From assembly GCF_000003195.3 (NCBI RefSeq), contig NC_012879.2:32456547-32520546 (forward strand): a stretch of DNA of 64,000 nucleotides, written 5' to 3'. How positions within the stretch are numbered: the stretch's first letter is position 1; each line of letters starts with the position of its first letter. The translations under genes were made by a program, and so were the position numbers. The notes beneath the pieces are model-generated. The model was given only the letters and a program-made list of their open reading frames with translations, ran no database searches and was not told where the DNA came from. The stretch comes from Sorghum bicolor (lineage: Eukaryota; Streptophyta; Magnoliopsida; Poales; Poaceae). Positions 1-64,000 of this stretch are shown piece after piece.

Positions 1-2
1 TC

Positions 3-1780
3 CCAGAGTTACTAGCTCTCCCTAGTACTTACTGTGAGCAGTGGGTTAGAGAGTTCTACGCGTCAGTGTGGGTTTCTCTGGATCACAGTAATATCCACTA
101 CGCACTGGCAGGGACTGACTACAGGGTCACAACACAGAGGGCCAGAGAGGTGCTTGGGCTGTGAGCTTACTCCACCAGGATTCACCAGCTGTGCTACGGG
201 AACGTTGAGCCTCCTCGTCATCCTCATGGTGGTGAGATACCACCGGTTGACTTCGTGGCTCCTTGTTTCCGTCCACCTTTTGGAGAGGGCTCCAGCCGGA
301 CAGTGGGAGACTTGACACGACCTGCTAGGATCCTCGACTTTGTGTTGAGGAAGACCCTTCTCCCTCGGACAGGTTACAGAGATGGATTCACTCGTATCCA
401 GCAGTGGCTCATTGCTCACCTCATCTTCCAGACGCAGTTTGACTTGTGGGATCTGATCGTCTCAGAGATCGAGGACACTATCTCAGAGAGCTTCAGGGGA
501 CGGCGTCAGTTGTCGTACGCACATTGGATCACCTTGCTTATTCTCCGTGCCAGGCCTCTACCCCTGCCAGCTCACTTGCAGAGGGAGTTGACAGAGTCAG
601 ACACCGTCTTCCCACACTACGACCCCAGGCATATGCTGCGAGCACACCACGACCTCCGAGCTACTCCACCTCTTCGTGCACCACGTGGACAGGTGCCCCC
701 ACCTTTTCCTAGGGGCACTCGCAGTACAGCAGTTGTACCAGAGACAGAGGAGCAGTAGGACATAGCCATTGGGGCTTTCACAGATGCAGAGGCAGAAGGA
801 GAGTTTGACTTCACTTCAGACAGCTCAGATGATGACTATCAGCCGCCAGTGTCAGACCTCCCTCCTAGAGCACACGACCACGAGGCAGGGGCTCTTCTAG
901 TACTTCAGACCTAGCGTTACTTGCTATCTTAGAGGGTATGAGGGAAGATCAGCACCGTGCAGCTGAGGAGAAGGCGAGGAGGGACAGAGACCAGGCTGCC
1001 ATCAATGCAGCCGTGCAGGCTAGGCAGGATGAGCTCCAGCGTCAGTTTCTCACCTTTCAGGAGCAGCAGCTTGCGTTCTAGGCCCAGCAGATAGCGATGA
1101 TGGCCGCTATCATGGCCGCCTCAGGGATTCAGATTCCACAGATTCAGCTTCCAGGCACCTCGACTGTCAGGCCACCCACTCCAGCGCCTCCGACTCAGAG
1201 TCAGTCACAGCAGCCTCTCCAGCTACCCGCTCAGAGTCAGCCGTTCTCGACGCCTCAGCACCAGGTCTCCCAGTGTGCTATCTCCTCTAGCTTTGAGCAG
1301 GTACCGCAGTTCATACCTCTCTGCTCTGGATTCACACCTCCGTCAGCGTCAGCGTCTCAGCTTATGTTGGACACGTCGACAGACCCGCACCTCAGCTTCT
1401 CCTACAGTGCTCTGCCTGGTGATCCTACGCCTCCACCTCTGTAGGCTCCAGCCGCCTTTACAGCGCCAGTCACCACTACTGAGCGTCTGTCGTCGTCTGT
1501 AGCATCATCCGAGCAGCTTGCACCGTCTTCCACCGTGCCAGAGACGACAGCCACAGCGACCGAGTTCGTGCCCGCTTCGTCAGCAGGACTCGAGCAGCCA
1601 GCACAGCCCGTGACAGCTCCCGCACCTACAGCGCAGACCCGGACCGCTTCACCAGCTCGTGCAGCTTTAGAGGGTCACTCCACCTCCTCCGCCTCGACGG
1701 CCGACGGTTCAGACGATGCAGCTCGCTTTGAGGCCGTGCCGAGGGACTCCACTGCTTCGCCTCCTCCACCGACTTCTTAG
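3..1780 (+). pseudogene. Decayed additional (env-position) ORF of the copia element
   Basis: Frame 3 opens at the window edge with a segment rich in Trp, Tyr and His typical of the plant retrotransposon ORF that follows pol in SIRE-type elements (motifs such as FYASVWV and HQLCYG). It then runs through a helical region into a Ser/Asp-rich acidic patch, a Gln/Arg-rich coiled coil (about 935-1080) and a Pro/Gln/Ser/Thr-rich tail. It is broken by in-frame stops at 162-164 (TGA), 756-758 (TAG), 1079-1081 (TAG) and 1442-1444 (TAG), and by a frameshift near 865-880. The coding character continues past each stop in the expected frame. The TAGs are one C-to-T step from CAG and the TGA one step from CGA. 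The real end is the TAG at 1778-1780. Function is unknown; an envelope-like role has been proposed for this position, but no signal peptide or membrane span is visible here. Confidence 0.65.
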
Positions 1781-2233
1781 GTTTTTGGCGCTTGATGCCA
1801 AAGGGGGAGAGAGTGTGAGTATGAGAGTTAGGAGTTAGGGGGAGCTAGAGAGCTAGAGACGGCGTTTATTCTTTTGAGATACTCTTTTTGTGTGCTACTT
1901 TATCATGCATCATGTTTACTTTTATGCATTGCACTTGTGTGAGATACTTTGGTTGTGAGACAAGACTTGTGCTTAATGTGCTATCTTAATGTCATGTGTT
2001 TTGGCTCATATTACCTTTGCTTCCGCGTTTTACTCCGATGTACTTATGAGCCTTGTGTTTATATCCTGTTGTTTACCACTCACATATTTGGATGCAGGAT
2101 GTTGGACTTGGTTGATATAAGCATGACTAATCTATTTGCTCTTATTGTAGCATGCTTATTGAAACCAAGTCATTCGAAAACCTCAACTCTTTTCATACTC
2201 GAGGTTGTCATCAATCACCAAAAAGGGGGAGAT
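1781..2233 (+). other. 3' untranslated region with two polypurine tracts
   Basis: A noncoding, T-rich stretch lies between the extra ORF and the 3' LTR. A first purine run, CAAAGGGGGAGAGA, sits just after the ORF stop at 1799-1812. A second, AAAAAGGGGGAGA, at about 2220-2232 abuts the LTR and is the expected primer for plus-strand DNA synthesis. Short ORFs here have no coding features and are not annotated. Confidence 0.7.
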
Positions 2234-2667
2234 TGAAAGAGCATCTAGGTCCCTAGTGATTTTGGTGATTAATGACATTGTTGATTACTATGACTAACGT
2301 GTGTTTTGCAGAGGCAAAGTCATAGGTAAGGTCATGGTAAATAGGTACTCGATGAACAGGGACGTACATGCCTACTTAATAGTGGAAATCGTTTCGGTTT
2401 TCAAACGATGGATGGACATCGTCAAGACTAGACTAGGTCTAAGTGCCATATGGTGAAGAAGGGTACTTAGAGTAGTTTAGGACTTTGTTTTCCTTTGACC
2501 GTACTATTAAGAGGGGCTTTGATCTAGTAGCTTGACTTAGGCAAGGCTTTAGGTTTAGGTGTGGTGCACACTTGGTAAATCTAGCACTAGGCAGCTCAAA
2601 GATAGTCCTTAGATCGAGAGGAACTAACTTCGTTTTGGAGCAATCGCGTTTCGACGAAGTTAGGGTG

Positions 2668-3045
2668 CCCAAGGGGGCACCGGACGCTGCACCGGACGCT
2701 CCGTGAGTGCGTCCGGTGAGGTCCTTAGCCGTTGGAACAGTGTCGTGCTTAGGGTTAAGCACCGGACGCTGGCACCGGACTCACCGGGCAGCGTCCTGTC
2801 CCATACCCAGGGAGGTTGTAAACCTTCGCCGAGCACCGGACGCTAGCACCGGACGCACCGGGTAGCGTCCGGTCCCATGCGCAGGGAGCATGTAAGTTTC
2901 CCGAGAGCACCGGACGGTGCACCGAACGCTGGGAGTTAGCGTCCGGTGACCTGTCAGAAGCAAGTATAGTTAGCCGTTGTGGAGCACCAGACGCTCGGTG
3001 CAGTGCGTCCGGTGCAACATAATGTGCGTCCGGTGACCCCGTTTT
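2668..3045. repeat. Cluster of GCACCGGACGCT direct and inverted repeats in U3
   Basis: The word GCACCGGACGCT and its reverse complement AGCGTCCGGTGC recur many times with small changes. A unit of about 75 bp (about 2758-2832) is repeated in tandem at about 2833-2906, both beginning AGCACCGGACGCT and carrying the inverted word inside, so each can fold as a hairpin. It lies 40-400 bp upstream of the TATA-like site, where enhancer repeats of LTR promoters often sit. Confidence 0.7.
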
Positions 3046-3086
3046 CAGTGGAAAATGGTTGGCCGACCTTTGATCTTCGTGGGTAG

Positions 3087-3094
3087 TATTTATA
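3087..3094 (+). promoter_or_regulatory. TATA-like box in the copia LTR
   Basis: TATTTATA is followed by a pyrimidine-rich stretch, downstream of the GC-rich repeat cluster and upstream of the R/U5 part of the LTR. Position and composition suit the LTR promoter; no transcription data are available. Confidence 0.4.
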
Positions 3095-3780
3095 CTCCTC
3101 CACCTCATCCATGAGAGCTCTCTTGCCCATTTGAACATCAGAGAAACTTGTTGTGGAGCAAGAGTGCAGCAAGAGCCTAGAGAGGATTGAGATTTGAGTG
3201 TTTTCTTGAGAGAATCCTTCTCTAGTGAGTTCCAAGAGTCAAGTGTGCATCCACCACTCTCTAGAGCCTTGTTTGGGTCAAGTGAGAGTTCTTTGCTTGT
3301 TACTCTTAGTGATCGCCATGACCTAGACGGTTCGGTGGTGATTGGAGGCATGAAGACCGCCCGGAGTTCTTATGGGTGGGTCGTGTCAAGCTTGTGAGCG
3401 GTTTTGGGCGATTCACCATGACGGAATGTCGAAGAATCAGCCCGTAGAGAGCATTGGTCCTTGCGCGGACCAAGGGGGAGCAAGACCCTTGCGCGGGTGC
3501 TCCAACGAGGACTAGTGGAGAGTGGCGACTCTCCGATACCTCGGCAAAACATCGCCGAGCACTTTCTTCCACTACTCCTTTACATTCTAGCATTTACTTT
3601 GTGTCTTTACATTCTTAGAATTGCCATGCTAGAATAGGATTGGAACTAGGTCGCAAAACTTTTTATCCGGTAGCTCTCTAAGTCACTTTAGGCACAAGGG
3701 GTTGAATTGGAGCTTATAGGTTGCTTAAATTTTTAGAGAAGCCCAATTCACCCCCCCTCTTGGGCATCTTCATCCTTTCA

Positions 3781-6700
3781 GTACCATATTCCTAGAAATC
3801 AATTTGGACGCACCCGATAGAACTCCTAGATCATGTGTGTCATATGGAATCTCGCTTGAATCTGTTTGGAGACAATATTTGTTTAGGTGCAAGATTGGTG
3901 CATGGTTTGCGCATAATGCACCATAAGCTCAGAAACCATTATGGAAGCACACAATGATATTCCTAGATGAAGGGCTCATGTGGAAGGTCGGTTCGATCTG
4001 TTTGGAGATAGTGCTAATATTGATGCAAGATAGGTGCACGGTTTGCATGGAACAAACCATATGCTAAGAAATCCATTTGGACGCACCCCAATAGAACTCC
4101 TAGATGACATATGTCATATGGAATCTCGCTTCAGTCTGTTTGGAGACAGAGTTAGTTTTAGTGCAAGATAGGTGCACAGTTTGCGCCTAATGCATCATCG
4201 GCTAAGAAACCATTTTGGATGCACCCGATGATACTCCTGGGTAAAGGGGCTCAAGTGGAAGCTCAGTTTGCTTTTGTTTGGAGATGGTGCTAATCTTGAT
4301 GCAAGATAGGTGCACGAATTGCATCGAACATACCATATGCTTAGAAATATATTCGGAAGCACCCATTAGAACTCTTAGATGACGTGTGTCATATATAATC
4401 TCACTTCGGTCTTTCTTTGGAGATAGTGTTAGTTTCGGTGCAAGATAGGTACACGGTTTGTGCCTAATGCACCAAAGGCTAAGAAACTATTTTGGACGCA
4501 TGCGATGGTACTCCTTGATGAAGAGGCTCATGTGGAATCTTGGTTCTGTCTGTTTGGAGATAGTTCTAATCTTGATGCAAGATAGGTGCACGGTTTGCAT
4601 GGAATATACCATATGCTCAGAAATCAATTTGGACACACCCGATGGAACTGTAGATGGACCCGATGGAACTACTAGATGAAGTGTATCATTTGGAATCTCG
4701 CTTCGGTCCAGTTGGAGATAGTATTAGTTTCGGAGCAAGATAGTTGCATGGTTTGTGCCCAGTGCACCATAGGCTCAGAAATCGTTGTGGAAGTTCCCGA
4801 TGGTACTCCTAGGTGAAGAGGCTCAAGTGATATCTCGGCTGTTCGGTCTGCTTGGAGATGGTGCTAATCTTGATGAAAGATAGTTGTACGGTTTGCATGG
4901 AACGTACCATATTCTCAGAAATCAATTTGGACGCACCCGATAGAACTCCTAGATCATGTGTTTCATATGGAATCTCGCTTCAATCTGTTTGGAGACAGTG
5001 TTAGTTTAGGTGCAAGATTGGTGCATGGTTTGCACATAATGCACCATAGGCTCAGAAACCGTTTTGCAAGCACCCGATGATAATCCTAGGTGAAGAGGCT
5101 CAAGTGGAAGGTCGGTTCGATCTGTTTGGAGATAGTGCTTATCTTGATGCAAGATAGGTGCACGATTTGCATGGAACGTACCATATTCTCAGAAATCAAT
5201 TTGGACGCACCCGATAGAACTCCTAGATCATGTGTTTCATATGGGATCTCGCTTGAATCTGTTTGGAGACAGTGTTAGTTTAGGTGCAAGATTGGTGCAT
5301 GGTTTGCGCATAATGCACCATAGGCTCAGAAACCATTATGCAAGCACCCGATGATAATCCTAGGTGAAGAGGCTCTAGTGGAAGGTCGGTTCGATCTGTT
5401 TGGAGATAGTGCTAATCTTGATGCAAGATAGGTGCACGGTTTGCATGGAACATACCATATGCTAAGAAATCCATTTGGACGCACGCCAATAGAACTCCTA
5501 GATGACATGTGTCATATGGAATCTCGCTTCGGTCTATTTGGAGATAGAGTTAGTTTTAGTGCAAGATAGGTGCACAGTTTGCGCCTAATGCATCATAGGC
5601 TAAGAAACCATTTTGGATGCACCCGATGATACTCCTGGGTAAAGGGGCTCAAGTGGAAGCTCAGTTTGCTTTTGTTTGGAGATAGTGCTAATCTTGATGC
5701 AAGATAGGTGCACGAATTGCATGGAACGTACCAATTGCTTCGAAATATATTTGGAAGCACCCAATAGAACTCTTAGATGACGTGTGTCATATATAATCTC
5801 ACTTCGGTCTCTCTTTGGAGATAGTGTTAGTTTCGGTGCAAAATAGGTACACGGTTTGTGCCTAATGCACCATAGGCTAAGAAACTATTTTGGACGCACG
5901 CGATGGTACTCCTTGATGAAGAGGCTCATGTGGAATCTTGGTTCTGTCTGTTTGGAGATAGTTCTAATCTTGATGCAAGATAGGTGCACGGTTTGCATGG
6001 AATATACCATATGCTCAGAAATCAATTTGGACACACCCGATGGAACTGTAGATGGACCCGATGGAACTACTAGATGAAGTATATCATATGGAATCTCGCT
6101 TCGGTCCAGTTGGAGATAGTTTTAGTTTCGGAGCAAGATAGTTGCATGGTTTGTGCCCAGTGCACCATAGGCTCAGAAATCGTTGTGGAAGTTCCCGATG
6201 GTACTCCTAGGTGAAGAGGCTCAAGTGATATCTCGGTTTGGTCTGTTTAGAGATAGTGCTAATCTTTATAAAAGATAGGTGTACGGTTTGCATGGAACGT
6301 ACCATATTCTCAGAAATCAATTTGGACGCACCCAATAGAACTCCTAGATCATGTGTGTCATAAAGGAATCTCGCTTCAATCTGTTTGGAGATAGTGTTAG
6401 TTTAAGTGCAAGATTGGTGCATGGTTTGCGCATAATGCACCATAGCCTCGGAAACAATTATGGAAGCACCTGATGATAATCCTAGGTGAAGAGGCTCAAG
6501 TGGAAGGTCAGTTCGATCTGTTTGGAGATAGTGCTAATCTTGATGCAAGATAGGTGCACGGTTTGCATGGAACATACCATATGCTAAGAAATCCATTTGG
6601 ACGCACGCCAATAGAACTCCTAGATGACATGTGTCATATGGAATCTCGCTTCGGTCTGTTTAGAGACAGAGTTAGTTTTAGTGCAAGATAGGTGCATGGT

Positions 6701-8606
6701 TTCTGCACCATAGGCTCGGATACCATTATGGAATCTTGGTTCTGTCTATTTGGAGATAGTTCTAATCTTGATGCAAGATAGGTGCACGGTTTGCATGGAA
6801 CATACCATATGCTGAGAAATCAATTTGGACACACCCGATGGAACTGTAGATGCACCCGATGGAAGTACTAGTGTATCATATGCAATCTCGCTTCAGTCCA
6901 GTTGGAGATAGTATTAGTTTCGGTGCAAGATAGGTGCATGGTTTGTTCCCAGCGCACCATAGGCTCAGAAACCGTTGTGGAAGTTTCCGATGGTACTCCT
7001 AGGTGAAGAGGCTCAAGTGAAAGCTCGGTTTGGTATGTTTGGTGATAGTGCTAATCTTGATGAAAGATAGGTGTACGGTTTGCATGGAACGTACCATATT
7101 CTAAGAAATCAATTTGGACGCACCCGATGGAACTCCTAGATCATGTGTGTCATATGGAATCTCGCTTCAATTTGTTTGGAGACAGTGTTAGTTTAGGTGC
7201 AAGATTGGTGCATGGTTTGTGCATAATGCACCATACGCTCAGAGACCATTATGGAAGCACCCGATGATAATCCTAGGTGAAGAGGCTCAAGTGGAAGGTC
7301 GGTTCGATCTATTTGGAGATAGTGCTAATCTTGATGCAAAATAGGTGCACGGTTTGCATGGAACATACCATATGCTAAGAAATCTATTTGGACGCACCCC
7401 AATAGAACTCCTAGATGACATGTGTTATATAGAATCTTGCTTTGGTCTATTTGGAGATAGAGTTAGTTTTGGTGCAAGATAGGTACACGGTTTGTGCCAA
7501 ATGCATCATAGGCTGAGAAACCATTTTGGATGCACCCGATGATACTCCTAGGTAAAGGGGCTCAAGTGGAAGCTCAGTTTGCTTTGTTTGGAGATAGTGC
7601 TAATCTTGATGCTAGATAGGTGCATGAATTGCATCAAAAGTACCATATGCTTAGAAATATATTTGGAAACACCAAATAGGACTCCTAGATGATGTGTGTC
7701 ATATAGAATCTCACTTCGGTCTCTTTGGAGATAGTGTTAGTTTTGGTTCAAGATAGGTACACGGTTTGTGCCTAATGCACCATAGGCTAAGAAACTATTT
7801 TGGATGCACGCAATGGTACTCCTTGGTGAAGAGGCTCATGTGGAATCTTGGTTCTGTTTGATTGGAGATAGTTCTAATCTTGATGCAAGATAGGTGCACA
7901 ATTTGCTTGGAACATACCATATGTTCACAAATCAATTTGGACACACCCGATGGAACTGTAGATGCACCCGATAGAACTACTAGATGAAGTGTATCATATG
8001 GAATCTCGCTTCAGTCTAGTTAGAGATAGTATTAGTTTCGGTGCAAGATAGGTGCATGGTTTGTGCCCAGTGCACTATAGGCTCAGAAACCGTTGTGGAA
8101 GTTCCTGATGGTACTCCTAGGTGAAGAGGCTCAAGTGAAAGCTCGGTTCGGTCTGTTTGGAGATAGTGCTAATCTTGATGCAAGATAGGTGTATGGTTTG
8201 CATGGAACATACCATATTCTCAGAAATCAATTTTGACGCACCCGATAGAACTCCTAGATCATGTGTGTCATATGGAATCTTGCTTCAATCTGTTTGGAGA
8301 CAGTTTAGGTGCAAGATTGGTGCATGGTTTGCGCATAATGCACCATAGGCTCGGAAACCATTATGGAAGCACCCGATAATACTCCTAGGTGAAGAGGCTC
8401 AAGTGGAAGGTCGGTTCGATCTGTTTGGAGATAGTGCTAATCCTGATGAAAGATAGGTGCACGGTTTTCATGGAACATACCATATGCTAAGAAATCTATT
8501 TGGATGCATCGCAATAGAACTCCTAGATGACATGTGTCATATGGAATCTCGCTTTGGTCTATTTGGAGACAGAGTTAGTTTTGGTGCAAGATAGGTACAT
8601 AGTTTG
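3781..8606. repeat. 137-bp centromeric satellite array, block 1 (about 35 monomers)
   Basis: Head-to-tail monomers of 137 bp alternate between two subtypes. Subtype A contains GGTACTCCTAGGTGAAG and GCTAATCTTGATGC; subtype B contains GGAACTCCTAGATGAC and GTGTTAGTTTCGG. Successive B starts are 274 bp apart (for example 3819 and 4093). The sequence matches what I remember of the sorghum CEN38 / sugarcane SCEN family. This block differs from the later ones by a 1.4-kb higher-order repeat and by a variant dimer with an extra ~21 bp after GGAACTGTAGATG (4644, 6042, 6840, 7962). Short ORFs here recur with the repeat and are not genes. Confidence 0.95.
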
Positions 8607-10182
8607 TGTAACACCCCAGTGTTATGGTTGCATAAATCACATGCATAACATAAGCATCATCCTCTACTCAAGCATGTCATGATCATCATCTACCTTGAGT
8701 CATATCACTCTATGCAAAAATGTGATTTAAATTGCTTAAATAAGCTCCCTAGGCTTATGTTTGAGTGAACCATGCTTGTGCTTGGGTGCTATGCCTTTTT
8801 AAATAGTTTATCTATGCTTAACTTCACCTTGGGAACAATGTTCATGTTGATCACTTCTCCAAAATAATCACTTAAGTCATACTTATGTAAATAGGCCCTA
8901 GAAACCTCTTTTGCTTAGGATTTTAAAAAGTGTTTCATAAAATGTTTACATGTCAAAACTTTCTACAGCAAAGTTGTAGCAAATGTTATAAGGAACAAAA
9001 GTTGTTTTATGGCCATCTCATGAAAATGATCACAAATAGCTCAAAATTGACCCACAAGGCATATTTGGGGCTGTTTCCAACACTTAGAAAATTTTCTAAG
9101 TCTGGAATCACTGTAGTTTGCTCGAGGGGGTATTGTTCATCTTCCAGTTTGAATTCTAGGCCGAATCAAACTATGATCTTGTAAGCAATGTTGGAGTACT
9201 CATGTAGCTCTCCAGCATGGAGCAATTAGCCAGCAAAATCATCGAGTGGTTTAGGAGATAATCATCGTGCAAAATCGAGTTTCAGTCGGGTTTGGGAACT
9301 GAATGAGGTCGCCGTCAGACAGGGGAAGCTTAGGTGAGTGATAGGAATACCCCTCCAGCTGGATAGGAATTCAATTCGAATCGCCGTCTCTCCCGGTTAG
9401 TGAGAACTTGACAGAGCAGCAGCAAACGTAGCAGCCACTAAAGAATTTTGGTTCATGATAATGATGGTAGCCAGGAAAAGTACATGATGAACTGGATATG
9501 GTTATTATTGTTTGTAATAATCATGTGTAGTGCTTTAGTACAGGTGCTAATCTAGTAGTAGGATGATGATGAATAAATATGATGCTCTCACAATAATGTA
9601 GTTTTAGGGCAAGCCTTTGGCAAATGTTGAGTCACCCAGCTCTACTTATACTTGGCCTTGCATGATCCTTGGTGTCTTTTATGTTTTACTGGACGGGTAT
9701 GTCAAGCTGAGTACATTCTCGTACTCAGGGTTTATTCCCACCTGTTGCAGATGACATCTTTTATGACGGCTTCTGCAAGACCTGTCTACATCCCGCTGGG
9801 GATAAGGACTAACCGTTGGGCACGGTTGTCTAACAATCTCGTACCTGTTGCTTTTGGAAGGATGGTGTAGACTCTGGCAGTAACTCGAACTTATGAACTG
9901 AACTTTGGAAAGTGTGTGTGTAACTATTTTGCTTCCGCTACTTCGAACAAGTGTTGTAATAACTTAATACTCCGATGTGGTGCCGCATCGACGGCAATGA
10001 TTGACTATGTAACATTCGCTGTGTTGTGCTGAATTATTACGATCTTGGTTTGTTGCAAGTTGGTTTGAAGTCCTTCGTGATTTCAATTGACTACCGGGAT
10101 TATATGGGCTCAAGTTTGGAAACTTGATTGCTTGTCGATCGTTTCTACACTTGAACTCTTATAATTTGGTCGGTTCTGTGAT
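8607..10182 (+). repeat. 5' LTR of element A (about 1.57 kb)
   Basis: It starts TGTAACACCCC immediately after satellite. The right end is set by the primer-binding-like sequence at 10185-10200; the last bases read CTGTGA where TG...CA would be expected, so the end is uncertain by a few bases. No partner LTR survives. The ORFs at 8930-9184 and 9652-9870 are chance frames without coding features. Confidence 0.75.
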
Positions 10183-10184
10183 AG

Positions 10185-10200
10185 CTGGCATCGGAGCAAG
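10185..10200 (+). other. Degenerate primer-binding site of element A (tRNA-Met type)
   Basis: CTGGCATCGGAGCAAG differs at two positions from the TGGTATCAGAGC core usual for plant elements primed by initiator tRNA-Met. It lies a few bases inside the LTR end, as required for minus-strand priming. Confidence 0.6.
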
Positions 10201-10504
10201 TTCAGCATTATAAATGCATCGTTTGTGTATTTAAAAACAAAAGAGTTTTTAAAATAAAATGGTGTAAATCAATATTTAAGTTATGCCAGTGGTCGAATCC
10301 TCCTTGCCCACATAAGGACTTTAGGTGGCTATTTAAGTACTGACTTGGGGGGTTTTATTTATGCAACTCCGGCAGTACTCAGGTATGGATGTGTGATGAC
10401 CGCACTATGCTACCCTGTGGTCTAATGGTGGAGGTAGCCTTCATATGTGAAGTAGCCACATATGTCGCTAGATTTAAATTATGCAACGTCGCACCTACGC
10501 CCAG

Positions 10505-10587
10505 GTAAGTGTGAGCTGTGAGTGTTCGCGGTGGTTTTCTGGAGTGGTTACATGTCAAAACCATGGTATTCCTATTCCTTTCCATAG
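10505..10587 (+). other. Candidate 83-nt leader intron of element A
   Basis: A perfect plant donor CAG|GTAAGT (intron starts 10505) is followed 83 nt later by TTCCATAG directly before the ATG of the coiled-coil ORF. A second acceptor-like CTTTACAG sits directly before the gag ATG at 12035. The donor could therefore serve either reading frame. Sequence inference only. Confidence 0.4.
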
Positions 10588-11673
10588 ATGGACGCGCCCG
10601 CTTCACCCCGTCCCAGTGACACCTTCTTGAGCGAGTTTGGCATTCCTACCCTGCTCTGGAGAGTGTTACAATCTGTCGGGTATACTGAGCCACCTCAGTA
10701 TTCGTGGTGGGAGTTGGAGAGCACAGGAGGGATACAGTGGTTTGCTGTGTAGGGAGTTGTCCCTCCACATGGGGACAAGCCTGCATGGATAGGGTGGACT
10801 AGTAGCTCCGATGGGCAGACTCCTTGGGAGGCAGCTCAGGTTGCAGCCCAGACTATCCTGCACGATATCTGTCACAGGTGTGGCGATGAGCTGACGGGAG
10901 GACCAGTGGCCTCCATTCCCCGTGCTGACCCAGCAGCAGCGGAGTGGAAACAGGCTGATGGTTGTGCTTTGGTTCGAGGCAGGGGAGAGAGAGCTGAGAG
11001 TTCTAGTCCTGCTGTGAGTGCTATGATGGCTGTGCTCAAGCTGATTAGTCAGCGAGAGGACACCTATGCTTAGGTGATGGTGGCTGTTCGCCAGGCTCAG
11101 GAGATGCAACGGAAGGCTAAAAAGCGTGCTCGCAAGTTTCGCAAGCAAGCTAGACTCCTGGAGCAAGCTCAGAAGGACCGCAATGACTGGGAAGACATTA
11201 CGGAGTATCGTAGGCAGCAGTGGGTGAAGGCTATTAGAGAGAGAGATCATAAGCAGGATCAGATGAGTCAATTAGCCAGAGAGAGGGAGACCATACAAGA
11301 GCGCTTGGTGCAGATCACTCGTGAGAGGGACACTGCACTCCGCGTGTCGGAGAATAGGCGCCGGGCATGGGAGATGCACCGGATTCAGTCTCTTGAGCGG
11401 GAGAACTATCTGCAGGATCAGATTGAGGCTGGTCTTGTGGAGATTCACCATCTCAACAACTTGCTACACCCTATTCCTCGCCCTATACCTGTGTATCCGG
11501 AGGTGGGACGTCAGGTGATTGTGGCCGATGATGATGGTATGGAGGTCGATGGACCAGCAGCGGCTGCACCACCCTTGCACGAGGACGTGGAGGACGAGGA
11601 GCTTGAGCCAGTTAGCGATGAGGATGGAGAGACGATCTTTGACGCTGACTCGGACGACGAGCCTGGAGTGTAG
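10588..11673 (+). pseudogene. Additional coiled-coil ORF upstream of gag in element A
   Basis: One frame runs 361 codons from ATG 10588 to TAG 11671-11673 with two internal TAG stops (10750-10752 and 11071-11073), each one C-to-T step from CAG. The N-terminal third is globular and Trp-rich. From about codon 160 it is a highly charged Arg/Glu/Gln/Lys coiled coil with many R-E-R repeats, ending in a strongly acidic tail (EDVEDEELEP and similar). There are no catalytic motifs. Some grass gypsy elements carry an ORF of this kind before gag, with unknown function. The AG just before the ATG could be a splice acceptor. Confidence 0.65.
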
Positions 11674-12034
11674 AGAGTAGTGGGTAGTGTTGTGTAGGGA
11701 TCTTTTGTAGTCTGGCAGTTAGCGGTGATGTTTGAGTACCCATGATGTAATCTGGAACTTTGACCTTGACTCATGGTATGTACTGTGATGGTGTAATAAC
11801 TTTGTGGACCCAATATGTAACCTTGACATGTTCGTTATGTTATGATGAGGTTTTCCGTTGCGGTGCATATTGCGGATGTCTCTGTCATGTGTTGGATTGG
11901 TGATGTTGTTTTGTGGAATGGAATTATTGTGCCTTTTCTGTAAAGCTATTCCCTCGAATACTTTCAGGCATAAATATAAGTTCTTCTGCGGCAAATCTTG
12001 TCATCATCAATACTCACTGACTGAGTCTTTACAG

Positions 12035-13627
12035 ATGTCTCGTGGCACCAGAGGTGCGGAACAGCGTGCAAACATGAATCCACCCCCTCTTCCTCCCCCA
12101 CCAAATCCAGCTGAGCTGATGCAAATGATGGTGGAAAATCAGAGGATGCTCACTGAGACCATCAATCGGATGGCAAATCAGGGTGGTTGTAATGTGCAAG
12201 CAGGGCCAGCACCTAACCAGTATAGCAACATCAAGGATTTCATGGATACTAAGCCCCCACCTTTCACAGAGGCGGAAGAACCCCTTCAAGCTGAGGAATG
12301 GCTGAACACCGTGGAACAAAAGTTCCGCTTGCTTCGGCTAACCGAGGGTTTGAAGGCGGAGTACGCAGCTCATCAACTGCAAGGCCCAGCAGGCATCTGG
12401 TGGAATTAGTATCGGGAAGCTCTTCCCGCCGACACGGTGCTTGATTGGAATCTTTTCCGTGATGCTTTTAAAGGGCATTTCATTCCTCCTGGTATCATGG
12501 AGATGAAGCATACCGAGTTTATGCAGTTGACTCAGGGCAACAAAACTGTGAAGGAGTATTTGCATGCTTTCAATCATTTATCTAGGTATGCTCCTGAGTT
12601 CATGAACACTGAGGCGAAAAAGATTGCTAGTTTCAAGCGGGGTTTGGGCCCCAAGTTGCTGAAGACTATGGGTCGCACCAAGTGTGCAACTTTCAATGAA
12701 TTTGTCAGTGATGCTCTGACCCAAGAGAACAATAACACTGTGTACTCGGCAACCAAGACTCGCAAGAGGGCTTTTGAGGCCGGGGCAGGGTCGTCTCAGT
12801 CCAAGGCTCCAGTGGCAGCTAAGCCACCGTTCCGTGCTCCAATGCCTAACCAGCGGTATCGCCCGCCTGCGAAGAAGAATCAGGCCAAAACAGGTTTCCG
12901 CAAGGGGTACTCTATTGCTCTTCCTAGGGGTAACACGGGTCCCAACTATGCCAAGACTCCACCTGCCAACCGTCCGTGCTGGAATTGCAATCAGACAGGG
13001 CATTGGCAGAGCAACTGTCCTTACCCGCCAAAGAAGGGCAACCAGGGGAACGTCCGTCAGGGGCGTGTTCACTACACAACCGTGGAGGCAATCCCTGCTG
13101 GTGAGGTAGTCACGGCAGGTAAGTTTCTGGTCAATCAATGTGATGCACTTGTGCTTTTTGTTTCGGGAGCATCGCATTCTTTTGTGAGTTCAGATTTTGT
13201 GTCTAAGCATAATCTCAAAGCAAGTACACTTGATAAGGGTAGTTATTGCATTAGTGCTGCTGGGAATGATATATCTACCAATCAAGTGGTTTTTGGGGCA
13301 AACCTGGAAATTGGAGGCCGTCAGTTTCTTGCTGATCTGGGTGTCTTACCCGGTGTGGGCATAGATGTAATTCTGGGTATGAATTGGATGAGTGGTAACG
13401 GAGTTCTTATCGACACCACCACTCGCGTAGTGATGTTGAGAGACCCAAGTACCAGGGAAGCGTTCTTAGAGCAACTTCCTCGAGATATCCATATCCGTAG
13501 CACTGTGAATGCAGTTACAGCTAAGGCCATCCAGGATATTCCGGTGGTGTGTGAGTTCCCGGATGTGTTTCCTGATGATTTACCCGGGCTTCCTCCAGAT
13601 CGGGATGTGGAGTTCAAATTGAATTGA
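12035..13627 (+). pseudogene. gag and protease of element A
   Basis: ATG 12035 starts a Pro/Asn-rich N-terminus followed by the retrotransposon gag (capsid) domain, with AEEWLNTVEQKF near codon 90 and FKRGL further on, then a basic linker and a CCHC knuckle CWNCNQTGHWQSNCP at about 12980-13025. The aspartic protease follows; its motif reads FVSGASHSF at about 13157-13183, so the catalytic Asp codon is GTT (Val) at 13160-13162. ILGMNW, the flap-side motif, is intact. An in-frame TAG lies at 12407-12409, and a one-base deletion near 13618-13625 moves the frame and gives the TGA at 13625-13627. Capsid formation, RNA packaging and polyprotein cleavage are the family roles; this copy cannot mature itself. 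Confidence 0.9.
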
Positions 13628-15126
13628 TTCCAGGTACCGCTCCTATCTCTTGAAGACCTTATAGAATGCCACCAAATGAGCTAGCTGAGCTTAAGACCCA
13701 ACTAAATGAGTTGTTCAAGAAGGGTCTTATCCGTCCTAGTTCTTCTCCTTGGGGTTGTCCGGCTATCTTTGTGAAGAAGAAGGATCAATCCTTGCGCATG
13801 TGTGTGGACTATCGTCCCCTAACTGCGGTAACCATCAAGAACAAATACCCTCTTCCTCGCATTGATATCTTGTTTGATCAGTTGTCTAAAGCTAAGGTAT
13901 TCTCCAAGATTGATTTGTGATCTGGGTATCATCAGATCAAGATCCGTCCTGAAGATGTACCTAAGACAGCTTTCTCGACGAGGTATGGGTTGTATGAGTA
14001 TCTCGTCATGTCCTTCGGTCTTACAAATGCACCTGCTCACTTCATGTATCTCATGAATTCGGTGTTCATGCCCGAATTGGACAAGTTTGTGGTGGTCTTC
14101 ATTGATGATATCTTGGTATATTCCTGCAATGAAGAGGAGCATGCAGAGCATCTACGTATAGTGTTGTCGCATTTGCCTGAGCATCAACTTTACGCCAAGT
14201 TCAGCAAATGCGAGTTTTGGTTGAAGAAAGTACCTTTCTTGGGCCATGTCCTATCTGAAGAAGGCATATCGGTGGATCCAGCCAAGGTGCAAGAAGTGCT
14301 GGATTGGAAAGTTCTAACTTCGGTTCACGAGGTTCGGAGTTTTCTTGGTCTGGCTGGATATTATCATCGATTTATTCCCGAATTCTCAAAAATATCTAAG
14401 CCTATGACTCGTCTACTTCAGAAAGATGAGAAGTTTGTGTGAACGCCTGAGTGTGAAGAGGCATTCCACAAGTTGAGGACATTGCTGACATCAGCCCCTG
14501 TCCTAGCTCAGCCTGATATCGAGAAGCCTTTCGATGTCTTCTGCGACGCGTCAGGTGTTGGTTTAGGCTGTGTGTTGATGCAAGAAGGTCACGTTATCGC
14601 GTATGCCTCACGCCAACTTCGAAAACATGAGGTCAATTACCCAACTCATGACTTAGAATTGGCGGCAGTTGTTCATGCTTTGAAAATATGGAGGCATTAT
14701 TTGCTGGGTAATCTTTGTAATATCTACACCGATCATAAGAGCCTCAAGTATATCTTCACTCAACCTGAATTGAACATGCGACAGCGAAGATGGCTTGAGT
14801 TTATTAAAGATTGTAATCTACAAGTGCACTACCATCCGGGCAAGGCGAACGTGGTGGCGGATGCCTTGAGCCGGAAAGCGCACTGTCACTCAATCCAAGT
14901 GGAAGATCCGTTGTTATCACATCTTATGCATCCACTTGTGCTCAACCAGATTTCTCTGGAGAGTACTCTTCGTAATCGAGTTATCGAATTGCAGCGAACA
15001 GATGTAGGCATCTATCATATAAAGAGGAAAATGAAAGAAGAAGAAACCAAGCATTTCCGAGTCGATGAGAACGGGATTCTTTGGTTCAAGGATCGACTTG
15101 TGGTCCCAAAAGACCGTGAGCTATGA
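13628..15126 (+). pseudogene. Reverse transcriptase and RNase H of element A
   Basis: Frame 1 carries a Ty3/gypsy reverse transcriptase: [35 protein letters not shown] and the catalytic FIDDILVYS (FIDD at 14098-14109), then [12 protein letters not shown]. The RNase H domain follows with [10 protein letters not shown], a DLELAA stretch holding the catalytic Glu, and [11 protein letters not shown] (about 14530-14760), ending near a DALSRK motif. In-frame stops lie at 13651-13653 (TGA), 13918-13920 (TGA), 14440-14442 (TGA, where related proteins have Trp) and 15124-15126 (TGA). It is a single RNase H without the second archaeal-type copy found in elements C and E. Confidence 0.92.
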
Positions 15127-15546
15127 AATCAGATCTTATCTGAAGCTCAATCATCCAAATTGTCTATTCATCCTGGTAGTAGCAAGATGTATCAGGATCT
15201 GAAACCTCTGTTTTGGTGGACAAAGATGAAAAAGGAGATCGCTGCTTTTGTCGCTCGTTGTGACAATTGTTGTCGTGTGAAGGCCGTTCACATGAAAGTT
15301 GGTTTACTTCAGCCCTTGTCAATTCCTGGTTGGAAATGGGAAGAAGTCAGCATGGATTCCATCGTTGGACTCCCAACTTCTGTTAAGGGTTTTGAATCTA
15401 TCTAGGTGATTGTAGATTGTTTGACCAAGGTTGCTTGATTTATTCCAGTCCGAGCTGACTCTCGTCCACATCAGTATGCAGAGTTGTACTTCGAGCACAT
15501 TGTTCGTCAGTATGGTGTGCCTCAAACAATCATATCAGATCTTGGA
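15127..15546 (+). pseudogene. Integrase of element A, N-terminal part
   Basis: This part holds the zinc-binding region (SIHPGSSKMYQDL ... CDNC) and the start of the catalytic core (WEEVSMDSIVGLP and the second Asp region near TIISD). The first zinc-binding His position reads Gln (EAQSSK). Stops lie at 15403-15405 (TAG, where Trp is usual) and near 15436 (TGA). Coding is cut at 15546 by element B and resumes at 18602. Confidence 0.9.
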
Positions 15547-16778
15547 TGTTGACGGTTCTTAAGTACCAATTTTAATTATCAAATAAACAAGAGAAAGGAC
15601 CAATATGCAACCAACACCTAGAATTAGGGTTTGATCTGACAGAATTCCACGAGTTTTGTTGTTTATCTATTTCTGCAGGGGGTTATCAGGAAATAAGGAA
15701 GAAAGGCCCACATGTCGGGATTACATAGATATCAACACACCGCACGATTTTCTACCATCTAGAAGACTCCAGAAGCCACGGGAAGAAGACGGAGGCCGAA
15801 AGGGGCCAGGCCCAGGGCGCCCGCCCTGGTGACCTGGGCGCCCGCCCCCTGCTGGATGTCAATCAGGACTCTCTTCGCACGGGATGTTCCACCGACCAAT
15901 TGGATCAAGGAAAACATAGTACCACCTCGCCTACCGACCCAAAAACGCATAAAGGAGGAGGACTATATAAGGAGACCCCCTGGCCCCTGGAGAAGACATG
16001 AAGAAATTATCATAGAGATTGAGGGGTGCCCTCGAAGGAAAACCTCTTCTCTAATTAATATTTCTTTTTAGGCTTAGCAACCAATGTAAAGTAGAAATAG
16101 ATCTTCTAGTTTCTACTAGATTGAGAGAGATAGAGTGGAGGTGTAGATTGGAGGAAGCCCGGCCTGTCGGTGTCTACTCCAAGCTTGTACCTGCGGGATC
16201 AAGTTCTCCTAACCCGAAGCTTGCTCCTAGGATTCTTCAGTATTTCGACTTCTAAATTCTAGTAAGTTCTTGTTTTATTGTTCTTATGGTTTATGAGTTT
16301 ACTTTAATCTCTTCGCGTAGAGTTTAGAGTAATCATTGCTGGCGTAAACGTGGTGTTTAGCCTGGGGTACTCATAGATATTCCATCACTAGCTGGACCGT
16401 GGTAGTAGTGAGGAATGTGACAATTTCGAGTTACCTTTGCAGACCATATCTCGTTAGCAGGAAGGATAGGGTTTATAGGTGCGGGTTGAACATCCTTTGT
16501 GGTGTCTAGATTCCGTTAGCCTCCCCACTAGAACAGTAGATCATCCTTACCAAGGTTAGAAGGAGACTACGGTTGCAGTCTTCTCTATTTATCACTCACA
16601 TCGAAAGACATTCTTTGTGCCTAAAGGGTTAGTAGTAATAGACCGGTTAGTCAGATGCACTCTTTCTCCTAGTGGTAAAAAAATAAATATGATACTCTGG
16701 ATAATTTCTCGGGTGAAGTGCTCACCGATATCCGTGCGCTTGCGGATCAATTCCTTATTGCGTTCCCAAATATCAACA
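15547..16778 (+). repeat. 5' LTR of element B (1,232 bp)
   Basis: It begins TGTTGACGG and ends ATATCAACA. It contains a GC-rich block with repeated GGGCGCCCGCC (about 15810-15850), a TATA box at 15963-15971, and a terminal ~208 bp that reappears at 18394-18601. It aligns well with the minus-strand LTRs of element D, for example in the shared stretch around GACAGAATTCCACGAGTTTT and in the segment before the GC-rich block. Confidence 0.88.
15963..15971 (+). promoter_or_regulatory. TATA box in element B 5' LTR
   Basis: CTATATAAG is followed by GAGACCCCCTGG. The same position in element D's left LTR has CTATAAATT before the same C-rich motif, which supports a conserved LTR promoter in this family. 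Confidence 0.6.
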
Positions 16779-16784
16779 AGCATT

Positions 16785-16803
16785 TCTGGCGCCGTTGCCG
16801 GGG
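16785..16803 (+). other. Primer-binding site of element B (tRNA-Asp type)
   Basis: TGGCGCCGTTGCCGGGGA lies six bases inside the LTR and is the complement of a plant tRNA-Asp 3' end, the primer typical of Athila and related gypsy elements. Confidence 0.75.
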
Positions 16804-16910
16804 AGAAAGACGGTTGCTGAGATAACCTGAGTCTTACTACTAGCTTGTATCTATACTTTTATCTTTTCTTATCTTTTATATTCTTTATTTATTTTCTTTA
16901 CTCTTACCTT

Positions 16911-18393
16911 ATGGAAAACCAAAATTCTAAATCGATCCATGAATCTGCAATCCCTTTAGCAACTGACCTTTTACCATGGGAATCATCACAGCCTATCCAA
17001 ACATCCTAGTATAAGTTAAGTTCTAGGTTGATTGCGATGATTCAAAACCTATCTTTGCATTGAAGGCATTTCTGATAAAACTTTACGTTGGAAGCTTTTT
17101 CCTTTTTCTTTAAGGGGAAAAGCTAGACAATGGTACAGTCAGAAGGTATATCAACAACAAGGTGAATGGGGAGTTTTACGAGCCAACTTTTGTCTAGATT
17201 TCTATTCCCTTGACCGTATAGCCGACCTTAGACTCGAAGTCCTATCTTTTAAACAAAAAGATAATGAAACTTTGGGAAAATCCTGGAAACATTTTTCTGA
17301 TCTTTTGGAATCTGGTCCAAACCTTAATCTTGAAGACCCTATTCTTTTATTTCACTTTTTTCGAGGTCTTCATAAAAATCACAAACAAATGCTACACACA
17401 ATGTCTAGAGGTTCTTTCTTTCGCATCCCTGCTGATGAAGCTAGAGTGATCCTAGATAGAATCCTAGAAGCTGAGATGGATAATACCCTTCATGATGAAA
17501 CCTACGAAGCCGAAGTAGACACTCTGCCAAATTCTTCATCTACTTTAGCTATCCCAAGTTCTGAACCACAAGAGGAAGAAATTCCACCACCGGACTTCAT
17601 GCTGGATATAGAATCCGATCTTTTTGCCGATTTTGGAAATATTTCAAACTACCATTCTATTGACAAACCCCAAAACGACCAGTTTAGCATTTATTTGCCA
17701 AGTGAACATCAATTGAGAGAGCTTATCTCAGTAATGAGTAGCGAATGGTTGGAGGAATCAGAGCTTTCCTCTGATGTGATCCGTTTGGACACACCCTCTA
17801 TAACTATACGCTGTGCTTATAATTCTGATCGATTTAATGCTCTTTATAATCCTATTATGGGGATAAATATCATGTCCGAATCTTTTGCACTTAAACTATT
17901 TAAAAATCTTGTCTTAACCCCCACAACGAAGGTCATAAAGGAATCTTCGGGACGATTAGTCCCCAGTCTTGGAATTATTAATGTCCTACCTCTTACGGTA
18001 GAAGGCTCCATGGTTCATTTGAACTTCTATATCTTTCATACATGGGACTTCGACCTGTTGATAGGACAACCTTTTAGAAGACTCCTTTATGAAGGTCATA
18101 CTGGAAAGCTACACATTTCTTTTGGAAAAACCTTTAAATTCCCAATAACAATTTCACACTCCTTAAACAATAAGGCTGAGTCATATCTTTTGCCTGATCC
18201 TATGGAGGAGGTAAAGGCTGCATCTCTAGAGCTTTTAGAAGAATCAGACTTAGAAGACGAAATTCCTTTCTTCACTGAAGAAGAAACCGAACCTTCTGAG
18301 CCTGAACCCTTAGATGAGTTTGCAGAAACACCTAGACCCCCCATAGAGCTTAAAACTTTACCACCCGGTCTTACCTATGCTTTCCCACTCCAC
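16911..18393 (+). pseudogene. gag and vestigial protease of element B
   Basis: An ATG at 16911 opens 32 codons that end at TAG 17007-17009. The main frame is open from 17041 to 18447 and carries the gag core (LFPFSLRGKARQWYSQ, then FYSLDRIADLRLEVLSF and LLFHFFRGLHK), an acidic linker, and a protease-like fold (SITIRCAYNSD ... DLLIGQPFRRLLYEG). The expected catalytic Asp-Ser/Thr-Gly is absent and the site reads YNPIMGINIMS, so cleavage activity is unlikely. Part of gag appears missing between about 17030 and 17050. The frame runs into LTR sequence at about 18393, so the last 18 codons are LTR-derived. Confidence 0.8.
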
Positions 18394-18601
18394 GGTTGCA
18401 GTCTTCTCTATTTATCACTCACATCGAAAGACATTCTTTGTGCCTAAAGGGTTAGTAGTAATAGACCGGTTAGTCAGATGCACTCTTTCTCCTAGTGGTA
18501 AAAAAATAAATACGATACTCTGGATAATTTCCCGGGTGAAGTGCTCACCGATATCCGTGCGCTTGCGGATCAATTCCTCATTGCGTTCCCAAATATCAAC
18601 A
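18394..18601 (+). repeat. Truncated 3' LTR of element B (last ~208 bp)
   Basis: Nearly identical to 16570-16778 (a few substitutions). The junction reads CCACTCCACGG then TTGCAGTC, against GGAGACTACGG then TTGCAGTC in the 5' LTR; the shared ACGG suggests a microhomology deletion. Confidence 0.85.
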
Positions 18602-18906
18602 GTGGACCACAGTTCACTGCTTGATTTTGGGAGTGCCTGCATGAGCAAATTGGTACTCATTTAGTCCGAAGCTCTGCTTATCATCCCCAAACAGCGGGTC
18701 AAACTGAAAGGGTCAACCAAATCCTGAAAGACATGTTGAGGGCATGTGCTCTCCCTTCAAAGGGTTCTTGGGTTAAGTGGTTGCCGTTAGCCGAATTCTC
18801 CTACAACAATAGTTATCAGGAGAGTATTAAGATGGCTCCATTTGAAGCCCTGTACGGTCGAAAGTGTCGAACCCCGTTGAATTGGGTAGAAGCCGGAGAG
18901 CGAAGT
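18602..18906 (+). pseudogene. Integrase of element A, C-terminal part (truncated)
   Basis: The integrase core resumes at GPQFTA, followed by a TGA near 18621-18623, then SSAYHPQTAGQTERVNQ (catalytic Glu in QTERVN), SWVKWLPLAEFSYNNS and FEALYGRKCRTPLNW. Coding stops at about 18906 in GERS, where satellite begins with a shared GTG. The C-terminal integrase domain and 3' LTR are missing. Confidence 0.88.
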
Positions 18907-21900
18907 GTCATATGGAATCTCGCTTCGGTCAATTTGGACATAGTGTTAGTTTTGGTGCAAGATAGGTGCACGGTTTGCACCTAATGCACCATAGGCTAAG
19001 AAACCATTTTGGACACACCCAATGGTACTCCTAGGTGAAGGGCCTCAAATGGAATCTCAATTTGGTCTATTTGGAGATAGTGCTAATCTTGATGCAAGAT
19101 AGGTGCATGGTTTGCATGGAACATACCATATGCTCAGAAATCAATTTGGACTCACTCGATGGAACTCCTAGATGACATGTGTCATATGGAATCCTGCATC
19201 GGTGTGTTTAGAGAGAGTGTTAGTTTCAGTGCAAGATTGGTGCATGGTTTGTGCCTAATGCACCATAGGCTAAGAAACCACTTTGGACACACCCGATGGT
19301 ACTCCTAGTTAAAGGGGCTCAAGTGGAATTTCAATTTGATCTGTTTGGACATTGTGCAAATCTTGATCCAAGATAGGATGCACGGTTTGCATGGAACATA
19401 CCTTATGCCTAGAAATCAATGTGGACACACTCGATGGAACTCCTAGATGACATGTGTCATATGAAATCTCGCTTCGGTCTGTTTGGAGACAGTGTTAGTT
19501 TCAGTGCAAGATAGGTGCACAGTTTGCACCTAATGCACTATAGTCTAAGAAACTATTTTGGACGTACCTATTGGAACTCTAAGGTGAAGAGGCTCAAGTG
19601 GAAGCTTGGTTCATTATTTTTAGAGATAGCACTAAATTTGATGCAAGATAGGTGCACGATTTGCATGGAACGTATTATATGCTCGAAAATCAATTTGGAC
19701 ACACCCGATGGAACTCCTAGATGACATGTGTCATATGAAATCTCGCTTCGGTCCGTTTGGAGATAGTGTTAGTTTTGGTGCAAGATAGGTTCACAGTTTG
19801 CACCTAATGCAACATAGTCTAAGATACCATTTTGGATGCACCTATTGGTACTCCAAGGTGAAGAGGCTCAAGTGAAAGCTTGGTTCAGTCTATTTAGAGA
19901 TAGTGCTAAACTTGATGCAAGATAGGTGCATGGTTTGCATGCAACGTATCATATGCTCGAAAATCAATTTAGACGCACCCGATGGAACTGCTAGATGACA
20001 TCTCTCATGGAATCTCGCTTTAGTCTGTTTGGAGATAGTGTTAGTTTCAGAGGTGCCCAGTTTGCACCTAATGCACTATAGTCTAAGAAACCATTTTGGA
20101 CACACCTGTTGGTACTCCAAGGTGAAGAGGCTCAAGTGGAAGCTCACTTCGATCTGTTTAGAGATAGTGCTAATCTTGATCCAAGATAGGATGCACGGTT
20201 TGCATGAAACATACCATATGCTCGGAAATCAATTTGGACACACCTGATGGAACTTCTAGATGACATGTGTCAAATGAAATCTCACTTCGGTCTGTTTGGA
20301 GATAGTGTTAGTTTCGGTGCAAGATAGGTGCACGGTTTGTGCCTCATGCACCATATGCTAAGTAAACATTTTGGACGCACCCGATGGTACTCCTAGGTTA
20401 AAGGGCTCAACTGGAAGCTCGGTTGGGTCTGTTCGGAGATAGTGCTAATGTTGATGTAAGATAGGTGCACAGTTTGTATGAAACGTAACATATGCTCAGA
20501 AATCAATTTGGACACACTCGATGGAACTCTTAGATGATGTGTGTCATATTGAATCTTGCTTCGGTCCATTTGGGATAGTGTTAGTTTCGGTGCAAGACAG
20601 GTGCACGGTTTGCGCCTAATGTAGGCTAAGAAACCATTTTGGACACACCCAATGGTACTCCTAGGTGAAGGGGCTCAAATGGAAGCTCAGTTCGGTATGT
20701 TCGGAGATAATGCTAATCATGATGCAAGAGAGGTGCATGGTTTGCATGGAACCTGCCATATGCTCTGAAATCAATTTGGACTCACCCAATGAAACTCCTA
20801 GATGACGTGTGTCATATGGAATCCCGGTTCGGTCTGTTTGGAGAGAGTGTTAGTTTCGGTGCAAGATAGGTGCACGGTTTGTGCCCAATGCACCATAGGC
20901 TAAGAAACCACTTTGGACACACCCGATGGTACTCCTAGGTTAAAGGGCTCAAGTGGAAGCTTTGTTTGGTCTATTTAGAGACAGTGTTAATCTTGATGCA
21001 AGATATATAGGTGCATAGTTTGCTTGGAACGTATCATATGCTCAAAAATCAATTTGAACGCACTAGATGAAACTCCTAGATGACATGTGTCATATGGAAT
21101 CTCGCTTCGGTCCATCTGGAGATAGTGTCAATTTCGGTGCGAGATAGGTGCACGGTTTGCGCCTAACACACCATAAGCTAAGAAACCATTTTGGACACAC
21201 CTAATTGTACTCCTAGGTGAAGGGGCTCAAATGGAAGCTTAGTTTGGTCTGTTTGGAGATATTGCAAATCTTGATGCAACATAGGTGCATAGTTTGCATG
21301 GAACGTACCATATGCTTTGAAATCAATTTGGACTCACCCGATGGAACTCCTAGATGACGTGTGTCATATGGAAACTCGCTTCGGTCTATTTGAAGATAGT
21401 GTTAGTATCGGTGCAAGATAGGTGCCCAGTTTGCGCCTAAGGAACTATAGTCTAAGAAACTATTTTGGACGCACCTGTTGGTACTCCAAGATGAAGAGGC
21501 TCAAGTGGAAGCTCAGTTTGGTCTATTTAGATATAGTGCTAAACTTGATCCAAGATAGGATGCACGGTTTGCATGGAACGTACCATATGCTCGAAAATCA
21601 ATTTGGACTCACCCAATGGAAATCCTAGATGATGTGTGTCATATGAAATCTCGCTTTGATCTGTTTGGAGATAGTGTTAGTTTCGATGCAAGATAGGTGC
21701 TTGGTTTGTGCCTAATGCACCATAGGCTAAGAAACATTTTTGGACGCACCTGATGGTACTCCTAGGATAAAGGGCTCAAGTGGAAGCTCGGTTGGGTCTG
21801 TTCGGAAATAGTGCTAATCTTGATGAAAGATAGGTGCACGGTTTGCGTGGAACGTACCATATACTCAAAAATCAATTTGGACATACTCGATGGAACTCCT

Positions 21901-23914
21901 AGAAGACGTGTGTCATATGAATCTCGCTTCGGTCCATTTGGAGATAGTGTTAGTTCCAATGCAAGATAGGTGCACGGTTTGCGCCTAATGCACCATAGTC
22001 TAAGAAACCATTTTGGATGCACCCGATGGTACTCCTAGGTAAAGGGTCTCAAGTGGAAGCTCAGTTTGATCTATTTGGTGATCGTGCTAATCTTGATCCA
22101 AGATAGGATGCACGCTTTGCATAGAACATACCATATGCTCAGGAATCAATTTGGATGCAGCCGATGGTAGTCCGAGGTAAAGGGGCTCAAGTGGAAGCTC
22201 AGTTTGATCTATTTGGTGATCGTGCTAATCTTGATCCGAGATAGGATGCACGGTTTGCATAGAACATACCATATGCTCAGGAATCAATTTGGATGCAGCC
22301 GAGGGAACTCCTAGATGACGTGTGTCATATGAAATCTGGCTTCGGTCTGTTTGGAGATAGTGTTAGTTTCGGTAGAAGGTAGTTGCACGGTTTGTGCCTA
22401 ATGCACCATAGGCTAAGAAACCATTTTGGTAGCGCCCGATGGTACTCCTAGGTTAAAGGGCTTAAGTGGAAGCACGATTTGGTCAGTTCGGAGATATTGC
22501 TAATCTTGATGCAAGATAGGTGCACAGTTTGCGTGGAACATACCATATGCTCTGAAATCAATTTGGACGCACCCGATGGAACTCCTAGATGACATGTCTC
22601 GTATGAAATCTGGCTTCGATCTGTTTGGAGACAGTGTTAGTTTTGGTGCAAGATAGGTGCACAGTTTGCATCTAATGCACCATAGTGTAAGAAACCATTT
22701 TGGATGCACCTATTGGTACTCCAAGGTGAAGAGGCTCAAGTGGAAGCTTAGTTCGGTCTGTTTAGAGATAGTGCTAAACTTGATGCAAGATAGGTGCACG
22801 TTGTGCATGGAACATATCATAGGCTAAGAAATTATTTTGGATGCACCCAATGTACTCCTAGGTTAAAGGGCTGAAGTGGAAGCTCGGTTTGGTCGGTTTG
22901 GAGATGTGCCAATCATGGTGCAAGATAGGTGCACGGTTTGCTTGGAACGTATCATATGCTCAGAAATCAATTTGAACACACTCGATGGAACTCCTCGATG
23001 ACATGTGTCGTACGGAATCTTGCTTCGGTCCATCTAGAGATAGTGTTAATTTCGGTGCGAGATAGGTGCACGGTTTGCGCCTAACACACCATAAGCTAAG
23101 AAACCATTTTGGACACACCTAATGGTAATCCTAGGTGAAGGGGCTCAAATGGAAGCTTAGTTTGGTCAGTTTGGAGATATTGCAAATCTTGATGCAACAT
23201 AGGTGCATAGTTTGCTTGGAATGTACCATATGCTTTGAAATCAATTTGGACTCACCCGATGGAACTCCTAGATGACGTATGTCATATGGAATCTCACATC
23301 AGTCTATCTGGAGAGATTGTTAGTTTCGGTGCAAGATAGGCGCATGGTTTGTGCTAATGCACCATAGGCTAAGAGACCACTTTGTATGCACCCGATGGTA
23401 CTCATAGGTCAAGAGGCTCAAGTGGAAGCTCGGTTTGGTCTGTTTGGAGATCGTGCTAATCTTGATCCAAGATAGGATATACGGTTTGCATGGAATGTAC
23501 AATATGCTTAGAAATCATTTTGGACGCACCCGATGGAACTCCTAGATGACGTGTATCATATGAAATCTCGCTTCGGTCTGTTTGGAGATAGTGTTAGTTT
23601 TGGTGCAAAACAGGTGCACGGTTTCTGCCTAATGCACCATAGGCTAAGAAACTATTTTGGATGCATCTATCGGTACTCCAAGGTGAAGAGGCACAAGTGG
23701 AAGCTTGGTTCGGTCTGTTTAGAGATAGTGCTAAACATGAAGCAAGATAGGTGCACGGTTTGCACGGAACGTTTCATATGCTCCGAAATTAATTTGGACG
23801 CACCCGATGGAACTCCTAGATGACATGTGTCATATGGAATCTCGCTTCGTTCTGTTTGGAGACAGTGTTAGTTTTGGTGCAAGATAGATGCACAGTTTGT
23901 ACCTACTGCACTAT
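18907..23914. repeat. 137-bp satellite array, block 2 (about 36 monomers)
   Basis: Alternating A/B monomers; B starts at 19161, 19436, 19710 and 19984 are 274-275 bp apart. Many A monomers here have GATCCAAGATAGGATGCACGG in place of GATGCAAGATAGGTGCACGG. A one-monomer duplication (A-A) lies at about 22030-22310. A ~1.9-kb local repeat links 21.09 kb to 23.02 kb, and long stretches match block 3 at constant offset. The block ends at GCACTAT, where element C inserted. Confidence 0.95.
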
Positions 23915-24611
23915 TGTTGACACCGTTTTTGGGCACGTGTCCATAATTGGTAAAGTGTAGATCGGCAAGATGAGACAGTGGTGTTTGATCTGCAGGGTGA
24001 GTTGCCGATGAAGATGGTTGCGATGGAAGGGTGGCTGAACATGACCAAGTCTATGGGTGATGATGTGTTTGTGCCGATGGCTATAACGAAGGAGTCTGCC
24101 GATGGTACGGAAGAGGAGTCTAGAAGTTACCGATTGGCTGGTAGGGGTGTTCCAGTTTGTCACGGGGGGGATAGCTTTATGTTTTCCTTAGTTATTTAAA
24201 TCGTTTTGTATATGGATTCTGTGTAATTTGGAATTCGAGTTCTAGTCGTGTCTGGTTGTAGCTCTTTGAGTAGGGTATAAATGTAGACCCTAAGGCCTTG
24301 TAATGAGATATCTATCAATCAATCAAACACACGTTTTTACTCATATTCCAAGCATCTACTTTTTCAACGACTTCGTCATACTTTTTCCTTTTCATTATGA
24401 GTTCTTAGGAATTCATCGACTTAAGCTCGGCGTGTTCTCAAGTTCCGCGTGGATACCTCTTGGCCGTGACATCCGGGCGCATCGCTGTTGTCGGGACCAA
24501 AGTATTCGAGCTACCACCTTTGCCGATAGTAAGGTCAAATCGGCTGGCACGCCTTAACGTTTGAATCGGGTATTAGCCCTTTGTGTTTGCAGATTAGCTT
24601 TTGCACCAACA
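23915..24611 (+). repeat. 5' LTR of element C (697 bp)
   Basis: TGTTGACACC...CACCAACA. A TATA box (GGTATAAATG) lies at 24274-24283, followed by a TTGTAATGAGATA region. It contains about six copies of GCCGAT/ATCGGC. Its partner is 35587-36284. Confidence 0.95.
24276..24282 (+). promoter_or_regulatory. TATA box in element C 5' LTR
   Basis: TATAAAT within GGTATAAATG, about 335 bp from the LTR end; conserved in the 3' LTR at 35949-35955. It would drive the genomic RNA. Confidence 0.6.
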
Positions 24612-24616
24612 CATCT

Positions 24617-24636
24617 TTTGGCACGCCCGGTGGGAC
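24617..24636 (+). other. Primer-binding site of element C
   Basis: TTTTGGCACGCCCGGTGGGA starts a few bases inside the 5' LTR. The TGGCACGCCCGGTGGGAC pattern is common in grass Tat elements; I do not assign the tRNA with confidence. Confidence 0.6.
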
Positions 24637-24657
24637 AGATTCAAGATCAAGATCAAC

Positions 24658-27531
24658 ATGTCGACTTCTGAGTTTGATCAGGAGAACGTTATCCCCGTGA
24701 CGGAAGCCAATGTCAAGGATGAGCAGAAGCAAGCTATTGCTAAGGCCATGGAGGATTACAAGCAGCAATGCCTGAGGTCCTTCAGCATGAACAGGAGTGG
24801 CGAGGTGATCCAGAAGGATGCACTGCCGGCACCGCGGCAGGTTACTTTTGAAGGCAATCCTAGCAAACTTCAAGAGATGGTTGACAACGCTATCAACCGT
24901 GCTTTGATCAACCAAGCTGGTGTACTGTCTAACACGGTTTTCAATGCCATGGCAAGAACTTTCAAAGAAGGACAACTGCCACCAGATTATGTGGGCCCCA
25001 CTTATCACCAGCCAAGGTCACCAGTGGTCACAGCTCCATCGGCCGCTACAGCCGCTGCGGGCATGGATATTCCTGTTCCGCCAAGCACGGTGGGAGTCAC
25101 CAATGCACAATCTACGCCGATGACAACCAATCCACAAACTTCAGATGGGCAGATCAAACTTGCTACAGATCAGTTGGCATCGGCAATGTCAGGATTGACT
25201 CCTCCTCCTAACTTGTGGGGTTATGGCATGCCTCTAGAGTTAACGCCGGGTACGTCGCAGACGACTGATGTGAGGGGCAAGACTCCTATGGCATCGGCAC
25301 CTCCAAGCATGCCGATGAACCAGAGTCCCCAGTATACTACAACTACTACTACAAGACCTCACACTGGGAATTCTCAAGCTCCAACATTCCAGATGCCTAA
25401 CGCATCGGCAGACTCAATGCTGATGCAACAGAGGTCTATGATCCAACCAGTGTATGTCAGTTCAATGATAATGCCCAATTACCAGTCATCGGCAGGGCCT
25501 ATGCCGATGAACGCTAATAGTGGATGGCTTGGGCAGCAAGTCTTTCCACAGACACCCCAACCGAGTCATCAGGCTACAGGGTTCCACCAAGGACACATCT
25601 ATCCCGGGTTCCGGAATCAGGGGATGCCTAACCAGCCAATGAACCTTGGGCAGCAGGTCGGCGCACAGCAGATTGGCGGGCAGCAGCTTGGTGGTCCACA
25701 AATTGGGGGCCAGAAGATTAATCCAATGTTTCATGCAGATCGTGCGCCGCATAGACACGCGGAAGCTTACCAGCAGGTGCTGGATCCCTTATTGGGCCGA
25801 TAAGATTGTTGAAGTGATGAGAGACCAATTCGGGATAAAACCCAAAGTCAACACTTACTCTTATCGGATGCCGTATCCTCCCGCATATGATTTGATCCCG
25901 CTTCCACATCGGTACAAGGTACCTAATTTTACTAAGTTTTCTGGGCAGGATGACACGTCAACCATGGAGCACGTCAACAAGTTCATTATTCAATGCGGTG
26001 AAGCTGGTAACAGGGACGAGTTAAGGGTTCATCTATTCTCGTCATCATTGTCTGGATCAGCTTTTACCTGGTTTATATCACTACCTCCCAACTCGGTGAT
26101 TACTTGGCCCGATCTGGAGAAACAATTCCACAAGTACTTCTTTTCTGGGGTCCATGAGAAGAAGATCACCGACTTGGTCAAATTGAGGCAACGCAATGAC
26201 GAATCGGTTGAAAGTTTTGTGCAGAGGATACGGGAGGTCAAGAACAAGTGCTATAGTCTGGTTCTGGATGATCGGCAGCTTGCCGATTTGGCTTTCCAGG
26301 GTTTGTTGCCACACATCAGGGACAAGTATGCTTCTCAGGAGTTTGAAAGCTTAAGTCATTTGGTGCAGAGAATTTCTGATCAAGATATCAAGCCTTTTGA
26401 GCCCAAGAGAGCATGGAACAAAAAGGTATCATTCGTTGAGGAAGCAACAAGATCAGACTCTGATGAGGAACCAGTCATTGGCTTGGCAGAGTGGGTAAAA
26501 AATAAGAAGCCGATGTCTTGTCCTTTTGGACATAAAGAACCAGAGAAGTTCGCGTTTGACACCGCCAAGGCCGATAGGATATTTGACTTTCTACTTTAGG
26601 AAGGTCAGATCAAGCTCTCTCCTAATCACGTGATCCCATCGGCTGAAGAATTAAAAAGGATGAAATATTGCAAGTGGCACAATGCAACTTCTCACGACAC
26701 CAATGAGTGCAAGGTTTTCAGACAGCAGCTGCAATCGGCTATAGAGTCTGGGAGAATCAAGTTTGACAGTTCCAAGACCCAGAAGCCGATGAAGATTGAT
26801 CAACATCCTTTCCCAACGAACATGTTGGATGCTAAGGGAAAGGCCAAGGTCTTGACATCGGAAGCAGCTGAAAGAAGTGCATCGGTGGATCCTCAGCACC
26901 AGGTCACTACTGCCGATGCCAAAGGAAGAGGTTTGGTCCAGGAAGGAACTAACTCAGGAAGGCCTCCCCGGTCTGGTATTGTGATAACTCACAGGAGGCC
27001 TCGAGAGATTGGGCAACAATGAGAAGATCGGTACCGGCGCCAAGAAGAAGATTATCGTCGGGAAGAGGAGAGACGCCGACAAGAATGGAATCAGCATAGG
27101 GATCACTGGAATTGCCCGTTCTTCATTCACTGTTGGGAGGAAAATATCAAGCTTCCAACTATCAGAGATTGTCCAAAATGCAACGGTTATGACCGGTCTG
27201 ACAGGTCCGACCGGTACTATCGTGGTGATAATCGGCGATTTGATGGGCCGATTAGGGGGAGAACGTCCGTCCATGATCGGCTGGGGGGCAGACTTAGCGT
27301 ACATGACAGGCTTGGCGATTGTGTTCAATATTTTCCCAAGAACCAGGAAGAACTTGAAGAGATGGCTAATGCTCGGGTTCCCGATGAGTTCATATTTTGC
27401 AGGGATGCCAATACTTATCGGGTAGAGCCAAGGGAGAATCATCGCCCATCGGTAAGGCAGCAGCAACTTCCTCCCTGGTGTCCGGAGGGATTGACCAGGA
27501 CTCAGAAGAGAAGATTGCAGCACGAAAGGTG
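24658..27531 (+). pseudogene. gag of element C
   Basis: ATG 24658 opens a long N-terminal region rich in Gln, Met, Pro and Thr, with low-complexity repeats such as GGQQLGGPQIGG. A one-base insertion near 25785-25800 moves the frame (stop TAA 25801-25803). The capsid domain follows (YKVPNFTKFSGQDDTSTMEH, then HKYFFSGVHEKKITDLVKLRQ), then a zinc knuckle CKWHNATSHDTNEC (about 26655-26700) and an unusual second finger CPFFIHCWEENIKLPTIRDC (about 27108-27170) typical of Tat gag. Further stops are TAG 26597-26599, TGA 27020-27022 and TGA 27529-27531. It would form the virus-like particle and bind RNA. Confidence 0.88.
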
Positions 27532-28176
27532 AGAGGAATTGAGTAAAGGGGAGAATTCTGGACAGTCTGGGGATCAACAACAATCAGACCCCAAGGGGGG
27601 AGGTCCATCGGCAGATGTCAACATGGTATTTATGTTGCCGATGGAGTTCCTTGCGCCATCCAGTGATGATGAGGTGGAGTTTTCCGACCAAATAGCTCAG
27701 TTGGCTCTGGATCCAATGACGGCTATCTTCGAGAAGCCTGCCGATGATGAAAGGCAACATCTCAAGGCTCTGTTTGTCAAAGGAAGGGTTGATGGGCAGC
27801 CGATGACCAAGATTCTAATTGATGGTGGGGCTGCTATCAACATCATGCCGTATGCAGTGTATCGAAAGCTTGGGAAAGGGGATCAGGATTTAACCAAGAC
27901 CGAATGATGCTTAAAGACTATGAAGGGAATGTGTCTCCGGTCAAGGGGGCAATATGTGTAGAGTTGACCATCGGCAGCAAAACCTTTCCGACAACCTTCT
28001 TCGTGATTAGTGGAAAGGGTGCTTACAACCTGTTGTTGGGAAGAGATTGGATTCATGTTAATTGTTGTATCCCGTCTACAATGCCCCAATGCTTGGTTCA
28101 ATGGGTAGGTGACAAGATTGAAATTGTCCCAGGAGACTCTTCTTATGTCATCGCATCGGCAGAGGCAGACATATGA
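27532..28176 (+). pseudogene. Aspartic protease of element C
   Basis: The motif ILIDGGAAINIMPYAVY (about 27810-27860) keeps the catalytic Asp-Gly-Gly. The matching NLLLGRDWIHVN (about 28030-28065) gives the hydrophobic-Gly closing motif. A one-base deletion around 27903 splits the domain (TGA 27905-27907) and the frame continues to 28176. The stretch 28177-28281 before RT is degenerate, with stops in all frames. Confidence 0.85.
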
Positions 28177-28281
28177 AAGGACTAGGTGCATTTCAGGAGA
28201 AATTTGGGAAAAGGATTTTCTCAAGGTTGCCGATTACGAGATTCCACCAATCCAAGCAGTCGGTTCTGACGAAGGTTTTTA

Positions 28282-29397
28282 ATGGATAGGTTCGCCGATG
28301 ATGGAAAATTAGGCGAGGGGTTCACATCGGCCGATGATCTAGTAGAAGTAGATATAGGTAGCGGTGATAAGCCTAGACCCACTTTTATTAGTGCTAAGTT
28401 AGATTCTGAGTGTAAGCAACAGTTAACCAATTTGTTAAAGGAATATAAAGATTGCTTTGCTTGGGATTATACTGAGATGCCTGGTTTGGACCGATCAATT
28501 GTTGAGCATCGGTTGCCTATCAAGTCTGGATTTCGGCCACATCAGCAGCCAGCTCGCCGATGTAATCCTAATATTCTTCCTGACATCAAGGTCGAAATAA
28601 CCAAACTTATTGAAGCCAAATTTATTCGGCAGTGTCGGTATGCTGAGTGGATTTCCAATGTTGTTCTGGTCTACAAGAAGAACGGGAAGCTTCGGGTCTG
28701 CATTGATTTCAGGAATCTCAATAAAGCTACACCGATGGATGGATACCCAATGCCAGTTGCCGATCTGCTAGTCGACGCTGCAGCTGGGCATCGGATTATT
28801 AGCTTTATGGATGGCAATGCAGGATACAATCAAATATTCATGGCCGAAGAAGATATTCCAAAGACTGCGTTCAGATGCCCTGGTCATGTTGGATTGTTCG
28901 AATGGATAGTCATGACCTTCGGCTTAAAGAATGCTGGTGCTACTTATCAAAGGGCCATGAATTTTATATTTCATGAGTTCATCGGCAAGCTGGTGGAAAT
29001 TTATATTGATGATGTGGTGGTTAAGTCTGGAGACTTCGCAAAGCATCTTGCCGATTTACGAAAGGTGTTGGAATGCACAAGGAAGCATGGTTTGAAAATG
29101 AATCCCAATAAGTGTGCATTTGGTGTATCGGCAGGGCAATTTCTTGGTTTCATGGTGCACCAGAGGGGAATTGAAATCAGTCGAAGATCTATTGATGCCA
29201 TCAATAAGATAGTAGCCCCTACCAACAAGAGCGAGCTCCAATCCTTGATCGGCAAGGTAAATTTTATCAGAAGGTTTATATCTAACTTGTCTGGTAAAAT
29301 TCGTGCTTTCTGCCCTCTTCTTAAGTTAAAGGCCGATCAAGAGTTTGTTTGGGGGAGGAACAATAGTTGGCTCTGGATGAAATCAAGAATTATTTAA
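28282..29397 (+). pseudogene. Reverse transcriptase of element C
   Basis: An open frame of 372 codons holds CFAWDYTEMPGLD, EAKFIRQCRYAEW, LRVCIDFRNLNKATP, YPMPVADLLVD, FMDGNAGYNQI, VMTFGLKNAGATYQRAMN and the catalytic YIDD (29002-29013), then FLGFMVHQRGIE and LIGKVNFIRRFI. The palm and thumb are complete and the catalytic Asp pair is intact. The frame breaks near 29360, where an indel before the RNase H moves coding to frame 3; the last ~12 codons (to TAA 29395-29397) are out of frame. Confidence 0.92.
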
Positions 29398-31514
29398 TAA
29401 ATCCTCCAGTTCTAATTCCACCTTAGCAAGGGAAACCATTCAGATTGTATTTGTCTACCGATGGGATGGTCATCGGTTCGGCTTTAATTCAAGAGTTTGA
29501 AGGGAAGTAGCGTGTAATTTATTATTTAAGCAGAAGGTTGGTTGATGCTGAGACCAGGTATTCGGCTATTGAGAAACTGTGCTTGTGCTTATATTTCTCT
29601 TGTATCAAGTTGAGGCACTACTTGTTATCGGCCGAGTGCACTGTTATTTGCAAGGATGATGTAGTCCGGTACATGCTGTCCATGCCGATTATGAGTGGTA
29701 GGATCAGTAAATGGATTCTGGCACTGTCGGAGTTCGATCTGCGTTATGAATCGGCTAAAGCCGTTAAGGGGCAGATTATGGCCGATTTGGTGACTCAACA
29801 TTGTGGTACAGTGGAGGCTGTAGAAATTGTACCTTGGACGCTGTTCTTTGATGGATCTACATGTGACCGGGGGTCAGGGATCGGCATAGTATTAATTTCC
29901 CCTCGGGGAAGGAAGTATGAGTTTTCCTTGCCGATTGTTGCCACGTCAACAAATAATCAGGCTGAGTATCAAGCTTTGATAAAAGGATTAGAATTGCTGA
30001 GGGAGGTTCATGCTGATGCTATCGAAGTCTTCGGGGATTCTATGCTGGTTATAAATCAATTGGCTGGAAGCTAAAAAAGCCGAAGTGAAGTTCTCATAAC
30101 TTATTACGAGCGGAGTATGCAATTGTTGAAGGAATTCAAGGATTTCCAATTAGAGTATGTTCCTCGATTGCACAATGAAGAGACCAATCGGTTGGCTCAG
30201 CATGCCTCGGGATATCAGCCTATGATTGATGCAATATCGGCAATTGGTGCCGATGATTGGAGAAAAGATATCGTTGATTATTTGAAAGGTCCATCTAAGA
30301 GAGTTGAAAGGCGAGTTCGGTTTCAAGCCGCCAAGTATGTGCTCCTCGAAGATGAATTGTACTACCGAACTATTGATAGGATTCTTCTCCGATGCTTGGG
30401 TGACGATGAAGCTAGAAGTTTGATGGGAGAAATCCATGACGGGGTATGTGGAGCACATCAGTCGGCTTTCAAGATGAAGTGGATGATTAGGAGGAATGGG
30501 TATTACTGGCCGACCATACTTGAGGATTGCTTTAAATATTTCAAAGGGTGTCAAGGATGTCAAAAATTTGGTAATATTCAAAGAGCACCCGCATCGGCTA
30601 TGAATCCTATTATTAAACCTTGGCCGTTCCGAGGATGGGCTATTGATTTGATCGGCCAAATTTATCCACCATCTAGCAAGGGACATAAGTTTATTCTAGT
30701 TGCCACCTATTATTTCACTAAATGGGTTGAAGCTATCCCTTTGAAGAAAGTCACATCGGCCAATATGATTGATTTTGTGAAGGAGCACATTATTTACCGA
30801 TTTGGGATTCCTCAGACAATTACTACCGATCAGGGTACTATGTTCACATCAGGGGAATTTGATGAATTCGCAATCGGTATGGGGATTAAGGTGTTAAACT
30901 CTTCTCCTTATTATGCTCAAGCTAATGGGCAGGCCGAGGCGTCTAACAAAGGAATTATCAAGCTTATCAAGAGAAAAATTGAAGAAAATCCTAAGCGGTG
31001 GCACACATTATTAAGTGAAGCTTTATGGTCATATCGAATGGCTTGTCATGGATCAACCAAAGTTTCGCCTTATCAGTTAGTGTATGGACATGATGCGGTG
31101 TTGCCTTGGGAGATTAAGGCTGGATCTAGGCGACTATCTTTTCAAGATCAATTGGCTGCCGATGATTATGCTACTTTGATGACAGACGAGTTGGATGATT
31201 TAGTAGAGCATCGGCTGAGGGCTTTCATGAGTATAGAAGAGAATAAGAAAAGAGTTGCCAGATGGTACGATAAGAAGGTAAAGGCTAAGGAATTTGCCGA
31301 TGGAGACTTAGTATGGAAATTAATCTTACCGATCGGGACTAAAAGTTCAAAGTTTGGGAAGTGGTCTCCCAATTGGGAGGGCCCCTATCGGATAAGTCGA
31401 TCGGCTCCTGGTAATGCCTATATTTTGGAAACTCTCGAAGGAGTCAAATTTCCCAGAGCATTGAACGACAAATATCTAAAGAAGTACTACCCCAGTATAT
31501 GGGTCGATGAATAA
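29360..31514 (+). pseudogene. Dual RNase H and integrase of element C
   Basis: Frame 3. First comes a degenerate RNase H (about 29440-29800; YLSTDGMVIGSALIQ, LVDAETRYSAIEK). A second, archaeal-type RNase H follows (about 29835-30070) with LFFDGS, NNQAEYQAL and VFGDSMLVINQL, all three acidic residues present. Integrase comes next: H2C2 finger (HDGVCGAH ... CQGCQKF, about 30435-30570), core Asp in WAIDLIG and TTDQG, Glu in GQAEASNKG, and the C-terminal domain to WVDE at 31514. Stops lie at about 29366-29368, 29425-29427, 29508-29510 and 30072-30074, all TAG or TAA. From 30117 the frame is open for 465 codons. Integrase is therefore uninterrupted. Confidence 0.93.
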
Positions 31515-31671
31515 AAGTTCAAATGCCGATAACACTCCTATCAGCTAGATTAAAATGTATCTGAGGCTGGACTTAATGTTGCAAAAGATGCCGATAATAG
31601 TCCTATCGGCTAGACTAAACATCAAGAAAGCTGAAAAGTAGGAAGAGGCCGATGTGTTGCCGATGAGGAGT

Positions 31672-34600
31672 TCACATACTTAGCAGCGCTTGGATGGCCG
31701 ATATAGCGCGCAGGCGGATCTGGTTGGCTGCTTCTATTTCTTTGACGTCTTCATCGGCAGAGCCTTCTATCGGTTTCAACTTTTTCTTCAACTGCAGTGC
31801 TTTGCGACCATGAGCGTTTCGTTCTTGTTCAAGGAGTTTGATGGTATCTGGTAGTTAACTCTCTTCCTGTTAGGCTTGAGATAGGGCGTTCTCCACTTGC
31901 TTGAGTTCTGCCAGCAGGGCTTCTCTCTTGACTGATAAGTCGGAGATTTTCTGTTTCAGTGCGGCTCCCGAAGACTTCAAGGCGCCGATGCTCTTGTGTT
32001 TCTCATCGGTCAGGAGCTTCTCTTTCATCATCTCCTCAGAAAGCCGGGTCTGAGCAGTTCTGTTGGCAAGGCGCCGGGCGGCCCTTTGGTACTGCAGCTG
32101 ACGACTCTCCAGATGTGCAGCCTGGAAGAGGGTTTCTTCGGCATCGGCAGGAATCTGGCCTCTGAGAGCCTTGAACAGAACCTTAGCCGGATCAGAGTCA
32201 TCGACCAGTTGGGCCGTATCTTGATGGAGGAGGGCCGACAGTTCTTCCAGTTTAGCCCTGATCTCTGCCGATGCAATCCCAATTGCCCGGGAGGAACTGG
32301 CTTCGTCACCTTCGTCTTCGGAGATATCAATGGCGAAGGAGAATAGGCTGTCGGGAGAATCCTACTCCTGAAAAGGAAAACAAATTGAGTCGTTCTATGA
32401 TAAGAGCATCGGCAAATAAGACTGGTAGAGACTGGGTGGCTTACTTGCTTCAAGGCGATCTCTTACCTTTGGCTGGAAGATGCCGATGGAGCCATGGATT
32501 GGTCGGCCAGAGTTGCCGATGGAACTACGTCAGCTGCAAATTAACAGAAGGGGTTATAATACCAAAAAGAATAAGTTCATCGGCAGTAATGTTATAGGAA
32601 TGCATTACCTTGAGCAGGGACGACGCTTGTCTGGATTGAAGAGACTACCGATGATATGATTGAACCTGCTGGATCAGTAGTTTGCTCGCCTACATCGGCT
32701 GATATGTCTTCTGGCTGGGGTGCTTCTAGTTGAGGTTCTTCTTGCTGAGGTTCTTCCGCTTGCAGTGCTTCTTGCGGTTGAGGAGATGGTACTTGCTGAG
32801 TCTCTGTTTCTTGGGGAGAAGGAGAAGATTCCACCGGAATAGGAGATACCGGAGGAGGAGGAGGAGTTGCCACTTTCTGGCGCTTGGTTTGTGCCCTGGT
32901 ACTCTTGGCACCTTTTCTCTTCTGCTGGCTGGACTAGGGGGCATCGGCACCTTTGCTTTTGGTCCTTGCCGATGCACTCGTTTGCTGTGGCAGAAAAGAG
33001 AGTTTGTGAGTAGCAGTATAGCCGATGTAAAAGTAAGATCGGTATGAATGAAGAGGTTTAACAGTTACCTTAAAAGACTGTGCTAGGGTGGAAGCAGCTA
33101 CTGATGGTGATGTCTGAGCTCTCCTGGTGGTAACTTTCTTGAGGCGTATGCCTCGATGCACGATGGCGGCCAGAGTGGGAGCGTTGTGGCCGATTGAAGA
33201 GATTGGACCTGATGCAAACAGATCAATCGGCTTGCCACTTCTACTGTCCGATGGAGGAATGTTATCAGTCTGCAAAATGATACAAAAGTAAATCACCGAT
33301 GAAAATGAAATTGGAAGAATTGGAACATTGGTTTAAAGACACTTACAGTATCATCGGGGACTTTGTAATCGGGATCGATCATACCGCGGTACGTGAGGGC
33401 CGATTTGCAGAATAAATGCTCCTTCCATTCTGCCCACCACTGCTTGTACGCCTGAGTGATGAAGGCGGCTGGAACCCACTTCGATAAGTCTACGTCTGTA
33501 TCGGCACCCGATGGCAGTTGGGCTACTCGAATCCATTCAAGGAGGCTGGTGATGGTTTCCCTGGGCTTTATCACATCGGCATAGCAGAGTGCAATCGGCA
33601 GCTGGCCGAAAGCTAACTGACGAGCTAGTGCCGATGGATTGTAGAACTCATAAGTCTGGGAGGAGGTTTTCCCACTACCAAAGAAGTTCACCGGTATGGC
33701 TCTGGGGGTCACCAATGCCATCATCACTTCGTTGTCCTTGTCGAGAGCGTCGTTGAATGGGTTAAAAACCAGGGGAAGCATATTGTCTGGGTCATCATAG
33801 GCCAACCATGCTCGCTCATCTCTGGCCAAACCTTCATACAAATTTTGAAAGAATCGGCTGACCTGATCTGGATTACCCCCTGTACCAGGCAGAACTATGA
33901 CAGCTTGACCGAAGTTCAAGGGAGGGCGTGTTGCCGATTCTTCTTCATCCAATACATGGTTCTCGGCTATGTCCCTTGGAAAGCGCTGTGCAAAGAGGTC
34001 AAACTCCAGACGCTTGTGCAGATGGAGGTTGAGCCACATGTTGATGAACCACCAAGGACCTCCCAAGTTGCCGATGGACTGGCCGAGTAAGAGTTTCCTA
34101 GTCACTTGGTGAAGGAGGTGGTAAGCCGCACCAAGCAGGTATCGGCCGAGGGGAAATCGGCCACCATCGGCTAGATTTTCTGCTGCTGCTAAATAAACGG
34201 AGGTTGGTCCTGCCGATCGGCCGCAAAACATGAACTTATCTAACCACATGTTCAGGAAACATGTCTTCTCTTTTATGTTGACAGGGCCTGTTCGGCTGTA
34301 TTTTTGGATGTACAATGACCAACCGCCGATAGCACGAGTTTCTACCTTTGCCTTGGGTTTGGTATCGAAGAAATGGGTGCTATTGGCAGAAGATACATCT
34401 AGGCCTGTAAGCATAGCTACATCGGCAAGTGTGGGAAAAGCAGGGCCGTGGCCGAAGACAAAAGCATTGAGCGTGTCTGACCAGAAATATGACGCAGCTA
34501 TCAGCAGTGACTCATTCCTATGCATATCGGCAATGGACAACCTAATGCATTGGTCCAACTTTCTCTCACCCCACTGGACTTCATTTGAGTTGCTGACCCT

Positions 34601-34932
34601 CAAAAACCAATCCGTCCATCCTACAGTAGGGCTAGGCCAAGAACGGAAAGTATCCTTCCACAGATCCAAAGAAAAGTTCTCGGCCCTAAAAGGAATCCTG
34701 TTTGTTTCTGCATTGATGAGATCGGTTGGATCTGGATCCCCTAACGGGCCAAGGCATTGGAGATGAGGTTGATCGGTGGGAATGACAATTTTGTTGGCCA
34801 AATCCTAATGAAGATAAAAAGGGGGGAAACAAAGAAAAAGAAATATATTCAGTAAGATGAACAGAGGTGTGAGAAAAGGTACAGGAGGCGGAATGAAGGA
34901 CTGACCTCAGGGACGATGAAGTTGACGGCCAT
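31672..34932 (-). pseudogene. Antisense spliced gene of element C, plant-mobile-domain-like protein
   Basis: It runs opposite to pol, with tails facing (pol ends 31514). Exons on - by splice consensus: 34932-34906 (M A V N F I V P E), 34804-33347, 33269-33069, 32984-32609, 32533-32467, 32367-31672. Donors are GTCAGT, GTAAGT, GTAACT, GTAATG and GTAAGA; acceptors TTCATTAG, TTTGCAG, TGCCACAG, TTTGCAG and TTTTCAG. Exon 2 (486 codons, uninterrupted) resembles the plant mobile domain of transposon and host origin (GWTDWFLRVSNS, ADVAMLTGLDV, WWFINMWLNLHL). Later exons give a Pro/Glu/Gln-rich linker and a coiled-coil tail. Breaks: TAG 32936-32934, TAG 32364-32362, two TAA in exon 6, and a phase mismatch into exon 6. 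Domain name is by recognition; function unknown. Confidence 0.75.
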
Positions 34933-35569
34933 CTTGCCACAGGGAGGATGATCGAGAGCTTCGGAGTTGGTGAAGAAGGGAGTTCGTCGAAGATCTCAGG
35001 GACCTTGAATAGCGCCGCCGCTTGAAGACTAAAGTTGGGTTTGTGGAATGATGTGATGGAGAAGGAGTACCCGAGAAGGAGCTATTTATAGGACAAAACG
35101 GGCAAGGGTAAAATGGACTTATCTCTTCGCCGTATCCGTGAAATCCAAGGGTACTCAGGTAGATTTGGTAACTGTTCGCACGGTAATTAAGGGACTGTGC
35201 AGGTGATTGGACAGGAAGCGGTCGTTATCCAGAGATATTTTACTGTGCGGGATCTCCTGGTCGGTCCATAGGCAGCGCCTTGTAACGGTCATATTGCTGA
35301 TGGGCGAATAAAGTGGAGATAGCCGTTTGGGAAGATAAGGTATGGGCGTTCTGGTCAGTCCGTCGGCAAGTCCCTGTAACGATAGTGTTGCCGATGCGCG
35401 ATTAGAATGGAAATGTCTGCTTGGGAAGATGAGGATTTCGAGGAATCTGCGGAAGAATCAAATCCGAATTGCTCAGATTAAGGCTGTCGGTTACCAGATT
35501 GGGGGCATTAATTGCGGAAAGAGGCATTATTACTGTAGAGAATTTCAGAGCATTAATGATTTCATACTC
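34933..35569 (-). promoter_or_regulatory. Promoter and 5' leader region of the antisense gene in element C
   Basis: On the minus strand a consensus TATA box CTATAAATAG lies at 35092-35083, about 150 nt upstream of the ATG at 34932, leaving a leader of roughly 120 nt. The rest, up to the polypurine tract, is noncoding with repeated TCCGTCGGCAAG / GTAACGGTCATATTGC-type segments (around 35270-35400) that may be an upstream duplication. No ORF of note. Confidence 0.6.
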
Positions 35570-35586
35570 CGAAATTGGGGGGCATG
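35570..35586 (+). other. Polypurine tract of element C
   Basis: GAAATTGGGGGGCATG immediately precedes the 3' LTR and would prime plus-strand synthesis. Confidence 0.75.
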
Positions 35587-36284
35587 TGTTGACACCATTT
35601 TTGGGCACGTGTCCATAATCGATAAAGTGTAGATCGGCAAGATGAGACAGTGTTGTTTGATCTGCAGGGTGAGTTGCCAATGAAGATGGTTGCCGATGGA
35701 AGGGTGGCTGAACATGACCAAGTCTATGGGTAATGATGTGTTTGTGCCGATGGCTATAACGAAGGAGTCTGCCGATGGTACGGAAGAGGAGTCTAGAAGT
35801 TACCGATTGGGTGGTAGGGGTGTTCCAGTTTGTCACGGGGGGGATAGCTTTATGTTTTCCTTAGTTATTTAAATCGTTTTGTATACGGATTCTGTGTAAT
35901 TTGGAATTCGAGTTCTAGTCGTGTCTGGTTGTAGCTCTTTGAGCAGGGTATAAATGTAGACCCTAGGGCCTTGTAATGAGATATCTATCAATCAATCAAA
36001 CACACGTTTTTACTCATATTCCAAGCATCTACTTTTTCGACGACTTCGTCATACTTTTTCCTTTTCATTACGAGTTCTTAGGAATTCGTCGACTTAAGCT
36101 CGGCGTGTTCTCATGTTCCGCATGGATACCTCTTGGCCGTGACATCCGGGCGCATCGCTGTTGTCGGGACCAAAGTATTCGAGTTACCACCTTTGCCGAT
36201 AGTAAGGTCAAATCGGCTGGCACGCCTTAACGTTTGAATCGGGTATTAGCCCTTTGTGTTTGCAGATTAGCTTTTGCACCAACA
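35587..36284 (+). repeat. 3' LTR of element C (698 bp)
   Basis: Same ends and TATA box (35949-35955) as the 5' LTR. By eye about 16 substitutions and one single-base indel separate the copies. At commonly used grass LTR rates that suggests roughly a million years, an estimate that needs an alignment. Confidence 0.95.
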
Positions 36285-39200
36285 ACTATAGTCTAAGAAA
36301 CCATTTTGGACGCACAAATTGGTACTCTAAGGAGAAGAGGCTCAAGTGGAAGCTTGGTTCGGTCTGTTTAGAGATAGTGCTAAACTTGATGCAAGAAAGG
36401 TGCACGGTTTGCATGGAATGTATCATATGCTCGAAAATCAATTTGGGTGCACCCGATGGAACTGCTAGATGACATGTGTCATATGGAATCTCGTTTCGGT
36501 CTATTTGAAGATAGTGTTAGTTTTAGTGTAAGATAGGTGCCCAGTTTGCACCTAATGCACTATAGTTTAAGAAACCATTTTGGATGCACCTGTCGGTACT
36601 CCAAGGTGAAGATGCTCAAGTGGGAGCTCAGAGAAACCATTTCGGACGCACCTATTGGTACTCCAAGGTGAAGAGGCTCAAGTGGAAGCTTGGTTCATTC
36701 TGTTTAGAGATAGTGCTAATCTTGATCCAAGATAGGATGCACGGTTTGCATGGAACGTACCATATGCTTGGAAATCAATTTGGACGCACCCGATGGAACT
36801 ACTAGATGACATGTGTCATATGAAATCTTGCTTCGCTCTATTTGGAGATAGTGTTAGTTTTGGTGAAAGATAGGTGCACAGTTTGTACCTAATGCACCAT
36901 AGTCTAAGAAACCATTTTGGATGCACCTATTGGTAGTTCAAGGTGAAGAGGCTCAAGTGAAAGCTTGGTTCAGTCTGTTTAGAGATAGTGCTAAACTTGG
37001 TACAAAATAGGTGAATGGTTTGCACGCAACGTATCATATGCTCGAAAATCAATTTAGACGCACCCGATGGAACTCGTAGATGACATCTCTCATGGAATCT
37101 CGCTTCAGTCTGTTTGGAGATAGTGTTAGTATCAATGCAAGATAGGTGCCCAATTTGCACCTAATGCACTATAGTCTAAGAAACCATTTTGGACGCACCT
37201 ATTGGTACTCCAAGGTGAAGAGGATCAAGTGCAAGCTCAGTTCGATCTGTTTAGAGATAGTGCTTATCTTGATCCAAGATAGAATGCACAGTTTGCATGG
37301 AACGTACCATATGCTCGGAAATCAATTTCGACACACCTGATGGAACTTCTAGATGACATGTGTCAAATGAAATCTCACTTCGGTCTATTTGGAGATAGTT
37401 TTAGTTTCGATGCAAGATAGGTGCACAGTTTGTGCCTCGTGCACCATATGCTAAGTAAAAATTTTGGACGCACCCGATGCTACTCCTAGGTTAAAGGGCT
37501 CAAGTGGAAGCTCGGTTTGGTCGGTTCGGAGACAGTGCTAATCTTGATGCAAGATAGGTGCATGGTTTGCATGGAACGTAACATATGCTCAGAAATCAAT
37601 TTGGATGCACTCGATGGAACTCCTAGATGACGTTTGTCATATGGAATCTCGGTTCGGTCTATTTGGAGATAGTGTTAGTTTTGGTGCAAGACAGGTGCAC
37701 GGTTTGCGCCTAATGCACCATAGGCTAAGAAACCACTTTGGACACACCCAATGGTACTCCTAGGTTAAGGGGCTCAAGTGGATGTTTGGTTTGGTCTGTT
37801 TGGAGATCGTGCAAATCTTGATCCTAGATAGGATGCACAGTTTGCATGGAACGTACCATATGCTCAGAAATTAATTTGGATGCACCCAATGAAACTCCAA
37901 GATGATGTGTGTCATATGAAATCTCGGTTCCGTCTGTTTGGAGATAGTGTTAGTTTCGAAGCAAGATAGGTGCACGGTTTGTGCCTAATGCACCATAGGC
38001 TAAGAAACCATTTTGGTCGCACCCAAGGGTACTCCTAGGTTAAAGAGCTCAAGTGGAAGCTCTGTTTGGTCTGTTTGGAGATAGTGTTAATCTTGATGCA
38101 AGATAGGTGCACAGTTTGTATGGACCGTACCATATTCTCATAAATCAATTTGGACGCACATGATGGAACTCCTAGATGACATGTGTCATATGGAATCTCG
38201 CTTTGGTCTGTTTGGAGATAGTGTTAGTTTTGGTTCGATATAGGTGTATAGTTTGCACCTAATGCACCATAGTCTAAGAAACCATTTTGGACGCAGCTAT
38301 TGGTACTCCAAGGTGAAGAGGCTCAAGTGGAAGCTTTGTTCGGTCTGTTCAGAGGTAGTGCTAAACTTGACGCAAGATAGGTGCACGGTTTGCATGGAAC
38401 GTATCATATGCTCGGAAATCAATTTGGACGCACCCAATGGAACTCCTTTATGACATCTATCATGGAATCTTGCTTCGGTATGTTTGGAGATAGTGTTAGT
38501 TCTAGGGCAAGATTGGTGCCTAGTTTGTGCCTAATGCACTATAGTCTAAGAAACTATTTTGGGCGCACCTGTTGGGACTCTAAGGTGAAGAGGCTCAAGT
38601 GGAAGCTTGGTTCGGTCTGTTTAGAAATAGTGCTAATCTTGATCCAAGATAGGATGCACGGTTTGCATGGAACGTACCATATGCTTGGAAATCAATTTAG
38701 ACACACCCAATGGAACACCTAGATGACATATGTCATATGAAATCTTGCTTCGGTCTGTTTGGAGATAGTGTTAGTTTCAATGCAAGATAGGTGCACGGTT
38801 TTTGCCTAATGCACCATATGCTAAGAAACTATTTTGGGCGCACCTGATGGTACTCCTAGGTTAAAGGGCTCAAGTGGAAGCTCGGTTGGGTCTGTTCGAA
38901 GATAGAGCTAATCTTGATGCAAGATAGGTGCACAGTTTGTGTGGAACGTAAGATATGCTCGGAAATCAATTTGGACACACTTGATGGAACTCCTAGATGA
39001 TATGTGTCATATGAAATCTCGCTTCGGTCTGTTTGGAGACACTGTTAGTTTCAGTGCAAGATAGGTGCACAGTTTGCACCTAATGCACTATAGTCTAAGA
39101 AACCATTGTGGACGCACCTATTGGTACTCCAAGGTGAAGAGGCTCAAGTGGAAGCTTGGTTCATTCTGTTTGGAGATAGCACTAAACTTGATGCAAGATA

Positions 39201-42200
39201 GGTGCACGATTTGCATGGAACGTATCATATGCATGGAAATCAATTTGGACGCACCCGATGGAATTCCTAGACGACATGTGTCATATGAAATCTCGCTTCG
39301 GTCTGTTTGGAGATAGTGTTTGTTTTGGTGCAAGATAGGTGCACAGTTTGCACCAAATGCACCATAGTCTAAGAAACCATTTGGGAGGCACCTATTGGTA
39401 CTCCAAGGTGAAGAGGCTCAAGTGGAAGCTTGGTTCGGTCTGTTTAAAGATAGTGCTAAACTTGATGCAAGATAGGTGCACGGTTTGCATGCAACGTATC
39501 ATCTGCTTGAAAATCAATTTAGATGCACCTGATGGAACTCCTAGATGACATCTGTCATGGAATCTTGCTTCAGTCTGTTTGGAGATAGTGTTAGTTTCAG
39601 TGTAATATAGGTGCCTAGTTTGCGCCTAATGCATTATAGTTTAAGAAACCATTTTGGACACACCTATTGGTACTCCAAGGTGAAGAGGCTCAAGTGGAAG
39701 CTCAGTTTATCAGTTTAGAGATAGTGCCAATCTTGATCCAAGATAGCCTGCATGGTTTGCATGGAACGTACCATATGCTCAGAAATCAATTTAGACACAC
39801 CTGATAGAACTCCTAGATGACATGTGTCATATGAAATCTCACTTCGGTTTATTTGGAGAAAGTGTTAGTTTTGATGCAAGATAGGTGTATTATTTGTTCT
39901 AATGCACCATAGGCTAAGAAACCATTTTGGTCGCATCTGATGGTACTAATAGGTTAAAGGGCTCAAGTGAAGCTCTATTTGGTCTGTTCAGAGATAGTGT
40001 TAATCTTGATGCAAGATAGGTGCACAGTTTGTGTGGAACGTACCATATGCATGAAAATCAATTTGGACGCACTCGATGGAACTCCTAGATGACATGTGTC
40101 ATATGAAATCTCACTTCGGTCTGTTTGGAGATAGTGTTAGTTTTGGTGCAAGATAGGTGCACAGTTTGCACCTAATGCACCATAGTCTAAAAAACTATTT
40201 TGGATGCACCTATAGGTAATCCAAGGTGAAGAAGGTCAAGTGAAAGCTTGGTTCAGTCTGTTTAGAGATAGTGCTAAACATGATGCAAGATAGGTGCATG
40301 GTTTGCATGCAACGTATCATATGCTCGAAAATCAATTTAGACGGACCTGATGGAACTCCTAGATGACATCTCTCATGGAATCTCGCTTCAGTCTGTTTGG
40401 AGATAGTGTTAGTTTCAGTGTAAGATAGGTGCCCAGTTTGCACCTAATGCACTATAGTGAAAGAAACCATTTTGGACGCATCTGTTGGTACTCCAAGGTG
40501 AAGAGGCTCAAGTGGAAGCTCAGTTTGATATGTTTAGAGATAGTGCTAATCTTGATCCAAGATAGGATGCACGGTTTGCATGGAACGTACCATATGCTCA
40601 GAAATCAATTTGGACACACCTGATAGAATTTCTAGATGACATGTGTCAAATGAAATCTCACTTCGGTCTGTTTGGAGATATTGTTAGTTTCGATACAAGA
40701 TAGGTGCACGTTTTGTGCCTCATGCACCATATGGTAAGTAGACATTTTGGATGCACCCGATGGTACTCCTAGGTGAAAGGGCTCAAGTGGAAGCTCGGTT
40801 TGGTATGTTCGGAGATAGTGCTAATCTTGATGCAAGATAGGTGCACCGTTTGCGTGGAACATACCATATGCTCAGAAATCAATTTGGCCGCACTCGATGG
40901 AACTCTTAGATGATGTGTGTCATATTGAATTTCGCTTCGGTCCATTTGGAGATAGTGTTAGTTTCGGTGCAAGACAGGTGCACGGTTTGCACCTAACGCA
41001 CCATAGGCTAAGAAACCATTTTGGACACACCCAATGGTACTCCTAGGTGAAGGGGCTCAAATGGAAGCTCAGTTCGGTATGTTTAGATACAATGCTAATC
41101 ATGATGCAAGAGAGGTGCATGGTTTGCATGGAACCTACCATATGCTCGGAAATCAATTTGGACTCACCCGATGGAACTCCTTGATGACGTGTGTCTTATG
41201 GAATCCTGGTTCGGTCTGTTTGGAGAGAGTGTTAGTTTCGGTGCAAGATAGGTGCACGGTTTGTGCCTAATGCACCATAGGCTAAGAAACCACTTTGGAC
41301 ACACCCGATGGTACTCCTAGTTAAAGGGGCTCAAGTGGAATTTCAATTTGATCTGTTTGGACATTGTGCAAATCTTGATCCAAGATAGGATGCACGGTTT
41401 GCATGGAACATACCTTATGCCTAGAAATCAATTTGGACACACTCGATGGAACTCCTAGGTTAAAGGGCTCAAGTGGAAGCTTTGTTTGGTCTATTCAGAG
41501 ATAGTGTTAATCTTGATGCAAGATATATAGGTGCATAGTTTGCGTGGAACATACTGTATGCTCAGAAATCAATTTGGATGCACCCGATGGAACTCCTAAA
41601 TGACATGTGTCATATGGAATCTCGCTTCGGTCTGTTTGAAGATAGTGTTAGTTTTGGTGCGAGATAGGTGCACAGTTTGCACTTAATGCACTACAGTCTA
41701 AGAAACCATTTTGGACGCACCTATTGGTACTCCAAGGTGAAGAGGCTCAAGTGGAAGCTTGGTTTGGTCTGTTTAGAGATAGTCCTAAACTTGATGCAAG
41801 ATAGGTGCACGGTTTACATAGAACGTTTCATATGCTCGGAAATCAATTTGGACGCACACGATGGAACTCCTAGATGACATGTGTCATATGGAATCTCGCT
41901 TCGGTCTGTTTGAAGATAGTGTTAGTATCAGTGCAAGATAGGTGCCCAGTTTGCGCCTAGTGAACTATAGTCTATGAAACTATTTTAGACGCACCTGTTG
42001 GTACTCCAAGGTGAAGAGGCTCAAATGGAAGCTCAGTTCGGTCTCTTTAGATATAGTGCTAATCTTGATCCAAGATAGGATGCACGGTTTGCATGGGACG
42101 TACCATATGCTTGGAAATCAATTTGGACTCACCCGATGGAACTCCTAGATGACGTGTGTCATATGAAATCTCGCTTTGATCTATTCGGAGATAGTGTTAG

Positions 42201-42954
42201 TTTCGATGCAAGATAGGTGCACGATTTGTGCCGAATGCACCATAGGCTAAGAAACTATTTTGGATGCACCTGATGGTACTCCTAGGTCAAAGGGCTCAAG
42301 TGGAAGCTCGGTTTGGTCTGTTCGGAGATAGTGCTAATCTTGATGAAAGATAGGTGCACGGTTTGCGTGGAACATACCATATGCTCAAAAATCAATTTGG
42401 ACATACTCGATGGAACTCCTAGATGACGTGTGTCATATGGAATCTCGCTTCGGTCCATTTGGAGATAGTGTTAGTTGCAATGCAAGATAGGTGCACGGTT
42501 TGCACCTAATGCAACATAGTCTAAGAAACCATTTTGGACGCACCCGATGGTACTCCTAGGAAAAGGGGCTCAAGTGGAAGCTCAGTTTGATCTGTTTGGT
42601 GATCGTGCTAATCTTGATCCAAGATAGGATGCACGGTATGCTTGGAACATACCTTATGCTCAGGAATCAATTTGGATGCACTCGATGGAACTCCTAGATG
42701 ACGTGTGTCATATGAAATCTGGCTTTGGTCTGTTTGGAGATAGTGTTAGTTTCGGTAGAAGATAGGTGCACGGTTTGTGGCTAATGCACCATAGGCTAAG
42801 AAACCATTTTGGTCACACCCGATGGTACTCCTAGGTTAAAGGGCTTAAGTGGAAGCACGATTTGGTCTGTTTGGAGATATTGCTAATCTTGATGCAAGAT
42901 AGGTGCACAGTTTGCGTGGAACATACCATATGCTTCGAAATCAATTTGGACGTT
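36285..42954. repeat. 137-bp satellite array, block 3 (about 49 monomers)
   Basis: It continues block 2 after element C, starting with the TSD ACTAT. Marker variants repeat those of block 2: GATATATAG at 41521 (block 2: 21001), GGTAGAAG at 42754 (22371), and the variant A monomer with TTTCAATTTGATC at about 41335 (19325). It ends in mid-monomer at GGACGTT, where element D inserted. Confidence 0.95.
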
Positions 42955-44233
42955 TGTTGGATATTTTAAACGCAAACAGAAAAATCCGCAAGCGCACGAA
43001 TACCGATGTGGCCTTCACCTGGGAGTATTCCAGAGTATCGATTTTCCACAGAGAACGTGAGTGTACTAATTAAGATCCAAGATTGCCCAAGGATAACTAT
43101 ATAATTATTTTTGGTGGAAAGAGAGGAAGTTTCCTGAGAGTTCTATAGTTGATCTAAGAATCAAGAATTACTTCAAAGATTATTTATATCGAGACATCAG
43201 AGCACTAACCACAGAAAGAGATGAGAAGGGGGCTAGGAAGGTCTGACTACGGTCCTGCAAACACCGATCTGAACCAGGTGGAATACGTCGACCGTTAGGG
43301 CTGTCATTACCCTAAGGCTACCACAACAATCCGCAGGATTGGGTGCAATTCCAGGTAATTGCAAGACTAAACACCATGTCTAATCTATTAATTACTACTC
43401 TAGCGTTATAAAGTATAGAGCACTTGATGCAAGCGGGAATCCAATAAATAACATGAATGTAAATAAAAGTAATTAAAGAACTCATGAATTATGAATTTAA
43501 GAACCTGGAGAACGATGAAGAACGAACCAGTTGCTGCAAAAGTACAATGTTGAGGAAGATCCGACAGATCCGGCTCCTGCTCCGCTCTCCTCTTCTATCT
43601 CCCTATTTTCTAGATTACAACTAGAACTAACTAGAACTAGAACTAGAGGAACTAGAACTAGAACTAGATGAACTAGAACTAGATCTGGATGAACTAGAGG
43701 TAGAACTAGAAGAACTAGAGGGATCCTCTCTACTTGGATGAAGAATTGAAATCCTAACTTTAATTCTGTAGAAGAGGTATGATCTCCAGGGGCCAGGGGG
43801 TCTGAATTTATAGTCCCTTCAAGTGAATCTGGGCCGTTGGATCAAACCGACATTAATCGCACGGTTTTCCTTGGTCTCTTAGGTCGGTGGAACACGATCC
43901 GCGAAGTTGAAGCTGACTGGTTACTGTAGCTGGGCGGGCACCCAAGGGGGGAGGGCGGGCGCCCTGCCCCGGGGCCCGATCGGCCCCCCGTTCGTTCCCG
44001 TGGCTTCTGGAGTCTTCTAGATGGTAGAAAATTGCGCGGCACGTTAATATCTCTATGTAAACCCGACGTGTGGGCCTTTCTTCCGTATTTCCTGATAACC
44101 CCCTGCAGAAATAGACAAACACCAAAACTCGTGGAATTCTGTCAGATAAAACCTAAGTCTAGGTGTTGGTTGCATTTGGATACTTTTCTATGATTAGTTG
44201 ACGGTTAAATGTGAGCCTTAAGGACCATCAACA
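42955..44233 (-). repeat. Left (3') LTR of element D (1,279 bp)
   Basis: Plus-strand ends TGTTGG...TCAACA. It includes an (AACTAG)n-like tract (about 43616-43720), a minus-strand TATA box CTATAAATTC at 43813-43804, and a very GC-rich block (about 43922-43990). High identity to 49427-50704, with mostly transitions between them. Confidence 0.93.
43616..43720. repeat. AACTAG-type microsatellite in element D left LTR
   Basis: Imperfect tandem units of AACTAG, GAACTAG and GATGAACTAG. The same tract is in the right LTR at about 50089-50196. It lies just downstream of the TATA box in the transcribed direction, so it would be in the RNA. Confidence 0.8.
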
Positions 44234-44250
44234 AGCTCCCCCAAGCTTAA
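44234..44250 (-). other. Polypurine tract of element D
   Basis: On the minus strand TTAAGCTTGGGGGAGCT directly precedes the 3' LTR. Two internal near-copies of AAGCTTGGGGGAG occur at about 45890-45903 and 48765-48779. Confidence 0.75.
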
Positions 44251-46587
44251 CCTTTGCTCGTCCCTGAGCAAAGATGAACTCAAGAGTTTCTGCAGTGATT
44301 TCATACTTTAAAGGTACACATGCGTTCAAACAAGATCTCATCTCTGGGTTAGGGTAAACTTTTAAGATTTAAACTCACTCATATTACCTTCCACCATGGG
44401 GCTTGCAACCGTCACCTGTGTCTTGAGCAGTTAAAAGATAGAACGGTCTAGTCAAGAACCATGTCTCTTATTCTTGATCAGCTATAGCTCTGGAGTTTTT
44501 GCAGATTTTCAAATAAAACTCAGAGATTCCTTGTATGACTCTCTCTAGTCTCTCTTTTGTAGTATTTCTGGATCCTTACCAAGGCAGTATTTGTATATGC
44601 CTTCTCTCAAAGTATGTGGTATTTGTGGTATAAGGCATAGTGGCATTGCCTTCTCTCTCACCCTACTCTAATAAGGCTTTTGATATCTGGAGCTCATAGG
44701 TGGGAGACAGCTAATACATACTTACAAGACATTTATTGCATAGTCAAACCATGCATCCAGAGAAACAAGTCAATAAGTCAAATCAAGATGTGCATGTGTG
44801 GCGAATGAATGATGCATGGTAATGATGGTGATAACAATGGTGAAAGTCTAATTCTACTTTTGCTATTTTGAGGGGATACATACCTTGCTCTTTTGAAACT
44901 TTTGGGGAGAATGCGATGCTCTGTATTTTCTTTTTCTTTCCTCTCAGGTGCGTATCTTGTACCCCTAATTCTACTGTCGGACACTTGTCCATTTTTACCT
45001 CTCGTCTCACTTTTTTTTCTTTTCTTTCGAGGTTCCGGGCACTTGCCTCTTTTTATTTCCTCGTATTTTTTTTCTCTCTCTTCTTCTCTTTTTTAGAGCA
45101 CTCATCTCTTGAAATAATATAGCAAGTGGTAGTAACAAGATAACTTGAGCATTTATTTCACAGGGGAAAAATAGAAATATTTTTGGCTATTCTCTCCCAG
45201 ATTAGGAGTAGAATATTTTTGGATGGTTCTGGAGATGGAAATGGGTGGATATATGTGGATGCGTACTTCTGGAGTAGAAACAGCATGTATGAGTGAACGT
45301 GCAAGTGAATCTTGACTTAACCACATGACAAGCTCCTAAGGGTCTACACAGCTTGACCACACTCAATGCTCATAAGCAGTAAAAAGTAAATGTGTGACTC
45401 AAAGTCTAGCAAGCATGTATATATGGCTGTGGTAGGAATTTAAACTGTCATCATATAGGAACTCATCATGTGATATTTTAAAGATTTTCAAAGATAAAAT
45501 TCTCCAGAATTCTAGCATCTCTAGGAACTTTTAAATAGTAGCTCAACCTTCCCATATCATATCCGTTAACGACGTAGACTTTAGATCAAGTACTCTCCCC
45601 ACAAGTTCAGGTTTAGAGCAAATCTTAATTAATACCAGTCATGCCTAAACTTAAGAGAGATTTCAATTTTTAGAACTAATCATGGCAGAGCAACTATTCA
45701 TCATTTCCATGTGAGAGCTTATCATGAGAGTTCATAGCAAACTTTATTTATTTATTTATTTAGCAAGCTAAGCAAAGATATATATATAAGCACAAAATCT
45801 TTAATTGGGTTTTTATGATTATGCATCTTTTTATTATTGGAGTAAACTATAAACATGAGAAGAACACTTAGCTGGATAAATGGGGGTGCTCTCCCCCAAG
45901 CTGGATTTTGACGTAATTCCTTTTGATGTAGCTAGCAAGTGGTGGAGGTGTATTTGAATGTCGGCAGCACCCTGACAGCGATTAGGATGTCCTCCCTCTG
46001 CTAGTCTTCTTTGATCCTTGAATTCTGTGGAGCTCAAATAGACAACAAAGCTTTATGGAACTAGTTAGTGTTAGCATAAATATCTAGCCTTTATCATGTT
46101 GAGCCTCCTCAATAAATATTACTTTCTTTGGTAGGATCATAAATTTATTTTTATATTTTCATTTCTATAGGACAGGAATATATTTATTTTATTTTTACGC
46201 CACCACAGTGAATGTACTTATGGGTTTTATGCCATGAGCATACTCACATGGGGCTTACTATTTTTAACATTTTTATTTTCTTTTCAAGATGATATGAACC
46301 TGATTAACTAAGCAAACTATTTTAAAATAATTGAAAGGAAAAAGATAACTACCAAGTTTACCTCTTGGCAAGGCGTTCGGTGTTTTTAAGTCCTCCAAAT
46401 GGGACTCTTCGTTTTCTCAGTCGTCCTGGGATTCGTTGGATGGCGAAGTCGGTGGTTCCGGCGGCGCCTGCTCTTCGTGTATAACTATCTTCTCTCTACA
46501 TACCTGACTCGGTGCTATGGTCTCCTCAGGACAGTTCTGCTCAAGTTGTATGTCTTCAGACCTTACCACTTCTCCTTCGTAGTCTGC
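44251..46587. other. Noncoding 3' internal region of element D
   Basis: About 2.3 kb, AT-rich, with T-runs near 45010-45100 and an ATTT run near 45747. It sits where RT, RNase H and integrase would be expected. No frame longer than 76 codons occurs in either strand except the plus ORF 46399-46902, which is the shadow of the protease frame. An extra polypurine-like tract lies at about 45890-45903. Confidence 0.6.
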
Positions 46588-47594
46588 TCATCCGTCCTTG
46601 ATGATTTTCCTCCTCTGGTTACGGTTGTGTCGTCTTCTTCTTGTCCTGACCTGCTTAGAGTCTTCAACTATATAGTTAAGGTTAATAAAATAGCGGCGTA
46701 CCTTCTCAGAGAGGAAGTGCATGTGGACTTCTCCGATTCCAATGTAGATGATTGCTTTAACGGAGCTGAGGAACAGTCTCCCAATGGTGATGGGTGGATC
46801 GTACTCGTCTTCTCCCATGTCAATAACCTTTCAGAATGTCTGATGTGTCATCTGGAGCGGAATGTATGTCGGTTTAGGGGCATGGTTCCGAATAGGAGTT
46901 GATAGGTGACTGCGGCCATTACGTTGACGTTAGATCCGGTGTCGTAGAGTGTCTTCTGAAAAGAATATCCATTGATTATTGTGCACTCGATGCTTGGAAC
47001 ACCACGGTCGTCCTTCTTGGTCAGGAACGGTGACTTGAGTTGACGATCTTGACCTCGTTGAGCTACAGTGACCATCTTAGCTGACTCAGTCCACATTTGC
47101 TTGTTCCTGCTCCCCCTGTTGATCCTCTTCCTTGGTTCATGTCGGGATTGCTCTGAGATTTGTGTAGTCTTGTTCTTGAAGGAAAATGTCTCCTTCCTCC
47201 CCTTGATGTAGAAAATAATCTTGGCAGCACTAGCGTAGATGACAGCTCCTGAGGTGTTGAGGAATGGCCTCCCTAGGATGGGTGCCCTCTCATCAGTACC
47301 AGTCTCTATCACCACGAAGTCTGCTGGGGCGTACAAGGTACCAACTCGAACGCAGAGGTTCTTCAAAATTCTCTTTGGGAAACCTAGCGTACGATCTGCA
47401 AGCTGCAAACACATGGCTGTTTCTAACAAAGGATGTGTAAAGAATTTTTCATAGAGTACCCTGGGCATAATGTTGACGTTGGAGCCAAAGTCGCAGAGTG
47501 CTTCTAGGAAGTCCACCATGCCGATGGAGATCGGGATAACGGGGCATCCTCGATTGTCTCTCTTGACTGGCAGATGGTCAGTAATTACTTCCAC
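46588..47594 (-). pseudogene. Tandem duplicated aspartic protease region of element D
   Basis: On -, the first domain has ALCDFGSNVNIMPRVLYEKF and closes with APILGRPFLNTSGAVIYA. After a basic linker (RHEPRKRINRGSRNKQ) a second domain begins TLYDTGSNVNVMAAVTYQLLF and, after an internal deletion and frameshift near 46848, closes with DPPITIGRLFLSSVKAIIY and HMHFLSEKVRRYF. Both keep Asp at the active-site position (CDFG, YDTG). Each looks like a retropepsin half of the kind that dimerises; two in tandem could in principle fold as a single-chain protease. Possible gag C-terminus remnants lie just upstream (about 47600-47780). Confidence 0.75.
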
Positions 47595-49400
47595 AACAAG
47601 GTTACTCCCGTAGTTACGTCCTCAAGCATCTCAGGGCAGTGATGGCCTGAGTGTCCAGTATCTCCAGTGTGTTTGTGCTCGTAGATCTAGGTTCTTCACT
47701 TGGTGTAGTCTGGGAGTTGTAAAAGTCCTTCATATTTTGCTGGAAGTGTACCTGCTGATAGAGACAAGGCAGAGATCAAGTGCATGGGCCCTGTTGGTGG
47801 AGAACACCAACAGAACCAAAAATGTATTTATTCTTTTTTTCTCTAACCTTAAGCATAGTGAGCAAGATGAAGTTAATGGACAATAAGATCATGAGTGTAG
47901 CATTTAAAACATTTGTCAGATCAAATGCTCAACCTAATGGAAAGATAACCTATCTATACTTATGTGTTTTCTCTTTTTTTATATATATATCTTCCAAAGA
48001 CTGAGTATGCAACACTTTATCACATATGATTAGGAGTGTGGGATCACAAAGGTGGAAGGACTAAACGTATTGAATCGATTGGGTTGGTTAATCTAGAGTT
48101 GTAAATCATACATGTTTGTCTCTTTTATTCATGTGAACGCTAGAACCAAGGAGAAGCTTTATAGAAGTGATAGTCAAGTACCTTAAGATGTTACCTTACT
48201 TGAAGAGTGATGGTATAATATCACCTTGTGAAAGCTTTCCTTTCTTATCAGTTGTGCATCGTGTTTGTGGCACATTCCATGGATCATCACTTGTGAGCTG
48301 TGCCTTCCTTGTGTAAATTGTTAAACTTCATGTGCCTCTCTCTTTGTATCCAATGTGAGTTTATCTCAGGACTACCCAGGTCGATATTGAAAGTTTTCCT
48401 GCAGGGTTTAGTCCAACAAAATATCCAATATCTACTATAGCATACTATCGGTTCAAAATGAACCTAGACACCATGTCTAATTTGATTTAGGAGGGCATTT
48501 TGACCTAAGCACCATGCCTAATTTAAACTCCGTTGGAAGTAAGATCATCATTCCTAAACTAAGCACCATGCTTAATTAAGAGGTAAATGAAACTACTCCA
48601 AGCCTAGACATATACTAAAGCAAATAAAGGAGGTATGAGAGCATTTATAGAGATCTACTCAAGTGGAGATGAAGTAGTGTGATTAGTATTTAACAAATTG
48701 AGCATGTCTCAAAGGTAGGGACAACCAACATAGCAACATGGCAAAGGATGTTTTTATGTAAAGTACTCCCCCAAGCTTGAATTTTGCAAACTTCAAGTTT
48801 GGATGAATTTAATTCAATGTTGTATGATGATTGGACATACCTTGTGTTTGTCATTCATGTGATCTTCTTGCTCCAATCCTGGAAAGGTTAGTGACAAGAA
48901 TACCTGAAGGAATTTTTTTTTACAATTATCCTTATATGCTCAACTCACAAGGTAATGTGGCAAATAATTAAAAGCTCATGTTATGATCTAATCAGTGCTT
49001 GTTTTAGGACACTAAGCTTGTCCTTGGGAAACCATCAATTTATGTCGGCGAAGTGGTTTCCCCTCCAACGCTGACCTATATCAAGATCAACTCAACGAGA
49101 TCTGCAATATTTAATATAGACATATGCATCGACAACCGCCCTTTTAAAGTTTTTATAAATAGAAAGGATGAGGGGGTTGGAGATCTCGAATGTGGTGATG
49201 TTGGAAAAACCAATGGATTGGGAAGATGTTGCATATGAGCATGGAGTAAATGAAGTGGCTATGAAATAAATTCCATGCTCATTAATGCTTAGAGTGAAAT
49301 CCATGTGGTGTGGTGAAAATGGTAAGATGAGTGTGGTAAAAAAAAGGGAAAAGAAAAAAGGATACACGGACGACTTGGTTCGAAACTAGCACAGCTACCG
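47595..49400. other. Leader/gag-position region of element D without coding content
   Basis: About 1.8 kb between primer site and protease. Only a short decayed coding-like piece (about 47600-47780, minus strand, with SQTTPSEEPRSTST) is seen. It contains a 9-bp-stem hairpin (47791-47813) and a polypurine-like tract (about 48765-48779). Gag appears deleted or never present. Confidence 0.55.
47791..47813. repeat. Perfect inverted repeat, 9-bp stem and 5-base loop
   Basis: CTGTTGGTG, GAGAA, CACCAACAG. The arms match LTR termini of other elements in this window (TGTTGGTG of E; CACCAACA of C and E). It could be chance, a structural RNA element, or a footprint of an excised or deleted element. Confidence 0.6.
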
Positions 49401-49401
49401 T

Positions 49402-49420
49402 TCCCCGGCAACGGCGCCAG
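49402..49420 (-). other. Primer-binding site of element D (tRNA-Asp type)
   Basis: The minus strand reads TGGCGCCGTTGCCGGGGAA six bases inside the 5' LTR, the same primer site as element B. Confidence 0.8.
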
Positions 49421-49426
49421 AAAGCT

Positions 49427-50704
49427 TGTTGGGTATTTTAAACGCAAATAGAAAAATCCGCAAACGCACGGATACCGATGTAGCCTTCACCCGGGAGTAT
49501 TCCAGAGTATCGATTTTCCACAGAGAACATGAGTGTACTAATTAAGATCCAAGATCGCCCAAGAATAACTATATAATTATTTTTGGTGGGAAGAGAGGAA
49601 GTTTCTTGAGAGTTCTCTAGTTGATCTAAGAATCAAGAATTACTTCAAAGATTATTTATATCGGGACATCAGAGCACTAACCACAGAAAGAGATGAGAAG
49701 GGGGCTAGGAAGGTCTGACTACGGTCCTACAAACACCGATCCGAACGAGGTGGAATACGTCGACCGTTAGGGCTGTCACTACCCTAAGGCTACCACAACA
49801 ATCCGCAGGATTGGGTGCAATTCCAGGTAATTGCAAGACTAAACACCACGTCTAATCTATTAATTACTACTCTAGCGTTATAAAGACTAGAGCACTTGAT
49901 GCAAGCGGGAATCCAATAAATAACATGAATGTAAATAAAAGTAATTAAAGAACTCAGGAATTATGAATTGAAGAACCTGGAGAACGATGAAGAACGAACC
50001 ATTTGCTGCAAAAGTACAATGTTGAGGAAGATCCGACAGATCCGGCTCCTCCTCCGCTCTCTTCTTCTCTCTCCCTATTTTCTAGATTACAACTAGAACT
50101 AACTAGAACTAGAACTAGAGGAACTAGAACTAGAACTAGATGAACTAGAACTAGATCTAGATGAACTAGAGGTAGAACTAGAAGAACTAGAGGGATCCTC
50201 TCTACTTGGATGAAGAATTGAAACCCTAACTTTGATTCTATAGAAGAGGTATGATCTCCACGGGCCAGGGGGTCTTGTTTCATAGTCCCTTCAAGTGAAT
50301 CTGGGCCGTTGGATCAAACCGACATTAATCGCACGGTTTTCATTGGTCCCTTAGGTCGGTGGAACACGATCCGCGAAGTTGAAGCTGATTGGTTACTATA
50401 GCTGGGCGGGCACCCAAGGGGGGAGGGCGGGCGCCCTGCCCCCGGGCCCGATCGGCCTCCCGTTCGTTTCCGTGGCTTCTAGAGTCTTCTAGATGGTAGA
50501 AAATTGCGGCACGTTAATTTCTCTATGTAAACCCGACGTGTGCGCCTTTCTTCCGTATTTCCTGATAACCCCCTGCAGAAATAGACAAACACCAAAACTC
50601 GTGGAATTCTGTCAGATAAAACCCTAAGTCTAGTTGTTGGTTGCATTTGGATCCTTTTCTATGATTAGTTGACGGTTAAATGTGAGCTTTAAGGACCGTC
50701 AACA
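49427..50704 (-). repeat. Right (5') LTR of element D (1,278 bp)
   Basis: Ends TGTTGGG...TCAACA on the plus strand. It is co-linear with the left LTR, but the TATA position reads CTATGAAAC on the minus strand (50284-50276), so the promoter of this 5' LTR looks damaged. Confidence 0.93.
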
Positions 50705-52793
50705 ACGCTCCCGATGGAACTCCTAGATGACATGTGTCATATGAAATCTGGCTTCGATCTGTTTGGAGACAGTGTTAGTTTCGGTGCAAAATAGGTGCAC
50801 AGTTTGCATCTAATGCACCATAGTCCAAGAAACCATTTTGGATGCACCTATTGGTACTCCAAGGTGAAGAGGCTCAAGATGGAAGCTTGGTTTGGTCTGT
50901 TTAGAGATAGTGCTAAACTTGATGCAAGATAGGTGCACGGTGTGCATGGAACGTATCATATGCTCGGAAATCAATTTGGACGCACCCGATGGAACTCCTA
51001 AATGACATGTGTCATATGAACTATCGCTTTGGTCACTTTGGAGATAGTGTTAGTTTCAGTGCAAGATAGCTGCACGGTTTGCGCCTAATGCACTATAGTC
51101 TAAGAAACCATTTTGGACGCACCTGTTGGTACTCCAAGATGAAGAGGCCCAAGTGGAAGCTCAGTTCGATCTGTTTAGAGATAGTGCTAATCTTGATCCA
51201 AGATAGGATGCACGGTTTGCATGGAACGTACTATATGCTTGGAAATTAATTTGAACGCACCTGTGGGTACTCCAAGATGAAGAGGCTCAAGTGGAAGCTC
51301 GGTTTGGTCGGTTTGGAGATGTGCTAATCATGGTGCAAGATAGGTGCATAGTTTGCTTGGAACGTACCATAGGCTCAGAAATCAATTTGAACGCACTCGA
51401 TGGAACTTCTATATGACATGTGTCATATGGAATCTCGCTTCGGTCCATTTGGAGATAGTGTTAGTTTCGGTGCAAGATAGGTGCACGGTTTGTTCCTAAC
51501 ACACCATAGGCTAAGAAACCATTTTGGACACAGCTAATGGTACTCCTAGGTGAAGGGGTTCAAATGGAAGCTCAGTTTGGTCTATTTGTAGATATTGCTA
51601 ATCTTGATGCAAGATAGGTGCATTGTTTGCATGGAACGTACCACATGCTTTGAAATCAATTTGGACTCACCCGATGGAACTCCTAGATGACGTGTGTCAT
51701 ATGGAATCTCACATCGGTCTGTCTGGAGAGATTGTTAGTTTTGGTGCAAGATATGCGCACGGTTTGTGCTAATGCACCATAGGCTAAGAAACCACTTTGG
51801 ACGCACCCGATGTTACTCATAGGTCAAGAGGCTCAAGTGGAAGCTCGGTTTGGTCTGTTTGGAGATCGTGCTAGTCCTGATCCAAGATAGGATGCACAGA
51901 TTGCATGGAATGTACCATATGCTTAGAAATCATTTTGGACGCACCCGATGGAACTCCTAGATGATGTGTGTCATATGAAATCTCGCTTCGGTCTGTTTGG
52001 AGTTAGTGTTAGTTTTGGTGCAAGATAGGTGCACCGTTTGTGCCTAATGCACCATTGGCTAAGAAACCATTTTGGATGCATCTATTGGTACTCCAAGGTG
52101 AAGAGGCTCAAGTGGAAGCTTGGTTCGATCTATTTAGAGATAATGCTAAACATGATGCAAGATAGGTGCACGGTTTGCATGGAACGTTTCATATGCTCCG
52201 AAATCAATTTGGACACACGCGATGGAACTCCTAGATGACATGTGTCATATGGAATCTCGCTTTGGTCTATTTGGAGATAGTGTTAGTTTTAGTGCACGAT
52301 AGGTACCCAGTTTGCGCCTAAAGCACTATAGTCTAAGAAACTATTTTGGACGCACCTGTTGGTACTCCAAGGTGAAGAGGCTCATGTGGAAGCTCAGTTC
52401 GATCTATTTAGATATAGTGCTAATCTTGATCCAAGATAGGATGCACAGTTTGCATGGATCGTACCATATGCTCGAAAATCAATTTGGACGCACCCGATGG
52501 AACTCCTAGATGATGTGTGTCATATGAAATATGGCTTCGCTTTGTTTGGCGATAGTGTTAGTTTCAATGCACGATAGGTGCACGGTTTGTGCCTAATGCA
52601 CCATCGGCTAAGAAACTATTTTGGACGCACCTGATGGTACTCCTAGGTTAAAGGGCTCAAGTGTAAGCATGGTTTTGTCTGTTCGGAGATAGTGCTAATC
52701 TTGATGAAAGATAGGTGCACATTCTGTGTGGAACATACCATATGCTCGAAAATTAATTTGGACATACTCGATGGAACTCCTAGATGACGTGTG
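50705..52793. repeat. 137-bp satellite array, block 4 (about 15 monomers)
   Basis: It continues block 3 after element D. From about 50710 it matches block 2 from about 22575 (for example GAAATCTGGCTTCGATCTG at both), and 52312-52790 resembles 21420-21890. It ends at GATGACGTGTG, where element E begins. Confidence 0.95.
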
Positions 52794-53783
52794 TGTTGGT
52801 GTTTTTCCCCCGGGGGGTCACACCAACGAGTAAATTTGTATGCGTGCTCCCTTTCCCGGATGGTGATGCAAGAAGACACAGAGATTTATCCTGGTTCGGG
52901 CAAGAGAAGGCCCTACGTCCAGCGGGGGGAGAGAGTTTGTATTATCTTGCACCTAAGTGCTTGTACAGGGGCGAATACAAGCGTGGTATGAAGTGTGGAG
53001 CTCTACTACGTATGAGCGTGGTCTTGTGTCGTGATCTGCTGTTCTATTCCTGAGTCCCTCCTTTTATAGTTCCAAGGAAGGGCCTAGGGTACATGTATAG
53101 GCGTAGGAATTGGAGTCGATAGCAGCATGGATCGCTGACCTACTCGAGGTTTCCGTACCGGCATGCCCTCGAGCCGTCCCGTCTTAATAGCCTGGTGATG
53201 ATCACGCGTGCCCCTGCATTCTGCTCTGCGCGCCGTCTTGGATTGGTTCGGTGGGTGCACGCTTATATGCCTCGGCGGCAAATCCGGCGGAGCGGTTACG
53301 GCGTGGTCAGTCAACGCCCGACTCGTCTCCAGGAAGGAGCCTGGTGAAGTCGAGGGTCGGACGCCGTACGAGGTGTCGATATCTGGAGCGCTGACCTTGG
53401 GTGTCTCGAGGGGATCCCGATTAGACGTTCCATCCTTGTTTCCCGCGTCCTGACACGCCCTGGTTCGTTCGGTGGGAAGGCTGCAAAAAGAACGATGGGA
53501 CAGAAGCCTCCCGTGACCCGTGTGTTAGGTGGGGAAGCGTCAGGTGCATTAAATGCCCTGGCTCTCGTGCGCGCGTCAGGCGGCGGACAGTGTCCTTGCG
53601 CTCGACGCCTCTCGGTTCGCTCGAGCCCGCTTCCGTATTCGACGGCAGTTGTCGCTCGAGCCCTGACCGATTCGCTCGACGCTATTTCCGTCTTCGAGGC
53701 TGCGGCCGTCGATGGCCGCGCGTGTGTACGGATGGTCTCGTTATACGCATTGGTGAGGGTACCCCTCGTTGATACCCTCGACA
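52794..53783 (-). repeat. 3' LTR of element E (990 bp)
   Basis: Plus-strand ends TGTTGGTG...CCTCGACA; in the element's sense it begins TGTCGAGGGTATC and ends CACCAACA. The start is fixed by the adjacent polypurine tract. A minus-strand TATA box CTATAAAAGG lies at 53069-53060. The partner LTR is outside the window. Confidence 0.8.
53060..53069 (-). promoter_or_regulatory. TATA box in element E LTR
   Basis: CTATAAAAGG on the minus strand followed by GAGGGACTCAGG; about 275 bp from the LTR's 3' end, a usual position for the start of R. Confidence 0.6.
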
Positions 53784-53797
53784 GTAGCCCCCGAGTC
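53784..53797 (-). other. Polypurine tract of element E
   Basis: The minus strand reads GACTCGGGGGCTAC just before the LTR. The plus word GTAGCCCCCGAG recurs at 53881-53892 and 59375-59386. Confidence 0.65.
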
Positions 53798-54548
53798 TTC
53801 ATTCGAGCGCTGGCGCTCGAGTGGAGACTTTCGTTTTTACGGTCGAGCTTCCACGGGGGCGCGCGAGCGACCCCGCGGGGGTAGCCCCCGAGCCCTCGAG
53901 GGAGTATTTAACTCCTTCGAGGGTTATTTTGCCAAATTTGCAGAAACGCTGTCAACACCCGTGGTGGAAGGTTCTGTTCGGCTTTGCCTTGCGTGGAGGT
54001 TTCGACGTACTCTCGATAGAGCGAGCGTCTTCCACCCCTGATTGAGTTCCTAGCGGGTAGTCCAAGTGAGAACCTGTGCCCCTTTCGAGGGGGTCAGCTA
54101 TAGCCCGGAGGTGTCCTCATAAAGCAGGGTCGACGTGGTCGGGGATACCGGTCTCATTCGATAGAGTCCAGCGGCTCGATGCCTCCCTTCGGGGGGATTC
54201 CTCTCGACTTTCTCGACCCCACCTTGGACATCGCCAGCGAGTCCTCGAGGCGGGCCTCGATTTTCAACCACTCGCTGGGGATCCCTGAATCTTGGTGCTC
54301 GAGATCGGCTGTCGAACCCTTTCGACGGGCCAGCCATCGACCTCTCGAGACTATCGTGGGCGCATACCTTGGCTTACGAAGTAAGGAAGCTGCCGTGCCG
54401 GTTCGTCTTTCTGCCCGTTGGGCGCACCTTTTGAGGTAAGTGACGTTGCGACACTATATCGGCGGGGAATTCGGAGCGTCCGGCCTGTGAGGAGAGAAAG
54501 GACGATTAGGTGGCGCATTTCTCGGATCTGTCCGTTGGCGGACTGCTG
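53798..54548 (+). other. Upstream region of the antisense gene in element E
   Basis: About 750 bp between polypurine tract and TATA box without credible coding. It is dense in CTCGA/TCGAG (about 15 copies) and includes a second polypurine-like word at 53881-53892. Overlapping ORFs in several frames are expected from the GC-rich composition. Confidence 0.5.
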
Positions 54549-54558
54549 CCTATAAATA
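54549..54558 (+). promoter_or_regulatory. TATA box of the antisense gene in element E
   Basis: CCTATAAATA is followed by CGTCGTGG, 133 nt upstream of the ATG at 54691. Same motif and spacing as the antisense gene of element C. Confidence 0.6.
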
Positions 54559-54690
54559 CGTCGTGGCGTCGCCGCCGTTCCTCTCCCTTCCGCCTTCTCG
54601 GTTTTATTCTCTCGTTGCCTTTGCTTTCTCGCCGTCTCACGCGCACACGCCTCCTCGAGCTGTAGTGAATCCACCGTCCCTCCAGCCGAG

Positions 54691-57600
54691 ATGCCTGTAA
54701 GACTCGTCGCCGCCGACGACTGGCGCCTGTCGTCGATGACGGAGCGCCGGTTGTTAGAGCTTGAGAAAGAGGGACTGCTGCGCCGCCGTACCTCGCTATC
54801 GTCGCCAGAGTGGATCGCGCCGCCGGCGAGTCACAGGGGGCCTCAGCCGCACGAGGGCTACGTGGTGTCGTTCGCCAAGTTCCACCACCACGGTCTGGGC
54901 GCGCCCCCGAGCCGCTTCATGCGGGCCCTCTGCTTCCATTATGGGGTGGAGCTCCAGAACTTCTCTCCGAACGCCATCACCGTAGCGGCGGTCTTCGCCG
55001 CCGTGTGTGAGGGCTACTTGGGGATGATGCCGCACTGGGAGCTGTGGCTCCACCTCTACAGGGGCGAGCTTTTCCATGCCCCCACCAGAACCACGGGCGT
55101 AAGGAAGCCCGTGCGGGCGGGATGCCTCAATCTGGTGCAGAAGACGGGCAAGACGGACAGGCCGCGGGAGTACATCCCGGTAGGGTTATCGACCAACCAC
55201 GCCGGCTGGGACTCCCAGTGGTTTTACCTGCGGAACGATGACAACCTCCTGCCTTCCTACACGGGCCGTCTGATCATGTAGCGTCCAGCGGACTGGACAT
55301 ACGGCGTCGTCCAAGCTCATCAATCTCGGCTCGACCCCCTCCTCGACGCCCTGAAGAAGCTTCGCCAGGAGGGTTTGACCGCCGCTCTCGTCCTCTCGGC
55401 CGCCCATCACCGGAGAGTTCTCCCTTTGATGTCTCGACCGTTGAGGATGGACGAGATGGGCCCTGGCGTCTCATCTCGGGACCTCGAGGCGTGTCGGATG
55501 TCCAACGAGGCTCCGGCGGACGACGAAGTCGCGGCCCGAGTCAGGGCTGCAATTGCCGGTGATTTTCAGCCGGAGCACGTTAACGGCTTCCCCATGAGAC
55601 CAGACGCAGGCTCGATCGATCTGGTACGCTTTCTTCTTGCGCGCAGCCTCGATTCTAGGTTTCCTTTCTCCCGTCTCTTTTTTCTAAGTCTACCTTTGTT
55701 TTGGCAGGGTCGGATTGATGTCCGGTCCTCGAGGCCTCCGGTAAAGGAGGACGAGGTCGATCGTAACAAACGGCGCCAATCTGCCGAAAAGCTAAAGTCT
55801 ACCAAGGACTCTGCAAAGAAGGGGGAGAAGAAGAAGAACCTCGACCGCCAAGCATTAGAGGCGCGTCGAGCCAAATCCAGGCAGAGGGGGGAGCCTGAGG
55901 AAGAATCCCCTAACGATGATGACGATGACGACGAGGACAGCGACGACTCTGAGGGGATGGCGTCGCGCCTCGATTGGATTCTCGAGGGCCCGCCTCGAGG
56001 TGACGTCGATGCCCCCCGGACGGAGGCGCCAGAGGAGAGTCCGAGCGGATCACGTCGCCCCCGGGCCGACACCCCTCCCGCGCCCAAGGCGGGCCAGGAC
56101 GCACCGCGCCCTCTCCCGGTGCCCAGGGAGAGCGGTCTGGCTAGGCCCCAGGCGTCGGGGCCACTAACTCGTGGTCGCGCCGCGGCCTCTGAGAAAGGAG
56201 ATGCCGGCCGTAGGAGCGCCAGTCCCGGCGCCCGCCAGGCGGGGACCGACGCGCCTAGGCCAGTGCCTGCCCTCGAGGGGCCTGGAGCCCTGACGCGGGG
56301 TGGCTTGAGGCCCACTGGTCGGGGTGGCAGGAGGCGAGCCGTTCTCCCTGTGGGGTAAGCCTTTTTGATGTCGCGGTTTTTGTCTTCCCATTCTTCCACC
56401 TTTCCTCATATGCCAACCTTTTCTCAGGCTAAAGCGGACCCTTGAGCAGGCCCAACCATCCATGGCAAAGAGGCTCAAAACGGGTGCCGCCTCCAAGGAA
56501 CCAGGTTCGTAGTTTATTTCTGGGCGTTGCGATGTTCTTGTGTCGGTTATCATAACGTCTGACCCTTACCCTTTGTTTCGTAGGCTCCTCCAGCTCCCAA
56601 CCTCCAGCCGGCGTCGAGAGGGCTCCGTCTCGTCCCGCGCCTACTCCGTCGCCGCCGACTCGTGATGAGGCGCCCCAGACGCAAGCGTCAGAGGGAGCCC
56701 CCGAGCCCCCTCGATTGGGGGTCGAGGGGGAACCCATCACCATCAGCGATACGTCCGATGGTAACGAAGCGTCTAGGGGCGCTCGCCCTATGGAGGAGGA
56801 AGCGTCGACCCCCAACGTCGCGGGATCAACTCCCTGGCCCGCCGGCCTCCGCACCCTCGAGGAGCAGAAAAAGAAGAGGGAGGAGGATGAACAGCGGGAG
56901 CGCGAGGCGGCGCGGCAGCCAGAGGAGCATGAGGCACAGCAACAGCAGCAACAACAACAGCGGCAGCAGCAACAGCAACAACCGCAGCAGCAACCGCAGC
57001 AGCAGCAGCAACAACCACCGCAGCAGCAACAGCAGCAGCAGCAGGCGGGCCAAGAGGAGGGACCGCTCGAGCCTCCGCCCCAAGGTTCGGCCCAGCCAGT
57101 GCCACCGGAGCCGCAAGAGCTCGGCGAGGAGGAGGACCTGCCGGTGTACGGCCCCCCAACCCCGGCGTGGCTCCTCCCGGGGGCACCTGCCGCGATCCGG
57201 GCAGAGCCGGGGCGAGCGGATGGAGTGGTGGCGCTCGCCTGCCTGAAGCGCACGCCCCCCGACCCCGAGTCCGATATCAAGAGGACAATTTACGGCATGG
57301 ACGGGATCGCCCCAGGGTTCCTCCGGGAACGTCGGGCGTGGGAGGACCGCTTTCCTTCCGAGGAGGATGAAATTGGGGCATCAGGGACCAAGGATGGAAC
57401 CTGGAAGACGGTGGACGACGACGGATGGTTCCCATGCCTCGTCGACCTGTTCCTGCGCCATGGAGGCTCCCTCGAGACCGTCGAGGGCCTCATCCGCGGC
57501 GTTAAGGCGCGGGCTGACCGGGAGATGGAGCACTGGTGCCCCGACCGCATCCGTATCCGGGCCTCCCACGACCCGTCTGAGCCCGACATCTTCCTCGACG

Positions 57601-59009
57601 ATCGGAAGGAGGCGGAGAAGTGGGAACACGTCGAGGAGCTCCGCCTTTGGATGAAGCATGTGGTGGGGCTCCTCTCGGACGTTATCAACAACGGGCTCGG
57701 CCCGGCTTATTTCGTAAGTGTTTCTCGAACTCCAATCCTCATGGTGCTTTCTGGTTTCCGTATTCTAATCCATCCGACCCTTGATTCGCAGGACATGAAA
57801 GAGACCTCCCGCATCAAGTCCAGCTTCATACACGCCACGAGGGGCGGTTGGGAGCAGCTCCCCCTCCTCAAGGATCAACTCCTCGAGTCGCAGGAAAAGC
57901 TCCTTAAAGCTTACAAAGATCTCATAGCACTCGAGGAGGAGAAGAAGGCGAGGGAGGCTGCCTTGGCTGAGGCCCGAGAGGCCTCGAAGAAGGCGGAGGA
58001 GGAGACGATGCAGCTACGGGAGCGGGCTCTTACGGTCGAGGAGGCCGCGTCCAGAGCCCGGGAGGAGGCCCTGTCCTACAAGAGCGTTATCGCGGATCTG
58101 GACAAGGAGAAGGGCCTCCTTAAATCTGACCTGGACTCTCTCCGAGAGTCCTTCCGAAAGATGAAGGTGGAGCATGTGAACGGCGAGGTCGCCAGGGGCG
58201 CCGCGGAGGAAGCCAAGAAGAAGGCCCTCGAAGATCTCGAGGCGGAGCGGGCTCGATCCCGCAGTCTCTCTAACGACGTCGAGCGTCTGAAGGGAGAATT
58301 GCTGGAGAAGAGTGGGGCCATTGCTCAGGCTGGCAAGGCGATCGAGGATCTCCGCGTTGCCAACACCGAGCTGGCACGCTCCAACAAAGAGATCGAGGGG
58401 GCCAACACCAGGCTAGTCGGCGAGAACACGGCCCTCGAGGAGACCGTACGCGGTATGTTTCCTCTATCAGATTTCTTTTTCCAAGGTGTGCTTAGTTTTT
58501 CCTAAGGTTTCTTTATATTGGCTTTTACAGGGCTCAAGGACGAACTCCTGGCCGCCCAAGCCGAGGCTCGCAACGCCAAGGCTCAGCTCGAGGCGGAGGT
58601 TGCTTTGAACCGTCGAGTGCGGACGGCGATAAGTGATCTCTCGACCTCTTGGGAGGTCGAGCCTATGGATGAGTCGAGGGAGGACGCTCGAGGCGACGCC
58701 CTGGTCGACCAGTTGTGCTACATAGGCGCGACGCTGCGAGATCGGGTGCGGGACGCCCTCCACATCGGGGTGAAGCGGGCGATGGCGGTTGTCTGCTCGG
58801 GCTTCTCCTACGACATGGAGGTGGTGTCCCATGGCTTCGTCACCGACATCTCCAAGACCGACGCGGAGAACGAGGAGAGGCTCCATGCCTTGATCGACGA
58901 CGCGGAGGCTCCTGGGGAAAGGTTGGCCAAGCTTTTCGAGCCTGAGGTGCTCCCTCCTGAGGCTAGCTCGGGCGGAGGCGAGGGCGGTGAGGATCGTGCC
59001 GCGGACTGA
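54691..59009 (+). pseudogene. Antisense spliced gene of element E: Transposase_28-like, poly-Gln, coiled-coil protein
   Basis: Six exons by splice consensus: 54691-55623, 55708-56354, 56428-56504, 56584-57713, 57792-58452, 58531-59009. Donors GTACGC, GTAAGC, GTTCGT, GTAAGT, GTATGT; acceptors TTGGCAG, TTCTCAG, TTTCGTAG, TTCGCAG, TTTTACAG. Exons total 3,927 nt (1,309 codons with the stop), phases agree at every junction, and the only in-frame stop is TAG 55279-55281. N-terminal ~150 residues resemble the 'putative gypsy type transposon' (Transposase_28) domain (YVVSFAKFHHHGLGAPPSRF, HYGVELQNFSPNAI, EGYLGMMPHWELW). Then a basic/acidic disordered region, a Gln/Pro tract (56937-57044), a second globular part and long Glu/Ala/Arg coiled coils to the C-terminus. 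Function unknown. Confidence 0.8.
56937..57044 (+). repeat. CAG/CAA repeat encoding a Gln-rich tract
   Basis: 36 codons, nearly all CAG or CAA with a few CCG/CCA (Pro) and one CGG (Arg), inside exon 4 of the antisense gene. In the other frames of the same strand and on the minus strand it produces artefactual Ser, Cys, Ala or Leu runs. Confidence 0.9.
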
Positions 59010-59560
59010 GGCCTGCGAGCCTGCTCAGGACGCCTGAGGCCCCCTTGTACGATACTTTGTTAATTCTGTGGGTAACTGATGCTGTATCACTTTCGTAATT
59101 GTTAAATGCTTATTTTGTCTTTCTGCTTGATGCTTTCGTTTCTCTTTGCGCCTACGTTTGTATCCCTTGCTCGATTTTTCGTAAAAGACCACCTCGATCA
59201 CTTCAATGGCGAGTAGAGTTTCCGTAGCCCGGGGGCGTAGGAGTTCTCCAACTCGTTGTCCCTCGGCCTTTGAGGGGCTCGAGGCGCCTTAGCTACTTGA
59301 ACCGTGCAAGGTTTACTACGTAAGAAAAGAAAACTTCTTGATTTTTTCGATACTTGGGGGGGGTCGTCCCCCTGGTAGCCCCCGAGGGGGTGCTGACTAT
59401 GATGGGTCATAGTCGGCGCCCCCTTTTAACGTCGAGATCGTGACTTATTAATCTTCTCGGCACAAAGAAAGAAGAATTGTTTCGAGGGAAGGACTTTATT
59501 TATTCATTCGTTTACAAAGTCTCGGTACAAAACGTAAGCAGGAACATAAGTTTAGAACTT
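59010..59560. other. Tail-to-tail spacer between antisense gene and pol of element E
   Basis: About 550 bp between the antisense gene stop (59009) and the pol stop (59561, minus). It holds the 3' ends of both transcripts, T-rich stretches around 59050-59150, and a polypurine-like word at 59375-59386. No coding signal. Confidence 0.55.
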
Positions 59561-60625
59561 CTAGGGGTAGAATCGACGTAGCTGTTCGATGTTCCATGCG
59601 TTGGTGAGAATTGCCCCCTTTTCGTCTGCCAGCTTGTACGTTCCCAGCTTTAGGACCTCGGCCACCACGTACGGACCTTCCCAAGGCGGAGTCAGCTTGT
59701 GGCGTCCCTGATTGCTTTGCCGGCGTCGTAGGACTAGGTCGCCCACATTGAGGTCCCTCTTGCGCACATGCTTGTCGTGGTAGCGTCGAAGCCTTTGCTG
59801 ATATCTGGCAGAGTTGAGGAGGGCCATGTCTCTAGCCTCCTCAAGTTGGTCGACCGCGTTTTCTTGAGTCTCTTTGTTCGATTGCTCGTTGTAGGCCTTG
59901 AGTCGAGGTGACCCATACTCGAGGTCTGTGGGGAGGATAGCCTCAGAGCCGTAGATCATGAAGAACGGGGTGTATTTTGTGGCCCTGCTTGGTGTTGTCC
60001 TAAGGCTCCATAGGACTGAGGAAAGCTCCTCGACCCATTTTTTGCCAAATTTCTTCAATCGATTGTAGATCCTTGGCTTGAGTCCTTGCAAAATCATGCC
60101 GTTGGCACGCTCGACTTGGCCGTTAGTTCGAGGGTGGGCTACTGCAGACCAGTTCACACGGATGTGATGCTGATCGCAGAAGTCCAAGAACTTTTTGCCG
60201 GTGAACTGGGTGCCGTTGTCGGTGATGATGACATTGGGGATCCCAAACCGATGGATGATGTCGGTGAAGAAAAGGACGGCCTGCTCGGAGCGGATGTTGG
60301 TGATGGGTCGAGCCTCGATCCATTTGGAGAACTTGTCAATGGCCACCAGCAAATGGGTGAATCCTCCTTTCGCCTTTTGTAGAGGTCCTACTAAATCGAG
60401 CCCCCACACCGCAAAAGGCCAGGTAATGGGGATCATCTGAAGAGCGTGGGCAGGCAGATGCGTCTGCTTGGCGTAGAACTGACACCCGTGACATGATCGT
60501 ACGAGCTTGATGGCGTCCGCCACGGCCGTTGGCCAGTAGAAGCCTTGTCGAAAAGCGTTCCCTACAAGGGTCCGTCGAGCGGCGTGGTGACCGCAAGCCC
60601 CCGAGTGCAGGTCATCGAGGAGTTT
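59561..60625 (-). CDS. Integrase of element E
   Basis: The H2C2 zinc finger (LHSGACGHHAARRT ... CHGCQFYAK, about 60610-60470) is followed by the catalytic core with Asp in WGLDLVGPL, Asp in ITDNGTQF and Glu in GQVERANG, and a C-terminal domain with WEGPYVVAEVLKLGTYKL ending FYP at 59561. It is uninterrupted over 1,065 bp, but continuous with RT upstream only through a TGA at 60628-60626 (one C-to-T step from CGA). The role is insertion of element cDNA into chromosomal DNA. All catalytic residues are present. Confidence 0.92.
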   Translation of the reverse strand, partial: KLLDDLHSGACGHHAARRTLVGNAFRQGFYWPTAVADAIKLVRSCHGCQFYAKQTHLPAHALQMIPITWPFAVWGLDLVGPLQKAKGGFTHLLVAIDKFSKWIEARPITNIRSEQAVLFFTDIIHRFGIPNVIITDNGTQFTGKKFLDFCDQHHIRVNWSAVAHPRTNGQVERANGMILQGLKPRIYNRLKKFGKKWVEELSSVLWSLRTTPSRATKYTPFFMIYGSEAILPTDLEYGSPRLKAYNEQSNKETQENAVDQLEEARDMALLNSARYQQRLRRYHDKHVRKRDLNVGDLVLRRRQSNQGRHKLTPPWEGPYVVAEVLKLGTYKLADEKGAILTNAWNIEQLRRFYP

Positions 60626-62787
60626 TCAGCCTTCTTCCACGGTGATGCAATGTTGTAAGACCCCCGTCGGGCTCCGTCGATATAGCTCGTTGTCTTCGCC
60701 ATAGATCACATATGATTTGGCCCGTCGAGCGATACGACGAGCTTCTGACCTGTCTTCTGGTAACTCGCCGCGGATAAGGCAGTCGAGGAACGGTGTGCGC
60801 CAATCGAATGGTCGACTTGGTCGTCGTTCTATCTCCATCATCTCTTCCACCATCAAGAGCGTATCGACAGCATTGGTTGGTTGGGCGGTGGTGGCGTCGA
60901 CGCCAGCCCCCGTGCCTAGGTCGACGGATGGCTCGTGAAGATCTTTTGAGAATGCATCAGGCGGCACCGTGCCTCTGGTCGATGCGATCTTGGCGAGTTC
61001 ATCGGCTGCTTCGTTGTAGCGTCGAGCGATATGGACAAGCTCGAGACCGTGGAACCTGTCCTCGAGTCGACGGACCTCCTTGCAGTACGCTTCCATTTTT
61101 GGGTCGTGGCAGCTCGAGGTTTTCATTACTTGGTCAATGACGAGTTGGGAGTCACCTCGGACGTCGAGGCGTCGGACTCCTAACTCGATCGCGATCTTGA
61201 GACCGTTGACGAGGGCCTCATATTTTGCGACATTGTTAGATGCGGCAAAATGAATCCTGATTACGTACCTCATGTGGACGCCCAAGGGTGAGATGAACAG
61301 CAGGCCGGCTCCGGCTCTAGTTTTCATGAGTGACCCATCGAAATACATCGTCCATAATTCCGCCTGGACCTGGGTCGGGGGGAGCTGGGTGTCCGTCCAT
61401 TCTGCGATGAAGTCTACCAAGGCCTGCGATTTGATGGCCTTGCGAGGCGCATAAGTGAGAGTCTCACTCATGAGCTCGACCGACCATTTTGCTATTCTTC
61501 CCGTGGCTTCTTTGCTCTGGATTATTTCGCCTAAAGGAAAAGACGAGACCACCGTGATGGGGTGGCCAAGGAAGTAATGCTGCAGCTTGCGACGGGCAAG
61601 GATTATGACATAAATCAGCTTCTGGATTTGGGGATAACGTGCTTTGGTCTCCGAAAGCACCTCGCTGACGAAATATACTGGCCTCTGAACCGGTAACGCA
61701 TGTCCCTCCTCCTGCCTCTCGACCACCACCGCCGCGCTGACGACCTGGGTCGTCGACGCGACGTAGAGGAGCAGCGGCTCTGCAGGTTGAGGTGGAACCA
61801 GGACTGGTGCCGAGGTCAGCGTCTTCTTCAGCCTTTCGAGTGCTTCCTCGGCCTCAGGGGTCCAAGAAAAGAGCTCGACCTTCTTTAGGAGTCGATATAA
61901 TGGTAATGCCTTTTCTCCTAGTCTCGAGATGAAACGGCTCAGAGCCGCCAGGCACCCCGTGACTCTCTGTACACCCTTGATGTCTCGGATCGGCCCCATT
62001 TTCGTGATGGCCGAGACTTTCTCGGGGTTGGCCTCGATGCCGCGCTGCAAAACGATGTATCCTAGGAGCATGCCTCGAGGCACGCCAAAAACGCACTTCT
62101 CGGGATTGAGCTTGATCCGGCTGGTGCGTACGCAGCTGAAGGCAATCTCGAGGTCCTGGATCAGGTCTCCTCGTCGCTTTGACTTGACGACAATGTCGTC
62201 GACGTAGGCTTCGACCGTTGACCCTATATGTTCGCCAAATACGTGGAGCATGCAACGTTGATACGTGGCTCCCGCGTTTCGAAGCCCAAATGGCATGGTC
62301 ACGTAGCAATACATCCCAAAAGGCGTGATGAAAGAGGTCGCGAGCTGGTCGGACTCCTTCATTTTTATTTGGTGGTAACCAGAATATGCATCAAGGAAAG
62401 AAAGGGTTTCACATCCCGCGGTAGAATCGACAATCTGATCAATGCGTGGCAATGGAAAGGGAACTTTTGGACATGCTTTATTCAGACTAGTATAATCGAC
62501 ACACATCCTCATTTTCCCATTCTTTTTCTTAACTAATACAGGGTTTGCTAACCAGTAGGATGATGAACCTCCTTGATGAATCCGGCCGTCAAAAGCTTGT
62601 GGACTTCCTCGCCAATGATCTTGCGCTTCTCCTCATCGAGTCGGCGCAACCGCTGCTTCACTGGCTTGGAACCGGCTCGAATCTCCAAGGAGTGCTCGGC
62701 GACTTCCCACGGTATGCCTGGCATGTCCGAGGGACTCCATGCAAACATATCAGCATTTGCACGGAGAAAGTCGACGAGCACGGCTTC
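60626..62787 (-). pseudogene. Reverse transcriptase and dual RNase H of element E
   Basis: RT: MFAWSPSDMPGI, then after a one-base deletion near 62540 RMCVDYTSLNKACPK, PFPLPRIDQIVDS, SFLDAYSGYHQI, TMPFGLRNAGATYQRCM and catalytic YVDD (62206-62195). The first RNase H is degenerate (LLLYVASTTQVVSAAVV). The second, archaeal-type one has MYFDGSLMKTRAGAG (Asp), NNVAKYEALVNGL and VRGDSQLVIDQV (Asp). The usual catalytic Glu is Lys (AAA at 61225-61223), a G-to-A change on the coding strand. Breaks: TAG 62790-62788 before this part, the one-base deletion, and TGA 60628-60626. Between 62512 and 60629 the frame is open. Confidence 0.92.
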
Positions 62788-64000
62788 CTATTTGGGGTCG
62801 AGGTCGGCGCTGATCGTCAGCACTTTGCCGTCGGAGTTGTTGGGGTCGAGCGGGATCTTCTTGGTTCCTTCCGCCGCCTCGAAGCTGCCCGCATGACGCT
62901 TAGGCTCTGGAGCCTCAGCGGCCATGGCCTCGAGCTTTGCAACGAGCTCGGTGGAGCTCTCGACCGCCTCCCCGTACTCGACGCACTCGACGTCGCACTC
63001 GTACGCGTGCTCGAAGGAGGAACTGACAGTGATGACGCCTTTGGGACCAGGCATCTTCAGCTTCAAGTAGGTGTAGTTGGGTATAGCCATGAACTTGGCG
63101 TAGCCCGGGCGCCCGATGATGGCGTGGTACGTGCCTCGGAACCCAACCACATCAAAGGTGAGGGTCTCCTTCCTGAAGTTGGCCGCTGTGCCGAAGCAGA
63201 CCGGTAGGTCAATTCGACCTACTGGCAGTGCCTTTTTCCCTGGCACGACGCCATGGAAACCGCCGGCGCTTGGCTGGAGGCGTCCTCTATCGATGCCGAG
63301 GAGGTCGAGGGTCTCGAGGTAGATGATGTTGAGGCTGCTGCCACCATCCATCAGCACTTTCGAGAGTCGGGTGTTGACGATGATGGGGTCGACGACGAGC
63401 GGGTAGACGCCTGGGGCGACTACCTTGTCGAGGTGGTCCTCTCGGTCGAAAGTGATAGGAGTGCTTGACCAGCTAAGGTATTGGGGCACCGCCATTCTTG
63501 CCGCAAAGACTTCGCGACGCTCCCTTTTGCGCTGCCTCATGGTTAATTGAGTCGAGGGCCCGCCATAGATCATGTAGCAGTCGTGGACGGCGGGGAAGCC
63601 GTCGTCATCTTTGTTGTCCTCCTTGCTGCCAGCCTTCTCTTTGTTGGAGTCATCACGCGTATCTTTTTTGAACCCCAGACCGTCGAAATGCTTTCTCAGC
63701 ATAAGACAGTCCTTGAGCTTGTGGTTGGCGCCTCCCTTATGGTAAGGGCACGGCTCCTCCAACATCTTGTCAAAGATGCCTCCATCCGGAGGGCCTCGAG
63801 GCTTCTTTCGATCCATGGCGGCGACAAGGTTGTCATCGGAATCTTCCCGGTGGAACTGCCGCACTTTCTGCTTCTTTTTATTTGTCTTGAGGCCTCGACT
63901 GGAGGTCCCATCTTCGTCGACGGGCTGCTTGCCTTTTCTTCCTTCTGAGCTGAAGAAGGCGCCGACTGCCTCCTCCCCTGCCGCGTAGTTGGCTACTACG
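62788..64000 (-). pseudogene. gag C-terminus and protease of element E (5' end outside window)
   Basis: The frame is open from the window edge to TAG 62790-62788 (one C-to-T step from CAG). It begins in the Lys/Glu-rich end of gag, then the zinc-knuckle-like CPYHKGGANHKLKDC (about 63755-63710), a basic linker, and the aspartic protease with KVLMDGGSSLNIIYLETL (about 63360-63300) and YHAIIGRPGYAKFMAI. The catalytic Asp is intact. It is in frame with the start of RT across the single stop. Confidence 0.9.

Follow-up and report, generated by a model that had tools for sequence, protein, structure and literature searches.

Why a single retrotransposon should be filled with copies of one hexamer and its complement, ATCGGC/GCCGAT, is the question raised by element C, a full-length Ty3/gypsy LTR retrotransposon on the forward strand at 23915-36284 of the 64,000-nucleotide stretch of Sorghum bicolor DNA analyzed here (the window). 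The element is inserted in an array of a 137-bp satellite and is bounded by a target duplication of 5 bp (ACTAT; 23910-23914 and 36285-36289). The satellite (spacing ~275 bp) flanks it at 18905-23909 and 36290-42950 and is probably centromeric. The 5′ LTR (23915-24611, running from TGTTGACACC to CACCAACA) and the 3′ LTR (35587-36284), both on the forward strand with six words each, are separated by 16 substitutions and a single 1-bp indel, two of the changes falling in words; at a rate of 1.3e-8, this divergence corresponds to ~0.9 million years. Immediately 3′ of the 5′ LTR lies a stretch on the same strand that by eye resembles a primer-binding site (24616-24636), followed by forward-strand gag-pol (24658-31514), which is interrupted by stops and frameshifts and contains domains for gag (PF03732), reverse transcriptase (RT; PF00078), RNase H (PF17917), a second RNase H (PF13456) and integrase (PF17921 and PF00665), with PF17917 preceding PF13456 within 29511-30074 and integrase at 30075-31514. 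After a spacer (31515-31869), an intron-containing gene on the opposite strand (31675-34804) is similar to the Miscanthus protein P0011 over 34582-33341, 33254-32676, and 32370-31675; by that similarity, the 3′ part of the spacer overlaps the last antisense exon. The sole Pfam match of the antisense ORF is a plant mobile domain (PMD; PF10536) at 33293-34804 on the antisense strand (E 8e-16), and the upstream region of this gene occupies 34805-35587. According to excerpts of PMC6317226, a second RNase H (aRH) placed between the first one and integrase marks the Tat lineage, and extra ORFs carry PMD in 57% of Ogre and Transposase_28 in 23% of Retand elements; because element C has both a second RNase H before integrase and a PMD ORF, these criteria place it, judged from sequence, in the Tat lineage (Ogre/Retand).

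Counting over the 12,370 bp of element C gave 48 ATCGGC and 53 GCCGAT, a total of 101 words or one per 122 bp, compared with 8 and 4 (12 in all) in the remaining 51.6 kb of the window. The original prediction had put these numbers, by eye, at about 100 copies against about 6 expected by chance, and the count bears it out: Markov chains built from element C itself give, at order 1 and order 2, expectations of 5.0 (maximum 12 in 300) and 11.0 (maximum 22 in 300), and chains of order 3 and order 4, which absorb the signal, give 49.9 and 88.9. All 25 bins of 500 bp hold at least one word, the gaps between words look random (CV 1.09; random range 0.82-1.19), and no periodicity of spacing was found at 3, 10, 10.5, 11, 147, or 180. 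The LTRs hold 12 words, gag-pol 52, the spacer 7 (in 355 bp, the densest part), the antisense exons 20, the introns 9, and the antisense upstream region 1 in 783 bp; the spread claimed for the LTRs, gag, pol, spacer, antisense exons, and introns is thus real for every one of these parts, and the word-poor upstream region is the exception to it. A word desert of ~860 bp (34527-35389) spans that upstream region and is borderline when compared with random largest gaps (97.5% point, 948).

Codon preference had been judged insufficient to explain words that use all frames, and a synonymous-codon shuffle of 11 coding stretches (n = 500) agrees, yielding 12.6 ± 2.9 words (maximum 26) where 69 are observed, with 28, 9, and 32 of them in reading frames 0, 1, and 2. 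The hexamer itself is the core of a longer word, approximately cATCGGCAr: of the 101 copies, 55 have C at -1, 59 have A at +6, and 74 have A or G at +7. ATCGGT is in excess too, with 24 in element C vs. 3.6 scaled from the remaining window, and by the same scaling GCCGAC is scarcely enriched (7 vs. 3.4). The CpG-decay forms ATTGGC (11 vs. 2.6) and ATCAGC (10 vs. 4.6) also exceed the rest of the window, suggesting that mutation erodes the word. No information was found in the flanks of the 101 words outside -1 to +7, which excludes the alternative, raised earlier, of ancestral amplification of a longer repeat; a graded consensus with blank flanks looks like a protein site, not a copied repeat. 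Among CpG tetramers, CCGA stands out in element C (2.65) and TCGA in element D (2.44); no CpG tetramer of the left-edge element, A, or B is comparable, the highest value there being 1.87.

Further copies were located in the same genome through the pattern ATCGGC-N8-ATCGGC, which occurs at 59 + 61 places (reversed control, 8 + 18); 10 kb was taken around each of 20 places among the 100 listed, and the loci are therefore pre-selected for words. Nine of these 20 loci (L016, L020, L022, L023, L024, L026, L027, L028, and L029) align to element C over 3.5-7.1 kb at 75-87% identity and carry 30-63 words per 10 kb, and a tenth copy, L037, adjoins L022 and has 43 words. In the four copies at 82-87% identity, 73-88% of the words are intact, compared with 25-35% of matched NNCGNN hexamers, while the five copies at 75-78% identity retain 38-53% and 9-14%, respectively. 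Across the nine copies, the words are thus conserved well above other sites in family members, persisting two to five times as often as matched CpG hexamers, and the choice of loci by one word pair cannot account for the conservation of the other words. Among synonymous third positions whose first two bases are unchanged, 43 of 425 cells within words have changed, compared with 2846 of 7651 elsewhere; the counts for those in a CpG are 29 of 210 and 305 of 470. By region, intact words vs. controls number 134/212 vs. 161/763 in gag-pol, 16/27 vs. 3/53 in the spacer, 44/87 vs. 28/318 in antisense exons, 7/10 vs. 4/22 in introns, and 20/30 vs. 73/167 in the LTRs; these conservation counts carry no P value because related copies do not supply independent cells. 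In conservation over ten copies, ATCGGC leads the 34 CG-containing hexamers and comes fourth among 358 hexamers with at least 40 aligned cells, and the five divergent copies hold 118 words, 84 of them common to element C and the others at places where element C has none.

A family-wide dispersed word had been proposed, and it is present and conserved in these ten copies, but at four related loci no aligned word of C survives. Among the stretches with at least 300 bp aligned to element C (L005, L008, L013, L017, and L019), the loci L005, L013 (L008 lies inside it), L017, and L019 keep 0 of 22 aligned C words and 25 of 145 control hexamers; L005, L013, and L019 align in the LTR and leader and L017 mainly in the PMD. 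C-related stretches without C's words therefore exist, and word layout varies. Word clusters were seen by eye near LTR starts in L017 (5014-5305, with a tandem duplication), L013 (4862-5060), and L025 (4785-5069), the last of which has no such alignment of at least 300 bp to element C, yet contains its cluster; the word can also be arrayed. Because words outlast matched CpG hexamers and synonymous change is suppressed inside them, the enrichment reflects real selection. This selection acts on a duplex DNA word, and amplification, codon preference, and RNA folding do not explain it: the strands are at parity (48:53) with no excess RNA folding, and a selected word that is two-stranded and free of position therefore indicates recognition of duplex DNA.

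Outside the family, the word does not look raised genome-wide, as judged from two readable regions, which are few. The arbitrary regions L032 and L033 contain 3 and 14 words, 10 of the latter at 2455-3333 in or beside a 60% PMD relative, and a third, L031, is N throughout; no host-wide enrichment equal to that of element C is seen, nor is the count raised outside the PMD relative. Protein relatives numbered 106 for PMD, 5048 for RT (120 listed), and 301 for gag (120 listed), with Miscanthus, Urochloa, Lolium, Oryza, Setaria, and Saccharum among the named ones listed. We scored these in a peptide test, which finds the hexamer best favored by peptides at residues differing from element C, after short and redundant rows were dropped (33 of 106 PMD, 21 of 120 listed RT, and 19 of 120 listed gag remaining). 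ATCGGC ranked 1 of 2080 hexamers for PMD; among the relatives listed, it ranked 87 for RT, a weak signal, and 555 for gag, which is no signal. Over whole relatives, its median rank was 32 for PMD and 68 for RT (among those listed), whereas eight control ORFs from regions A and D gave 688-2060, and single PMD relatives range from rank 1 (P0071) to 406 (P0074). For the PMD gene, these ranks suggest that grasses have had the word for a long time; the gag peptide rank, among relatives listed, lends no support to such an age. Viral contigs, phages, and plasmids yielded no usable relatives. A plant-like Ty3/gypsy pol fragment with 2 words occurs in an assembly labeled Streptomyces clavifer JCM 5059 (L001, BMWJ01000029.1) and is probably contamination.

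Elements A, B, and D had been said to lack the word. This holds for ATCGGC; D, however, carries its own dispersed word, CCTCGA/CTCGA. Element D is a young Tat element on the reverse strand with an antisense Transposase_28 ORF and LTRs 99.3% identical; it occupies 52794-64000 and runs ~3.0 kb past the window to ~66990 (L030 1-2990), with 66 scored genome matches at 93-100%, its own copy counted. Its 14.2 kb contain 87 CCTCGA (order-2 expectation, 32.9) on both strands and in 24 of 29 bins, and a synonymous shuffle of six of its ORFs gives 19.9 where 49 are observed. This word is weaker than that of C, since an order-3 chain gives 57 vs. 75 in the part of D within the window, and its conservation falls short of significance (22/40 vs. 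98/235, P = 0.12). A third Tat element, on contig 6 (C6:25513526-25520096; L034 6827-9000 plus L025 1-4397), has an RT 58% identical to that of D and carries CGACCA 36 times in 6.6 kb where 8.0 are expected. This element has a 70-bp tandem near its 3′ end; without the tandem, CGACCA numbers 27 vs. 6.2 expected, and it occurs 0 times in the preceding 6.8 kb and twice in the following 7.6 kb. No dispersed word was found in three elements without Tat-like pol, namely the A region, element B (with no RT match to element C), and the L036 LTR element (whose RT is nearest to A). Dispersed words thus appear to recur, in differing form, in sister Tat families, each of the two represented here by one copy. 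Element B has AACTAG as a one-strand tandem of 12 units in each LTR (43619-43713 and 50091-50185), and a cluster of CACCGGACGC-type words facing both ways (2678-3030) lies in an element at the window's left edge.

We propose, with a probability of roughly 0.4, that the words are putative binding sites for a sequence-specific trans-acting protein, likeliest the antisense PMD protein, that acts against silencing. A protein needing ~8 bp (cATCGGCAr, with ATCGGT tolerated) would coat element C end to end, "self" would be told by word density and not by position or strand, and an active lineage of C's Tat family would keep the words by selection. The PMD protein would act on sister copies, either keeping silencing off or promoting transcription, and the CpG within the word would let host methylation oppose the reader. 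We favor the antisense protein because C and D differ in both word and antisense protein, and because such proteins are predicted to bind DNA or are seen in the nucleus in other Tat elements: excerpts of PMC11963269 describe Tat antisense proteins with Transposase_28 as predicted DNA binders, and in those of PMC7264820 the Grande GENE23 protein is nuclear. On the other hand, the host PMD proteins MAIL1 and MAIN, as presented in excerpts of PMC5418596, work in silencing and not against it, which counts against an anti-silencing PMD reader. The structure model of the PMD protein is weak (mean pLDDT 63), with no PDB fold match at E 0.001 and no PDB sequence match, and DNA binding by the PMD is not supported by this model.

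The main rival to the antisense reader, which we consider somewhat unlikely, is a host DNA-binding factor, an alternative already named in the original prediction; it might be, for example, an AP2/ERF-type protein reading a CCGA core or a chromatin opener, with the antisense gene unrelated to the word and the element having gathered sites to recruit transcription or ward off methylation. The form RCCGAT (101 GCCGAT plus 24 ACCGAT) resembles the DRE core, RCCGAC, and the LTRs of C and of three related elements (starts by eye) have words concentrated in their first 400 bp; a host factor would also explain a core common to the subterminal repeats of two CACTA-type elements. Against it, GCCGAC is barely enriched, ordinary enhancers require no words across gag, pol, and introns, and two further Tat families of the same genome (one copy each) have other words.

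These two CACTA-type elements (CACTACCGGA..TCCGGTAGTG; L014 1469-5119 and L021 2820-5179) have GCCATCGGCAAA as their subterminal repeats. Because they carry the same core, the reader need not be Tat-encoded, and element C might exploit a TNPA-like subterminal-repeat binder of that CACTA family, an explanation we regard as improbable. Both elements have dense inverted GCCATCGGCAAA at each end and share the 8-mer CATCGGCA with element C; however, they were found through the paired-ATCGGC search and are hence selected to match, families vary in their repeats (PMC2613891, excerpts) so that some chance match is likely, and the flanks of C lack the CACTA consensus extension (CC before, AAA after).

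About equally improbable, in our estimate, is a role of the words in RNA, as packaging sites or through ATCGGC-GCCGAT pairing. Neighboring words alternate strand slightly above chance in C (62/100, P = 0.02), and inspection by eye shows a 7-bp hairpin at ~31590-31611, but the alternation is slight in nine other copies (186 vs. 161), the strands are used equally, and words also lie in introns and at the LTR start; in 160-nt windows taken each 400 nt, with 15 shuffles per window, folding hardly exceeds that of the shuffled sequence (mean z -0.4 and -0.5) and falls short of that in region A (-0.8). Least probable of all is that the words have no function and stem from codon preference, mutation bias, gene conversion, or the spread of an ancestral repeat. 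Copies that share ancestry could have inherited them, but against this stand 69 words vs. 12.6 in the synonymous shuffle, the use of all frames without common flanks, the persistence over matched CpG hexamers, the synonymous constraint, and an excess of decay forms that suggests a word eroded by mutation.

A protein reader of the kind we propose has parallels elsewhere. The DNA uptake sequences of Neisseria and Haemophilus are self-recognition words that lie on both strands and in coding DNA and arise by point mutation; they belong to bacterial chromosomes and transformation, and their density is ~one per kb vs. one per 122 bp in C. The likeness to VANDAL/VANC of Arabidopsis suggested in the original prediction extends, in excerpts of PMC5735166 and PMC10398659, to a dense short family-specific word that changes between families and an element that encodes a candidate reader. 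VANDAL, however, is a DNA transposon with VANC binding demonstrated (PMC5735166, PMC10398659) and with motifs that are tandem, in the same orientation, and mainly noncoding (PMC5735166), whereas C is an LTR retrotransposon whose PMD protein is a putative reader and whose words lie on both strands (48 vs. 53) at random spacing, 52 of them in gag-pol. The likeness is thus a functional one only, the layout being different and the antisense ORF matching the PMD. CACTA/Spm elements with TNPA also have many short sites for an element-encoded binder (PMC2613891, excerpts), and L014 and L021 use even C's core CATCGGCA in both orientations; in CACTA/Spm, a DNA transposon, these sites are concentrated at both ends and are required for excision (PMC2613891), whereas in C, which has LTRs and a 5-bp duplication instead of CACTA termini with end clusters, words run throughout (25/25 bins). 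Retand/Ogre elements share the long pol-LTR region and an antisense PMD or Transposase_28 ORF and have tandem repeats, and dispersed words go unmentioned in the excerpts of PMC11963269, PMC6317226, and PMC7264820 drawn on here. Among the open-access titles listed, none concerned ATCGGC words or dispersed or over-represented LTR-element motifs, which is weak evidence of absence.

A broader proposal, which we hold to be doubtful, is that every grass Tat family writes a private address word that is read by its co-evolving antisense protein, giving copy-specific anti-silencing with host genes little affected; such a system would be a convergent class I counterpart of VANC, and the differing words in two other Tat families (one copy each) are as expected for a family-private code. 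Self-recognition words of transposable elements are known, and what appears new, from the sequences compared here, is that they extend across the coding DNA of an LTR retrotransposon and seem to recur, as different words, in sister families. If the antisense protein reads the word, the purpose of the conserved antisense ORFs of Tat, Retand, and Ogre elements would be answered, and self-recognition codes would have arisen not only in DNA transposons but also in retrotransposons. Whether or not a reader is named, element C is a clear case in which selection for a DNA word overrides synonymous freedom in coding sequence. This has a bearing on tests of transposon genes that rely on codons and on the question of how CpG sites survive in heterochromatic elements.
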